A stretch of DNA of 64,000 bases from Prorocentrum cordatum. Its lineage: Eukaryota > Sar > Dinophyceae > Prorocentrales > Prorocentraceae. The stretch is from assembly GCA_963575745.1 (NCBI GenBank), contig CAUYUJ010003447.1, forward strand, positions 1,349,284 to 1,413,283. Direction: 5' to 3'. The position numbers were made by a program, and so were the translations under genes. Positions 1 to 64,000 of this stretch are shown here, in pieces. Every line of letters begins with the position of its first letter. Within the stretch, counting starts at the first letter, position 1. The notes under the pieces are model-generated. The model was not told the origin of the DNA. It made no database searches and was given only the letters and a program-made list of their open reading frames with translations.

Positions 1-1
1 C

Positions 2-262
2 AACTGTGGCGACGAGGAGGGCCCCCGAAGACCGACGCAAAACTCGAGCCCCCAGGACCTCCGCGAGGAGCAGGAGCACCAGCGAGAGGAACAGGAGGAG
101 CAGGAAGGCCACTCGGAGACGGGCCGCGCGTCCGCCGCGGCCCTGGCTCGTGCCGCACGCGAGCGGCCGCGCACGCGCAGGGCCTGCCTGCAGGCCCTGA
201 AGGGGAGCGAGGGCGATGAGGAGGATGGTGAAAAGGATGATGAAGAGGAGGAGGAGGAGGAG
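2..262 (+). CDS. Partial charged exon, open at the left edge
   Basis: The frame starting at base 2 is open from the window edge and reads a Glu/Gln/Arg-rich stretch (for example DLREEQEHQREEQEEQEG), then an Ala/Arg-rich helix-like segment and an acidic run into the (GAG)n tract. The amino-acid mix is less monotonous than the microsatellite and could be the end of a plus-strand exon. The frame stays open beyond 262, but from about 380 it is antisense to the methyltransferase exon, so only the left part is proposed. No family is recognised. It could also be chance openness of GC-rich DNA. Confidence 0.3.
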
Positions 263-346
263 GAGGAGGAGGGAAGGCAGAAGGGAAGAAGTGAGGGGGC
301 GGGTAGAGGGAGGAGAGAGAGAAAGAGAGAGAGATTGAAAGAGCGA
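236..346. repeat. (GAG)n/(GA)n purine tract
   Basis: A run of GAG triplets passes into imperfect GA dinucleotides. On the minus strand it lies just downstream of the last recognised methyltransferase exon. Confidence 0.8.
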
Positions 347-381
347 GGGGGAGAGAACGACAGGAGGTCTAGACGCCTGGC

Positions 382-2024
382 TCACCCATCAAGCCCCCCG
401 GACGCAAGCCCGACAGCGGGCAAGAGGGCGGCCAACAAACGACGCACAACGCACATCGAAAAAGCGTTGCCGCAAATGCCCCCGGCGCGGCGCTCGGACA
501 CCAAAGTGAGGTCCAGCTGCTGGGGGTCGAAGCCCTGGAGCGCGAACAATTCGCTCAGCTTCACCTGCCTGTTCAACTTCGTGATCCAGTAGGCCCGCTC
601 CCTGCGCCTGGGCCGACGCCAACAACAATCAACAAGCGGAAAAATTGACAAAAGGAGCTGAGGAGCGAGGGGGAGGGGGACAAGGGCAGGTGGAGGGAAG
701 GGAGGATGATGGGGATGAAGGGCGAGTAGCAAGCAGCAGGAGACGGAGGAAGCCGAGGAGGAGGGGGAGGACGAAGAAGAGGAGTGGGCTTTTCCCACCC
801 CCCCGGCCCTTCCCCCCCATCTCTCGCCACCTTTCCCCCCCTCCGGGGGCCCCCCTTCCCCCTCTCTTTCTCCCCCCGCCCCCCTCCCCTCTGAGAGGGC
901 CTCGTCGCCGTCAGCGTCGGGGCCCTGTTGATGTAGTACAGCGGGGCAGTGCCACCCATGTCGATGAAGATGTAGTGCTTGCGGGCGTCGATGCCCTCGT
1001 CCTTGAGCTTCTTGTAGACTGCCTTGACCTGCCTCTTGTAGCCCTTCTGCGTGGGGAACTTCGTCGGGCCCTTGACGGCGTCGCGCGTGTCGAGGAAGTC
1101 CTTCAGGTCGGGAGGCAGCACCGCCTTCGGCCACTCGAACGGCTTGACGATGCAGTCGCGGCGGAGCCCGACAATGTACACCCTCCTGCGCTGCTGGGCC
1201 GTGCCGTTCGCCCTCGAGTTGAGGATCCGCCAACGGATCTCGTAGCAGGGGCGGCCATCAACGCCGTTGATGCCGGTCAAATTGTCCAGGATCGTCTTGA
1301 AGAGGCGGTTGAACTTGGTCGTCAACGTCGGCACGTTTTCGAGAAAAAACACTTTGGGCCGATTCTTTCGAATGTAGTTGTACACTCCAACCCGCACCTT
1401 CGTCCTCTCATCAGCGGCACCTCTACCTTCTCCGGCGATGCTCAAGCCCTGGCAGGGCCACCCTGCAGAGTAAAGATCGACCTCGCCGGCGCCCTCGTGG
1501 GCTGCGCTCATCGCGTCGTCGATGAACAGCTTCGCCTCGTGGTGGCCCTCATAGAACGTCTTCGCGAAGGGGTCCGACTCGCACGCGAACACGACCTCGT
1601 ACTTGATACCCAGCTCCGCTGCCCAGCCAGACGGGCTGGCTGCAACGATCGATCATGTGTTTCACTTCCTCCTCATCATCCTTATCACTCTTATCCTCGC
1701 CTTCTTACTCCTCCCCCCCCTCCCTCCCCTTCTTACTCCTCCCTCCCTTCTTACTCCCCCCTCCCCTCCACTTCCCTCACCTGCTCGACCCTTCAGGGCC
1801 CTCACGGCCCCCGCCCGGCGGCGGCCATGGGCGCCCCGTGCGGCGGGCCCTGCCGACAGGCCCGACCCATCATCCAGGGCGAATTCGCACGTGCCAGCGC
1901 CACTGCAGCTGCTGCCGACCAATATCGATGCCGGAGGCCGACGCCGCTGCCGCGTGGTCTTCGGCGTCGGCACGTCGATGTTGCTGCATAGTTTCACGAG
2001 CTCCAGCGAGCGTTTCTGCTGGGC
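382..2024 (-). CDS. C5-cytosine DNA methyltransferase, at least three exons
   Basis: Transfers a methyl group from S-adenosylmethionine to cytosine C5 in DNA, presumably in the nucleus. Read on the minus strand, exon A (about 2024-1876) carries motif I (SSCSGAGTCEFAL). Exon B (1618 to about 890) continues AELGIKYEVVFACESDPF and carries motif IV with the catalytic Cys (GWPCQGLS, near 1455), motif VI (FFLENVPT, near 1335) and motif VIII (QQRRRVYIVG, near 1180). Exon C (601-382) holds the motif IX/X end (YWITKLNRQVKLSELFALQGF; GGICGNAFSMCVV near 460) and stops at 382. Acceptor AGs at 2025-2026, 1619-1620 and 602-603 follow pyrimidine-rich DNA. Exact donors were not fixed. Frames differ between exons, so splicing is required. 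All catalytic motifs are present. The N-terminus lies upstream and may be in the ORFs at 4-10 kb. Dinoflagellates are known to carry DNMTs both as host genes and inside retrotransposons. No RT neighbours this one within 20 kb. Confidence 0.87.
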
Positions 2025-2074
2025 CTTCGACGGCGAGGGGGATGGAGGGCGGGGGGGGACAAGAAAGTGCCCGT

Positions 2075-2160
2075 GGAGAGGAAAAGGAGGAGGGAGGAGG
2101 AGGAGGAGGAGGAGGAGGAGGAGGAGGAGCTGCAGCAGCAGCAGCAATAACAACAACATC
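2075..2160. repeat. (GGA)n and (GCA)n microsatellite in the methyltransferase intron
   Basis: GGA triplets pass into GCA triplets. On the gene strand this is a CTC/TGC-rich pyrimidine tract about 50 bp before the exon A acceptor. The poly-Leu reading through it is an artefact. Confidence 0.75.
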
Positions 2161-2205
2161 CTCTCGAAATGGGCCCCTCGACACCCGCTGGGGTCCACCA
2201 GATTG

Positions 2206-2915
2206 TTCCCTACTCGGGCTCTGCCGAGCAGTGGAAATCGCTTCGGGTGGTTCCCCCGGCATCCGCCCCGCGGTTCCCCCGGTCCCCTGGGAGCTTTAGC
2301 TGTAGCTTTAGCTTTAGCTTTAGCTTAGCTTTAGTTTAGCTTTACCCCAGTTTTAGCTTAACTATAGTTCAGCTTTAGCTTACCTTTAGTTTAGCTTTAG
2401 CTTAGCTCTACCTTAGCTAGCTTTAGCTTATCGTTTGCAGCTTTACCTTAGCTAGCTTTGGCTTAGCTTTTGCTTTAGCTTAGCGTTGGCTTAGCTTTAG
2501 CTTAGCTTCAGCTCAGGTTTAGCTTAGCTTTAGCTTAGCTTTAGCTTAGCGTTAGCTTAGCTTTAGCTTTTGTTTTAGCTGTTGATTTAGCTTTTGCTTT
2601 AGCTTTTGCTTTAGCTTAGCTTTAGCTTAGTTTTAGCTTAGCTTTAGCTTAGCTTTAGCTTAGCTTTAGCTTAGCTTTAGCTTAGCTTTAGCTTAGCTTC
2701 AGCTTAGCTTCAGCTTAGCCTTACCTTAGCTTTAGCTTAGCTTTAGCTTAGATTTAGCCTTGTTAGCGTTAGTTTAGCTTTAACTTAAGCTCAGCTTTAG
2801 CGTAGCTTTAGTTTAGCTTTAGCGTAGCGTTAGCTTAGCTTGAGCTTAGCTCTACCATTACTACTAATGCTGCTTTCCTAGGGGCTCCAACTCCAAGGTA
2901 GGGTCGCACTGGGAT
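2206..2915 (+). repeat. Left arm of a 20-kb-spaced inverted repeat with an 11-mer satellite core
   Basis: The core 2290-2862 is a degenerate array of GCTTTAGCTTA. The left flank (2206-2290, containing CAGTGGAAATCGC and GGCATCCGCCCCG) and right flank (2865-2915, GCTGCTTTCCTA.GGGCTCCAACTCC through GGGTCGCACTGGGAT) are non-repetitive. Both flanks recur in reverse complement around the array at 22945-23622, so flanks plus array form one element. It lies in the intron region upstream of the methyltransferase exons. Confidence 0.85.
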
Positions 2916-2933
2916 TTTTTTTTGAGAGGGCCG

Positions 2934-2990
2934 ATTGGGGTCCAACAGTTTTTCGAGCGTCCGACGCTCGAAAAACTGCTGGGCCCCAAT
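2934..2990. repeat. 57-bp near-perfect hairpin
   Basis: The left arm ATTGGGGTCCAACAG followed by TTTTTCGAGCGTC pairs with the right arm GACGCTCGAAAAA followed by CTGCTGGGCCCCAAT, with almost no loop. It directly follows the satellite element after a T-rich stretch. Function is unknown. It may be a miniature transposon end or a relic. Confidence 0.75.
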
Positions 2991-3169
2991 AGGTCTCGAT
3001 CCTCGGGCCCCGCGGGGCCCAGTCGGCCCGGGTCCGTCCCCCCCAGGGGGCCGTCAGCGAGGCCGCTGGCCCCGGCGCAGCCGGCGCCGCCGGCGGGGGC
3101 TGGGCGGCGGCGGCGGCAGCAGGCCGCCGCATTGGCCCGCAGGCGGCCGGGCGCCGCGCCACCTCCGGC

Positions 3170-3495
3170 GCGGGGGGCAGGGCGAGGGCAGGGAGGGGGT
3201 GCAGAGTGACGGCAGAGTGAGGGCAGAGCAAGGACAGAGCGAGGGTGGGAAGGGCAGGGCAGAGCGAGGGCAGGAAGGCAGAGTGAGGGCAGGCAGGGAA
3301 GGGAAACGGAGCAGAGCGAAGGCAGGGACGGAGTGCAGGTGAGGGAGGGGGGGCAGGCGAGGGAGGGCAGATGAGGGAGGGCAGGCGAGGGAGGGATAGC
3401 AGGCGAGGGAGAGGGGGGGCATGCGAGGGAGGGCAGATGAGGGAGGGCAGGTGAGGAGGGAGGGCAGGCGAGGGAGGGCAGGCGAGGGAGAGACA
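3170..3495. repeat. GAGGGAGGGCAG-type G-rich minisatellite
   Basis: Irregular repeats of GGGCAG(G/A)(C/T)GAGGGA cover this stretch. GC-rich DNA at 2990-3170 before it shows no recognisable gene. Predicted proteins through it are repeat artefacts. Confidence 0.8.
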
Positions 3496-3803
3496 GGGAG
3501 ACGGTTGTGCTGTGGGGCTCCTCCGTTTTGCTACTCCTCCTCCGTTCTGCTACTCCTCCTAGTTTCCCGTCTCCCTTCTCCTTACTCCTCTGCCCCTCCT
3601 GCTACCTGCAGGCAGGGGTCATCCTCCCTCATGCCGCTCCTGCTCCTCCTGCAGGTGGGGCATTCCCCCCTCCTGCAACCTCTCCACCCTCGTGCTTCTC
3701 TGCATTTTCATGCGACCTGCCAGCCGGGCCTAGATGCTGGCAGCGCTCGCGGAGGCGGGGCATCCGACGACTGCCCACTGGCGCACCGCGCAAGTCACTA
3801 AGA

Positions 3804-4156
3804 CTAAGACTCAATGATCCCGGCACAACGGGCACGCTCAGCGATAGCTAACGAAAGCTGGAACAAGTAATCCTCCTCCTCATCATCCCTTTCTTCCTCC
3901 TTGACGTCGTCCTCCTCCTCCTCCTCCTCCTCCTCCTCCTCCCCCTCCTCCTCCCCCTCCTCCTTTCCCCCACTGACCTCCTGATTCCGCCCGGAACCTG
4001 GGCGATTCATGCATGCTGGTCGACGGCGGCGGCCGCCCACGCTGCAAAAAAATGGCAATGCCCAGAGCTGGGCGAATGCTGCGGCGATTGTGATGCTCGT
4101 CTCCTCCACTCCGCCGAACGCCGGCTCTGCCTGGCTAAAATCCTCCACGAGCATTA
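3804..4156 (-). CDS. Possible terminal exon, unknown protein
   Basis: The minus-strand frame reads MLVEDFSQAEPAFGGVEET and TIAAAFAQLWALPFF, then an acidic (GAG)n run, then EEDYLFQLSLAIAERARCAG and a stop near 3804. The two ends look like real protein around a microsatellite-derived Glu run. It lies downstream of, and in the same orientation as, the acidic ORF at 4341-5042. It could be a separate small gene, a later exon of the same gene, or chance. Confidence 0.33.
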
Positions 4157-4340
4157 TCAAAAAATGAGAGGGTGCCAACGCATATGGCTGGCCAAGACTC
4201 GATCGACTGCAGCGGTGCACGGGTGAGGTTGGTAGGTAGGGCGGGAAGAAGGGTGTGGTGAGTGAGGGCAGGGTAAGGTAAGTGAGGTCTTTGGCTGCAA
4301 GGAGTCTCGACAACGCTCTCTGAATTCATGTGCGGGCCGC

Positions 4341-5042
4341 TCACTCATTCTCTTCCTCGTCTTCCTCCTGGTCTTCCTCTTCCTCCTCATCTTCGTGCGC
4401 GCCGTCCTCGCCAGCCTCTTGCTCGGCCTGCCGCAAGGCCTCCAAGGCCGCCTTCCTGGTCTGCTTAGAACCCGCTTCGACCTTCTTACCCCTGCCGCCC
4501 TTCTTGCCCTTGCCCGTCTTGCCCTTGCCGCCAGTGGCGTTGCCCGTCGTCTTGTGGGCAGCGGCGGGCCTCTTCAGGATCGGTTCCTCCTCGTGCTCAT
4601 CCTCCGCCTCCTCTTCCTCCTCCTCAGCCTCGGCTGCGTTCCCGGAGCTGGGGTCGGCCCTGATCTCCTCCAGTAGGGCCGCGAACGTGGGCTGGTACAG
4701 ATGCGAGTTCTCATTCTGCATCGCATCCAGCACAAGTTTTTTCAAGCGCATGTTGGCCTGCTTGATGGGTTCGTCTGTGAACCCGTAGCCGAAGTAGGGC
4801 GCCTTGTTCTGGATGCATACAAATGCGAGGCGACAATCGTTCATGGTCAAGTCCACGACCGCCTTCCTCTTCAGGAGGTGGATCAGTTCGTCGTGCAGCT
4901 GATCCGACATCGGATGATAGTTGAAAGGCTCGATGTCGTCGTTGGCCCTCAAGGAGCCCTTGCCTTTGGCCTTGCCCTTGTTGCCCTCAGGGCCACCGCT
5001 GTCCGTGCCAGCGCCGCCCACTGCCACCCTGGGGGCGTTTGG
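4341..5042 (-). CDS. Hypothetical nuclear-type protein exon with acidic/Lys-rich tail
   Basis: An acceptor AG at 5043-5044 after (CTC)n opens a clean frame. It begins PNAPRVAVGG, passes a Gly/Lys-rich stretch, then a compact globular-looking segment (EPFNYHPMSDQLHDELIHLL, DCRLAFVCIQNKAPYFGYGF, ANMRLKKLVLDAMQNENSHLY). It ends in an acidic run, a KGKTGKGKKGGRGKK basic segment and a final Glu/Asp tail with a stop at 4341. Composition suggests a nuclear or chromatin-associated protein, but no family is recognised. Codon use is GC3-rich like its neighbours. It sits between the ORF at 6.7 kb and the methyltransferase on the same strand, so it may be an internal or terminal exon of a longer gene. 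Confidence 0.68.
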   Translation of the reverse strand, partial: PNAPRVAVGGAGTDSGGPEGNKGKAKGKGSLRANDDIEPFNYHPMSDQLHDELIHLLKRKAVVDLTMNDCRLAFVCIQNKAPYFGYGFTDEPIKQANMRLKKLVLDAMQNENSHLYQPTFAALLEEIRADPSSGNAAEAEEEEEEAEDEHEEEPILKRPAAAHKTTGNATGGKGKTGKGKKGGRGKKVEAGSKQTRKAALEALRQAEQEAGEDGAHEDEEEEEDQEEDEEENE

Positions 5043-5054
5043 CTTCAAAAAAGG

Positions 5055-5235
5055 AGGAGCGGAAAGGAGACGTGGAGTAGGAGGAGGAGGAGGAGGAGGA
5101 GGAGGAGGAGGAATAGAGAGGTGGAGGAGGAGAATGAGGAGGAGGAGGACTACAGAGAAGGTGGAGGAAGACGAGGAGGGAGGCGGAGGAAGACATGTGG
5201 AGGAGAGGGGGGTAGGAGGAGAAGGAGGTGGATAA
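5055..5235. repeat. (GGA)n tract upstream of an acceptor
   Basis: GGA/GAA triplets. On the gene strand this is a CTC-rich pyrimidine tract directly before the 5043 acceptor. Confidence 0.75.
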
Positions 5236-5429
5236 GGTGGAGTGGGTGGCCCCCATAACCGTGCCCCCAGACCCCTACTGGGGTCCAACAATTTTCGGCT
5301 TTGGTCACTGGGCCCTGGGGCCCCGCCCCCGCCGAGGCGTCGCGGCCCTGAGCGGCGACCTCGAGGCGGCGGCGCCGGCGGAGGCCAGGCCGCTGACGCT
5401 GCCGGGGGAAGGGGGGGGGGGGGCAAGTA

Positions 5430-6500
5430 ACATGATCGGCCCACGAACCCGGAAAATAATATGGACATGCAGCTGATTGGGTGATGGGTGATGGGCTGAT
5501 GCGGCAACGTGTTCAAAAACATCTGATTGGGTGATGGGCAAATGCAATGTTTGATGTATCGACCTTGTCTTGATGTACCCTGCCGAAGGCTGTGCTGTGC
5601 TGTGCCGTGCTGAGTTGACATGTGCCATGCCGCGATTGTGTATTATTATTAATATCATTATTATTATAGCGTAGTACGTTTTTGCATCCGAGCCGTGACC
5701 GAACTGATCTGGATCGCAAGCTCGAGCTGCCTGAACACATAGCAGCAGCTGCCCCAAAGCAGGCTGAGGAGGGCTCAAATGTAGCCCCGGGCGTCCACGA
5801 CCTCCCAGCGATGCTGGAGGTCGTGGCCGGTCGGCGCCCCCTTGAAGGCTGGGGGCCTGATGGTGGCCTTGACTCGGTTGCGTGATGATGATGATGCTGA
5901 TGATGACGGTGATGATGATGACGATGACGATGACGATGATGATGATGATGACGATGCTGATCATGATGATGGTGATGATGCTGATGCTGATGATGCTGAT
6001 GCTGATGCAGATGATGATTGTTATGCTGATGATTAGGATGATGCTGATGATGATGATGCTGATGCTGCTGCTGATGAGTATGATGATGATGGTGGCGGTG
6101 ATGATGATGTGACCTTTGGGCCGCATGGCAGCGGCCCCCGCGGTGCCGGCGATTCAGCCGCGGCCCAAACGGCCCCAACGGCAGGCCCCAGCAGCGGGCC
6201 CCATCAGCGGGCCCCAACAGCGTCTCGCTCGAGGCATCCTCCGACTCAACAACTCCTGGCGCAAGACCCCTGCCTGGGCAACCCGGAGGCGTAAAACCAA
6301 GCGTCTCGCTCGAGACGACATCCTCGAGACCTCGGCGCGCGAAAACGAGCATTTCACTTGAGAGATCATCTCATTTCTGGCCCCCAGGAGAGGACAATCT
6401 ATAATGGCGCAAAGCAAGCGTTTCGATCGAGAAATCCTCGAGCAACTCTGAGACAAACAAGTGTTTCGCTCGAAACATCCTCACTGATAAGTCCGCCGGC
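5430..6500 (+). repeat. Modular dispersed repeat, copy 1
   Basis: Contains module A (CATGATCGGCCCACGAACCC, 5431), module B (TGTGCTGTGCTGTGCCGTGCTG-like, 5590), module C (ACCGAACTGATCTGGAT to AAGCTCGAGCTGCCTG, 5681-5762) and several module D units (TTTCGCTCGAGACATCCTC-like, 6225-6480). The same modules in the same orientation recur at 7.8, 14.6 and 16.3 kb. No ORF is recognisable. Confidence 0.8.
5882..6112. repeat. (GAT)n/(GCT)n microsatellite
   Basis: GATGAT with GCT and GAC variants. His-rich, Asp-rich and Met-rich readings in different frames are all products of the repeat. It is embedded in modular repeat copy 1. Confidence 0.9.
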
Positions 6501-6584
6501 CATCACCGGCTCTACTGCAGCCGTCAGAACCGGGGGTAAATGCACGAGATAACCATGGGCCCGAGCCCCTTCCGGGATCAACTC

Positions 6585-6698
6585 CCCGTCTTCCTCCTCC
6601 TCCTCCTCCTCCTCCTCCTCCTTCTCCTACTGCTCCTGCTCCTGCTTCTCCTCCTCCTCCTCATCATCATCCACCTCCCCCTCCTCCTCATCGTCCTT
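6585..6698. repeat. (CTC)n tract flanking an exon
   Basis: CTC/CTG triplets immediately 3' (gene sense) of the exon at 6700-7660. Typical of the low-complexity intron sequence bounding coding islands here. Confidence 0.75.
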
Positions 6699-6699
6699 C

Positions 6700-7660
6700 T
6701 CAACCATTGGTCCTGTGAACGCCGTAGCAAGTCTTCTTACCCTCGAACGTCATGGTCCAGGAAGACGCAGGATTTGGCATGCACATCGGCCCGATCGAAT
6801 CTCCTTTATTCGTGCCTTTGAAGTGCCTGCGCGGCTGGTCTGCCCCCAGGTTGAGCGGGTCCTTGGTGATCACGTGGAAAAACTCGGTCTGATGGATCAC
6901 CGTTGCACCACGAGACAAACCCCTGTGCTGGGCGAGGGACTCTTGGTCGTAGAACATGTAGTACGTCCGCTTCGATTTGTCCATGATCTTCCCGTCGCTG
7001 GCCTTTTTGAAACAACGAGAGATTTCACCCTCGTTCCCATGGCGGAACGCGTCGAAGATCACCATGGCATCCCCGTCGCTGATGGCATCCGTCTCCTCCC
7101 GAGCCTTGAAGACGGCGCTCAGCATCTTGGAGCAATGAGTCGATCGAAATGGTGGGCAACGGTCGTGTGGAGCCGTCATTGATTCTCCGGATGCCTTGAT
7201 GTCGTACAATACCAAGATGTGCTCGTGCTTGGCGGTGTTGGCTTTCATTTTTCCAACCGCCGAGCTCTTCAGAAGGTCGGCCAACTGGTTCTCCGTGCAA
7301 TTGCCCTGGTTCACGAGCCGCACGCACTCCATGACGACGCGGTTGGCGTGTTCTGACCATTGGGCAATCTGCACTTTGTGGTCGGGCTTCTTCGGCTTGG
7401 CGATGGACTTCATGACTTCTCCGTCGGCGCAGCCTCCGTCATCGTCGGACCAATCCTCGCGCGCGAGCGTGGCGTCGTCGTCCGCAGAGGGTGCGTGGGA
7501 TTTCAGTGGCGAGGCCTTCTCCTGCTCCAGAGTTGCGTAGATCTCGTCGATCATGTCCTTGATGGGGTTGGCGTCGAAAGCCTCTGCGATTGGCTTAGAC
7601 ATCTGGATGAAATTTTTCAAGTGGTAGTCGAACTTCGGCTGGTGCACCACGGCCTGGGCG
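6700..7660 (-). CDS. Hypothetical protein exon
   Basis: An acceptor AG at 7661-7662 (TTGTCGCAG) opens a frame of about 320 codons beginning AQAVVHQPKFDYHLKNFIQM. It has an acidic linker (DWSDDDGG), then a globular-looking region (HKVQIAQWSEHANRVVMECV, KHEHILVLYDIKASGES, DAMVIFDAFRHGNEGE, KSKRTYYMFYDQESLAQH, QTEFFHVITKDPLNLGADQP) and ends near FEGKKTCYGVH before an in-frame stop at 6700. The chain is non-repetitive with mixed hydrophobics, so it is very probably coding. The family is not recognised. It may splice from the ORF at 8526-10065 and on to 5042 (inference from order, strand and clean exon edges). Confidence 0.72.
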
Positions 7661-7779
7661 CTGCGACAACACAAAAGAACTTACTCCTCTCCCCCATTCG
7701 GCCTCCTTTATCTCGATTCGAGCACCACTGGAACGCTTTCGGCCAGGCGCAGCTGCTGCTGGACATCCCCAGACATGAG

Positions 7780-8270
7780 AATCTCAAGAAACATGATGGA
7801 CCCACGAACCCGGAAAGGGATATAGAACAAAATGCATGGAAACGTCTTCACGACGCCGCATTGGGGGACGGGCACTTCCACGAGACACCCCGCGAAGCGT
7901 TTCACCGACGAAACATGGGCGACCGTTTTCAACGTTTTCCTGGAAACATTCCACGACGAGATGCAGTCCACGAGACACCCCACGAAACATTCCACGACGA
8001 CAGGCAACCACTCAACCACGACGACAGGCAACCACTCAACCAACACGGGTTCGCTGGAGAAGGCAAATCTCTTGGGCGCCCGGATCCCTCAAGTTCAACG
8101 AAACAAGCGATTCGCTCGAGACATCCTCGGCAACTCTGCGGAGCAAGCGTTTCGCTCGAGACATCCTCAACGCACGAAAGAGTGGCCCGCGCCCTGTGAT
8201 TTATCGATCGGGATTTCAAAAACAAGCGTTTCGCTTGGGACATCATCCTCATATTCTAATCAGCCAGCCC
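7780..8270 (+). repeat. Modular dispersed repeat, copy 2
   Basis: Module A (ATGATGGACCCACGAACCCG, 7795) is followed by a block of CCACGAGACACCCC(G/A)CGAAAC-type repeats (7870-8040) and three module D units (8110, 8147, 8225). It is closely similar to copy 3 at 14555-15000, including the GGGACGGGCAC and GGAGAAGGCAAATCTC segments. Confidence 0.85.
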
Positions 8271-8439
8271 ATATCAACGAAAGAATCCGCCAGCCCACCT
8301 CAGTTGAGGCACCGGGGACACGTCTGCCAACTAAACCCTGGGCCGGCGCCCTTTCCTGGAACACAAAATCGAAAGCTCGTCGCCTCGAGGGGCTCGATCA
8401 GATTGATCGCCCGGGGAAGCAGGCACGGGCAGCGGGGGG

Positions 8440-8525
8440 AGAATGACAGGGGGAGGGGGAGGAGGAGGAGGGGGAGGAGGAGGAGGAGGAGGAGGAGGAG
8501 GTGGAAGAAGAAAAGGAGGAGTGCG
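8440..8525. repeat. (GGA)n tract
   Basis: Purine triplet run marking the 3' edge (gene sense) of the coding island upstream. The poly-Ser reading is not protein. Confidence 0.8.
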
Positions 8526-10065
8526 AGGAGGGAGGGGCCGGCGCCTCGAACAGCTTGACAGTGAGCGCCTCGCTCTCGCGCAGCTCCTTCATCCAAGTCA
8601 GGTCGGTGGGGTTCCCGGGGCCGCCGAAGGTCATGCGATGCACGGCCGTGCTGGCGAAGACCCTGTGGAAGGTCTGCTTGAACTCGGTCTGGAAAGCAGA
8701 GTTCACGAAGTTGAACATGTGGTTCTTCGCATCCCTCTTGAAAAGGATGAGCTGCAGGAGCCCCTTGGCGCGAGACCCCTTCCCGTTCAGAGTCCGCGCG
8801 CCCACGTCCTCGGGCGCGATCGCACCGCACTCGATCAGGTCCTCGAGCTCGCGGAGGCAGTGCAAAATAGCATCCTCGCTGCGGGCGGCTTTGACGATCT
8901 CGTTCAGCTTGTGCACGCTGTTGTACGGGCTGCGCGTGCCATGTAGGTCGTCCATCTTGAGCACCAGGGCACGGTGGGCATCCTTGCTGATGATCCGCTC
9001 CCACACGGTCATCGCCGCATCAACCCACGACTCTGAGATGGCCTCCTGGCCTGGCACGGTGATGACAACATCGCCGTCGCCAGTCTGCACGCCTGCGTTG
9101 AACTCGGCCGTCAGCTCGCGAACCGTCATTTTGCCGCCGCCCTGTTCCTTGCGCTTCTTGAAAATCATCATGTTCCAGATGCGCTGCGTGGGCGTGCGCG
9201 TCGTCGTCTCGTGGGCAACCGCGGCGGAGTCCCGGATGGTCTTGGCCCGAGCCCAGATCTCATCGCCCGAGTCGGCGCACTCGAAAACGAATGGCACCGT
9301 TAGCAGCGCTTGCTTCCATCGGCGTAGCTCGGCCTCGTCGGCGCCAGCTCTGATGCCAGCTGCTATCTTCAAGACCATGGCGTGGATGTACTCGGGCGGG
9401 GTGATGGACTTGAGCGCCCCCTCGTGGTCTGCCGGCGACGTGCCCCGGGGAACAACCACATGGATCTGCGTGGGGAACCGAAGAGAGGCAGAATGGTAGT
9501 AGAAATTGATCATGTCGTCAATCTTAGACTTCATGACTGGCACGCCCGGGTCGACACGCCAGTTCATATTGACCCAGGTGAGATTGCCAGCGCACCTGTA
9601 GAGGTTGTTGGCAGACATCGCGTTCTCGAACTCGTTCAGGTCGAAAGGGCTTTGCACGCCCTGCTCCGTGGGCTCTGAATCAGGGCCCAAATTCTCAAGG
9701 ATCGGCAGAGGCTCGGCATCCAGCACGCCCATGAAAATTGGATGGTTGTTGATGGCCTCCAGCGCCTGCTCCATGCGGAGATGGTGATCCCCGTTGACCG
9801 CGGGCATATCGCCCTCATCTGCCACCGTGGCGTCAATCATGACCGGGCGACCCACGGGCGGCGCGAACTGCGAGCGCCCGCGGGCGCCACCACGGCCGCG
9901 GCCCGAGCCCTTGGCCGAGCTGCTGGAGCCCAAGACCGAAGCTACCGACGAAGCGGGCGTGCCGGGCGCAGACCCCGCGCAACTCCCGGGGCTGCGACGC
10001 TGGCGACGCGGGTTGGGGGTCACCTCGGAGTCCGACGGGAGCGGCTGGCTGGCGCGCTTGGCCAT
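8526..10065 (-). CDS. Hypothetical protein, long exon with probable start codon
   Basis: The ATG at 10065 (MAKRASQPLPSDSEV) is preferred over a GTG 60 bases upstream. About 510 codons follow. First comes a basic Ser/Gly/Arg-rich N-terminus with GSGRGRGGARGR near residue 60, of RNA- or DNA-binding character. Then comes a long globular region (NHPIFMGVLDAEPLPILENL, VDPGVPVMKSKIDDMINFYY, SLRFPTQIHVVVPRGTSPAD, DAAMTVWERIISKDAHRALV, KMDDLHGTRSPYNSVHKL, KNHMFNFVNSAFQTEFKQTF). It ends near LFEAP at the (CTC)n tract, presumably at a donor. Family not recognised. As the first ORF of a same-strand series running to the methyltransferase it could encode that enzyme's N-terminal part, but nothing in the sequence proves it. 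Confidence 0.78.
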
Positions 10066-10670
10066 GATGATGGCGTCCGAAGGTCGGTGGCGGGCGAGGC
10101 ACTGCCGGAGACGAGTGCAATGCACTGAGTTAGGTGTACACCTTAAGGCTCAATTGGCTGCGGTGACGTGCGAGGCGGAGGGGAGGATGGACATGGGAGG
10201 GTGGAGGATCGATCAGCAGCAGACTGGGAACACGGAGGATGGAGCACCCGGGCCCAGCAGCAGCAGCTAGCATCCGCGGAGTGAGGGAGTTTGGACATGA
10301 GTGAGGTCAGATCTACAGGGCTACCATCATCAGAACACAATGCGCCTGCATGCACATCATCTGCCTCCTCCACCGCCCCCCACCACCTCCTCCGCGCTTC
10401 TCCTTCCTCCCTCCTCCGCATCCTCATCCTAGTAATCCGTCTTCCCCTCGTTCTCATCTCCCTCCGCGTCCTGCTCGCTCGCTCGGGGCGCGCAGCAGCG
10501 GGCGGCGGGGGGCACGGCCCGGCCCGCCTGGACAGGCGCTGGCTCGTAGTTCAAGTCCATGGCGGCGGCGGGCGACTCCTCCGTCGAGATGGGCGAGGCC
10601 AGGATCGCTTCGAGCCTCGCGGCGGGAAGCGGCGGCAGGGGCCAGGGGCGCCCCCGACAAATTCGTTCCT
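10066..10670. other. Upstream region of the 10065 ORF, nothing recognised
   Basis: Mixed GC-rich sequence with short CAGCAG and CTC runs. No TATA-like element, SL relic or convincing exon was seen on either strand. Confidence 0.5.
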
Positions 10671-10671
10671 C

Positions 10672-10916
10672 TCATTATGGGGTGGCCCGTCCCCGAGGGG
10701 ACGCCCCCGAGAGATCCGCCCTTCTCAGTATGGGGCGACCCGTCCCCGAGGGGACGTCCCCGACAGATCGCTGGCCTGGCCGATCCAGACCGATCTCTCG
10801 GGGACGTCCCCTCGGCGACGGGCCGCAGCCGGGCCCCGTGAGGCGGCGGGTCTCTCGGCGGGGGCGCCACCCCAATCTCTCGGGGACGTCCCCTCGGGGA
10901 CGGCCCACCCCATAAT
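10672..10916. repeat. Palindromic MITE-like element 1
   Basis: The outer arms CATTATGGGGTGGCCCGTCC/CCGAGGGGACGCCCCCGAGAG (10674 on) are repeated in reverse complement at 10876-10916, and an inner pair (GAGGGGACGTCCCCGA, 10750) pairs with 10790-10820. The unit GGGGACG(T/C)CCCCTCG recurs five times. It is non-coding and could fold into one long hairpin. Confidence 0.75.
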
Positions 10917-11107
10917 CATGTTGCGAAATCGGAGACGATCTGGGCACCCCCTCAGGCCGAGCAGAGGAGGAGGGGCAGGTGAGGCCCAGGAGGAGGAGGA
11001 GGTGAGTGAGAAGGCAAGGAGGAGAAGAAGGAGGGGGCCACGAGGTCTTAGAACCCTTCGACCGTCGATGACATATCGACGGCATCGGAGTCTCGATCAG
11101 ACCCCTA

Positions 11108-11356
11108 CCTCTTGTTGAGAGGGAGGGGTGTGATCCCACCCCTCCGACTCGACTGTTGGGGACGTCCCCTCCTGCTGAGTTGAGCCCCTCGAACGCGCGG
11201 CGCACGCTCCCAGGGGTATGCTCACAGCCAGACCCCCCCCCATCGCATAGTGATGCATCACTATGCAGCGCATCGAGGGCGCTGAACTCAACAGGCGGGG
11301 ACGCCCCCAACCTCCGAGTCGGAGGGGTGGGACCCCACCCCCCCGACTCAACAAGG
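11108..11356. repeat. Palindromic MITE-like element 2
   Basis: The left arm (CTTGTTGAG, GGGAGGGGTGTGATCCCACC, then TTGGGGACGTCCCC and GAGTTGAGCCCCTCGA) is mirrored by a right arm ending CCCGACTCAACAAGG. The exact centre is the perfect palindrome GCATAGTGATG/CATCACTATGC near 11253-11274. No ORF. It lies about 190 bp from element 1 and shares the GGGGACGTCCCC motif. Confidence 0.8.
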
Positions 11357-11479
11357 AAACTCAGCCCCGCGACAACTCCACCCGCCTTCGGCGCCGGCGA
11401 TCTCGCGACCCCGACTCGGCAAGATAACTTCTCGGGCGGCCGGCATCTGCGTTCGGCGTTCCATCATAGCCTAGATCAC

Positions 11480-11680
11480 TCTTTATATATATATATATTT
11501 ATATATATATATATATATATTTGTGGCGCCAGCGGATACCTGCCGATCTCTGCTCTGCCTATTGAAAGTGTGTCTTCGAATTTCCTTCCGGCGCCATGCT
11601 GACTGCGATACTGATTATCATTATTATTATTAGTATTAGTATTATTATTATATTATATATGTATATATATACATATCCCT
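11480..11680. repeat. AT-dinucleotide and ATT microsatellites
   Basis: (AT)n at about 11481-11521, (TATTAT)n near 11608-11655, and TATATGTATATATATACATA near 11655-11675. An AT-rich island in GC-rich surroundings, with no gene. Confidence 0.85.
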
Positions 11681-12720
11681 CTGCCTCTCTCGCTCTCTCT
11701 ATCCCCTTCCTTCTCCTCTTTTTCTCTCCTGGATGTTTGCTTCCAGCTCGTGTGAACAATGAATTCACTACTCCTCCTCATCTTCCTCCCCCTCCTCTTC
11801 CCCCATCGCTTCTCCCTCTACTTATGCTATCATTCTCTCGTATCCTCCCTATCCCCCTCCTCCTGCCATCCACCTCCGACCTCGTTCCTCAACATCCTCG
11901 TCCTCGCCGATGGGCAGTGCGCCTGGTTGCCAAGCGCGGGCGGAGCGAAGGTGCATCCAGAGAAGTCTCGCTGCACCGCATGCGCAACTGTGCAACACTG
12001 TGAGACGACTGCTAACAGCAAGCAACAGAAACTACCCAGGCCCAATCATGACTCATGTTCCGCACATCCCCCTCGTGCTCTGCAAGTCGTCGACCCGGGT
12101 CATGAAATGAATAAATTCGCTAGCGATCAAGCAATTCCTCCGCTTGAGGGCCTGGGGCACGGACACATAGAGAGAGAGAGAGGAAGAGAGAGAGGAGAGG
12201 CCAGAATCCCGTTCGAAGGCATGGGCCGATCAAACCGAGTTGCGAAGACACGGTCGTTTCATTCGGGCCCCGACCTCACCTTCGCCCAGGGCCCCTCAAT
12301 GGCCTAAGATTTGCAAAACTAAAGTGCCCATCGCACCCTTTCGACAACTAAACGGCTCAACGCTCACGCGACTAAAGGGCCCAAGCTTTACACCACCCCC
12401 GTGCACCCCTGTATTAAATAATAATTATATTATATACATGACACATGAATGAATGAGTTTCGAATGAGCATCGTTGTGGTTGAGCCGCTGCTGTCGGGGA
12501 ATTCTGCCGGGCCCCTGCGCGAACTCTCGCGCGCCCCCCCTCGCATATGCATATAGGGAAAACAGAAACCGACCAAGGATCGCAGCAGATACGGAAAGAA
12601 GAAACCGACCATTTTGAGACGAAAGCGGTCGGTTTTCCTTTTCTGTCCAGAGGACACCCATCCCCCCTAACAGCATACACGTGCAAGCACTGAAAAGAGA
12701 TATATACATTTGATGCCACC
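11681..12720. other. Non-coding stretch
   Basis: CTC-rich sequence, a (GA)n run at 12170-12195 and short AT-rich patches. Candidate ORFs are short and lack globular composition on either strand. Nothing recognisable. Confidence 0.5.
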
Positions 12721-12731
12721 CTGCCGCAGTA

Positions 12732-13072
12732 TAACAAGTTTGCGGCGAGCTTCCCCCGCCTCTCCCGGCCGGTCGGCGCGGAGAAGGATGAGGGGGAGGC
12801 TTGCCTCCTCCTGCTCCTTCTCCGCGCCGACCGGCCTCTCTCGGCCGGTCGGCGAGGTAGAAAAAGTGCGCGGCGAGCTCCCCCCTCAGTCGGCGCGGAG
12901 AAGGCGGAGAGTGAGGCCAGCCTGGCGCGGTAGAACTCCCCCCTCAAAGGGGAGCTCGCCGCAAACTTGTTCTACCGCGACAGGCTGGCCCCCCCCTCGT
13001 CCTCCATCTCCGCGCCGACCGGCCTCTCTCGGCCGGTCGGCGCGGTAGCACAAGTTTGTCGCGAGCTTCCCC
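12732..13072. repeat. Composite palindromic element
   Basis: AACAAGTTTGCGGCGAGCTT at 12732 is repeated in reverse complement at about 12948-12972. Inside, GGCCGGTCGGCGCGGAGAAG pairs with CTTCTCCGCGCCGACCGGCC. A third partial arm (CTCCGCGCCGACCGGCCTCT to CACAAGTTTGTCGCGAGCTT) follows at 13005-13072. This looks like a MITE of about 240 bp plus a truncated or nested second copy. Confidence 0.75.
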
Positions 13073-13374
13073 TCTCTCGAAGAAGAGGGTCAGCTACGGC
13101 TCGTTAGGTGTGTGTTTTTTTGTTTTCTAAGGGGTGCCGTCTGATAGTATCCCCAGATGTGCCCTCTTCTTCTTGGAGCCCCCACCCCGCGGGGGAGAGC
13201 TCGGAGCTGGGTAGATGCGCGCATCTCAGATGCACACGACGAGAAAGAGCAGGGGGGAGACGGAATTGATAGTGAGATGAGGGGGACGCGGTGTTTGGGG
13301 GGGTGGCTGGGAGGTGCTCCACCCCGCTTCCACATCTTACACTGGGGGGGTACCTTGTCGGGAGGGCAACGTTG

Positions 13375-14490
13375 TCACGCTCCCGGGCGCACCTCGCACC
13401 CGTCGCGCTGAGCGCGAGTGACCAGGGCAAGGCACTCCATTGGACGGTGCAAATAGGCCGCAGCGCCTGCTCTCGTCCGCTTTCGAGACTCTTCTAGAAA
13501 TTCCGCTTGATTCGTCAGCAGCTTGACATTGTACGCATTCCCCAATGCACCCCTCAGCAGCTTGGAAACGACGCGGTTCGTGCGTGCAAATTCAACTGAA
13601 ATCCAAATTATGCGGCGTGTCTTCAAAGATCCGTGATAGACAATGCTCGGTCCTGGCGGGAGACCCTTGACTCCACTCCCCACGGCTGGATTCACCTCGG
13701 AGCGCCGTTCAGAACACGCCCCAGGCACGCCCGTCCCCACCCGGGGCCCCTGAGCCACTTTGCCACTCATCACGGCTGGATTCACATCTGAGTGCTGGTC
13801 AGAACGTCAACGCCCATCCCTGCCACCCGGCCTCTCCCACCCCTTGGCAATCCTGCACCAGCTTTGGATATGTTTTCCAGGCTGCATACACGGCCTCCCT
13901 TGAGCGCTGAAGTCCACCGAACTTTGACGCCTGTCTTAGACGGATCCACGACGACCCACACGTTGGCGGCGGAGATCTTGGTAACTATCTTGCCTCTGCC
14001 CATCCTCACAGCGCACCTCGCTTTAACGACATCTGGTTGACCCATGGATTTCCGAAGCTGCGGCGAGAACCACACGGACTTCCCCTCAAACTGAATTGGC
14101 AATCCCTTTCCGCCCCGCAGTATGAGTGCTTTCTTATGCTCAATGGCCTCCCTCTTCCTCCGGTTCTCCCTCGCCCTGGCCCGGGCGGCGTCTGCGCTCT
14201 TGGCGAGCGAGGGTCCGATCTCAGACTCCAGTAGTTCCCCTGCTATGTATGCATCAATCTTTCTTTCATCAACACGTTTCTTCTGATGTTTCAATTCTTT
14301 CTCGTGTGCATCTGTCCAAGAAGAGAACCCCTTATCCCGTGCCATCTGGAAGGCCGCCGAGCGGGGCTCCAGGGCCGACGACGAGGAGCTCATCGCGGCC
14401 TTCAGCTGCTCGGCGCGGCGGCGCTTGAAGGCGACCTCGGCGTCCTCGGGGCTGCGGGCGCGGGCGTGCCTTCCTCCGCCCTCCGCCTCG
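13375..14490 (-). CDS. Two-exon hypothetical basic protein
   Basis: Exon 1 (about 14490-13855) reads an Arg/Lys-rich, probably helical region (EDAEVAFKRRRAEQLKAAMS; ARDKGFSSWTDAHEKELKH; KRVDERKIDAYIAGELLESE; RARARENRRKREAIEHKKAL). A more compact part follows (FEGKSVWFSPQLRKSMGQ; ARCAVRMGRGKIVTKISAAN; VWVVVDPSKTGVKVRW). Exon 2 begins after AG at 13666-13667 with GLPPGPSIVYHG, continues ARTNRVVSKLLRGALGNAYN and AEFLEESRKRTRAG, and stops at 13375. Phase agrees across the junction if the donor is near 13855. The intron contains an imperfect tandem duplication of about 88 bp (CACGGCTGGATTCAC at about 13681 and 13769). Family unknown; DNA or RNA binding is plausible from charge only. Confidence 0.66.
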
Positions 14491-14554
14491 CACCCCCCCC
14501 CCCCCCTGTTCTCGCAACCTTTTCCCCCGATCCAGACGGGCCCGGTTTGGCATT

Positions 14555-15000
14555 TCAAAAACATGATGGACCCACGAACCCGGAAAGGGATATAGGGCCC
14601 AAGGAAACGTTTTCACGTCACCGCAGTGGGCGACGGGCACATCCAAGACACACCACGCGAAACATTCCACGAGACACGGGCGACAGTTTTCAATGTTGTC
14701 CTGGAAACATTCCACGAGACACTCCGCGAAACAATCCACGAGACACCCCGCGAAACATTTCGCGACGACAGGCAACCACGGGTTCGCGCACATGGAGAAG
14801 GCAAATCTCTGGGGCGCCCAGATCCCTCAAGTTCTACAAAACAAGCGATTCGATCGAGACATCCTCGGTAACTCTGCGGAGGAAGCGATTCGCTCGATAC
14901 ATCCTCAACACGTGGAAGAGTGGCCCGCGCCCTGCGATTTATCGATCGGGATTTCAAAGGCAAGCGTTTCGCCTGAGACATCCTCATTTTTATTCGGCAA
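14555..15000 (+). repeat. Modular dispersed repeat, copy 3
   Basis: Module A at 14563, CCACGAGACAC/GCGAAACATTCCACGAG repeats at 14640-14770, GGAGAAGGCAAATCTC near 14800, and module D units near 14845, 14886 and 14962. Closest to copy 2 and in the same orientation. Confidence 0.85.
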
Positions 15001-15085
15001 GGCTACCTCAAAGGTGTCTCAAGACCGCTGTGCATAATCAACGATACTCTCAAATCGGCCCCTCAGGGGCGCGAAATGGAGCAGC

Positions 15086-15127
15086 AAATTTGCGTGACCC
15101 TAAAAAGTTTTAGAGTCACGCAAATTT
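15086..15127. repeat. 42-bp hairpin, AAATTTGCGTGACCCTAAAA type
   Basis: Two 20-base arms (15086-15105 and 15108-15127) are reverse complements with one mismatch, separated by two bases. The short loop makes an RNA terminator unlikely. It may be a collapsed mobile-element remnant. Confidence 0.8.
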
Positions 15128-15551
15128 ATCAGAGGTTGGGCACCGTGGACAGGCCAACGACTGGGAACCCTGGGTCGGCGCCAAGAAAAAAATGCCCGCC
15201 CCGGGGTCGTCTTGGCGCACCCCCCTGAGCCTGGCCCTGGGCCCAAGACCCCCTTTTGGGCCCTGCCCCCGGGATCTATTCCGCAACTCCCTCAGCGCAC
15301 TTGCCATGCTGCATTGGGTTATCTCCCAGAGTCCCCAAAGTTCCAGCCAGTCCAATCCCCAATCCTCTTCCGTGCACTCGCTCTCCCCCTCTCCGCCTCT
15401 CGACGTCCTCCGTCGCTACCGCCCCCGTCCACCTCCTCGCCCTCGACCTCCTAACTCTTGTTTTTTTGTTTGTTTGCTTGTTTTGTTTTCTCTCTCTCTC
15501 TCTCTCGCAACTCCCCCGCCTCCGTTCCCTCGCCGCCCCTGGGCGAGCGCA

Positions 15552-18500
15552 AGTCAGAGTTCAAACGACCGCGCCTGCTTGACCGGGGCCCGAGTAGCAG
15601 ACGCACGCCGCCCAGGGTGCCCCTGACGAGCGACGCCATAGCCACCGACTTCAGACCATATGCGCTGTGCCGCTGCGCACATCTTGTCAGCAGGGAAAGT
15701 GTCTTGGTCCTGGGGGAACGTTCGATTGGGAACACATGCACACAATTCAGATTTCGTGATCCGGGGCCCCGCGAACACGAGCTTGTTTTCACCCAGCCTC
15801 TGTATCGGCCGCGTGTGGGGGGGGTGGGGGGGCGCCGGCAACTTCGTTCTGCTGTGTCTATGTCCGCATGTAAGATGAGCTCATCCCCCTGCGCCTCAGC
15901 GCTCATGGACCCGCGGCGCTTAGACACCCGGAACTCGCACAAGCCAAAATTTTGTTCCACGCCTGATGTGGTACATCCCGACCACGCAATGTACCGCTGT
16001 AGAATATGGCGGAGAGCGCCCGTAGGATGGAGCCTGACGCACAAGGGCATGGGGCACGTCTGAGCAAGAGTGCAATTCGTACAACCAGTTACATGGTTGT
16101 ACAATTACAATATTACCCTAATGTTGCACATACACATAACCCCATCTCTCTCCCTCTCTCTCCCCCTCTCTCTCTCTCTGTCTCTCTCTTCGTGTCTCTC
16201 TCACTCTTCTCCCCCTCGCTCTGTCTCTCTCGCAATCCCCCCCCCCCCCGCCCCTCCCATCGATTCCCATGGCTGCCCTCCCGGAGCTCAAACATATCGG
16301 AACATGGGGCATCGAGAGAGAGGAAACCACATGATCGACCCACGAACCCGGAAAGGAATCTAGAAATGCAAGGCACTGGCAACGATTCAAAGACACCGGA
16401 TTAGGCGACGGGCAATGCTGAATGCATCGATTGATGTACTATACCGAGGGCTGTGCTATGCTACGCCGTGCTGAACTGCGATGTGACATGTCGCGATGCT
16501 CGCGTTGTGGATCGAGCCCCCTCCCTGGCATCTGACTCCTGACCGAACTGATTTGGATATTAAGCTCGAGCTGCCTGAGCAGATTGCAGCTGCCCCAGAA
16601 CTACGCGACAGAAGGGACATGCCAAGAGGACGCGATACGGAACGTACCAATGGACGCGCCGCGGGACGTGCCAGGGGACTCGGACGCGCGGCGCGACGTG
16701 CCGGTGGATTCGCCACGGAACGCGCCACGGAACGTGCTAAGGGGCAATGTTGAGTGCCACGTTGGGCCGTGCTGATTTGCGATGTGCCATGCCGCGATTG
16801 CGCTCTCTTAGACCGAGCCCTCTTTGCATCCGAGTCCTGACCGAACTGATCTGGATCTCAAGCAAGCTCGAGCTGCCCGAGCAGATGGCAGCTGCCCCAG
16901 AACTGATCCACAGGAAGGACATGCCAGGAGGACGCGCCGCGGAACAGGCGCGCCTGGAGGCGTTTCGCTCGAGACGTCCTCAACGCACCCCCATGCTAGA
17001 CACCCGCCGCGCCCGGGCAACCTGGGCCGAGACTTCCTCGACGCATCCTCGCGCTAGACTCCGCCCGGGCGACGAGGGCGCGCGAAACCAAGCGTCTCGC
17101 TCGAGACATCCTCAGACCAGACCTCATGCTAGACCTCTGCCTGGGCAACCTGGAGGCGCGAAGCCAAGCAGACCTGGGCACGTGAAAACAAGCATTTCAT
17201 TTGAAGGATCCTCTGAATTCAGGTCCCCAGGAAAAGACAATTCATAACGCAAGACAAGGGCTTCGCTCGAGACATCTTCAACGCATTCTGAACAAACAAA
17301 CGTTTCACTCGAGACGGCCTCCAACAAAATGTCACCGGCCCTACGCGACACTGTTGTTTGAATGATTTAATTTCGCCGGCCCTGCAGCCGTCAGAACCAG
17401 GTGCGAACGCACTGGAAGAGAACCCTGGGCCCCCGCCCTTCCCCGCCCCTGCGTTTCGGGTGCGACTTGCAGGGGGCGCCTGCCCATGTCCGCGCGTTGG
17501 CCGACGTGCTGCACAGATCTGGTCCAACTCTTGAGCCATGATGCACCCCCCTCGCCCATGGACCGGTAACAGCGGATCACATCAGGAACGAAATCTTCAA
17601 ATTCACTCTGGAACCGATGCAAGTCAACATTGAAAAATTTGGCAAGCCGCTTGGCGTCCACAACAGCTGCATTGCTTTGCGTCGGCACGACCTTGCCACC
17701 AGTTCCCATGCGAGATGAAAGGTCGAATATTCTGAACGCCATAATGACTTCAAAGGACGGGAATTCTGAATTGATGACGCTGATTGCAAGTGCGACCCAA
17801 CTTTGCATCCGACTCAGACAATTGGCTATCAATCGGGGACCGCAAGCAGCAACACCGCCCAGAGACTTATTGCCGCTGGAAGTTCGAAATGTACGTGGCC
17901 TCGACAGAGTCCTGGGGGAGAGGGTGGGAGGGCGGGGGGAGGGTGGGGGGAGGGCGGGGGGAGGGGGAGATAATGACAGATGCCCCCGGGGGCGCCTTTC
18001 AACCGGAACATCCTGAGTGCAGACTTGGTGTAGCCCATGTCCACCGCGCGCCCTTCGTTGAACATGACTGATATTTTGTGAACGAATGAATCAAAGGCGT
18101 TACTCAATTCTCCAATATCATAGCTTTCTGTGTCCAGGAACCCGGCAAGCTGAATGACCTCGGAACCGGCGCCGGCCCACATCCCCAATAACAGAATGCC
18201 TTCTTCCGAAAGAGCCTGCAGAAATGCCTCTGCCTCAACCCCCTCCGCCTTCCCCCGGCGCTCGACGGTCACCCTGATAGCTGTCATCAGTATGGCGTCA
18301 AGGAACGAGATGCATCGACCTGCTGGCGCCATTTCGGAGTCGACCCGCTGCTTTGCATAACGCATGTGCTTAATAGTTTTGCTTTCTAAATCGGGCTCGT
18401 CTATCTTGCTCTTCTCCTGACCGAATACTTCCATCCAGTGCTCACTGTTTGCGATAAGCTTACTCGCAGATTTTTTCTTGTGGAGGAAATGATACAGCAT

Positions 18501-20740
18501 GTCTTTCAGGACGGGGTCGGCATGATACGTTCGGCTCATGATCCTGCTGGGGCCCCAAACCCGGCGCCGCGCCTGACGCCCCCCTCCCCCCTGGCGCTCA
18601 GGCGACGGCCCAAACGGCGACGTCAGCTGAGCGGCGGAGGGCCACCCCGACACGGGGCGAGGAGCGGGCGCGCGGCGGGAGGAAGGGCACGGGGATGAGC
18701 GGAGGACGGGGGAGGAGGAGGAAGGAGTAGGAGGAGGATAAGAAGAGGTAGAGGAGGAGGAGGAGGAGGAGGAGGAGGAGGAGGAGGAAGAGGAGGGGGA
18801 GGAGAAGGAGGAGGAGTAGGAAGAGGAAGTTTGAGAGCACGAGGGCGCGGGTGGGCGGGGTTCAAGACACACCAGCCAATCCTTTTCGAAGCATGCGTTT
18901 TGTCCTTGAGAACAAGTCGTCGGTTGGGGAATCCGCGGCCCTGCGGGGGCCACCGTGCTGTGAGCGCGCTACTCGCTGCCCCTGGGCCCCCGCCCCCATC
19001 CCCCCTAATTATTTTGTGGGCGGGCGGGGGTGCGACAAGCTTGTGAATAGAGCAGCTGCCAAGTCAAACTGATTAGCACTCTGCCCCATCTGTCTCAAGG
19101 CAACCTGTTCATCCTTGGCGCCGTCGGCATCGAACAATTCAACTGAGTCCCGGATGTGACGCATCAATGAGGAATCCAGCGCGTGGGCCTGGACGTTCAC
19201 CCCACGAGCCTGGGGCGCACGTCTAAAGCCCCCCGTCGCAGTGCGACTACCCACGCCCTGACAACTGTACATCCCCAACTACCACGGCGTTCTGACCCTG
19301 AACCTTGGGAGGTGCCCCGCAGCGCGGAGTGCAGAACTGCTCCAACAGCCGGGCCGTCGCTTTCTGCAGGCCACTCGTGCCTCGCTGGGAGGCAGGCTCA
19401 ATTACTGCCGGGGTTGGGGAATTTCGACCCCCCGCTGCCTAAGTTTAGTTTTGCACATCTTTAGCTATTCCAACCGGCATTCCATGTCATATCATATGCC
19501 TTTTAATTTTATGGTTTAGCCGTGTTATGTGCGGGTGCACCGGCAGTTTGGCTGCGCTGCCAACTTGGGGCCCCGGGGTCCCACGGCAGGGTCGCTCGAC
19601 CCCTCGGCCCCGCTCACGTTGGCCATCACTCTTTCGAGCTGCGTCGGGCCGTGGTGACGAGGGGTGCCCCTCAGGAAGAGGAGGGCGAGGAGGAGCGGGC
19701 TCCTGTCCCGTCCTTCAAGTGCTCCACCTGGCCCAAGACGCCTTTCAGCACGTTGAGCTTGGCGTCGGCCATGCTGAACCTGCACAACAGCTTGGACCCC
19801 CGGACGTCCTGGGGGGCAAGGGGGGGAGAGGTCTCGAACAGTTGGCTGGAGAGGAGAGGGGGCGGCTGCCGTCCTGGTGCAAGGCCACAGTCGTGGCCTC
19901 CCGCAGGCGCCCGCGGACGAAGTCCCGCTTGGCCTGCCAGCGCGCCGGGGCGAAAGAGTGCGATGGGGGGTGTTTCCTTTTCCTCCTCCTCCTCCTCCTC
20001 CTCCTCCTCCTCCGCTCCTCGTCCTCTTCCTTATCCCTTTTCCTTTCCCTCCTCCCCCCCAAATTCCTCCTCCTCCCCGGCGCATCTTTCCCGCGGGCGC
20101 CCAAGCCAAAGGCTCGTGGAAATCCCGAGGCCGAGCCCGCCCCCCCACCTCAAATTTCAAGGGCGCAAAAACAACGCACTGGCTTTCCTCGTGCCCTCAT
20201 GTCACCCCCCCTCCCACCTCGCCCTCCCCCTCCCCCTCGCCCTCCACTCCGCCCCCTTCCCCATCCCCTTTCTCCTTATCCCTCCTCCTACCTCGCCCTT
20301 CCAAGGCCTCGTCGCACGCTTGATTCGGCGGGATTGGGGTTTATTACGGTGTAGGGTTCGGGGTTTTGGGTCGACGTGCTGAGCTCAGCGGCGCGACTGC
20401 TGCCTCCCCCGCCCCCCGCCTCGCTGAGACACCACTGCATCTGCCGTATCTTGCTGCCGGCGCCGACGTCGCCCACACCCTTGCGCAAGGCGAGCGGCCC
20501 CGAGAGCCTGGAGTCCAGGACGGCCTGGAACTGAGCAAGCGTCGGCGCCTGAACCGGCCCAGAGGCCCGCCCGAGATGTCGATCGACGCATCGGCGATGT
20601 CGCTCAGACCCATGATGCCTCAATAGATTGCCGATCTTGGGGGCGATGCAGCACGACGAACCTTTCACGTATGCGTTGCACACCAGACACGTCAAGTTTG
20701 TCATATCATCATCACCAGGCGCGGCAGCGAGCCAAGATCC
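15552..20740 (-). CDS. Zinc-finger/hAT-like transposase-derived gene, about six exons
   Basis: Exon series on the minus strand. (1) About 20740-20370: a CxxC...HH...H BED-like finger (TCLVCNAYVKG, GNLLRHHGSERHRRC) then APTLAQFQAVLDSRLSG and GSKIRQMQWCLSEA. (2) About 19196-19032: SLMRHIRDSVELFDADGAKD. (3) About 18553-18000: RTYHADPVLKDMLYHFLHKK, KTIKHMRYAKQRVDS, ESYDIGELSNAFDSFVHKIS, ending AG|GC. (4) About 17905-17510: LIANCLSRMQSWVALAISVI, NSEFPSFEVIMAFRIFDLSS. (5) 16063 to about 15840: RLHPTGALRHILQRYIAW, SGVEQNFGLCEFRVSKRRG. (6) About 15800-15552: NRTFPQDQDTFPADKMCAAA. Exon order, finger plus long helical body plus SxxEQxF-type C-terminus fits the hAT-like zinc-finger families expanded in dinoflagellates (inference from memory of the family). 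Near 17868 the frame breaks (RQ-stop then NKSLGG), so the copy may be decayed or carry a base error. No terminal inverted repeats were found. Confidence 0.6.
16140..16235. repeat. (CT)n microsatellite
   Basis: CTCTCTCC runs. In gene sense (minus) a GA-rich intron tract upstream of the acceptor at about 16064. Confidence 0.8.
16320..17330 (+). repeat. Modular dispersed repeat, copy 4
   Basis: Module A at 16330 (GACCCACGAACCCGGAAAGG), module B at 16450 and 16750, module C twice (16525-16603 and 16822-16905), and module D units near 16960, 17092, 17192, 17260 and 17301. Module C is duplicated here, so it is the most complex copy. It lies inside an intron of the hAT-like gene. Confidence 0.82.
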
Positions 20741-20760
20741 TCGAGCGGGGTCGTCGTCCA

Positions 20761-21387
20761 CGAGCAGCCGTCGGCGCCAGGCGTTGCCATTCCTGATGGC
20801 GCGGCAGCGGGTGCAGTCGGCGTCCTCCCCTGCCCGGGCAAGGGGACGAGGGTGAAATTGGAGGAGGGCGGGTTCCCGGAAGTGACGCGGGAAACGACGA
20901 GGGGCAGCGTGCCATCATGCCCACACATGGGCCCGCGGCCTGTCCGACGGTCTGCAAAGTCACAGTCCCCCCAAAATGACCCAATCCCCATCGATCCTTG
21001 CAAGCGGCAACGTGGGCAAGATCAGGCTGCCCGCGGGGGAGCCATAGCCGCTGAAGCGCCTATGACGACTCTGGGCGTTCGGGGGAGGATGGAGACGAGG
21101 ATGGGGGAAGATGAACAGGGGCCAGGGACGAGGCGGAGAAGGCGGGGTAGGAGGAGGATCGAAGAGGGAAGAGGGCGGGGGGGAGTAGGGGAAAAGAACG
21201 GTGACATCCCCCGAAAGCATTCAGAGCCGTCGGCTCGCGCCTGCGCCCGGGCCAGGGCCACACGCCCATCACGGCTTGGCCATAACGGCTCTGGCGCGTG
21301 TTCCTCCTCTTCCTTCCTTCTTCCTCTCTCCCTCCTCGTCCCCGTCGTTCTCAGCGGGTGTCCTTTGGGTCTCAATTTTCCATTGCT
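20761..21387. other. Non-coding stretch, nothing recognised
   Basis: GC-rich with GGA runs near 21120-21190. Short open frames on both strands have biased composition. No exon-like segment could be supported. Confidence 0.45.
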
Positions 21388-21650
21388 CTTCGGGGGCCAT
21401 CCTCGTCGCCGCAGCTGGACGCATTTCGAAACTGGTGAACCCCAGTCGGGGTCCGACCGAATCAGACCCCAGTAGGGGTCTGAAAACTTCCCCTGTTGCT
21501 GCTGCTCCTGCTCCTGACAAGGGTCACATGGGTTTGTTTTTTTTGTTCTCGGGGCACCGCCTCGTCGCCACAGCTGGACGCATCTCAAAACTGGTGGACG
21601 ACTTGGACCCCAGTAGGGTCCGGGGGCTCCCCCTGTTGCTGCTCCTTCTG
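21388..21650 (+). repeat. Tandem duplication of about 160 bp
   Basis: CTCGTCGCCGCAGCTGGACG ... TTTCGAAACTGGTG (about 21401) recurs as CTCGTCGCCACAGCTGGACG ... CTCAAAACTGGTGGAC (about 21559). Each is followed by GACCCCAGTAGGG and a (CTG/CTC)n run. Confidence 0.75.
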
Positions 21651-21926
21651 CTCCTTCTGCTGCTGCTCCTCCTGCTGTTGCTCCATCTGTTCCGTTTGCT
21701 CCTGTTGCTAGTCCCTCCTGCTCCTGCTGCTTTTCCTGCTTCTGGCTTCTTCTGCTGCTCCTCCTGCTTATGCTGTTACTTTTTCTGTTCCTCCTGCTCC
21801 TGCTGTCCTGCTGCTCCTCTTGCTCCTGCTCGTTCCCCCTGTTTCTGCTGCCCCTCGCGCTTGCCAGTCGCACGCGGCGGCGGCCCGGCCGGCCGGCGAG
21901 GCGCGTTCCAGCGTAGGGGGTGGCTC

Positions 21927-22944
<1,018 letters not shown>

Positions 22945-23622
22945 CATCCCAGTGCGACCCTATCTAGGAGTTGGAGCCCTTAGGAAAGCAGCATTAGTAG
23001 TAACAGTAAAGCTAAGCTAAAGGTGAGCTGAAGCTAAGCTGCAGCTAAGGTAAAGCTAAGCTAAAGCTGGGCTAAAGCTAAGGTAAAGCTGATGTAAAGC
23101 CAAGCTAAAGCTACGCTAAAGCTAAAGCCAAGCTAAAGTTCGGGTGAAGCTAAGGTGAAGCTAAGCTAAAGCTAAGGTGAAACTAAGGTGAAGCTAAGCT
23201 AAAGCTAACCTAAAGCTAAGCTAAAGCTGAGCTGAAGCTGAGCTAAAGCTAAGCTAAAGCTAAGCTAAAGCTAAGCTGAAACTAAGGTGAAGCTAAGGTG
23301 AGGCTCAGCTGAAGCTAAGCTACAGCTACGCCACAGCTAAGCTAAAGCTGAGCTGCAGCCAAGTTAAAGCTAAGGTAAAGCTAAGCTAAAGCTAAGCTGA
23401 AACTGAGCTAAAGCTGAGCTAAAGCTAAGCTAAAGCTAAGCTAAAGCTAAGCTAAAGCTAAGGTAAAGCTAAGGCGAAGCTAAAGCTGAAGCTAAAGCTC
23501 CCAGAGGACTGGGGGAACCACGGGGCGGATGCCGGGGGAACCGCCCGGGGCGATTTCCACTGGTCGGCCCCTTTAATAAGCAAAAAGAGTAAGCACCCTT
23601 CTAGGCAGAGCCTAGGTAGGGA
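22945..23622 (-). repeat. Right arm of the inverted repeat, satellite element inside (TAG)n
   Basis: Reverse complement of 2206-2915: CATCCCAGTGCGACCC and GGAGTTGGAGCCCTTAGGAA at the left, a TAAGCTAAAGC array (22995-23495), then GGGGCGGATGCCGGGGGAAC and GCGATTTCCACTGG at the right. It has about 35 bp not present in the first arm near 23560-23600. It interrupts the (TAG)n array on both sides. Confidence 0.87.
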
Positions 23623-23656
23623 ATAGTAATAGTAGTAGTCGTCGTCGTAGCGTAGC

Positions 23657-23687
<31 letters not shown>

Positions 23688-23890
23688 ATAGTAGTAGTAG
23701 TAGTAGTAGTGGTATGTTTGGAAAGGTAAGGTACAAGTGGTAAGAGCCGGAGTAACAGTAGTAGTGGTAGTAGTAGTAGTCGTCGTGGTAGTAGTAGTAA
23801 TAATTGTAAAACTCGTGGCAGTAGTAGTCGTCGTGGTATGAATCGTGGTATGACAATGAGTAGTAGTGGTAGTGGTAGTAGTAGTCGCAC

Positions 23891-23927
<37 letters not shown>

Positions 23928-23953
23928 CGTAGTCGTCGTAGTAGTAGTCGCAA

Positions 23954-23985
<32 letters not shown>

Positions 23986-24207
23986 ATACTACTCGTGCTA
24001 GTAGTACTAGTAGTCGTAGTAACTAGTACTGGTGGTCGTAGTAATAGTAGTAGTAGTAGTAGTTGTTGTTGTTGGTGGTAGTAGTAGTAGTAGTCGTAGT
24101 GGTAGTAGTCGTAGTAAAAGTAGTAGCCGTAGTACTAGTATTCGTTGTTGTAGTATTCGTGCGAGTAGTGGTACTAGTCGTAATATCCTTAGCAGTAGCA
24201 GTAGTAC

Positions 24208-24264
<57 letters not shown>

Positions 24265-24422
24265 TAGTAGTAATAGTAGTAGTAGTGGTGGTGGTGGTAG
24301 CAGTGTCAGTAGTAGTAGTAGTTGCAGTAGTGGGAAAATAATTGCGTGTGTAAGAATAATGTTGTAATACGGGTGGTAGAAGTAATTGTAGTTGTTGTTG
24401 TACGAATAATAATAGTAATCGA

Positions 24423-24463
<41 letters not shown>

Positions 24464-24697
24464 CTAGTACTAGTACTAGTAGTAATAGTAGTAGTAGTAC
24501 TAGTAGTAGTAGTAGCAGTAGTAGTAGTAGTAGTAGTAGTAGTACTAGTAGTACCAATGGTGGTAGTCGTATTAGTAGGAGCAGTATCAGTAGTAATCGC
24601 ATTCGTCGTCGTAGTAGTGGTGCCAGTAGTGGTGGTCGTCGTAGTCGTAGTAGCGGTAGTAATAATAGTAGTAGTAATCGTATTCGCATTCGTATTC

Positions 24698-24732
<35 letters not shown>

Positions 24733-24761
24733 CGTAGTAGTAGTAGTAGTAGTAGAATTAA

Positions 24762-24799
<38 letters not shown>

Positions 24800-24844
24800 A
24801 TAATAGTAATAGTGGCAGTAGAGTAGTAGTGGTGCTGGTAGTAC

Positions 24845-24905
<61 letters not shown>

Positions 24906-24957
24906 CGTAGCAGTAGTAGTAGCAGTAGTGGTAGTAGTGGTAGTAGTGGTAGTAGTG

Positions 24958-25003
<46 letters not shown>

Positions 25004-25025
25004 GAGTAGTAGTACTACTAGTAGG
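23623..25025. repeat. (TAG)n microsatellite array, right part
   Basis: Interrupted TAG arrays with GGTAAG, CGT and ATT variants. No gene is embedded. Confidence 0.95.
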
Positions 25026-26400
25026 TAAGAGAAAAGGTATAGTAGATGTGACAGCAGTACGCGTAGACATATTCGCCGTCGTAGTTGGTAGATCGTGCTA
25101 CTCGTAAGTGCTAGTAGTAAGGAGGGGGGAGGGGATCATGAGGAGGAGGAGGAGAGGAGGGGCCGCCCCCTGCCCCGTGGCGTTTTCGCGACGCCGCGCG
25201 GTGGTCCCGACGTGGCAACACGGAGTTGGTAGATGAAACGTTTGATCTGCGGCGCCGCGAGCACACTCCACGAAGATGAGGCGGGGGGGGAGAAGGAATA
25301 GGAGGAGGAGGATGAGGAGGAGGAGGATAGAGCGAGAAGGATGCGAAAGAGATGGACGCGACGATGGGGGGGAAGGAGGAAAAGGGAAAGGATGGACGAT
25401 GCCTGTTTGGTGGACCGCCAATGACAATTCTTGACGCTTCGCGTATCCCCACCATTGGATGAGTTGAACTCATCCAGAAACGATTCCCCTGAGAGCTGAC
25501 GGGAAAAACGGAAGAATAACCAGGCATAATTATAGTGAACCAGCGCAGACAACAATAACAAGAGTGAGCTGAAAGATCTCTGGGGGGGCAATGGTGTCGG
25601 TGCTGCTGCTGCTGTAGGTGTTGCTGACGTTGATGATGCTGCTGATGCTGGTGTTGGTGCTGCTGTTTTTGCCGGCGCTGGTGGTGCTGATGCTGTTGTT
25701 GCTGACGCTGCTGCGGGTGCTGGTGGTGCTGCTACTGTTGTTGGTGGTGGTGGTGCTGCTGTTGGTGTTGCTGCTTGTGGTGTTCCTGCTGGTGGCGGTG
25801 TTGCCGCTTGGGCCATGTTGGGATACGAGGAAGAAAAGGGCGAACATGAAACAAGGGAGGGGGAGGAGGAACAGGAATGCGGCACGAAGAGAGGGGGGGG
25901 TGAGGAGGCAGGAAATGAGGAGGGAAGGAGCGGACGATGAGAAGGATAATGAGAAGTTGGGCTTCGGTGATGTGTTGTGGGGACGGTTTCTTCGAGGACT
26001 CGTTATGCCGTTTGGTGCTCTTTCGGGGTCCTCTCGATGTTTTTTTTTCTGGCGGGTCCAAGGGGCCCTCTTGGAGCTCTCTTGTGGGTATCCGAAATTT
26101 CTCGGGGTAATCTCGGGCCCCGCGTTTCAAAAACAAGGCGGTGTGAATTCAGCCCGTCCCCTCGGGCCCTCAGTAAGGCCTAGGCGCCTTGGTGAGGCGA
26201 GAAGGCAACAACAAGTTGTGTTCGCTAGGTTTCGGAACTATTTTGACTCATTGAGAAGGTTCTTGGGGGGTTCGGAGGGCACACTGTGACCAGCCAACTC
26301 GAGCGAGTCATCGGGCCCACCCACCCCCGCCCACCCTCAGATTGGCTGGCTCCCCCTGCTGCCTCTGGCCCCCACTGAAGCGCGCTAAGTGATGTGGGCA
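25026..26400. other. Low-complexity and unassigned DNA
   Basis: Includes (GGA)n at 25290-25400 and an imperfect GCTGGTGTT array at 25595-25815. On the minus strand the latter reads as an Ala/Pro/Thr-rich ORF starting MAQAATPPP at about 25821. That ORF continues into a less biased stretch (SGESFLDEFNSSNGGD, 25430-25510), but this is not enough to call a gene. 25850-26400 contains nothing recognisable. Confidence 0.45.
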
Positions 26401-26404
26401 TGCT

Positions 26405-27091
26405 CGGGCATGTTCCATCGCATCGGGCGCGCGCTCATCCGGCCCATGTTCGCCCACTCGAAGCAGTGCGGCGTGGTGGTGCCGCAGCAGCTGCGCGTCG
26501 CACTCGAATGGTGGGCAGAAGTCTGAGCGCTGGAGCTCTGCGAGACCCGTGTCTGGGCACCAGATCAGCGCGAGGCAGCGCAGCTCTTTGTCGACGCGCG
26601 CAGCACGCCGCCCCGCGTCGCGGCCGTGCTCTTCCTCGACGGGCGGGCTTCCTACTCCGATTGGGCCCCCCCCGATTGCGTTCTGCGCCATTTCAAGCAA
26701 AGGGGCGATGCGCAGATTATGTCCCTCGAGCTTTTTTGCGATCGCGTTTGGCCTTTCCACATTCAGCAGCGCGCTCGCGGGCAGGCGCGTGCGCATCTGG
26801 TCCGACAACGTCGGTGCCGAGGCTGCCACGCGGAAAGGCGCTTCCAAAGAGTGGGACTATACGTGTCTCATCAATTCTTTGTGGCTGCAGGCGGCGCAAT
26901 GGTGCGACTCGCTCCGCGTCGACCGCGTCCCCTCGAAGCTAAACGTTGCCGATTTGCCGTCGCGGGAGCAGTACTGGCTCCTTCGCGAGATCGGCGCTTC
27001 TTTCGTGCTGCCGCGTCTTAGCGAGGCATTCTGGAAGCCCGATGCCTGGGCATCTCTTTCGGCCGCGCGGGTGTCGCTGCGCCGCGCGTGA
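26405..27091 (+). pseudogene. Reverse transcriptase/RNase H remnant of a DIRS-type retrotransposon
   Basis: The end of an RT palm/connection region and an RNase H are readable but broken. One frame gives MFAHSKQCGVVVPQQLRVAL, a stop after EWWAEV (near 26524), then APDQREAAQLFVDARS, AAVLFLDGRASYSDW and RGDAQIMSLEL. A frameshift near 26735 then leads to AIAFGLSTFSSALAGRRVRI, WSDNVGAEAATRKGASKEWD and RVPSKLNVADLPSREQYWL. WSDN and the ADxPSR motif are those of the RNase H in Ty3/DIRS-like polyproteins. The RT catalytic YxDD part is absent, so the element is 5'-truncated. It is followed on the same strand by the tyrosine recombinase, as in DIRS-order elements. Confidence 0.82.
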
Positions 27092-27310
27092 GCGTCCGTC
27101 GGCCGACAGTTCGGCTTGCGCGCAAACTCGTCTTGCGTCGGCGCGCGCGCATGAAAGTTGTTTTATTAGTTTTCGTGTTGCGTCCGCGAAGGTCGCGCGT
27201 AGCGCAGCCGCTCCACGTGCGCTCGGCAAGCAGGGCTCGGCGGCAGAGGCATTGCTTGGCGCGCGCCGACCGTCGGAACGGCAACGGCCCGGCACGCCGC
27301 TTCCACGCGT

Positions 27311-28702
27311 GTCTTCCTGGAGAGAGCCGCGGGCCAAGGCAGGTACGATGCGGCGTGGTTCGATGCGATCGCGGCGGCGCTCGCCGCCGAAAGCGTGTCG
27401 CGCCCGCCCGCGCTCGCTGGGGCCAAATTCAAAGATTTCCAATTCCTGGGCGCGGACCTCGACGGCGGCCAAAAGCGTTGTATTCGGGAAGCTATCGCAC
27501 TCGCGTCAAGCCTTCAGGCTCGCGCACTTCGCGCCGCGCCCCTGCTGCATCGCGCCCGCGTGCGCGCGCAGGAGGCAGCGCAAGTCCAGAGGCCGGCGCC
27601 GGCGCGGGCGCAGGCCGCCGGGGGCATTGCCGTTGACGCGCCCCTCGAGACAAGGATTGCGGAGGCGCAGGGGGCCCGCGCGCCACAGTGCGGCGGGGGC
27701 CCGCGCGCGGAGCTCCGTTATCTTCGCCGGCGGCTTGACGGCGAGGAAGGCCCAGTGAGCGTCGCTGAGTGGCTGTCTTCGGCGCGCGCAGCGGCCCCCC
27801 TGGGCGCATGCCCGCGCTCCATCGCCTCTTTCAAGAGCGGCGTGGCAGCATGGGTCGCGTTCGCGCGCGAGGCTCTTGCGCTGCACGGGCGCGAGCTGCC
27901 GCCGTCTGCCGACGGGTTGCTCGCGCGGTCGCTGCTGTTTCGCTCCGACCAGACCTTTTCCAATTATGTCTCTCACGTCAAGCTGGCTTGTCAGGTTTGC
28001 GATCTCCCTGTAGACATTTTTCGTGACACGCCCCTTCGCCGCGCCAAATGCGCGATTCGCAAGCGCGGCGCTTTCCTGCCCAGGGCGCCCCTATTCATCA
28101 GGGAGGACGCAGTTTGCGCGCTGCTAAATCTGGCAAAAGAGCGGCACGAGTCCGCCGTTTTCGCGCAGCTCTTTCTTGTCACGTACGTGTTTCTCTTGCG
28201 CCTTCCCTCGGAGGCCCTGGGCATTTCGTTCGACGGCGTCGCCTTTCGTCAGGGCGCAGGGGCTTCCCTCATTCTGTGCGACGGCCTCCTGCAGCTCAAA
28301 TTGGCGCGCCGCAAGAACGAGCAATTCGGGTCCGTGCTGCAGCGAGCGCGCTGGCGCGCGCGCTGCACCAAGACGTGCCCGGCCCACGCGCTCGGCGCAT
28401 GGTGCGCGGACCTGCCCGTGGGCACCAGGCCGTTCGCGGACATTAGCGCGGCCAGCTCGCTGAGCACGCTGCGCTTTCTCCTCGGTCAGCTCGGCGTCAA
28501 AGACGCGGCGCTCTATCGCACGCACGACCTGCGGCGCGGGCACGCGCTGGACCTCCAGCAGAGGGGAGGCACCTTGCGCGAGATTCTTCAAGCGGGCGAA
28601 TGGTCCTCGCCCGCGTTCCTGTCGTACCTCGATTGGACGCAACTCGAACTCGGCGCCGTGGTCGAGGCGCATCTAGCTGAGTCCGAGGACGAACTTGCCT
28701 AG
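27311..28702 (+). CDS. Tyrosine recombinase of a DIRS-order retrotransposon
   Basis: Would integrate circular cDNA by strand exchange through a 3'-phosphotyrosine. The frame is open from VFLERAAGQGRYDAAWFDAI. The catalytic domain shows LRLPSEAL (first Arg with the following Glu), LKLARRKN (Lys), HDLRRGH (H-x-x-R plus His), GEWSSPAF (W in the H/W position) and FLSYLD (nucleophilic Tyr), ending at 28702. That is a complete R-K-H-R-(H/W)-Y set. An N-terminal SAM-like helical region (CPRSIASFKSGVAAWVAFAR, DQTFSNYVSHVKLACQVCDL) fits the core-binding domain. The join to the RNase H remnant needs a frame change near 27310. The recombinase itself has no internal stop, so it is the best preserved part of the element. 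Confidence 0.85.
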   Translation, partial: VFLERAAGQGRYDAAWFDAIAAALAAESVSRPPALAGAKFKDFQFLGADLDGGQKRCIREAIALASSLQARALRAAPLLHRARVRAQEAAQVQRPAPARAQAAGGIAVDAPLETRIAEAQGARAPQCGGGPRAELRYLRRRLDGEEGPVSVAEWLSSARAAAPLGACPRSIASFKSGVAAWVAFAREALALHGRELPPSADGLLARSLLFRSDQTFSNYVSHVKLACQVCDLPVDIFRDTPLRRAKCAIRKRGAFLPRAPLFIREDAVCALLNLAKERHESAVFAQLFLVTYVFLLRLPSEALGISFDGVAFRQGAGASLILCDGLLQLKLARRKNEQFGSVLQRARWRARCTKTCPAHALGAWCADLPVGTRPFADISAASSLSTLRFLLGQLGVKDAALYRTHDLRRGHALDLQQRGGTLREILQAGEWSSPAFLSYLDWTQLELGAVVEAHLAESEDELA

Positions 28703-28858
28703 GCAATGGCGACCCAGGCGTCGCGCGACGCCCTCGCGCGCACGCCTCCGCCGCTGCGTGTCACAACACCGCGGCGCCGCCGCACGCAACACCCGTTTCG
28801 CAAGGGGTGCGCGTGCCGCGCGCGTCGCCGCTGCGCGGTGCACCAGCATGCATCGGCT

Positions 28859-29002
28859 GGGGGTACTTGCATCCCTGGCGCCCCGCGCGTCGGCTCAGAC
28901 TGGCACCGCCAGGCTGGACGGCGCGGGGGGTGCCGCACCCCTTGTCAAGTGGGTGCGGGCACCCTCGGGTGCGGGAGGCTTCTGGCGCAGCTGAAATTTG
29001 TG
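28859..29002 (+). repeat. Direct repeat B1 downstream of the recombinase
   Basis: Identical by eye to 29529-29672 (offset 670). Starts GGGGGTACTTGCATCCCTGG and ends GCAGCTGAAATTTGTG. A repeated element end on the 3' side of the recombinase is expected for Ngaro/PAT-type DIRS elements with split direct repeats. Confidence 0.93.
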
Positions 29003-29144
29003 GTGGGCGCCCAACGCCATCGAAAGCGCGCGCGCTCGCTTGTGCTGCGTTGTGCGCGGGCACAAATTTCGCGCCCGCGCCTGGCCCGCGCGCGGGCGGG
29101 CAAGCTGGGCGCGCGGGCCGCCTCCCGCTTTCCTGCGCCGCGCG

Positions 29145-29338
29145 GCGCGCGGCCCCACGAGAAGGGCCCGCGCGCGCGAGGCGGGGGGGCGTCAGCATGT
29201 GCCTCGCGGCGCGCGGCCCCACGCGAAGGGCCTGCGCGCGCGAGGGGGGGGGGGGAGCGACGGCACGCGCCTCGCGGCGCGCGGCCCCGCGCGAAGGGCC
29301 CGCGCGCGAGGGGGGTGCGTCGTCACGCGCGTGGCTAG
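29145..29338 (+). repeat. GC-rich tandem repeat, unit about 65-70 bp
   Basis: Three degenerate copies of CTCGCGGCGCGCGGCCCC(A/G)CGCGAAGGGCC(C/T)GCGCGCG with G-runs. Lies between the two direct repeats. Confidence 0.75.
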
Positions 29339-29528
29339 TCTGCTCTTCTGCTCGCTTTGCGTCGAACGCCCCGTGCAGGCGCGCCGCGGGGATCGCGTCG
29401 GGGCGGTTCGCGGCGCGCCTCGGGGTCGTGCGATGTGCAGGCATTGGTGCTTGCATCTCGCAGGCATGTGCGCTTGCGTCCCGCCGTGGCGGACGGCGCG
29501 CGCGCTTTCGCCCCACCCTCCCGCTCCT

Positions 29529-29672
29529 GGGGGTACTTGCATCCCTGGCGCCCCGCGCGTCGGCTCAGACTGGCACCGCCAGGCTGGACGGCGCGGGGGG
29601 TGCCGCACCCCTTGTCAAGTGGGTGCGGGCACCCTCGGGTGCGGGAGGCTTCTGGCGCAGCTGAAATTTGTG
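29529..29672 (+). repeat. Direct repeat B2, probable 3' end of the element
   Basis: Second copy of the 144-bp repeat at 28859. After GCAGCTGAAATTTGTG the sequence changes to CATCATCAT microsatellite, so 29672 is the likely outer boundary of the retrotransposon. Confidence 0.9.
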
Positions 29673-29718
29673 AACAGCATCATCATAATCATCAACAACA
29701 TCATCATCATCGGGACAC

Positions 29719-29972
29719 CAGGGAGGCTCCCCCAGAGCGGGCAGGGCATTCGCACACCATGTTATTTATCAGGTGTCGTGCCCCTCCCACCCCTCCAGGG
29801 AGGCCCCACCAGAGCGGGCAGGGTATCCGTACACCATATTATTTATCAGGTTTCGTGCCCCTCCCACCCCTCCAGGGAGGCCCCACCAGAGCGGGCAGGG
29901 TATTCGCACACCATATTATTCATCAGGTTTCGTGCCCCTCCCACCCCTCCAGGGAGGCCCCACCAGAGCGCA
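29719..29972 (+). repeat. 77-bp tandem repeat, 3.3 copies
   Basis: GGGAGGC(C/T)CC(A/C)CCAGAGCGGGC starts at 29721, 29798, 29875 and 29952, an exact 77-bp period. Each unit contains CACACCAT(A/G)TTATT(T/C)ATCAGG. Confidence 0.93.
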
Positions 29973-30627
29973 GACAAGAAGCAATGGAACCCCGTAACAT
30001 CTTTATGTGGGGAACTCCGTTAGCATAATTTTTCAAATAGGACCGCTGAGTTGAAGCGTCGCAGTCCAGATGCATCCCAGAGCACTGGAGGAGGGAGAAG
30101 AGAAACGGGAAGAGCCAGGGAGGGTCAGGAGAAGGGAGAGGAGGGATCTAAGGGATCTGATGAGTCCAGCCGTTCATGGGCTGCTGGCACACAGGCCAAG
30201 ACACCCCCTCTACGGGAGCATCAGAGCCGAGCCATATGATGGCCCAGCGGCGAAAGCCCATGGAAGGCCTGGCAAAACTTGGTGCTGGCATATCACTGAC
30301 CACTCCGGCGAACGTGACGCGACGCCCCATGACTTCCGAACCCACCGGCCTTGAAGGCGAAATGATATCATTTTTGTTTTTGCGCAAAGGCAAGGCGCGG
30401 TGCAGCAGCAGTGGTCTGGCTGATGGGGCAACGTCGGGCCTCCCCTCCGACGAAGCGCCACACAGCATCTAAGGCAAGGATAATCCGCATACCCCTTTGG
30501 GTGACTAGCGTACGAAATCACTTCCTCCCAAAATCCGATGGGCAAAGGACGGGCAACTCGCCTCATGCAGTGCCCAGCTAAGTACCCTCGCCCGTTTGAC
30601 AAGTGGCCCCGATTGACATATTTGCCA

Positions 30628-30759
30628 CTGGCAACAAGGAGGGTTCCAGTCTCCCCGAGTCTGGCAACAAGGAGGGTTCCAGTCTCCTCGAGTCTGGCAA
30701 CAAGGAGGGTTCCAGTCTCCCCGAGTCTTGCAATGAGGAGGGTTCCAGTCTCCCCGAGT
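30628..30759 (+). repeat. 33-bp tandem repeat, four copies
   Basis: CTGGCAACAAGGAGGGTTCC + AGTCTCC(C/T)CGAGT starts at 30628, 30661, 30694 and 30727. The period is a multiple of three, so one frame reads an 11-residue repeat, but the flanks are not coding-like. Confidence 0.93.
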
Positions 30760-30839
30760 GTTCATCTGGCAAGTGGCACAAATTGTCGAATGGGCCATCG
30801 GCGACAGCATTGACAGGACGTCTCTGAGCCCAGAAAGGG

Positions 30840-31495
30840 GAACTCTCGGGCGAAATTGGTTGAACCACCTCAGGTGTGGGCATCCCCGAAAACACACCTC
30901 CGACGATGTCCCAGGCGAAAAGGACCGGGACCACGTGAGATGAGGACAGAAGTGCATGAACCCAGAGTTCAAGGAGATCTCAAGCGAAACGATCAGTCCA
31001 CGGCAGCTGCAAACCCAGAACAACGAGGAAACGGGATCGGATACCGTGAGGCAAGAGCATCGACTGACCCAGAATAACGAGGATGCATCGGGCGAATATG
31101 GCTGGACGACCTCAGGCCAGGTCATATCCGAGCCCAGAGTTGTGACGAAGTGTGAAGCGAAAGTGGCTGGACCAGCTCAGGTCAGGGCATCCATGGGCCC
31201 TGAGTTGCGAGTGTGTGTGTGGGGGGGAAGCTGAATGGTCCTATCGCGTGCCTCGAAGCCTACAACTGCGAGGATGTCTCAAGCCAAAAGAGCTGGACCG
31301 CCTCAGGACAGCGACGAGGATGTCTAAGCGGAATGGGCTGGACTATCTCTCGCGCGGCATCTCGAAGCCCGCACTTGCAAGGATGTCTCAGGCGAGACCG
31401 ACCGGAGCGCCTCGCAGGCGGCATCTCAAGGCCCGAAATAACGATGATGGCTTCGCCGAAACCGACCTGGACGACTTCTCGCATGGGGTCTCCTA
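30840..31495 (+). repeat. Degenerate tandem repeat of about 90-110 bp
   Basis: Recurrent words in the same order: GAGGATGTCTCAAGC, GCGAAA, GGCTGGACCACCTCAGG, TCAGGGCATC, GAGCCCAGAGTTG. At least six diverged units are traceable. No ORF is supported. Confidence 0.65.
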
Positions 31496-31499
31496 GATC

Positions 31500-31964
31500 C
31501 CCCCCCCCGTCCTGGGCAGGAGATGGTCAATCGCTATTCCTTGTCCAACCCCATGTTTCCCCTTCGGAGATGGGGTCATCGCTGCTCCCGGATAATACTT
31601 GCCTCCTCGCCCAATCCACCGACCGCTAGCCGCTAACCCGAGTCACTGCCACCCCCTACGATTCCAACCAAAAACAACTTGAAATACCCTCAGGCGGCTC
31701 CCCCATTGGAGCTCGGAAATGCGATGCGATCCGTCAGAACCATGATCATCAGATTTTCATGGTTATGTAGATCCGCCACCGTGCCTCTGGGCACGGAGTG
31801 GGCGCGCCCTCAGGTCCTTCCATCATCCTCTCAACCTCAGTCTTCATTATTGAGGAGTCGTTCAGAGACCCAGACCCCACATCGCGAAATCTTCTCCTGG
31901 GGCTTCTCGCGGTTTCTCGCGCGACTGTTTCGGAACAGCGGGGGCCTACGCCCTACATGGCTTC
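31500..31964. other. Unassigned spacer
   Basis: Unique-looking sequence without a supported exon, RNA gene or repeat. Confidence 0.45.
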
Positions 31965-32345
31965 ATGATGGCCCAAAAGGCCTCCAAGATGCACCAAGAG
32001 GCCTCGAAGATGCCTCCCAAGAGAACCCTGAGAGGCAAAAACAATGGACTTGCCTTCGTTGCTGGAAAAATGTTGGCGTTCTCGCCTGTTTCCTTTCCGA
32101 CGCTCCCAGACGGCCCGAGGTCCCCAATACCACCCCAGGAGTGCCCAAGAGGCATCCAAGAGGGCCCCAGGAGCCCCAAGAGGCACCCAAGAGGCCCGAA
32201 GAGGCTCCAAGAGGCCCCCAAGGGACCCAACAGCGACCCCAAGAGGCTCCAAAACTGCCCCGAAGAGGCCTCAAAACTGCATCCAAGTGGCCGCAAAACT
32301 GATCCCAGGAGGCCTCAAAAAAAGGTCCACCACGAAATCCCAACG
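31965..32345 (+). repeat. CCAAGAGGCCCC array pair with conserved spacer, copy 1
   Basis: Two arrays of (C)CAAGAGGC(C/A)CC-type 12-mers flank a spacer of about 85 bp (AACAATGGACTTGCCTTC to CTTTCCGACGCTCCCAGACG, 32040-32125). It ends with CCACGAAATCCCAACGAAC. The whole arrangement recurs at 32745-33375. Confidence 0.75.
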
Positions 32346-32639
32346 AACATCCAATAGGCTTCACACCTACAACCTAGGCACAGTGGCGGGAAGGCCATTC
32401 GATAGAGAGGAGTCCGAGGTGCAACAGAGAATCATGAGTCCAGAGGGGCGAGCCTCAGGCCTGGATGTCTCACCTGAACCCTTCCTGTCGTACTCGGAAA
32501 GGCACCCGACAACAAACGAATCAAACATACGTCGCTCAATTGGGGTCGGCGGCAGAGGCGGCAGCCTTTAGATTATCCGCCGACCCCCTGTGGGTCTCTA
32601 AGCGCGTGAGATAATTTCCCCCTTTTTACCCCCCCCGGA

Positions 32640-32715
32640 ACCCCAAGCCGGAGACTTGACCCCCTCCCCTCTGCCCCCCCCCCCCCCCCCCGCCCCCCTC
32701 CCCCGGCCCGGCGCG
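32640..32715. repeat. Poly-C tract
   Basis: A C-homopolymer of about 20 bases within CCCCTCC sequence separates the two array elements. Confidence 0.8.
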
Positions 32716-32744
32716 AGCGCATCACGAGGTTTTTCCGGACCCAA

Positions 32745-33375
32745 GAGGGCTTCAAAACGGGGCAAGAAGGCCCCAAGAAACCTCCAAGACGGCCCACGAG
32801 GGCCCCGAGACGACACACATGTGTTCCAAGACGCCCAAGATGGCCCCGAAATTGGCCAAGAGGCCTCCAAGACGGCCCAAGAGGTCCCAAACAAGCCTTC
32901 CAAGAGGGCCTCAAGAGGCTAAAATTGTTGATTTTCCATTGTGTTTGTTCTGTGTTTTTTGCCTTTTCGCCTTTTCGGCTTCCCGACGCTCCACAACGGC
33001 CCAAGAGGCCCCGAAAACAGCCACAAGACGGCACAAGAGACCCCCAAGACGGCCCCAAGACGGCCCCAGATGGCCCCAAGACGGCCCAAGAGGTCCCCAA
33101 GACGGCCCAAGAGGGCTCCAAAACTGCACCAAGAGAAGCCCAAGAGGGCGACCGAACATTAAAAAAAAAACTAGCTTTCCGCCCCAAGGATCCCCAGGCG
33201 GCCCCAAGTGTGCCCCCAGAGGCCGCCAGAGGCCCCCTAAGACTCTCCCCAGACGCCCCAAAGAACCCCCAAGAAGCCCGCCAGAGGCTCCGAAACGGCC
33301 TCCAAGTGGTTTCAAAACTACATTCCAGAGGCCCCCGAAAGCCGTGCCGCGAGATCCCGATACACATACAAGATG
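32745..33375 (+). repeat. CCAAGACGGCCC array pair with conserved spacer, copy 2
   Basis: Same architecture as copy 1. The spacer at 32925-33000 (AAATTGTTGATTTTCC to GGCTTCCCGACGCTCC) is flanked by GGCCCAAGA arrays and ends with AAAGCCGTGCCGCGAGATCCC (33337 on). Longer and less diverged than copy 1. Confidence 0.78.
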
Positions 33376-33448
33376 CCTATAACCCATAACCCATGACTCT
33401 GAGCCTTCTCGCTGTGTCCCCCTCGTCCCCCCCCTCCACCTCGGCCCC

Positions 33449-33530
33449 CAGGTGGCTTCAACATTGCCTTCCAGAGGCCCCCGAGAGCCGTGCCGCGATA
33501 CCCCGATACACAAACAAAAAGCCTCATCTC
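33449..33530 (+). repeat. 3' fragment of the same repeat family, copy 3
   Basis: GGCTTCAACATTGCCTTCCA then GAGAGCCGTGCCGCGATACC repeats the end of copy 2. Upstream arrays are missing. Confidence 0.75.
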
Positions 33531-33713
33531 ATAGCCCATCGCCTCATCTCAGCATCCCCCTCATCCTTTTTCCTCCTCCTTTTCCACCTCCTCCTCGTCC
33601 CCCTCTCCTCTCCCTTCGTTTCATTCCCCGCCCTCCTCTTCTCCCGATCCTCTCCGATTCTTCTCCCCCCCCATCCTCCGCCCCCCCTCCTCCTTCTCTC
33701 CCCGCCCTCCTTT

Positions 33714-36700
33714 TCCTCCCCAGCACGCGCGCCCGATTGGGCATCGTTTGCATGAATTGCACTTCAGGGTGCCCTTCTTTTCGTCGCGCGCGACATTGGC
33801 AGGGTTCCCGGGAAACGCCGACTTCGGTTGTCTCCTCTGGCACGCGCCGCTGCACTGATACGCTCGGCAACTGCGCGCTGTGAACCCGAGTTTCTCACAG
33901 CCCCAGCACACCACTTTGAGTTGTTTCGTCTTTCAATGATGTTCTACTTGTGCTGGCTTCAAATGCTTCGCGCCCGAGAACGCTCCTCCGCACGCCGCGC
34001 GCGTCAGCGGCTTAGCGCCCGCCTCAGCTTTCCGCTTCTTATCATTCAGCTCGCGCGTCGTCCTCTCGCGCTCTGCCGCGAACCTCCGACATAGCCTTTC
34101 CCCTGCTGCTTTGTGCTTCTTTTGAGCATCGGACATCTCCGCCCCCTCTGGGAACGCAGCCAGACAGTCATCGTTCGAACAAAGAACTTGGCCCACGCGT
34201 TTCCTACTATTCGACTCGCGCGTCGTCCTCTCACGTTCTTCCGCGCATTTCCGACGCGACCTCTCCCCTGCTGCTCTGTGCTTCTTCTGTGCTTCGGACA
34301 TCTCCGCCTCCTCTGGGAATAGTGCCAGACAGTCGTCGCTCGAACGACGCACTCTGCCCGCGCTCTCGGCCCATTTCGCGTTGCAACGGCGAAACGTCTG
34401 TTGCCCTTTGACACCGCTGCACTTGACGCAGTACAAGGTCCGAATTCTTGTCGCGTCGACCCCATCGCCAACACCTGCCACGCCCCCATCGCCGCCCTCC
34501 TGCACGCCTCCATCGCCCTGCGCTTTCGTTGCCTATCCGTCGCGCGTCCTGCGCCATTTCTCGTCCGGGCTCTTCATCTCGGCGGTGCACTCTTTACAGA
34601 GCGCCGGCCTCTCCTTCCGCTGGAACTCGTACTTCGTGAACGCCTCCGCCAGCAGCCGTCGTCGGCAACGCCCGCACTGATCGCGCGGCATCAGCTTCGC
34701 CCCCCACTCCTCCCAGTCCACTTTCTCCCCGCGAAGCACCTGCAACAGCTTCTGCGCGCCTGGCATCTCGCCTGCGTTGTGCGGCTTCCTATCGAAAGGC
34801 CGGAAAATCAACAAGTTCCCCCGCCTCCAGGCCCTCGTAATGGCCACATAACTGGACGCCCAACTTGCGCCGCGCCCTCTCTCCAGATCCGCAATAACAG
34901 CGAACGTGGTCCTCCCTTGCGCGGCGCGGGCTGCGACTGCCAACGCTGGAGTAATCATGAACTGTGTGCGCGTCACGCCCAACACTGGATGCTTCCGATA
35001 CTCCTCCAAAAACCCCAGGCGCCCCTTTGAAAGGAAAATTGGGCACAGCCCCGGTTCCCACTCCGGCAGGTGCCACTCCTTCGTATGGAAATCCAACACT
35101 ATCATCTTGGGCACGTGCGACAAGACCTCTTCGTCCGCGTCTCCCACGACCTCGTCCTCGTGTTGCGCCCATCCATGAATCGTCGCTGTGCGCCCCCGCA
35201 GCAGCTGTTTTTTTCGACCTATCCAAATGATCTCCAAGCGCCACGGGCATCCCTTTCGCCAACGGGAGCCACCCTGGTAAGCCTCCAGACACTTTCTCGC
35301 GGTACCCCACCCACCGCATTTTTATCCCCCACCGTGCACGGCCGCCTTTGCCCCCCCCCCACGGCAGGGCTGGTCTCTCCCAGCGACCCGCAGAATCTGT
35401 TCTCCCCGTTCCCTCGCCCATTGCACTGCTCGCTGCTTCCCAGCGTGACACCGGATGTCCTGGTTCGCATAAATCGCAACGGCCCCCACAAACCTCTCCT
35501 CCCTGAATCGCGCGTCCTCCGGCGACGTCGCCGCCGGCTTCCTCATCTCTCGCTCAGCTTTGCAAGCCCCGAACTCTAGAGCATTGTTCTTCGCAGTTTC
35601 CTCTACCATCGCTCCACAACGCGCGTTCCCGCACTGCGGGGCGCCGCTCACCCATGATCCTGGCGCGTCCGTTGGCCTGCCATACAAGAAATTATACGTC
35701 CGCTCGGTCAGCTCTCCGCGACAGAACTCGTCTTGCACCCCTAGAAACCAGCCACCCTGGTCCTCCACGCGCTTGCACTCCGTCAGTTCTGTCATGCCTT
35801 GAACTGCCCCTTCGCCACCCGCTCCCCAGAACATGGGTTGCCCGTGATCCTCTGTAGCTCCCAGCGCGTACTTCCTCGCATTTTTGAAATACGACGTGGG
35901 CAGCGCATTGATTGCCGTTCCCGACGGCGGGCCCAGCAGATAAGAATCCCCGCTGAATAACACGCTCACTCCCCCGAAGGGCCTGTCTGCGCCGCCCCCT
36001 CCTACCTTTGCATCGCTCGCTGCAGACATACACGACCGCAGTTGCGAATCCAGCTCTGCCAGACAATTCGCGCTCAACATGCTCGCCTCGTCAACGATGA
36101 GCCACTTCCACTGCGACACTCGCTGCGCAGCCACCTCCTTCTTCGTCATCCTCTTCGCCTCGGCGTCCTTCTCGCCGTCTGCGACAGGCCCCTTCGTCTT
36201 ATTCACACCCAGTCCACATGCACTGTGAATGGTGTTCCCGCCCAGCGCTGACGCATTGGTGGCCTGCAAAGCTGCCGCCTGGAAGTCAATGCCGCGCGTC
36301 CACCCCATCTCCTTCTCGAACAGCCCCCTCCGAATCTTGCCAATTACGAAGCTCTTCCCCGTCCCTGGGCCACCGTGCAGAACCCGCAACAGAGGCCCCA
36401 TTCCCGCGCCTTTCTCGGCCACCTTCTGCCCCCGCGCCGGGGGCGAGAACTCGTGCGCCAGAACCCGATCGGCCACTTTCTCAACACTACTCCGTTGACC
36501 CGCATTGAGCCCACCAGCAGCGAGCTGGCGTTTCCACCTGCGCACGCTCGACGCCGTCGCCTTCTTTCCCGCGGCGACCGCTGGGGCCCTGCCCTCTTCC
36601 GACCCGCCTTCCCCTTCCTGAGCTCTCGACGCGGCTGCCGCTGCCTGTGCCTGCTTCGCTTCGTCGTCGCCCCGCGCTACCTGGGGGCTCTTGAGCTGCG

Positions 36701-36797
36701 CCTGGCGCAGCTCAACTGCCTCTTTCAAGCTCAAGCTCACTTTTGGCCGCTTGAGCCTTAGACCGGCTCCCACAAGTCCACGATGCAAACTCATCAA
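33714..36797 (-). CDS. PIF1-like superfamily 1 DNA helicase with C-terminal Cys-rich repeats
   Basis: ATP-driven DNA unwinding is predicted. The first segment (36797 to about 35350) has Walker A HGGPGTGKS (residues 141-149), Walker B WLIVDEASM (residues 232-240) and the motif III region VLFSGDSYLLGPPS. After a C10 run (35351-35360) the frame moves to REKVSGGLPGWLPLAKGMPV, and at a T7 run (35208-35214, A7 on the gene strand) it returns to the original frame: QLLRGRTATIHGW, AARAAQGRTTFAVIADLERG, SSYVAITRA (motifs V/VI). Downstream are Cys-rich segments: CGRCRRRLL...CKECTAEM (34.6 kb), YCVKCSGVKGQQTF, a 55-residue tandem duplication (period 165 bp, 34010-34360) and WGCEKLGF...CNSCKRCP (33.75-33.91 kb). 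This layout suggests a Helitron-related or nuclear PIF1 paralogue with appended zinc modules. No Rep nuclease domain was found, so a Helitron call is not made. Whether the C-terminal segments are one chain or spliced is unresolved. Confidence 0.82.
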
Positions 36798-36849
36798 GGT
36801 TTTGCATCATGAAACCACCTAATATAATGTGATAAATTCAGAGCACGTC

Positions 36850-37385
36850 AATATGTTACACCACAACACATGACTTCATATGTGAAGACATAACACATAA
36901 TGTCATATATTAAAAATAACTCAATCAGACTCATCATAACTTCATAAGTTAAACCAGAACACGTAGCTTCATATGTTGAGCCAAGGCACATAACTTCATA
37001 TGCTAAGCCAGAACAGATAACTACTACTACTACCACCACCACCACGCTACTGCTGGACGCTGCGCTCGCAGGCACGCTTGGATAAGGCCGTCTTGGACCA
37101 TCTTGGGTCATCTTGGGCCCTCTTGGGGGCGTCTTGGGATATTATCTCATCTACCTTGGTAAGGCTTGTTATCTTCGAACCGGCCAAGCTTTGCGCATTG
37201 CGCGGGTCTTTGCACCTGCGGCCCGGGCCCAGGCATAACACATAACGTCATATGTTAAGCCATAACACAAAACTTAGTATGTTAAATCATAACACAATCA
37301 GACCCCTCATATGTTCTTATGTTAAATCACAACACCTAACTTCATACTTTGTGTCATGATCTCATAGCTCCTCATGACTTCTCAT
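36850..37385 (+). repeat. AT-rich tandem repeats upstream of the helicase
   Basis: Units of about 30 bp with ACATAACTTCATATGTTAA(G/A)CCAGAACAC, interrupted by (CCA)n and unique DNA at 37020-37230. Markedly AT-rich against the surroundings. It separates divergent genes (helicase on minus, 37393 gene on plus), so it could hold promoters, but none is identifiable. Confidence 0.72.
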
Positions 37386-37392
37386 AGCCTCA

Positions 37393-38073
37393 TATGCAGA
37401 AAAACTCATCATTGCGGATAAGACTGTGCGGGTGGACGAGCCCTACATCGAGAAGCGCGGACAAGGTCGGCGGTGCCTGGCGTGCAATTGCTCGCTGGAC
37501 AATGCCCAACACCTCGAGCAGAAGCGCCGCGGGAACATGGCGTGGCACTGGTGCTTCGGGCGCAGGGATCGCGGGCATGAGCAGCGCGCGCACGCCCCCC
37601 TCATCGATTTCGAGAGCCACCAGATCACGCCGAAGTTCTGGAGCAACAGCCCCACTGACGACGTGCCGACGCCTGCTGCCGACGGCGCCGCCGGCGGCGG
37701 GCAGTGGACAAATGCAACCCAGCAGGCGATTCGAGACCAGGAGCCTCCAGCAGCGGCAGCAGGAGCCGCCATCGCTTCGCCTCCTGGATTGGTGCACTCC
37801 GATGACGCGAAAGAAATTTTGGCAGAGATCGAGAAGTCCAGGGGTGAGCTGGCAACTGAGATCGCGACTGTGAAAGAGAAGATCGCGACGCACAGCTCGG
37901 AAGTCGAGGACAAGATCGAGCAGCTCGCCGCCGCGATCGCGGGCATCTCAGCGCTTCTGAACGACATGTACCCTCGCGGCCCGGCAGGCTTGCGCGCTTT
38001 GTCGAGCAGTGCCAGCGCGGGAGCGTTAGGGCCTTACGATCAGCATCGTAGGAGTCCCAGTCAGCCGCGTTAG
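37393..38073 (+). CDS. Hypothetical protein with CxxC segment and coiled coil
   Basis: A frame opening after ATATGCAG reads EKLIIADKTVRVDEPYIEKR, then a possible zinc-binding segment (GRRCLACNCSLDNAQH...HWCFGRRDRGHE). A Pro/Ala linker follows, then a heptad-rich helix (KEILAEIEKSRGELATEI, ATVKEKIATHSSEVEDKIEQ, LAAAIAGISALLNDMY) and a Ser/Ala tail, stopping at 38073. The start is uncertain: GTG codons at 37426/37432 are not credible dinoflagellate starts, so an upstream exon is likely. The Cys/His spacing is reminiscent of small RNA/DNA-binding fingers but matches no family known to me. About 215 residues are visible. Confidence 0.68.
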   Translation, partial: YAEKLIIADKTVRVDEPYIEKRGQGRRCLACNCSLDNAQHLEQKRRGNMAWHWCFGRRDRGHEQRAHAPLIDFESHQITPKFWSNSPTDDVPTPAADGAAGGGQWTNATQQAIRDQEPPAAAAGAAIASPPGLVHSDDAKEILAEIEKSRGELATEIATVKEKIATHSSEVEDKIEQLAAAIAGISALLNDMYPRGPAGLRALSSSASAGALGPYDQHRRSPSQPR

Positions 38074-38194
38074 GGCCTTGCGATCAGTCCCCAGCGAGCA
38101 TCAACCCAGCGCGGGGGCGCTCGGGCCTTTCGACTGGCGGAACACAGCCACCAATTGACGCATGATGGACGACCGCTGGAGTCAGCCTGGCAGG

Positions 38195-38475
38195 TGAGCA
38201 TCGGCCCTGGTAAGTGAGCAAGTGGGCAAGAGTGCCCGCGCTGTTTGCTAACCTCTTCCCCCCCCTCCTCCTCCGCGTGGGCAAGAGTGCCAGCGCTGTT
38301 GGCTAACCTCTTCCTCCTCCTCCTCCTCCTCACGATGCGGCAGGTGAGCGCCAGCCCTGGTAAGTGAGCAAGTGGGCAAGAGTGCCCGCGCTGTTTGCTA
38401 ACCTCTTCCTCCTCCTCCTCCTCCGCGTGGGCAAGAGTGCCCGCGCTGTTTGCTAACCTCTTCCTCCTCCTCCTC
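38195..38475 (+). repeat. Tandem repeat GTGAGC...AAGAGTGCCCGCGCTGTTTG with CTC tail
   Basis: Four copies of GGGCAAGAGTGCC(C/A)GCGCTGTT(T/G)GCTAACCTCTT followed by (CTC)n. Two carry the longer 5' part AGC(A/G)CCAGCCCTGGTAAGTGAG. Lies just 3' of the 37393 gene. Confidence 0.85.
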
Positions 38476-38767
38476 CTCACGATGCTTTGAACATCGCCCT
38501 CCTCCCCCCCTCGCGACTGCTCGCATAATTACTGCTGGCGCTCTATGAGTGATCTTGAAGGCAAGGCCTTCCCTGCAGAGTGTTTCGCGCAATTCATCGA
38601 AGGATGATGCCAGCGCCGTGCTGTTGCCCTGCCCCCTCGCGGGGCCTCCTCGGAGCCAGGACTTTTACTTCTCACCTTTACCTCCTCCTCTTCCTCCCCC
38701 TCACGGCTGCCCCTCGCCCTCGGGATCCTGACCCCCCTGCCGCTCGCCCTCGGGGCCACCTCGTGCA

Positions 38768-38848
38768 GCGCTCTTGCTCGCGAGTGGTCCGCGCAGTACT
38801 CTTGCCCACGAGTGGTCCGCGCAGTACTCTTGCTCACGAGTGGGCCCA
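38768..38848 (+). repeat. 28-bp tandem repeat, three copies
   Basis: CTCTTGC(T/C)C(G/A)CGAGTGG(T/G)CC + GCGCAGTA starts at 38771, 38799 and 38827. Confidence 0.88.
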
Positions 38849-38869
38849 AGAGGGACTCGTCGTCGTCGT

Positions 38870-39115
38870 CGTTGTCATCCGAACCGAACCCCTCAGGGCC
38901 CAGACGCACCAGTCTTCCGAGCAGCGTCCAGCCGCGCCGACGAGGATGGACCCCCGCAGGCCGAAAGCCTCAAACCTCGAACCTCGAGCCTCGAGGAGAG
39001 AGTGGACTCCTCGTCCGCGGTCCCCGGACGCCGTTGCCGCCGTCGCCGCCGCCGCCGTCGTCGTCGCCCGAGCCGGACCCCTCAGGGTCCAGACGCACCA
39101 GTCTTCCTCACGCGC
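38870..39115 (+). repeat. Duplicated segment of about 190 bp
   Basis: GAACCCCTCAGGGCCCAGAC + GCACCAGTCTTCC (38886) recurs as GGACCCCTCAGGGTCCAGAC + GCACCAGTCTTCC (39075). Both follow GTCGTCGTCG runs. No protein assigned. Confidence 0.7.
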
Positions 39116-39479
39116 ACCCTTATCCCGCAGCACTTCGCCCCGCGAAATGCCGAGGCATAAAGGTGCGCGCGTGGCTGGTGCGATGCCGGCTCGGGTTTGT
39201 CTTCCGCGGCCATCGCCGCCGTTTCTGATGGGAGGGGGAACGCAATGCAAATCCAATTCTCTCGACCCTGCTGCCCCTCCGCCCCCTCCTGCCCCTCCTG
39301 CCCGCCCTTGCCTCGAACAGAAAAAGAAACGAATGGGAAAGGCTAAGAGATCTGGATTTGCTTTGCTTTCCTCCTCCCACTCTCTCTTGTTCCTCTCGCC
39401 CTCCTCCTCCATGAGCCGACGCTTCTTGGGGGCGAGGAGGGGGGCACTTTTCCCCTCCATGGTGTTCCTTGAGTGGAAA

Positions 39480-39532
39480 CGCCTGCAAAGGGATCCTCCT
39501 CCTCCCCCTCCTGATCTTCCCCCCCCTCCTCC

Positions 39533-39564
<32 letters not shown>

Positions 39565-40345
39565 CCTCCGCCTCTTCATTGTCCTCAGCCGCTGCAGCCG
39601 CCGTCGCCGCCTCCTCCTCCTCCTCTTCCTCTCCTCCTCCTCCTTCTCCTCCTCCTCCTCCTCTTCCACCTCCTCCTCCTCCTGCTCATCCTCCTCGTCC
39701 CTTCTCCTCCTCCTCCTCCTCGCCCTCCCCCTCCTCCCCCCCCGCCGCCGGCGCCGTCGCCGGAGGGCTCAGGTTGGGTGAAGGGGCGCACGCGTGGCTG
39801 CAGCCGAAGGAGGCGCGCCCCGCCACCCTGCGCCAAGCGCGCCACTTTGGAGAAGGAGGATGAGGAGGGAAAGGAGGAAGAGTAGGATGGGGGAGGAGCA
39901 GCATCAGCAGCAACAGCACTAGCAGCAGCAGCAGCAGCAGCAGGAGCAGGAGCAGGAACGGGAGCTGGAGCAGTGGCAGGAGCAGGAGGGAGGAGGAGGA
40001 AGAGGAGCTAGAGGAGCATGAGGAGGGAGGAGGAGGAGGAGTTCGAAGGGGGGGCAACTCTTGAAAATCGATGTGCTTTCGGTAACCCCTTCTCCTCAAC
40101 CCTCCCTCCTCCCTCCTTCTCCCCGCCCCTTCGCCCAGCCTCCCACCCCTCCCTCCCTCCCACCCCTGGCCCCTCCCTCCCACTCCTCCTCCCCGCCCCT
40201 TCTAACCACCTTCTCCCCGCTCAACCCTGCGCCACCTTCCCCCCCCCTCACCTCCTCGATACGAGACGTTGGCAATTGACAACACATGAAGTGACGGATG
40301 AGATCCCCTTCCTACCCCCCCCCCCTCCCCCCTCCCCCCACCCCC
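39480..40345. repeat. CCT/CTC-rich low-complexity region
   Basis: Pyrimidine triplets, a GCAGCAG/GGAGCAG section at 39895-40010 and C-runs near 40310-40380. Poly-Pro, poly-Leu and poly-Glu frames are artefacts. Confidence 0.85.
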
Positions 40346-40396
40346 ACCTACCCCCGCTCTCCCCTCGCCCCCCCCCATGCCATCCCCCCTCCCATC

Positions 40397-40414
40397 GCAG
40401 CCATTTTTGGCTTC
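40397..40414 (+). other. Weak spliced-leader-like word
   Basis: GCAGCCATTTTTGGCTTC resembles the dinoflagellate spliced-leader core GTAGCCATTTTGGCT with one substitution and one extra T. A short ORF (ATG 40425, MSGPPLQAPRKCEATSG) follows. Weak on its own. Confidence 0.3.
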
Positions 40415-40757
40415 CGGTGCTTGGATGAGCGGACCTCCGCTGCAGGCGCCTCGTAAGTGCGAGGCGACAAGCGGCATGGCCATGGCGTCGTTGGCTGTCC
40501 GGAGGCGAGCTCGTCGAACGTCGACGTGTGAGTGTTCGCGGCAGCAAAGTCGGCGCGTGAGGCTGTGAGCGTGCGACGCGTCAAGTGTGCTGGCCGAGAG
40601 GCATCGTCGGGCGAATGGCCCCTCTCCGCCGCACGCAGGAGAAGATCAGAGCGGGATGAAGGGCGGCATAGGCTGTTCAACCGATCGCCGACCGACCCGA
40701 CGATTGGCGCAGTGCGATGAAAACTAGCATTCATCTAGGCCCCTTTGCTGAGGAGGC

Positions 40758-41525
40758 GTGTATTCCGAGGAGAGACCGCCCTTGCGGCCCCACATGATCG
40801 CAGATGCGATGCTCATCGCGGACGGCCTGCCGGCAGGGAATCTGCTCAAGATTCCTGGCGTGGACGAGGCGGGGCTCCAGGACAGGGCGAGCATGGCCGT
40901 GATGGAGGCGAACGACATCAAGAAGCTGATCGGCGCTGTTCGCCACCTGCCGCGAGGAGGGCGTTCGAGCTACAGCCCCATCACGCGCGAGCTGAAGAGC
41001 CTCGCCAAGTGGCCGCCGGCCGGGGGGTCACCGGCGATGATCGAAGCAGGGGCACGGCGGGTGTGCCGACGACGATGCAGGAGCTGAACCGACGACGAAG
41101 GACGATGACAGCGAGCTATGGTGCCAGGAACATGGGTCACGCTTCCCCAGCGTCATCGAGGACACCGCGGGCGGTGAGACGCGTGGACCAGTCCATCAGA
41201 GTACGCAGTCCGCTGGATTCGATCGCGCGGCTCAGATGATAGAGATCGTCGGGCGCGAGGTGGGAGAAGCGCGGAGCGTCCGACAATGAGGACCGCAAGC
41301 CCGATCTGAGAGGTTGGTCTTGCCGCGCTCACGTGGGGGCAGGCTGAGAAGTCGAGCTCCGACTCGGAGTACTCCTACTCGGACGCGTGCTCCGGTTTAG
41401 CGGGAGGCCATCCAGTCAAGTGCGAGGATGTTCTGGCGATGCCCGGAGGTGCTGCAGAAACATTTCAGGGAGTCCGCGATGACGCCTGCCAAGTCCGCTG
41501 TGTCAGCGGCAAAACACCGGGCCAA
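40758..41525 (+). CDS. Hypothetical plus-strand gene, frames change twice
   Basis: The first segment, with ATG at 40794, reads MIADAMLIADGLPAGNLLKI, DEAGLQDRASMAVMEANDIK, SYSPITRELKSLAKWP. A second frame from about 41086 reads TKDDDSELWCQEHGSRFPSV, IEDTAGGETRGPVHQSTQSA, GFDRAAQMIEIVGREVGEA. A third from about 41342 reads AEKSSSDSEYSYSDACSGLA, GGHPVKCEDVLAMPGGAAET, FQGVRDDACQVRCVSGKTPG. Each piece is non-repetitive and protein-like, but the joins show no clear introns, so short introns, indels or decay are possible. An in-frame stop at 40749 bounds the left. Family unknown. Confidence 0.5.
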
Positions 41526-41537
41526 GGGAGGCAGGAG

Positions 41538-41581
41538 GGAAGGGAGAGAGAGAGAGAGATGGAGAGAGAGAGAGATAGAGA

Positions 41582-41618
<37 letters not shown>
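41538..41618. repeat. (GA)n microsatellite
   Basis: GAGAGA with ATGGAGA interruptions. Separates the plus-strand gene from the 3' end of the minus-strand retroelement. Confidence 0.9.
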
Positions 41619-41983
41619 GACAAGTAGGCGGACCGGGGTCCGTCCGCGAGGCGCACTGCGGTGCGACAACTCGCAAAACACTATTTGCGGCGGTGCAGCC
41701 TTTAGATACGAGGGCGGGCAACAAAAAACCCCTCCCCCGGCGCAGTGCGACAGACGCTACAGACGGCGGACAGACGGTGATGATCTCACCTGTCAGACCG
41801 CGTGAAGAAAGAGGCCCCAACAAGAAAGGCGACGTGCTGACACGTGGCTAGGCGGCTTGGCAGACCGCCAGTTGGGCGCTTGGCCGCAAAGCGGCGCGCA
41901 GTGACGGGGCATCCCCCGCCCCCACGCCCTGACACCGTGGACGCGGAGCCACGCGTACACACGGGCAGGCAGAGAGGAGGAGA

Positions 41984-42399
41984 CTAGCGCGGGGCACCAG
42001 GTGGAGCGCCGCGGAACGATGACAGCATAGCTTGGATGGTGAGTGACGGCACGGCACCATCGGGCGAGGGCGTGAGCAGCTCGGCGAAGGCTCGCCCGGC
42101 GCTGTGGAGGCGCTGGAGTAGAGGGCCTTGGCGAGCTTGGGCGGCGGCGATGTCCGCGGCGAGAGCAACGCACCTCTGCTGGAGAGCAGCCATAGCCTGG
42201 GACAGCTCGGTTTCGCGGTCGGTGAGGGGTGGCTGCTCAGTGCCAGCGGCCGAGGGCCTCGAGACAGAGGCGAGGTCCTCGGTACGCCTGTCCAGATGGT
42301 GGACTAGCGTAGTGCGGCACCCTGTACGCTGTCGTCCGTCACCTTGAAAGGTGACTGGAGGGGAACACGCGACCCCAGGGCTGGAGCCGCTAGGGCCAC
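41984..42399 (-). CDS. C-terminal tail of the retroelement polyprotein
   Basis: Frame 1 reads GPSGSSPGVACSPPV, RRTEDLASVSRPSAAGTEQP, LTDRETELSQAMAALQQRCV, ALAADIAAAQARQGPLLQRL, FAELLTPSPDGAVPSLTIQA, and stops at 41984. The helical segment could be a short coiled coil. The join with frame 0 upstream needs a frame change near 42400. The segment after 41984 (to about 41620) holds nothing recognisable and may be the 3' untranslated region. Confidence 0.55.
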
Positions 42400-43812
42400 G
42401 CCCCGAGAGGTCGGGAGAGCCGCATCCTCTCGCTCAGCAACGATGGAAGCGTGGACGGGGTGCGAGGGCCTGTCTGGTTCAGTGCCCTGCGGGGGGGCTG
42501 AAGCCGCCCCCGCGGGCTGCCGCTGGTGGGGCGGAGTGGTTTGCGCGGTGGGACCAATCATGATGCCGTGCGAGGGCTCTGAGGTCAGCCGCGTAGAAGG
42601 GTGGCGTCTCGGTAGGGCTGCATGGTCGGCAGCGTGGGGTGTCGGCGGTGCGTCGTCTATGCCACTCAGTCCGCGGGGGTCACCCAGGTCGTCGTCGGCG
42701 TCTTGGCGGTGGCCGATGTCATCGTATGGGGGCGATGTCGCTCTCGGAGACGGAGTTGCGGTAGGCGTCGAGAGGTTGCCCGACGGGGCAGGGTTTTCGC
42801 TGACTGGTCCGTCGTCCAAAGCGTCCGATCCCCCACCGAAGCTGAACAGGTCGTCCTCCTGTTCGTCAGCGTCTTGAAGGTGAGCGGCGTTGTCATGTGG
42901 GTGCGATGCCGCTCTCAATGGCGGAGTCGAGGGCGACGTGCGGATGCCCGACGGGGCAAGGTTGGCGCTGGCTGGCCCGTCGCCTAGGAAGTCAAGTCCC
43001 CCGCCAAAGCCGAACGGGTCGTCCTCCTGTTCGTCGAATATCGCCCGTTGGGCCTCGGCCCAGAGCTCGTCCGGGTTCTGTGGGATGTCTGGTCCAGCCG
43101 CGGGTGGTGCCTGGTCAGACAGCAGGGGGTTTGGTTCCATTTTGTTGAGTTCCGCAGCTGTAAACCCATCCCTGCGGTGTGGGAGGGGGAGTGTGCGGTG
43201 TCTACGCTCGTAGATGGCGACAGCGACTCCATGAAGCACGGTCGCTTGGCGATGTCGTGTTTTGGCAGCTTCTACAATGTCGTCTGGAAGGTTATGAGTA
43301 CGTGCCGCCGTTGTGGCGAGGGCGTCAGCCTGACGATTGAACTCCTCCGCGATGGGCCCGATGAGCCCGAGGTCGATGCCCATGTCGCCCTGGTGGCTAG
43401 CGACTTTCTCGACGCGGAACATGTTGGGCTTGGCCATGACGCATCGGTGGATCTTTTCCAGAGCTCCACGTGCGTGCCCTGCGGTGGTGAGTGTCCGTCG
43501 ATGATCCTTTGGAACCCATCAACCACCGCCTGGTTGTCCACGAAAACGTGTACGGGCCGTTCAGCACATGCCGTGAGGTGGACAATGGCGAGGGTATCCG
43601 CAAGCTGTGCGTTCTGCGTAATGCCGTGGACGCGTGCACTGTAGTGCATGCGGTGGTCGATGCCGTAGTAGACGCCGTAGCCCGCTCGTGCAAGCAATGG
43701 GATGGCTTGGTTGGTGCATGCACCGTCCGTGGCAGCGTAGACCCATGTCCAACCAGTGTCGTGGTCAAGGTAGGTGGTGTAGGATCCTGGGCTGAAGCCG
43801 CAGGATCTCCCT
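42400..43812 (-). CDS. RNase H domain and acidic C-terminal region of the retroelement
   Basis: After CGFSPGSYTTYLDHDTGW (frame 2) the RNase H reads WVYAATDGACTNQ (first Asp), GYGVYYGIDHRMHYSARVHG, AQLADTLAIVHLTACAE and VHVFVDNQAVVDGFQ (Asp, near 43540). After a frame change near 43430 it continues MFRVEKVASHQGDMGIDLG and EFNRQADALATTAA (last Asp, near 43320). It would degrade the RNA strand of the hybrid. A tail follows with an imperfect tandem repeat: DEQEDDPFGFGGGLDFLGDG and DEQEDDLFSFGGGSDALDDG, each followed by NLAPSG/NPAPSG. It runs on in frame 0 to about 42400 and contains one 13-mer copy at 42495. Confidence 0.8.
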
Positions 43813-43819
43813 CAGGGGG

Positions 43820-46460
43820 GGGCCGCGGTATGGGCTGTGGCAGCGGGTCCCTCGCGAGGTCGGCCTGCAGGTCGAGGAGGGCTGGGTCTTCGTCGAAGAG
43901 CCCGCAGTGTCTTGTGTGCGGCGGAAGACTGGCCCACTGATCGTCACTGATGAGGGTGGTGAGAGGGAGTCTTTCTCGGGCCCAGCACTTGCAGTCGCGG
44001 ACAGTGTGCTCCTGAGTTTCCTCTTCCTCGTCGCAGTATCGGCAGATGGGGCTGGGGTCAGCTGACGTGTTTGATCGGGATCGTCGCCGTTGGGTGTGGT
44101 CCCCGCCCGACAGGTAGTTCAGGAGGAGCGCCAGCTGCCAGGCAGTGCATTTGGCTGCTCCTTTCGTTCGGGCGAGCCACGTGCTGGCGAAGAGGTCGAG
44201 GCCCTGTCTGACAGAGGCAAGGTATCCAAGGTCGTGACGCCGTGGCTTGATCCTCCTCAGAAAGGCTCTGCGTTGTGAGGCCCGCAGCATGTGAAGGAAG
44301 GCGTTTTGGGGTAAGTTCAGCCACTGATCTGGCAGCCCCAGTCGTCGTACATGATGCCAAATGTGGGCCAGGTCCAACGGAGCTGCTGGAGCGTCTGGAC
44401 AAGTCGTCCGACAGGTCCCCCCCCAAACAGGGTCTGAACGTGGTGTTGGAGATCCCTGGCGAGACCGCAGAGTGTAGCGTCGCGATTAACCTGTCGCCGC
44501 AGACACAGGAAAACTTCACGCTGCGTGATGCAATCTCCAGGGCGTGTCCTGGAACGCACACGGCCATGAGAGTCCAAAACTCGACCCACTTGTTTCCCTT
44601 GGGGCGGATAGCCGCCTTAAGGGCATGGTTGTAGGCAGTTTTGACGGGGCCTGATGGGGCTTGAATGTCGGTGCCCGTGGTACAGACGCTGGCAGCAAGG
44701 GAACGGGCGTGCCGCGCCTTAATAAGCATCGGCGATGGAGCTTGCCAATGCGCGGCAGGCGACTAGTCGCCCTCCGAACACGGGCGTCAGCGGTGGCCGT
44801 GAGGTTAAGCGCGGCTGGAGCCGGCGCTGCCTCGGCGTTGATGTAACTCCCGACGAGCTGAAAGGAGTCGACCACGCGTAAGGGCCGTTCCGCCAGAGTG
44901 AGCTGGGTAACGGCGGTGTGAAGCTCGTCGGTGAGCGCCCACCCCGCCACTTTGCCAGGGTGAATGCGTTGACCTGAAAATCGATCAAACTTGGCGGTTT
45001 CATCAAGAGATTTCTGCAACTCAGGCGCGGTGTAAGTAGTGGAGTTGCTGTCGTCAACAAAGGTAGTGCTGAGTGATCGCGGAACGTATCGATGCTGTCT
45101 CTTGGTCCACACACACATGAGCAGCTTAATGTCGTCCAGGGACCAAGAGCTTCCCTGAGGTGACCGTTGGTCCTGGCCAATTCCTTAGAGTACGCTCCGT
45201 TCATGCGGATGTAGCGTTTGTGGCGACTGTAGAAGTTTCTGCGGACAGTAACGATGTCTTGGGGGCACCCCGCGTGAAGCGCAAGGTTAAGGCAGATGTC
45301 CGTGATGAGGTCGTCGAAACACTTCTGTCGGTCAAGGGCAGCCCCAGCTAAGGGTAGGAGTAAGGCCCTGGCGTGCTCGATGCGCAGGGCGAGAGAGGTG
45401 CTGACGTCCCCAATGGTAGCTTTTGGGACAGCGCCAAAGCTCGTGGCGTGGGTCCATCCTTTCCGCCAGTCCGTGAGGCTGCGGTAAGCTGGCGCTTCCC
45501 ACGCATACATCCAAACGGAAAGCACCGAGAGAAGTCGTTGGTCCGTTGGGAGTTCGCCTCGGCCGTTTCGGAGGCACGGGTTTGGCACATGAAGGAGGGG
45601 TTCTGGGATGGTGCCAGTGCGTTGCATAGCGCGTAAGACGCTGGCGAAGAGGCGAAGGATGTCGTCGGGTAACTCCTTAGCCTCCTTAGTTGTCCAGCCG
45701 TCGAGTCCCCCCGCGCGGCGCGGTGAACGGGTGCGAATGAAGTGGATGAGTTGGTCGTCGGTGAGGTGGAAAGGGGGTGCTGGTGATGGCGTAGGCAGCT
45801 CTTGTCGGTACTCGTCGTAGAAGTCAGCCCACGTCGGCATGGCTTCGGCGTCATGTCCAGCACGGGCACGGTACCTGCCCAAGATGGGCTCCCAGGTGTC
45901 GACCATGAGCTTAAGCATGTCCTTGGTGTTAGCAGCAATGGCGTTGGCAGGGAGAATGTCGGGGACTTGCGCAGGTGGTGGTTCACGAGTGTGGTCTTCG
46001 TCGTTGTCCGTGTCGGGCGAACTACCGTCGCTGGGGCTGAAGCCGCCAGCTTCGGTGTCAGCGTCGCTGTCGTCCGTGCTAGCTTTGTCAGGTTTAAAGG
46101 CGTTGGTCTCGCAGTGGAGTTGCGTATCGTCAGGTGTGGTAGGCGTGCGGAGATACGCCGTGGGCGAGCTGTCAGCCGCCCGTGCGTATATGGCCGCCTT
46201 TCGCCCGCTTGGCTCGCGGACGCCCTCAGCCCATATCTTGATGCGTTCAGCTTTGGCACGGTTCGCACGTCGCGCCAGCTCTGAGTCGAGGTGTTGGATC
46301 AAAACGTCAAGGTGCTCTCCGTGAGGTGCTGGCTCGTCGGGGGTCCAGGCCTCGGGGAAGTCAAGGAGAACCGTGGGGCGCAGCTTGTGACATAGGAGGC
46401 GGGCCGCGGTCCACGTGCAGTCGATGCGCTGCGCTAGGTACGGCGGGATGGCACGGCAGT
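43820..46460 (-). CDS. Reverse transcriptase, thumb and zinc knuckle of the retroelement
   Basis: The N-terminal linker (PPYLAQRIDCTWTAARLLC; TEAGGFSPSDGSS near 46040) leads to palm motifs: RAGGLDGWTTKEAKELP (near 45700), ALDRQKCFDDL (motif A Asp, near 45320), NG..QGSSWSLDDIK (motif B, needing a one-base frame change at about 45165) and STTFVDDSNSTT (motif C FVDD, near 45055). After a further change near 44700 comes NHALKAAIRPKGNKWVEFW, and after another near 44370 a helical thumb (NAFLHMLRASQRRAFLRRIK). The zinc knuckle CRYCDEEEETQEHTVRDC lies at 43985-44045. All catalytic residues are present but spread over several frames, so as assembled it is non-functional unless there are sequence errors or recoding. 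Confidence 0.85.
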
Positions 46461-47790
46461 CTAATGATGGTGCTGTCCGATGAAGCGAAGCTCACAGAGT
46501 TGCCGATGGAGCTTGCGCAGTCGGTTCATGTGTATCGTGGAAGCTCCGTAGGTGGGGAAGGCGCGGGGGACAACTGGTCGCTCCTCGAACCTGGGCGTGA
46601 GCCCGTGCATGGTGGGGGGCTTCTTTTTTGGGTGGTCGGGCGGTGAAGGTGGCAGGTCGCGCAGACGGGTGAGATGGTACTCATGACTGGCCTCGTTAGC
46701 CAGGGCGAACATGCGTTCCACGTCGTCGCGTGTGTCGGCCTGCTCCATGCGGTCCTGGTATCGCCCAGCGATGAGGGTCCCTAATGCCTGCAGTTCGTGG
46801 CCCTCGTGAGCTCCATCGTTGGGGGGGTAGGGCGTGGGGGCAAGAAGGCGTCGGGCCGTATGGTCGAGGCGACTGAGGTCTAGCGCGACCTGCAGGCCAA
46901 CATGTGACTTCGCTGGCAAGTCGCGCAGATAGCAGAAGTCGGTGACAAGGGATCGCGCCGCTGGGTTGGCAATGATAGAATCGATGCGCGAAGTGCGGGG
47001 GCACTTGGTGACGCGGTCCCAGTCAGGAATATTGCCGTATGTGTGCATGGTGTGGTCTGGTGTGCCCTCAGCGACGTTAAACCATCCGTGCTGCATCATG
47101 TGCAGCAGGTGTGGATTGTCGTCGATGTTCGTGTTGGCGTCCATGCAGGTGAAATACGGGGCTGAGCCGACCCTTGCGGCGGCGCAGTCAGCGAGCCGAA
47201 AAAGATCTGTGCTGTCTCCTTCAGCAACCCCGTAGAGGCTCGCTATGTAGATCCCAGCGGGCCCGTGGTTGTTTCGTCGCCGCCTGCGGCGGTGCTGAGT
47301 GCAGAGCGGGAGAAAGGCCTCGTGCCATCTTTTCTTGGCCTTGAGGGCGACGATACAGGGCGCAGTGTCGTCGACAGTGGAGTCGACAATGGCATCTTTA
47401 GAGAGGATGGCGACCCCTCCCGAGGCGCCAGTGTTGCCCACGACGGTGTGGTCTGTGCCGCCGTGGGCAGCTCTGCGCTGGGCTCGCGCCAGATCCAGGT
47501 CAGGTCCAAGACTGGCGTGGTATCCCCCGTGGTGTGGATTGGCGGCGCTGGTAGCGATGGCTTGTCTGGTCGGCTTGGCATGTCGGGTCTCCTGCAGTGC
47601 TATGACTGCGGGTTGTGGTCGACACCAAGAGCGGTGATGGTTGGCCAGTTCGCTGAGAGACTGGTGATGTTTAGGCTGACGAGGTGTATGGAGCGACCTG
47701 GCCCGCCTCCATCGGTGGAGCTGGGGTTTGCACGCCCGCACGGTGTAGGTCAGCCTGACCCTCGCCCAGGTAGAAGGCTTGGCCACAGTA
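46461..47790 (-). CDS. APE-type endonuclease domain of the retroelement
   Basis: Nicks target DNA to prime reverse transcription. The start is readable as HLVSLNITSLSANW (about 47690-47640). After a frame change near 47610 it continues AVIALQETRH (catalytic Glu), GASGGVAILSK, GIYIASLYGVAEG, FTCMDANTNIDD (Asp/Asn pair near 47140), SRIDSIIANPAARSLV (near 46975) and SHVGLQVALDL (near 46890, in the place of the SDH motif, with SHVG instead of SDH). The terminal Asp-His is therefore atypical. A linker HEYHLTRLRDLPPSPPDH follows. It stops at 46461, after which a second frame change leads into the RT. Confidence 0.85.
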
Positions 47791-48419
47791 GGAGCTCATG
47801 GCGTTCCTATGGATTGGCTTGACCGGGGCTGAAGCCGCCGTCAGGCCAGAAGTATAGGCGAGACATGGTCGGCACTGCGCCAGGGGGGGTTCATAAACAT
47901 CAGTAAAACTGCCTCGAAAAATCCTCCTCACTCCTGTACCATAGGGGACGAGGGGAGGAGAGGTGAGACGGCAGCAGAAGGAGAGGGAGGCGACTCCTCG
48001 ATCCGTCCTGCCGAACACAAAAGCAAAAGCGAACCAGCGGCGGCGGCTAGGCGCGGCAGCGGCACAACGCACGCGCAAATACTGCGCACGCGACACCGCT
48101 GGTCCGTCCTGCGGTGGCGCGCCCGCCCCGTCAGTATCTTGATGAGCAGCATCTGGTGGAACAGCTCGAGCAGCGCGGTCGGTGGACTGGCGCTGGGCCT
48201 CGTCCATGCCCGCTGCCGCGAGGCCCGCGTTGCGGATGTCAGTCCTGCGATTCCGCCGCGTGGGCCGCCGCTGCCAGCGGCAGCGGCTGAGGTGGCGGGG
48301 AGCTCCGCCACCGACTCTGAGGTGAGAAGCGTGACAAGAGAAAATATTCACAAAGAAAAAAGAAAATCTAAAGATCGTAATGATACGGCTAAGTAAAAAA
48401 AAAAAAAATAGAAACGTAG

Positions 48420-48893
48420 ACAAAGGAAAAAAAACTCGCCGCCGAAGCCCGCCGCAAGGTCCTTGACACGGTACTTGTTCTTGAACCGGTCGAAGGTCGG
48501 CGCCTTGTCGATGGGGGCGACCACGCGGGTGGGCAGCGGCGGCTCGTGGTCCGTGGACGGCGTCGGCTCGAGGTCGACCTGGCCAGGTTCGATGACGCTT
48601 GCACCGGAGCGTGGCACCACTTCGGGGGCTCGGCCATCAGCCTGAGTCTCGCGAGGCGGCGGGCTCGTGGAGCTCCCTGGGGCCTTGCGTGAGCTGTGGC
48701 GGCTGCAGGACCTGCTGCGCGGGACGCGCCCGCCCGTGTGGCGGTCGCGTGGCGAGGTCGCCTGGGCGTTAGCGCGCTCGGAATCCGCCCTGCTCGGGGA
48801 GCGGATCGGCGCCGCGCAGGGTGATGGGCTGGGCTGGCGGGAGCCGCTTGTGCCGCCCTCCGCCGTGGATGTGGCCTGGTCAGGGTCGACACA
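48420..48893 (-). CDS. Ser/Pro/Arg-rich exon-like segment between ORF2 and the endonuclease
   Basis: The minus-strand frame reads DPDQATSTAEGGTSGSRQPS, then RSPSRADSERANAQATSPRD, then VVPRSGASVIEPGQVDLEPT, RVVAPIDKAPTFDRFKNKYR and VKDLAAGFGGE. It ends at a T-rich tract whose edge (GGCGAGTTTT) can be read as an AG/G|GCGAGT-like donor. The next candidate exon starts after CACCTCAG near 48320. This is consistent with a continuation of ORF2 split by two T-rich introns, or with a linker of the polyprotein. No domain recognised. Confidence 0.45.
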
Positions 48894-48895
48894 GA

Positions 48896-49140
48896 TACTA
48901 CAACTTCATACAGTTAAACACAGACCGCCAGGATAACAAACATGAAAAAGAAAAGAACAGACAAGAAAAACTCAAATAAAAAAACACAAAGACGTAATAG
49001 TAGACAAAACGATACCAAACGAAAACAGAACAAAAAAATAGCGAACCGAGCAAAGCTAGACACTCACAAAAACCACACAACAACCAAGAAAATACAAAAC
49101 AAAACAACCACAAACACAAAACAACAATGACAACCAAAGC
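48896..49140. other. A-rich (plus)/T-rich (coding strand) tract
   Basis: About 240 bp dominated by A and C on the plus strand inside GC-rich DNA. On the element strand it is a pyrimidine/T-rich sequence ending TTGTAG. It is either an intron with acceptor near 48900 or translated as a hydrophobic ORF2 tail. A second, shorter tract of the same kind is at 48330-48445. Confidence 0.7.
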
Positions 49141-52100
49141 GTCGGGGCGGGGGCTGACGTGATGGGCGCTTCCCTCGCTGTGCCGCGGGGAGGCGCGGTG
49201 ATGCGCCTGGGTGTACGTGAGGACGAGCGGGACAAGCGGCTGCCTCTCCCGCTCAGGTGGGGCAGGTTTTGCCTGGGCAGGGCGCAGCGCTGCAGCCACG
49301 TTTGGCGGGGGCGTGTGCTGGCGCGGTTGCCAAGCACGCACGTTCGCATCACGCCATCCTTCAGGGCGCCCTGTCCTGCCACGGTATGTTGCAGCCCCCT
49401 GGGCTGAAGCCGCAGGGGTTATCACTGCGGGCTGGTTGCTGGGGGTGCCATCATGTCGGCCTGAGTAATGGCCCCAGGCGCGCGTGGACCCTGGCACGGG
49501 CGAGGTGGCTCGTGGGGGGGCCTGCACGAGTGCACGCGGGTAGCCGATGACCGCTGGGTGAACCCTGGCGTGAGGGGCGTGGCCGTAGCTGGAGGCGGCT
49601 GCTCCAGCCGCCGCGGGCCTGGCGCCAATGGGGCCACGGTAATAGGCGGCAGCTCCGCCGTAGGCCGTGCTGCCGCCCGTCGGGACTCGCGCGGGAGAGC
49701 GGTAGCGTGGCGTGCTCGGCTGACCTGCGTCGCGTTGGTCGCGCTGCTGAATGCGCTGCTGGTGCTGTTGATATCGCTGCTGGTCGGCTCTCGAGAGGGG
49801 GCGGGTGTCGGGGAGGATGGTGGGCACGTCGGGCCGCTGCCAGCCCCGATAGACGTGCTCGAAGGCGTGGTCTGGGCAGGTCTCCCCTACGGGTGAGTAT
49901 CGCCGCACATGCTCCATGTAGTCGATGTTCTGCGGCTCGGAGATCGCCGTGATGTTGACGGCTCGCTGGTGCGCTGGTCCATAGAGGCAGAAACTACCAC
50001 GGTTGCTGCGGTCGTGGTTTAGCTCGGCTTCGGTCGTGGCACGGCTCACCACGGCGTCGCAGAGTCGCATGTCGTAGTCGAGGGCTTGAGGCCCAGGACC
50101 ACCCTCGGCGTCCCAGTGCAGTGCCACGTCTCGCCAGCGGGTGCTGGTAGTGTGGATGCGCTCGGCGATCGACTCGCAGACGGTCCTGACCGTGACACGG
50201 TCCCTGTACATGTTGGTGATGGCTAGGGAGTAGGGTCGGCGGACCGTCTTGTTGAAGGTGAATTCCTCCTTGAGGGCCTGGTGGGGGCCGAAGAGCACGT
50301 AGCCTTCCCTCCAAAGAGGTTGGTCGGGGAACGGTTCTTCGGGCATCCCCGTTCCTGTAAACCCAGGTGGCCGCCTCGTGCCGTCAGGCAGTCCCTGCCT
50401 GGGGACGCGCCGCGGCCTCGGTGGGAAGTACCATTGACCCTGGTAACCTGCTTGGCCTGGTTGTGGAGGTTCCCCCCCGGGGCCTGAAGGCGCTCGGGGG
50501 GGTTCCTTGAGGTCGTGGTGGTCTGGCGCGTTGCCGTATTGGCGGGCAAGGATGTGCGGCGGCATCCCTGTGGCACGGACGTCGAGCAGGCTGTGTGGAT
50601 TGGGCGGATGGGGGCACCTGCTGGACAGGCAGCATGTGTCGGAGTCCCTGTTGTCGGTGCTGTATGCACACGTCCAGCTGTTGCTAGAGTAGTCCGTGGA
50701 CCAGTCCATAAGTGCACGCAGTCCGCTGCGGGCACAGTCTGGGCACGTTGGTTGGCCCGAGGTGCCGAGCTGCGTGTTGCGGCGGGCCGCACAGTACTGA
50801 CAGCATTGGAATCGGCACTGTAGGCAAGACCAGCGTCCTGGTAGAGGCGGGAGCGCATGCTCGTTTGTGCCTGGGTCGTCTGGGTGGGGTCGAGGGCGAT
50901 CCCACAAGGGCCAGACGTCAGCAAACCAGGATTGGCCTGTAGTGCGGACAACCTCGGCGGGGAAGCGAGCGTCCTCGGCATGGCACTCGATCCACTGGGG
51001 CCCCATGTCCGCTGGTACCATGACCGTGCGCCAGGTGTCGTCCGCTTTGACGTGGACTTGGGTCGGTGCCCAGAGCTTAGTAGTGGTGTCGCCGTGGTCG
51101 TGGTGGAGGACCCAGCCGTCCCGCCCCGCCACCGCAGGGTTAATGACGCGATGGCCCATGACTGTCGTCCCCCACGGTAAGTAGGCGCCGTCGTGGTGAT
51201 CACCAGGGTCAAGCCAGACCTCGATGCCAGGAGCATTGACACGGGCCCGCACATCACGGACGTGGTAGGCGAGGACGTGGTAGGCAGTCGGCTCCTCTTC
51301 CGTCTCAATGTGCTCCCACGTCTCGATGTCACTGTTGTCTGGGGTGGAGTTTCCGCCACTCTGTCGTGACGAACGGGAGGCGGATCGCCGTGGGCGGGCG
51401 TGGCCTCGGGCGAGGGCGGCGGCCGCGCTGATGAGGGAAGGCGTACGGCGTTCGTCGGCTCCTGATGTCGTCGATGAGCGGTCTGGACTGTGCGTCAGGG
51501 CTGTGCCTGACTTGTGAGTGCGCGGTGGGCCAGACGCGGCCCCAAGGCTGGAGCCGCTGGGGCGCGACTCGCGTGCGTCAGGATGCCCCCGCACGGGGAC
51601 GGCTTGCAAGCCAGTGTACACCAGGTCGATGAGTGGTTTCGGGTCCAGCTGGAGCTTGCGAAGCGAGACGCGTGGGCGGGGCTGGTTAGGGTCGCCCCTG
51701 GTGGCTGCTTCAGTGTCGTAGTGCTGTTTGGCCCATACTCGCGCTGCCTCTGGCGAGTATAGTGCCTGCGGCGGTGGCCACGCTGCCGCGATGGCTGGTC
51801 TGCGCCTGGTGCTAGCTTCCTGGTCGTGAGCTTCAGCCGCCTCACGGAGATCTGAATGATCGTAGCCAGCGATGTGAAGGGCGTGCGCGCAGTCTCCCAT
51901 GCCATAGGCGTGTGGTAGGGCACGGCACCTGGAAGCAGCTTCTGTGGGGGCGCACCAGTCCATGCGGATGAGGAGGCTCAGGACCCGAGGGTAAATGAGG
52001 CGCGCTCCGTGGGCCTCCCCTTTCACGAAGTTGTGCCTGTTTTCCCCGCGCGGTGGTTGGGTGGCCTCGCATATCCAGAGTGCGATGGGTCCCCACGCGA

Positions 52101-54759
52101 GGGTGTCGTCTTCGAGACTGTAGGGCGGGTGGGGCGGCATTGCGTACCACGCGGCCAGCGAAGGGTGCACGCTCACGTACGTGCGGCCAACGTTGGTGCC
52201 AGTTCGACCCTTCGCTTCACGGCGGGGACCTGGCAAGAGGTGCCCTCCGCTGGCAGCAAGACGGGCCGCAAGATCGCCGCGGGTCCCACGCCAGAAGACA
52301 GTGGGCGCGTTGGTGGTGGGTTGGCGGAGGTCCCACGCGAGGTAGGGGAAGATTGTCTCGCCTGAGTTCCCGCCCGAGTCTTCCAGCACCCAAGTGAGGC
52401 GGTTCGGGGGCCTCTGCATGATGTCAGTCCACGGCCCCAGCGCTTGGAGTGTTAGATCATGGGTAAATCGAGGTTGGTCGTGGAGTCGCAGAGCGTCTTT
52501 GATGTCCTCTGTAGACACGCCACTGTTACCAAGCGCAAAGCCGTTTTGGTACAGGGCGTTGAGGATGCTCGTCGGCGGCACGGGGACCGCTGGGTCGCGC
52601 TGGATAGTGTTGCGTAAGTTGCGTGTCGGTGGCTTGAGGGCTGTGTAGGGCATACCAGGGCCTGAAGGCGCCTGGGGCCTGGCGGGCGAAGCATAGCGTG
52701 CTCGCCGTCGTGGTGGTTGGGTGTCCGCGTCGGGAGAGGAACCACGAGCATCAGCGTGTCGGAAGATGGACCACGGGCTAACGTGGGTGCACTCACGTGT
52801 TTCCCTTGCCTCGGTGTCGCTGCCGTGTGCTGTGGCGTCCTCATTAGTCGGTGGGTTACCGTATGCCGCGCCGCTTTTGGAGCCGTCTCGCGGGGACGGG
52901 CTGGTCGATCTTGGTGTGACAGACGAGGCTCGCGATACGGCGGCAGTGACTTCGACGATGGCGGCGGTGGTGGCGGTGGTGACATCGGCGACTGCGGCGG
53001 CAACTGCTGCGGCGCAGTGTTCCTGCAGCAGCGGATGTCGGAGTGAGTGCACGTGTTGGTCGTCGTGTTCGTCGGCAAGCGTGCACGGCATTGTGTATGT
53101 GGCCTCATCGCGCGGCCTCCTGCTCGGTTGGCAACAGCGGAGGCACCACTGGGCTGTGGATGAGTCCAGGGCCCGCGCACAGATGCGGGCTCCTACGTGT
53201 CCGACGGCTCCTTGAGCTAGAAGTTTGGCGCCGACGAGTAGAAGACCGCACACAACTCCGCCCGTGGCAATAGCCCCGAGTTTGCCGCTGGCCCATTTCA
53301 GGGCACCCCCGAGGCCGACCCCGACTGCGCTGGCTCCGCCCGAGACGCTATCTCTGAGTTTGACGCTGGTCCACTTGAGAGTGGCCCACAATGCGGACGT
53401 GACATTGTATGTCGTTGTGCGTCGGGATGTGGTGGGCACAGATGGGCCTGGTGCCGCCGCTTCACGTCGTCGTCGTTGTCGGTAGCTGGGGTCTCGGCTC
53501 GGTGTCGGCAAGTAACCATCGATCTGGTCCTTGTACGGCATTGCTATCACGATGGCGTACGTGGCCACAAAGAGGCAAATGAGGCAGCCACAGTGTCGTG
53601 ATGCCGCTGCGCTGTGCTGGGGCTCGTGGGGACCGCTGGCATCTGGGTACTCGTCATCGATGGGGTCGTTGTCGATGTCGGCCTGCCAGTGGTCAATGAC
53701 ACTGGGGTTGGAGTCAGTCACGTTAACACGGCATACAAGGGTGCGGGGCGTGATGCTGCCACCTGCGGTCTGGGGATATCCAGGTCTAGCCAGTGCTGCA
53801 GCGGGGCTGAAGCCGCCACTGCGCGGGCTGGCATGAGCTGGCGATGCAGTGGCATGGCTTGTCGCGTCGGCGGCAGTGGCGCCTTCAGCGTCGTTGAGCT
53901 GTGCGCAGGGGTCGGCCTGGGCCGAGTTGTTGGGCGGACTGCTGCGCGACGAGGTGTGCCCTAGGTGGGGTTCACTGTCACGGTCACGCTGGGCCGTGTC
54001 GCCTGGTGGTGTCGTGCCGTCGCGATCTTGGGTTTCCATGTCGTCCTGGCTATCGTCCACATGGACCGAGCCCAGGGATATGTTGCTGATATCGTCCGAC
54101 GCGTGGAACGAGTCCAGGGGTGTGTCGCTGATGTCGCTGGCCGCGATGTGCTGGAGCAGCCATGATACGGGGTCGTCTGCTGCCTGATCACCCGTGGCGT
54201 GCTGGGCGAGGCCAGCTGGCGGTGGTGGGTTAAGCGGTTCCATCGGTGCCGCGGCGAGCTCTGCCTCCACAAGCGGCTGCATGTCTGTCGGGTGGTGCAG
54301 GATCGCATCGGCGAGGTGCGCCAGGGCGTCTTGGTCGGGTGGGGGAAGGCCTCTTGGTAGTAAGGCGTGGGCCCGTGAGAGGTATGGCGGCAAAGGTGCC
54401 GTGAAAGCCTCAGGACCGACGAGCGTGGCCCGAGCGCCCTGGTATTCCAGAAGGAGGCCAAAGTAGCGGGTGGCGTACTCGCGGCTGCTCTGGATACGAG
54501 TGAGGTTGCGGTTGATGCGCTGTCTGTCGGGGCCCGCTCTGTGCCAGATGTCCTCGCACATGTCGACCGCGGTGCGCTGACGCAGGGCGTCGGTTGTGTC
54601 CTCAGAATCCTCCTGGAAGAGGTGATCGTACTGTGGCAGATGAAGCGTCGCCAGAATGTACGGGACGCAGTCCTCGAGCCATGCCCAGAACACGTCCTGG
54701 TGGTCCTCACCTGGTGCCCACGCCGCAGCGCACGGTATGAGCCGGGCGCGGATCATCAT
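48898..54759 (-). CDS. Retroelement ORF2, giant protein of unknown function (1953 codons)
   Basis: The ATG at 54759 overlaps the preceding stop. The N-terminus has DVFWAWLEDCVPYILATLHL and a helical region, then disordered sequence with SGGFSPAAA near residue 315. Two hydrophobic segments follow (CLICLFVATYAIVIAM, about residue 395; GVVCGLLLVGAKLLAQGAVG, about 505). At about 815-880, FWRGTRGDLAARL, GGHLLPG and GRTYVSVHPSLAAWYAMP resemble an ADP-ribosyltransferase-like fold. A WVLHHDHGD/WLDPGDHHDGAYLPWG region lies near 1150-1220. A Cys cluster (CLQCRFQCCQYCAAR...CPDC) lies near 1310. The rest is Pro/Gln/Arg-rich. The final 80 or so codons cross a T-rich tract and read as an extremely hydrophobic tail, so the true end is probably near 49150, with an intron or a membrane anchor beyond. 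No known polymerase or protease domain was recognised. Confidence 0.75.
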   Translation of the reverse strand: MMIRARLIPCAAAWAPGEDHQDVFWAWLEDCVPYILATLHLPQYDHLFQEDSEDTTDALRQRTAVDMCEDIWHRAGPDRQRINRNLTRIQSSREYATRYFGLLLEYQGARATLVGPEAFTAPLPPYLSRAHALLPRGLPPPDQDALAHLADAILHHPTDMQPLVEAELAAAPMEPLNPPPPAGLAQHATGDQAADDPVSWLLQHIAASDISDTPLDSFHASDDISNISLGSVHVDDSQDDMETQDRDGTTPPGDTAQRDRDSEPHLGHTSSRSSPPNNSAQADPCAQLNDAEGATAADATSHATASPAHASPRSGGFSPAAALARPGYPQTAGGSITPRTLVCRVNVTDSNPSVIDHWQADIDNDPIDDEYPDASGPHEPQHSAAASRHCGCLICLFVATYAIVIAMPYKDQIDGYLPTPSRDPSYRQRRRREAAAPGPSVPTTSRRTTTYNVTSALWATLKWTSVKLRDSVSGGASAVGVGLGGALKWASGKLGAIATGGVVCGLLLVGAKLLAQGAVGHVGARICARALDSSTAQWCLRCCQPSRRPRDEATYTMPCTLADEHDDQHVHSLRHPLLQEHCAAAVAAAVADVTTATTAAIVEVTAAVSRASSVTPRSTSPSPRDGSKSGAAYGNPPTNEDATAHGSDTEARETRECTHVSPWSIFRHADARGSSPDADTQPPRRRARYASPARPQAPSGPGMPYTALKPPTRNLRNTIQRDPAVPVPPTSILNALYQNGFALGNSGVSTEDIKDALRLHDQPRFTHDLTLQALGPWTDIMQRPPNRLTWVLEDSGGNSGETIFPYLAWDLRQPTTNAPTVFWRGTRGDLAARLAASGGHLLPGPRREAKGRTGTNVGRTYVSVHPSLAAWYAMPPHPPYSLEDDTLAWGPIALWICEATQPPRGENRHNFVKGEAHGARLIYPRVLSLLIRMDWCAPTEAASRCRALPHAYGMGDCAHALHIAGYDHSDLREAAEAHDQEASTRRRPAIAAAWPPPQALYSPEAARVWAKQHYDTEAATRGDPNQPRPRVSLRKLQLDPKPLIDLVYTGLQAVPVRGHPDARESRPSGSSLGAASGPPRTHKSGTALTHSPDRSSTTSGADERRTPSLISAAAALARGHARPRRSASRSSRQSGGNSTPDNSDIETWEHIETEEEPTAYHVLAYHVRDVRARVNAPGIEVWLDPGDHHDGAYLPWGTTVMGHRVINPAVAGRDGWVLHHDHGDTTTKLWAPTQVHVKADDTWRTVMVPADMGPQWIECHAEDARFPAEVVRTTGQSWFADVWPLWDRPRPHPDDPGTNEHALPPLPGRWSCLQCRFQCCQYCAARRNTQLGTSGQPTCPDCARSGLRALMDWSTDYSSNSWTCAYSTDNRDSDTCCLSSRCPHPPNPHSLLDVRATGMPPHILARQYGNAPDHHDLKEPPRAPSGPGGEPPQPGQAGYQGQWYFPPRPRRVPRQGLPDGTRRPPGFTGTGMPEEPFPDQPLWREGYVLFGPHQALKEEFTFNKTVRRPYSLAITNMYRDRVTVRTVCESIAERIHTTSTRWRDVALHWDAEGGPGPQALDYDMRLCDAVVSRATTEAELNHDRSNRGSFCLYGPAHQRAVNITAISEPQNIDYMEHVRRYSPVGETCPDHAFEHVYRGWQRPDVPTILPDTRPLSRADQQRYQQHQQRIQQRDQRDAGQPSTPRYRSPARVPTGGSTAYGGAAAYYRGPIGARPAAAGAAASSYGHAPHARVHPAVIGYPRALVQAPPRATSPVPGSTRAWGHYSGRHDGTPSNQPAVITPAASAQGAATYRGRTGRPEGWRDANVRAWQPRQHTPPPNVAAALRPAQAKPAPPERERQPLVPLVLTYTQAHHRASPRHSEGSAHHVSPRPDALVVIVVLCLWLFCFVFSWLLCGFCECLALLGSLFFCSVFVWYRFVYYYVFVFFYLSFSCLFFSFSCLLSWRSVFNCMKL

Positions 54760-55217
54760 CAGGTGCCAGAAAGCGGGGTCCTCCTCGGGTTCGCCCCTAG
54801 CGCACAGGGGGGTGGTGAGACCCGTGGGCTATAGCGGGGCACGACAGCGGGGCTGAAGCCGCCACTGCGTGCCTGGCCTGTATCAACGTCCCCGTCAAGG
54901 ATCTGCTGCACCACGGTCGAGGCCACGCTGGGGGTGGATTTCGATGCATGTGTCGTAGTTGACAAGGGCGTGCATGCACTCACGATGGCGCCCAGCGGTC
55001 CGTTGCCGCACGGACCCGCGGCTGCGGTGCTGTTCACGATCGGGTCCAAAATGGTGCAGTGATCGTACTTGTAGATGCTGTCATCGTAAAGGTAGAAAAG
55101 AGTCCCACGTTCAGCGTGTCGCAGGAAAACCTCACCTCCCTGCTGGGGCGCACCGCCTGAAGACGGGTGTGCTCCAGCGAGCGAGGGGAGGGCCAGGCTG
55201 CAGGCAAGGCGCCACAT
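54759..55217 (-). CDS. Small ORF (152 codons) with signal-peptide-like start
   Basis: From the ATG at 55217 it reads MWRLACSLALPSLAGAHPS, a short hydrophobic h-region ending in a small-residue site, as in secretory signal peptides. Then come GGEVFLRHAERGTLFYLYDD, a potential N-glycosylation site (NST), and a Ser/Thr/Pro-rich tail with SGGFSPAV near residue 120. The frame is open upstream to 55481, but the earlier start would be TTG. It ends with TGA whose last base is the first base of ORF2's ATG (TGATG). Function unknown. A secreted or membrane role is inference from the N-terminus alone. Confidence 0.55.
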   Translation of the reverse strand: MWRLACSLALPSLAGAHPSSGGAPQQGGEVFLRHAERGTLFYLYDDSIYKYDHCTILDPIVNSTAAAGPCGNGPLGAIVSACTPLSTTTHASKSTPSVASTVVQQILDGDVDTGQARSGGFSPAVVPRYSPRVSPPPCALGANPRRTPLSGT

Positions 55218-55477
55218 GATGGCGAGGCCTGGCGGGCGGCGTGAGCGATGAGCCAAAAGCTGCATGTCAGCACGCATCCTCAGATACCCCTGCATGCTCA
55301 TGTACATTGCAACAATCACGCCCCCTGCAAGATGACGGGTGTCCCTACACAGATAGCTTGCGCGTGCTGCTGCCAAAACTGACATGATATGACAAGAAAG
55401 AGATACGACGCGAAGAGAGAAGAGATGCCTCTGAAGGCGCTTCCTCGGAGGGCTGAGGCAGGCTCTCTGAGGCACCT

Positions 55478-58048
55478 TCAATAGGGTTCCTGGGTGACCC
55501 GACCCTTGTCTTTGCCTTTGTCAGCCCCTGGGGGCCCCGTCCCTGGGGCGACCTGGCCTGGCTGGTCGATCCACCCGCAGACAACCACGGGATCGGCAAC
55601 TGATGCAGCTTCCTCCTTCTTAGTTTCCAGAGTGGCCACCTGTGGCAGGTGGATGGTGCCCCCCGTGAGGTGCCCGAGGAGGGCCTGGATGTCGCCACGC
55701 AGTGCAGCGGCTTCGGCGGTTGCCGTCTGTTGCTGGGTGACGACGGTGGTAAGCACCCGTTCCAAACCTGAGACGTGTTCCGTGAGTGTGGCCTGGGAGG
55801 AGAGAACGCCCGCAAGCTGAACCTGCATGTTATCCACCGTGTTGGCAAGCAGCTCGCGCTGTTGTTCCATGTGTTGGATGCGGGTCGTGGCGGCATCTGG
55901 CAGTTTAGGGGCCGATGCGAAGCGTTCGCCGAAGGTGTTGAGTTCGTGGGAAGCCACGCTGAATTCATCACCTGATGAGAGGATCTCGACGTCGTCAGCG
56001 TCGCCTGGTACTTCGGCGGCTGTGGCAGCGTCCCCTTCGGTGTGGCCCCCACCTTCAGCCGCCACCGTGCCAAGCTGCGGGTCATGACCACCTGATCCTT
56101 GGACGGCCGTCTGCTCGGCAGCTCCGTCCGTGCCGTGCGGGGGTGCAGAGGAGCTGCGGCCTGGGGCGCCGTGTGATCTTGCGTGCGGCGCGGCGTCGCG
56201 TTTCCCGCTGGAGGATCGGTGGCGCTTGGCTAAAGGCTCCTCCTTGGGGATCAGGGGCGGTGCGACGCCCATGCCTTTGGGCGTGGCAGTCATGAGGTCG
56301 TGGAGGTAAGGGCTCTGGGCCGCTTTGGTAAGGAGTGTGCCAGTGGCGGGGCTGAAGCCGCCACCACGGGCTGGCGGCGTCACAGGCTCTGTGATGGTGG
56401 TAGGCGTGACGATGGTAACGTTGTCCCTCTTCGGCACCACCTCAGCCAGCGGGACCTCGGTGATGCTCCACGGGATGGGGCACCCTGCGACCTGTACCGT
56501 ATATGTGAGTGGGGGACGATGGGCGCGCACTAAGGCAAACTGAGCCGCAGTGGCTGGGTCCCAGGCGGTGTGGTAGACCTCACAGTCCCATTTAACGGAC
56601 GGGCCCGTGAGAGTCTTGGCGAGCTGGGTCAGCGTGGCGTGGCGTGCCGCAATGCCAGTGACGCGGTAGCGCGTCTTGGCGAGGGTGGCTTCGCAGCCGC
56701 GGATGCTGACGGCAGCAGCCTTGGCGGCGTCTGACCCTCGTGAAACACGGATCCCCAATAAGCCTGACTTGCCGTGCCTGACGACTCCCAGGGCCTTGAA
56801 ATCCACCGACGTCTGGAACGCATCTGCCATCGTGATGGGCTGGTCCTCAGGGAACCACACGGTCTGGTACTTGTCTGCAGTGGGCTCGTCTGCACCTACG
56901 TTGCTGAGGTCGTAGGTGGCGCCGAGTTGCCCTGAACCCGCCAAGACCTTGTCAACCGCTTGGAGACTGACGCCGAAGGTGGCAGCCAGGGACCTCTTTC
57001 CGACGCCCGATCCAAACCTGCCTAGGCTTTTGCAGGGTTCGAGGATGGTGACTGCTTTAAAGTTGCCGTGGAAGAGGGCCTTGAAGGTGTCCTGGAGCTG
57101 ACTATCGAGCTCCTGGCGGCGAGCGTCTTTCTTGGACTCCCTGTGCTTTTGGTTTTGGCGCGCCATGTCCTGTGGAGCGGAGTCCCCTCGGAAAGGACCC
57201 TTGGCGCGTGGACCACCGTTCACGGGGGCACCTCCCGAGAACTGGTCCTCGAAGGCCTGATGCATGGAGGGGACTGCGGCGATGGCCTCGGTTTCATGTA
57301 TGGTCGCCCGAATCCAGCATACGTGGTCGGCAGGGTCGATTGTGGCGACGGCTACTTTTTCCGTGCAGGCGACTTCCTTGGTGCCCAGCTGGTACACGGT
57401 CACGGGGACGTGCGTGTGGACCACTTTGGGCGCCTTGGGGTGACGCTTCAGCACGGGGACGGAGAGCTCGGTACCGACGTAGTTGTCGTTTTTTGGGCCC
57501 ATGACAGCAATCGCAAGCTGACCCGTGGTACGCTTACCCTGCTCGAGGTGGTGTTGCAGCAGCCGTTCACCGCTCTCGTAGTCGTGGAGGCTGATACTGG
57601 GCTTGTACGTCTTGCCGTCGTCAGGTGACGTGGGTTCGGCGAGGACTGGGACCTTCCAAAAGGCCGGGTCCAAGGCGATGAATTGGGCGCCCGCAGCCTG
57701 AAGACGTGCGGACCCAGCTGGTGGGTGTGATGTGTCACCGCCAATGCGCTTAGGCTTGCTGCGCCGGTGGTGATCCAGCGTGTAGCTGATCTGGTTGGCG
57801 GCGCACATGCGGATCAAGGCACTGCCGAGCTTCTTCGTGTTGGTCTTGTGCATGTCGTACGTTGCCTGGAGCTCATCCGCGTTCAGCTCGGCAAGCCCGT
57901 TGTATGCGGCCGTGGGGCGGTCAGACACCGCTTGCTTGAAAGCTGCGATGCAGTCCTGCTTGCGTTGGAGGAGAGACCCTTCAGCAGCAGGACGTGAGCT
58001 CGGGGGCTGCTTGGAAGAGCGACGGCGCTCCGGCTTGCTGGGGGCCAT
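55478..58048 (-). CDS. Retroelement ORF1 (856 codons), coiled-coil protein
   Basis: The ATG at 58048 (MAPSKPERRRSSKQPPSS) opens a single uninterrupted frame. The basic Ser/Pro N-terminus is followed by DCIAAFKQAVSDRPTAAYNG and LGSALIRMCAANQISYTLDH. A mixed alpha/beta body follows (YVGTELSVPVLKRHPKAPKV; KALFHGNFKAVTILEPCKSL; GSGVGKRSLAATFGVSLQAV; LAKTRYRVTGIAARHATLTQ; YTVQVAGCPIPWSITEVPLA). A GGGFSPATG motif lies near residue 562, then disordered acidic/Gly-rich sequence, then a long coiled coil (about residues 715-805: IQHMEQQRELLANTVDNMQV; HVSGLERVLTTVVTQQQTAT). It probably binds and packages element RNA. No zinc knuckle is visible. Intactness over 856 codons argues for recent activity or selection. 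Confidence 0.82.
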   Translation of the reverse strand: MAPSKPERRRSSKQPPSSRPAAEGSLLQRKQDCIAAFKQAVSDRPTAAYNGLAELNADELQATYDMHKTNTKKLGSALIRMCAANQISYTLDHHRRSKPKRIGGDTSHPPAGSARLQAAGAQFIALDPAFWKVPVLAEPTSPDDGKTYKPSISLHDYESGERLLQHHLEQGKRTTGQLAIAVMGPKNDNYVGTELSVPVLKRHPKAPKVVHTHVPVTVYQLGTKEVACTEKVAVATIDPADHVCWIRATIHETEAIAAVPSMHQAFEDQFSGGAPVNGGPRAKGPFRGDSAPQDMARQNQKHRESKKDARRQELDSQLQDTFKALFHGNFKAVTILEPCKSLGRFGSGVGKRSLAATFGVSLQAVDKVLAGSGQLGATYDLSNVGADEPTADKYQTVWFPEDQPITMADAFQTSVDFKALGVVRHGKSGLLGIRVSRGSDAAKAAAVSIRGCEATLAKTRYRVTGIAARHATLTQLAKTLTGPSVKWDCEVYHTAWDPATAAQFALVRAHRPPLTYTVQVAGCPIPWSITEVPLAEVVPKRDNVTIVTPTTITEPVTPPARGGGFSPATGTLLTKAAQSPYLHDLMTATPKGMGVAPPLIPKEEPLAKRHRSSSGKRDAAPHARSHGAPGRSSSAPPHGTDGAAEQTAVQGSGGHDPQLGTVAAEGGGHTEGDAATAAEVPGDADDVEILSSGDEFSVASHELNTFGERFASAPKLPDAATTRIQHMEQQRELLANTVDNMQVQLAGVLSSQATLTEHVSGLERVLTTVVTQQQTATAEAAALRGDIQALLGHLTGGTIHLPQVATLETKKEEAASVADPVVVCGWIDQPGQVAPGTGPPGADKGKDKGRVTQEPY

Positions 58049-58234
58049 TGCTGCGGGCGCTCTGGTGGGGAGAGGTGACGCGAATCAGTAGGGTCCTGCT
58101 GGGACCCCTCCGGTCTCGCGAGGCCTGGGAGTCTGGCTCCGAGGCGGGGCGCTTCGCGTCGCGGCTGCGGTCTGAGTGCTGGGCCTACTGGTCTCCGAGG
58201 CCGAGACCTGGGAGATGAGGAGAGAAGAGATTCG
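58049..58234. other. Sequence upstream of retroelement ORF1
   Basis: GC-rich non-repetitive DNA between the ORF1 start and a purine tract. It would contain the element's 5' untranslated region. No promoter motif is recognisable. Confidence 0.4.
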
Positions 58235-58316
58235 AGAAGAAGAGAGAAGAGGAGGAGAGTGAGAGAGGTTGTGTGGATGTCTTTTTTTGGCTATTAGGGA
58301 GATGGGGAGAAAAGGA

Positions 58317-58355
<39 letters not shown>

Positions 58356-58700
58356 AAGATGAGAGAGAAGGGTTAGAGAGATGACGAAGAGAGAGTGGGG
58401 GAGAGGAAAGAAGGAAAGAGAAGAGTAGAGAGGCAGAGAGACGAGAAGATAGAGTAGTAAGGAGAGAGAGAGTATTGAGAGAAGAGGAGGAGATGGCGGT
58501 GAGTAGAGAGAGATGGGAAGGAGAGAGAGAAGAGAGAGAGTAGAATGGAGAGGGAAGGAGTGATTGGAGCAAGAGGAGAGAGAGAGAGAGCAGAGAAGAG
58601 AGAGGAGGAGGAGGAGTGTAGGGAGGAGGAAGGGGAGGGAGGAGCAAAGGAAGGAGGAGGATTAGGGAGGAGGAGGAGGAAGGAGAGGAAGAGAGACCCC
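58235..58700. repeat. (AG)n/(GGA)n purine tract, about 460 bp
   Basis: Almost pure purine on the plus strand. It lies upstream of retroelement ORF1 and of the plus-strand gene at 58.8 kb, so divergent transcription would start on either side of it. Confidence 0.9.
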
Positions 58701-58827
58701 AACTACGACTCCAACACGACTCCAACTTACAGACTCTCCTCCCTCCCTACCTTCCCTCCTCCTCCTCCCCCCCCCCTCCTCCTCCTCTTCCTCTTCTTCC
58801 TCCTCCTCCTTCTCCTCCTCCTCCTCC

Positions 58828-61140
58828 CGTTCCGAACGCTCGAGGCTCTTGAACGAGGACGCGAATATCTCGATGGTATTCTTAAAGCTCTACTGCCACT
58901 CCACCTCCTGGTCTAAGAAGCGGGAATCGACGCACTATGGGACAAGCTCAGGGAGAATGAGGTAGAGTCGGCGTCGATCCAGAACCTAATCGATGATATC
59001 GATGGGGTGCGCGGGGGGCCTAACTCAGGATCCAGGGGGCCTCAGGGGGCCCCCGGGAGGCCTCCAGGGCGGGAGCGGGTGGAGGAGAAGGAGGAGGTGG
59101 TGGAGAAGGAGCGGAGGAGGGGGAGGTGGAGGAGGAGAAGGAGGAAGAGGAGGAGGAGGAGGAGGAGGAGGAGGAGGAACAGAAGGAGCAACGCAGCCCA
59201 GGTAATCCCAGCTGGAGAAGTGCCTGCCGAGCCCGCGGATGGCCCAGTGGTCGAGGACCTGACCTGCTGCTTATGCTGCCCTTCGTCCTCCTCCACTTGC
59301 CCCCCATCATCCTCCTATGCTCCCCCTTCTCCTTGAGGACCCGCCTGCTGCAATTCAAGCTGCCCTCCAGAGAGTCGAGACGGTGGTCAGCGAGGGCGTC
59401 GAGTTTGCAGAGGACCCCCTTCTCCACCGCCACCTCCACTTCCTCTGGCCGCCTCCTCAACCCTCCACCTCCTGGGCTTTGTCCTCCTCGCCGTCCTCCG
59501 CCTTCCTCTCCCCCTCTCCTTCCTCGCCCCCCTTCCCCTCTTGATCCGCCTTCGCCTTCCCCTTCGCTCGCCCTCCTCCCGCGAGGAGGCCGACTTCGAC
59601 CTGGACGCTGCCCTCGCCGACCTACCAGGAGTTTCTGAGGATGAGGGCCCCCTGCACCTCAGCGACGGCGACGCCGAGACGCTCTTCGCGCCCTCCGAGG
59701 CGCTGACCGCGCCGGCATCATCAGGAGACAGAGGAAGGGGGAACGAAGGAGGAGATGATGAGGACGACGAGACGAAGACGATGAAGACGAAGACGACGAG
59801 GGCGATCAGGGGGAGAGGGAGATGGAGGAGTTTTTGAATGTAAACAAATCCTCAGACGATCCCAACTTGCAGTGCCTCAGATCCTGGACGGGCACCTGCC
59901 GCCCAAAGAGGCCAGCAGATTTGGCGAGTCTCGGTGCCACGCTGCAGGCTAGACAACGAAATGAAACGCATGTCCCTGGGACAGACCCCCCTTTTTCATT
60001 CGCGGTAGGTCTGCGTCGCGTCGACCAGCGGCGACCCCAGCGCGGACGTTCAAGGTTGAACGCCGCTGGCGACCCAGAATCGATCGATGTTGAACGATCG
60101 GACGTTGCGGCAGCGGCCGATCGTTCGAGGCGAACGATCCCTGCGGCGTCAGAAACCAACGCCGGGGTCGACGCGACACGAACCTGCCGCACAACCGTTG
60201 TGGCCAAAAAAATGGGGGGGTGGGGCTCTTGGCATTGCACGTTTCCGAACGCCTTGAAGGCTGTGCTAGCAATCGACCTGAAGAAGCAAAAAAAAAAAAA
60301 GGCCCCCAAAAAGAAGCATATCAAATCCTCCTCGAATGGTAAGAAGACGACTACTCGGAAGCGAGCGCCCTTCGGCAAGCGTCTCCGCAAAGCAGCAACA
60401 CACCGTTTCAGAACTGCCCTTGCCCCGAAGGCTGCGTCCGCCAGAAAGCCCGGGCAGCCTGCGAGCAAGGGCAAGGGCAAGGGCAAGGGCAAGGGCAAGG
60501 GCAGAGTCAAGAGCACTGGCAAGCAGGGCAAGGGCCGCGGAAAACATGCACCTGCAGTGGAGGCCGCTCCGGAACAGCATGAGGACTTTGATCTGGAGAC
60601 AGGGGCCCTCGCCTTGGACGCCCGGGAGCTGGCGAAGTGGCCTTTCGAAGGCGGCTTCAACCTTGAGGTGCTGAACCACTACAACTTGCTGCGCCCCGAG
60701 ACGTGCAATCGTTGCGGCGTGCTCCCCATCGAGGCTTTGCCTGCGGTGATGCCCGAGGGCGGCAAGGGCTTGGCCCGCGCGATCCACGGCGCGAAGAAAC
60801 AGAAGGTAACGATTGAACTCCTGTGAATTTGTTGCGCTGATCCCGCTGGTGGCTCGGCGGGGGGTTGAGGGCGGGGGGGGGGGGGCCGGGATGGGCGCGC
60901 CCCCGCTCCCTCAACCTTTCGGCGCGCCGCCGAGTGGGGAAGCATATCCACATGATCTCAATCGCTTCTCAGGTGGAGGTCATTCTCGACAAAAGGTCTT
61001 TCTACGTGAAATCGTTCGGAGACGTGGTGATGTCAGATCCTGCGCCCGCCAGAACCTTCGCGCGGGGCTCTCGCGGCGGTACTTCCATTGCGTGGGCGAA
61101 GCTCAAGGAGCATATTCAGTTTGAAAAAATCATAATATAA
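58828..61140 (+). CDS. Hypothetical Lys-rich protein gene, multi-exon
   Basis: The 5' exon after a CTC tract reads SRLLNEDANISMVFLKLYCH, STSWSKK; the adjacent frame gives EAGIDALWDKLRENEVESAS, IQNLIDDIDG. A middle segment (59592-59725) reads EEADFDLDAALADLPGVSED, GPLHLSDGDAETLFAPSEAL. The main ORF from the ATG at 59822 (MEEFLNVNKSSDDPNLQCLR) includes a KKKKAPKKKH tract, KGKGKGKGKGR and KAASARKPGQPASKG, then a compact C-terminal region (ARELAKWPFEGGFNLEVLNH; RPETCNRCGVLPIEALPAVM). It splices at AAG|GTAACG (60805/60806) to TCTCAG|GTG (60972/60973), phase 0, giving VEVILDKRSFYVKSFGDVVM, TFARGSRGGTSIAWAKLKEH and a stop at 61140. The last part is likely a folded domain. Basic composition suggests nucleic-acid binding. 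No family recognised. The main ORF carries a 195-bp inverted-repeat insertion. Confidence 0.72.
60004..60198. repeat. 195-bp MITE-like element inside the reading frame
   Basis: Imperfect terminal inverted repeats of 23 bp (60004-60026 GGTAGGTCTGCGTCGCGTCG.. and 60176-60198 ..CGACGCGACACGAACCTGCC). An inner pair TTGAACGATCGG/CCGATCGTTCGA gives overall fold-back symmetry. The length is 65 codons with no stop in the host frame. Confidence 0.75.
60806..60972 (+). other. Canonical GT-AG intron
   Basis: CAGAAG|GTAACG at the donor and TTCTCAG|GTGGAG at the acceptor join two phase-0 exons. It contains an in-frame stop (ATTGAACTCCTGTGA) and a G-run near 60870-60885. Confidence 0.75.
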
Positions 61141-61212
61141 AATAAATAGAAAAAAAAACAAAAAACAAATAAGAAAAAAAACACAACACAAAGAACAAAA
61201 AAAAGAAGTGCT
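61125..61212 (+). other. A-rich tract after the 61140 stop
   Basis: AAATAAATAGAAAAAAAAAC-type sequence, about 85 bp. Resembles the A-rich tracts at 48330-48445 and 48896-49140 in composition. It may be a 3' untranslated region or an intron start. Confidence 0.6.
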
Positions 61213-62565
61213 TGTGGCGCTGGCAAATGCAAGGCTTGACGTTCCTGATGGCTTCGGTTAATTTCTGGTTCGCTTCCATAATGTTCTTTCTACTTTATTG
61301 TTTCTTGTTTGTCGGTGGGCGGGGTTCTATTGTTTTGCATACAGGTGATGGGTGACGCCTCAGGCGCGCGGCGGCTGCCTCGTCTGGGGCCGCCCGTGAC
61401 CGCGTGGCGTCCCTGACGGCGCTGTAGGACTTTGAGCGCTCGCGGCTTGGCTGGTCTCTTCGGGGTCATGCTCGCTGCCCGGGCCACCTCGGGGCCGCCT
61501 GCCGGAACGCAGGGATGTTCTCGAGCGCAGGGATTTCGCTGCCACGCGTGCACGCCCAGGCGGACCGCTCTGGCGACCACTCGCGCCGCGCAGTTGCGCA
61601 GACGTATGTTTTTGGGTGCCTCCTATCGGGCGAGGCGAAGCATGTTCTGTGCAATGCGCAATGCGCTTCTTAAGCTGCCAGCGCGCCTGGCAAACTCAGA
61701 GGGGTTTTGGATAGGGATAGGGGATGAAGGGGGAAGTGCGATTTCAGGCATCCTTTTCATTCGCGGTGCTGCTGGGGAGTGCAAGACCTCGCGCCGCGGA
61801 TAGAAACAGTTGGTCCGATTGTTGCTGGGCGAGCAGAGGCAATGCAGCGTGAGAAAGGTGAGGCTTGAGAACTAGGGCGAAGAATAGGATGTCGAGGAGG
61901 GTGAGGACGAGGCCGGCGAAGGACGTAGAGTAAGACGAGGGCGGGGTGTAAGCGGGGGGGGAGGGCAACGGCGAGGAGGAAGAGGAGGAGGAGGAGGAGG
62001 GGGAGGAGGAGGAGGACGAGGAGGAGGAGGAGGAGCAAGCCGTCCTCCACCGCGCGGATTGCATGCAAGCGGAATGCAGCGCCCGAGCAGCCGACGTTTA
62101 TGCTACTCTCTGCTGCTAGTGCTATAAACGTACTACTCTCTATGCTACAAAAGTAGCAATAGAGGTCAGCCCTTCTCCACCTGCCCCTCCTCCTCCTCCT
62201 GCCCTTCCGTCCTCCTCCTCCTCATCGACCCCTGCAATCCCCCCCCCCCCCCACCACCGCCCCCCTCCGTCCTCCTCGGCCCCCCCCCCCACAGGGTATA
62301 AATTTTGGTGCTCGTAAATCGAGCTGGACGGGTTTGGATCGGTTCCAACCCCTCTCCCCCCCCCCCCCTGCCAGGTTCGCCGCTGCGAAATCAGCCGAGA
62401 GGGCAGACGGAGGAGGAGCAGGAGGGGGGGGGGGAGGAGAAGGAGGAGGATGAATAGGAGGAGCGCAGTGGGAACGGTTTTAAACTGGCCCGAGGGCCCG
62501 CCCAGGGCCCGTCAGCGAGAAACGTCAAGGATCTGGTGTTCTCAGAAAGAAACCTCTCCAGGGCC
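61213..62565. other. Unassigned region with triplet repeats
   Basis: Unique DNA to about 61960; a minus-strand reading SMTPKRPAKPRALKVLQRRQ at 61360-61470 is possible but isolated. Then (GGA)n at 61975-62035, a short AT-richer patch with GCTACTCTCT repeats at 62095-62160, and C-runs at 62235-62370. No gene can be supported. Confidence 0.45.
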
Positions 62566-63140
62566 TGATGTCCTCAGGGTCTGATGTCCTCAGCCCCAGG
62601 GGCCCGCTGAGGGCCCAATGCAATTCTAAGCGCATCTTTAGGATCAGCGAGGGAACGCATCCTCCTTGTCCTCCTCCTCCTCTTCTTCCTCCTCCTCCTC
62701 CACCTCCTCCCGCTCTCCTCTTCTTTCTCCTCCTCCCCCTCCCCCGCCTCCTTCTCCTCCTCGCCCTCCTCCTCCTCCTCCGCCCCCATCCTCCGCCTCC
62801 TCCTGGGCCTCCAGGTCATGGGGGCCGAACCGAACCGAACCGAACTCTGTCTCCCTGCGGCCGCCAGGTGCGATGGGGCGCATCACCATCGGCTCGGCCA
62901 AGAGACGCACCTCCGCCCGGCCGCTCGCGCTCGCGCGCTTGCTCGCGCGCTTGCGAGGAAGAGCGAGAACAAACAAGGACGAAACGAGGAGCGAGGAGGA
63001 GAAAGGACAAGGAGGATGGGGAGGGGAGGAGCGAGAGGAGGGTGAGCGAGGAGGGGGGCGAGCGATGATGGGTTGAGCGATGAGGATGATCATGAGAAGG
63101 GAGCTGATGTTTTGTTTTAAGGTGTCCTAGGCATCACGTA
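62566..63140. other. Low-complexity CTC/GGA and GCGC sequence
   Basis: (CTC)n at 62660-62810, an ACCGAACCGAACCGAACT run at 62825 and purine-rich 62955-63065. No exon supported. Confidence 0.55.
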
Positions 63141-63164
63141 GTCCAGAGGAGCGGGGTGATTGAA

Positions 63165-63275
63165 CCCTGGGCCGAGAGGCATTCCACAAAACACAGCGGG
63201 CTTCCAGAACAGACAGCGGGCTTGGATTAACCACGGGGGCCTTCAACATCGCTCAGCGGGCTTGGATTGGCCCAA
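63165..63275 (+). repeat. Short direct repeat CAGCGGGCTTGGATT, three units
   Basis: ACAGCGGGCTTCCAGAA, ACAGCGGGCTTGGATTAACC and TCAGCGGGCTTGGATTGGCC are spaced by about 24 and 50 bp. Confidence 0.7.
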
Positions 63276-63393
63276 ACGCACGGCTGCGTCCAGGCCCAGG
63301 TTTTTGACGGATTTCCGAATCCCCCCCTCCCCCTCTCCGCATTACAGTCGGGCCGAGGCATAATATCGAGGTCGGTTTGGAGAGGGTACCGTA

Positions 63394-63505
63394 ATGTTCT
63401 TCGCGTTTGCTGGATGTTCTTGTGCATATTGGGGAGGGTGCCCTTGAATGTTCTGCGTGTTTTGGCCGGCGGAGGTTCTCGTGTTCTTGAAGGATGTTCT
63501 TCTGC
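63394..63505 (+). promoter_or_regulatory. Cluster of ATGTTCT words upstream of the 63585 gene
   Basis: ATGTTCTT at 63394, 63414 and 63494, ATGTTCTG near 63449, and CGTGTTCTT near 63480, within about 110 bp and ending just before the spliced-leader relic. Position suggests a promoter-proximal element. Function is inference only. Confidence 0.35.
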
Positions 63506-63515
63506 CCTAGGTGCG

Positions 63516-63537
63516 ACAGTAGCTATTTTGGCTGCAG
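63516..63537 (+). other. Relict dinoflagellate spliced-leader sequence
   Basis: AGTAGCTATTTTGGCTG aligns with the 22-base trans-spliced leader core GTAGCCATTTTGGCT. By eye 18 of 22 positions agree over the full leader, ending in AG. It lies 48 bases upstream of the ATG at 63585, the place a leader occupies on a mature mRNA. Relict leaders in genomic DNA are known in dinoflagellates and taken as evidence of mRNA retroposition. Confidence 0.62.
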
Positions 63538-63584
63538 GGTTACTGGTCTTTCTCGCGCCAAGTCTGCAGAGAGCGTTTGCACGC

Positions 63585-64000
63585 ATGGCTTCGTTCTCAG
63601 ACTACGATGGTGAGGACAGCTGGAGCCAGGGCTACGATGATCAGGACAGCTGGAGCCAGGACTACGATGTTCAGGACTTGGGCCAGGACTACGATGATCA
63701 GGACTACGATGGCCACGACTGCGATGATCAGGACTGGGGCCAGGACTACGATGGCCAGGGCCACTACTACGATGATCAGGACGTGGGCCAGGACTGCGAT
63801 GGCCAGGACTACGACGGCCACGACTACGATGATCAGGACTGGGGCCAGGACTACGATGGCCAGGGCCACTGCTACGATGATCAGGACTGGGGCCAGGACT
63901 ACGATGGCCAGGACTACGATGGCCAGGGCTGCTGGGACCACGACTACGATGGCCAGGACTACGATGGCCAGGACTGGGACCACGACTACGATGACCAATC
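63585..64000 (+). CDS. DYD/QD-repeat protein, 3' end beyond the window
   Basis: The ATG at 63585 opens 138 codons without a stop, running off the right edge. After MASFSDYDGEDSWSQGYDDQ the chain is built of DYDGQD, DYDDQD, DWGQ and DYDGHD units, almost only Asp, Tyr, Gly, Gln, Trp, His and Cys. The DNA repeat GACTACGATGGCCAG is imperfect, and substitutions keep to this small residue set, so it is probably a real, disordered, acidic, Tyr-rich protein. No signal peptide is seen. Such composition could serve metal binding, phase separation or an extracellular matrix. None is shown. The minus-strand Ile/Val reading is a shadow. Confidence 0.72.
   Translation, partial: MASFSDYDGEDSWSQGYDDQDSWSQDYDVQDLGQDYDDQDYDGHDCDDQDWGQDYDGQGHYYDDQDVGQDCDGQDYDGHDYDDQDWGQDYDGQGHCYDDQDWGQDYDGQDYDGQGCWDHDYDGQDYDGQDWDHDYDDQ

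Follow-up and report, generated by a model that had tools for sequence, protein, structure and literature searches.

Bulged UYCA hairpins recur along a LINE-type retroelement and a partner element and probably form a dispersed RNA recognition element

Results

The stretch of DNA analysed here (64,000 bases, hereafter the window) carries a LINE-type retroelement of ~16 kb, element A, at 41617..58207; the element and all its features described below lie on the minus strand. Its ends were set by eye and adjoin (CT)n, in which the element terminates, and its frames are interrupted in this copy. ORF1 (55478..58048; 856 aa) has a long predicted helix close to its end, gave nothing above the cut-off in a Pfam search and yielded a poor structural model (mean pLDDT 42.4). 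The N-terminal part of ORF2 (48898..54828) spans 1976 open codons in this copy and is followed by an endonuclease part (46461..47795), whose Exo_endo_phos match (23.5 bits, E 5.2e-5) is under the 24.5 cut-off, and by a part with RT, zinc and tail (42304..46491) that is spread over several frames in this copy. A further sequence (L014) gave RVT_1 (0.092) and zf-RVT (0.19), a relative (P0003) matched RNase_H (3.9e-7) and zf-RVT (2.1e-4), and RVT_1 was listed for a distant relative (P0007, E 2.6e-5). Self-comparison of window positions 40500-60500 revealed no long terminal repeats, the sole repeat being an internal duplication of ~177 bp.

The initial annotation had reported eight identical 13-mers within this element. 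All eight were found exactly where it had placed them, on the plus strand at 42495, 43789, 46034, 47826, 49401, 53804, 54850 and 56349, and no other exact match occurred on either strand of the window; shuffled sequences gave an expectation of 0.01. An exact search of the element's own genome, which the annotation had proposed as a check, returned 12,016 occurrences (5,736 + 6,280) as compared to 390 (198 + 192) for a reversed-pattern control. The first of those listed formed same-orientation sets with a repeating spacing, as copies of one element would, and the genomic 13-mers belong to copies of the ~16-kb LINE-type element with the (CT)n end.

The 13-mers proved to be the constant apical parts of RNA hairpins that combine a variable stem, a bulged C and the tip GGC-UUCA-GCC. 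The 27-base plan consists of a complementary stem of free sequence, a single bulged base on its 5' arm (C in 15/15 window sites), three base pairs (G-C, then a variable one, then C-G) and a U-Y-C-A loop, with the bulge 3 bp from the four-base loop. Hairpins with the exact 13-mer lie at 56342..56368 (within ORF1), 54843..54869, 53797..53823, 49394..49420, 47819..47845 (site 47838, with an interrupted stem), 46027..46053, 43782..43808 and 42488..42514. The annotated set was real in every member but too small, as seven more sites of the same architecture had escaped exact matching, their loop being UUCA or UCCA and their inner pair swapped in compensation. Two of these read GUC-UUCA-GGC (57688..57714, within ORF1, and 55147..55173), two have the inner pair swapped to GCC-UUCA-GGC (52652..52678 and 50474..50500) and three have a UCCA loop (51538..51564, 44805..44831 and 42371..42397).

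The same tip folds at all 15 sites of element A, all on the sense strand and mostly 1.0-1.3 kb apart. Their spacing was more even than random (P 0.00025) and near-even spacing is a fitting description of their placement; sites 42507 and 42390 are separated by 117 bases. No hairpin was found between 42371 and the 3' end of the element (~41617). Outside element A, the hairpin model had no match up to E 3 in the window and a relaxed scan found three weak shapes. Rfam returned six matches up to E 5 for window positions 41400-58400, none of which reached the gathering score.

Across the 15 sites, 92.0% of the pair cells were paired, compared with 62.9% in shuffles, and 35 cells were doubly changed against 10.4. 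The covariation score was 0.71, while shuffles gave 0.17 and slid versions at most 0.21. With element B (see below) included, the 22 sites had 94.1% of cells paired and 60 doubly changed cells as opposed to 19.2. Sense-strand hairpins with at least 5/6 of the outer stem numbered 14, relative to 0.12 in block dinucleotide shuffles, and antisense hairpins numbered 2. This result and the 13-mer count rule out chance in GC-rich DNA. The same conclusion was drawn from unrelated viral contigs, in which a 15-base core had 115 matches, of which 4 had all five further outer pairs, with at most one match per contig piece. A point against our preferred explanation is that the plus strand of the window held 7 UYCA shapes once any bulge base was allowed.

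The hairpin sites fall in all three reading frames, giving the peptides GGFSP, AASA and RLQ, and GGFSP is therefore a by-product. In long open copies four sites were mostly GGFSP and four mostly AASA, so that no peptide was constant in one frame and the earlier figure of two or three sites departing from GGFSP was an undercount. When codons were shuffled synonymously in three long open frames, means of 0.15, 0.12 and 0.03 hairpins were left where 2, 6 and 6 were observed (pooled, 0.3 left of 14). When hairpins of the same shape with any loop were collected from the three frames (n=34), 11 had UUCA and 3 had UCCA, and every other loop occurred at most twice.

A second element, element B, is ~7 kb long and was found in at least 40 copies with 98-100% identity. 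It resembles element A only at its tips and has an unrelated interior. Its 3' end has about 380-545 bp in common with that of element A at 82-89%, plus the (CT)n tail, and it also has the 5' tip of element A. Element B carries six sense hairpins and no antisense ones. One copy (L167) has a 1929-codon open frame, and the last hairpin lies 100 bases beyond the end of that frame.

Among the copies compared, differences per comparison were lowest in the hairpin core (0.92%), intermediate in the outer stem (2.4%) and highest in the flanks (6.8%). Single copies had the loops GUCA, UUCG, UUCC or UUUA, and one copy (L023) had a broken inner pair. GGFSP was not encoded at the ORF1 site in three distant ORF1 relatives (P0012-P0014, 41-46% identity) or at the 46046 site in relative P0004, indicating that these two sites are not ancient. 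A LINE of another family (L019) encodes GFSP without conserving the hairpin, both core and stem varying among 20 copies of the 41 matches listed; for this one other family, the idea that the hairpin is common to the LINEs of this genome was rejected. A further match (L028) lacked a stem and was discarded as a hairpin.

Discussion

Covarying stems, a constant tip and a single strand suggest that the hairpins probably constitute a dispersed recognition element through which a single protein would bind the RNAs of elements A and B and form the retrotransposition RNP. The putative binder would recognise the bulge and the loop. Its gene most likely lies in element A (in ORF1 or in the long N-terminal part of ORF2) and less likely in the host. 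Sites repeated at about 1.1 kb would mark the RNA along its length, and element A RNA, with element B RNA in trans, may thereby be selected and compacted into the RNP. A more specific reading, less likely than not, is a two-part system in which the element-encoded protein would condense the 16-kb RNA into an ordered particle via the evenly spaced bulged UYCA hairpins, and the co-resident 7-kb element B, with only the tips of element A, would travel in that particle by having retained or acquired these hairpins.

The mode of action would resemble that of packaging signals dispersed along the RNA of certain single-stranded RNA viruses. As described for MS2 (PMC4751978) and in a review of the packaging-signal model (PMC6281560), such signals comprise many stem-loops over one RNA, with a shared motif, within coding sequence. 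Element A likewise has many stem-loops in coding sequence that differ in their stems and have a recognition motif in common. Compared with these viral signals, however, its RNA is LINE-type, its tip shows almost no variation where theirs is degenerate, its sites are about 1.1 kb apart and common to a second element, and no coat protein is known for it. Another comparison is offered by stringent-type LINEs and L1/Alu, for which a 3' UTR stem-loop with a loop of 5-7 and a bulge 4-6 bp from it has been described, a proposed recognition site of the LINE machinery that is common to a parasite element (PMC5135761). The element A hairpin is also bulged near the loop and shared with a partner, but about fifteen sites run through both ORFs, all at or upstream of 42371 rather than in a 3' UTR, and 3 bp separate the bulge from a loop of four bases.

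LINE/SINE partner pairs have a 3' tail in common, and element B has the 3' end and (CT)n tail of element A. It differs from such pairs in its ~7-kb length, its 1929-codon open frame and its possession of the 5' tip as well.

Since an invariant bulge and loop carried by a stem of free sequence is what a protein recognition site looks like, whether the protein is the element's or the host's, the binder could be a host protein or enzyme acting in export, localisation, stability, silencing or RNA modification. We regard this as rather unlikely: the one other LINE family examined does not conserve a hairpin in 20 copies, the window outside element A has no model match up to E 3 and three weak shapes in the relaxed scan, and sharing by element A and a partner with its tips fits an element-encoded binder better. 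It is improbable that the hairpins are pause sites slowing ribosomes between the domains of a very long polyprotein. There are 15 sites in the coding sequence of element A, many about 370 codons apart, but pausing needs a stable stem and not a constant bulge and loop, the last hairpin of element B lies past the open frame, and two sites are only 117 bases apart. Equally hard to credit is a DNA or cDNA structure, whether a single-strand hairpin or a protein site, acting in integration or recombination. Inverted repeats and head-to-tail element arrays are compatible with it, and first-strand cDNA has the complementary hairpin; yet all 15 hairpins of element A and six of element B are sense with a 5'-side bulge, and a double-stranded DNA site needs no single orientation.

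The initial annotation had considered an RNA hairpin (GGC-TTCA-GCC), which was right in kind. Its suggested role in recoding or reinitiation is disfavoured because the sites are embedded in long open frames and use each of the three phases, and one element B site lies outside the long open frame; the evidence favours recognition, through a hairpin whose C is bulged and whose stem covaries. Although four sites encode the identical peptide in most long open copies, GGFSP as a polyprotein linker or cleavage signal is refuted as sole cause by the frame and synonymous-codon tests, and a short mobile or introner scar leaves unexplained stems that differ at each site and remain complementary, making either very improbable. 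Dinoflagellate introner elements are introns bounded on either side by inverted repeats (PMC10666404); inverted repeats, and possibly the genome, are shared with them, whereas the features of elements A and B are 27-base hairpins mostly inside open frames.

It is an open question how LINE proteins pick the RNA of their own element and how parasites take advantage of this selection. To our knowledge, the LINE signals known so far are single 3' structures (PMC5135761). Because about 15 covarying hairpins recur here and a partner whose interior is unrelated shares them, RNA choice becomes testable with one short RNA probe. Such an array would link the assembly of LINE RNPs with the model of packaging signals in RNA viruses, and as a pattern it could be used to search other large genomes for related elements. 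The host genome is itself of algal type and comprises 4 billion bases, and elements occur in head-to-tail arrays.

Results

The initial annotation had placed eight identical 13-mers in element A, a LINE-type retroelement of about 16.6 kb on the minus strand of the window (41617-58207). All eight places were exact with no further exact match in the window, while allowing two mismatches added six places, four of them inside the element on the same strand. Our search of the organism's own genome (4.13 Gb, 21,875 contigs) returned 12,016 exact copies versus 390 for the reversed pattern used as control. Among the first ~100 places listed, the 13-mers fell mostly in sets with repeating spacing (e.g. 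1299, 2250, 1795, 1215, 4402, 966, 1377), which are copies of one element.

Inverted repeats of site-specific sequence flanked each 13-mer, and on the sense (minus) strand every such site folded into a variable stem, a bulged C, GGC, a UUCA loop and GCC. Outer pairs at the eight sites numbered 6, 6, 6, 5, 3, 4, 6 and 6 of six further positions, against a background mean of 2.1. We then scanned by shape only, requiring a one-base bulge, three pairs, a four-base loop and an outer stem. The element's sense strand held 33 such shapes, with loop UUCA in 11 and UCCA in 3; no loop was favoured among 88 shapes on the rest of that strand or 52 on the element's other strand (at most 4 per kind). Site 47838, whose stem is interrupted, brought the set to 15. 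Two candidates were excluded: 54622, a weak one in which three of six outer positions pair, and 53451, whose loop is CCCA. Folded singly, 15/15 gave the same tip, with shuffle z-scores of -1.6 to -5.0. The gaps between sites (1346, 1195, 304, 1046, 1145, 1114, 1064, 1080, 1575, 1792, 1222, 1023, 1294 and 117) had a coefficient of variation of 0.38, reached in 0.025% of 20,000 random placements; the 1575 gap was ~1215 in most copies among those listed genome-wide.

Element A carried 14 sense and 2 antisense hairpins versus 0.12 in block dinucleotide shuffles, and unrelated viral contigs totalling 1.01 Mb gave a background rate of 0.46 per 16 kb and strand. With any bulge base allowed, there were 7 shapes in the 64 kb of the window's plus strand and 1 on the minus strand outside the element. 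We used the 15 sites to build a covariance model; in the window it matched nothing outside the element at E values up to 3, and inside the element it gave a single weak match on the plus strand (14.7 bits).

The bulged C, pairs G10-C19 and C12-G17 and loop letters U, C and A were invariant over the 15 sites, while the middle inner pair was G-C, C-G or U-G. Standard pairs occupied 92.0% of stem pair cells (shuffled 62.9%), and 35 cells were changed on both sides versus 10.4 shuffled. The covariation score was 0.71 versus 0.17 shuffled and at most 0.21 in slid versions; the excess over slid versions is partly built in because the structure was derived from the same sites. When six sites of element B, the 7-kb partner element, and a site from a diverged copy of A were added, 94.1% of cells were paired, 60 were doubly changed versus 19.2, and the score was 0.77 versus 0.18; four of the B sites form two near-duplicate pairs and are not independent. 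The bulge was A, not C, at two B sites.

We compared the window with fetched copies, using 5 to 10 sequences for each site; the pairs compared are not mutually independent. Differences amounted to 63/6,814 (0.92%) at the 13 core positions, 149/6,280 (2.4%) in outer stems and 5,720/83,566 (6.8%) in flanks, and variable columns to 8/195 in the core versus 444/2,400. Retrieval through exact 13-mers favours the eight canonical sites, but does not explain core conservation, since the seven other sites alone gave 32/3,486 (0.92%) versus 3,039/43,183 (7.0%), summed from the same comparison. Some changes in diverged copies were compensated: the outer C-U mismatch of site 56361 in the window was G-C in copy L031. 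An extra hairpin (GUC-UUCA-GAC) lay 37 bases downstream of site 53816 in a diverged A subfamily (L027 9489-9515; L031 1926-1952), indicating that sites are gained or lost. Another LINE family, L019, encodes GFSP at one place; of its 41 listed matches we read 20 copies, and neither the core nor the stem was conserved in these. This family makes a useful negative control, since the model gave its one hairpin 30 bits.

In long open copies, sites 56361, 54862, 53816 and 46046 mostly read GGFSP, and 49413, 47838, 43801 and 42507 mostly AASA; the longest frame differed in L011 (site 43801), L017 (46046) and L027 (47838). Site 57707, judged from its ORF1 coordinate, is in the third frame, where the alignment reads ARLQ. 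Non-GGFSP sites thus exist, as initially annotated, but the count of two or three was too low. Permuting synonymous codons in three long open frames left mean hairpin numbers of 0.15, 0.12 and 0.03 versus 2, 6 and 6 observed. This loss and the differing frames rule out a GGFSP protein motif as the sole cause, and bear out the earlier view that protein selection alone is insufficient.

Public relatives were compared as protein sequences only. GGFSP at the ORF1 site was encoded by P0008 and P0011 (88 and 59% identity in ORF1), and not by P0012-P0014 (41-46%); P0009 (72%) had GGSSP, a reading compatible with a UCCA loop, and P0010 did not extend to the site. At site 46046, GGFSP was kept in P0002 and P0006 and not in P0004.

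Element B lay between two A copies on contig C2 and resembled A only at its two ends: roughly 15-30 bases that follow (CT)n at the start, and the last 380-545 bases (82-89%). Neither blastn (matches over 60 bases) nor tblastn matched its interior to A. At least 40 copies were 98-100% identical (40 scored of 237 candidates). B carried six sense hairpins (1116, 1245, 2147, 4225, 4339 and 5983 of the cut stretch) and no antisense ones, versus 0.09 in block dinucleotide shuffles; about four are independent because of two local duplications, and the last lies outside the long open frame. A second copy, L167 (98.7% over 6,970 aligned bases; open frame 1929 codons), carried the same six and ran on into DNA matching neither B nor A. 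In the third copy, L168, the start falls in an assembly gap and the end is the same (CT)n; of the six hairpins it had the four that fall within its sequence.

Discussion

Our results show that A and B share an array of RNA-level hairpins on the sense strand with constant bulge and loop. One protein may recognise the hairpins of both elements and could act in RNP formation. We consider it fairly probable that the element's own machinery recognises them for RNP assembly or selection; binding by a host protein seems unlikely. We know of no LINE with such a hairpin array, and a limited literature search found none, which does not prove absence. LINEs are known for a bulged 3' stem-loop (PMC5135761), and MS2 and similar viruses have multiple dispersed stem-loops sharing a coat-protein motif (PMC4751978; PMC6281560).

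ORF1 of A encodes 856 aa and is predicted to form a long helix toward its end. The very long ORF2 gave an endonuclease match (5.2e-5) and weak RT and zinc matches; the RT part of the window copy is broken over several frames, and RNase H was matched in relative P0003. No Pfam domain matched the long N-terminal part of ORF2 (48898-54828, minus strand) at E values up to 0.1; by eye, its stretch FWRGTRG...GRTYVSVHPSLAAWYA may resemble an ADP-ribosyltransferase-type fold. Near the ORF2 end lies a 168-base tandem duplication (42764-42867 and 42932-43035; 79% over 104 bases), also seen in the copy on contig C21.

(CT)n both precedes element A and forms its end, flanking it at 41533-41620 and 58217-58720 in the window. 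On C21, A runs head to tail (L013-L016), repeating about every 16.27 kb, as if its own (CT)n tail were a target for the next insertion. P0010, a 99% identical ORF1 fragment, is filed under a Myxococcales MAG and is probably eukaryotic contamination of the bin. By eye, the long B protein (L011 822-3779, minus strand; L167) has two hydrophobic-looking stretches. Its public relative P0015 (41% over 38% of the query) has GGFSP near its end and two conserved blocks in reversed order.
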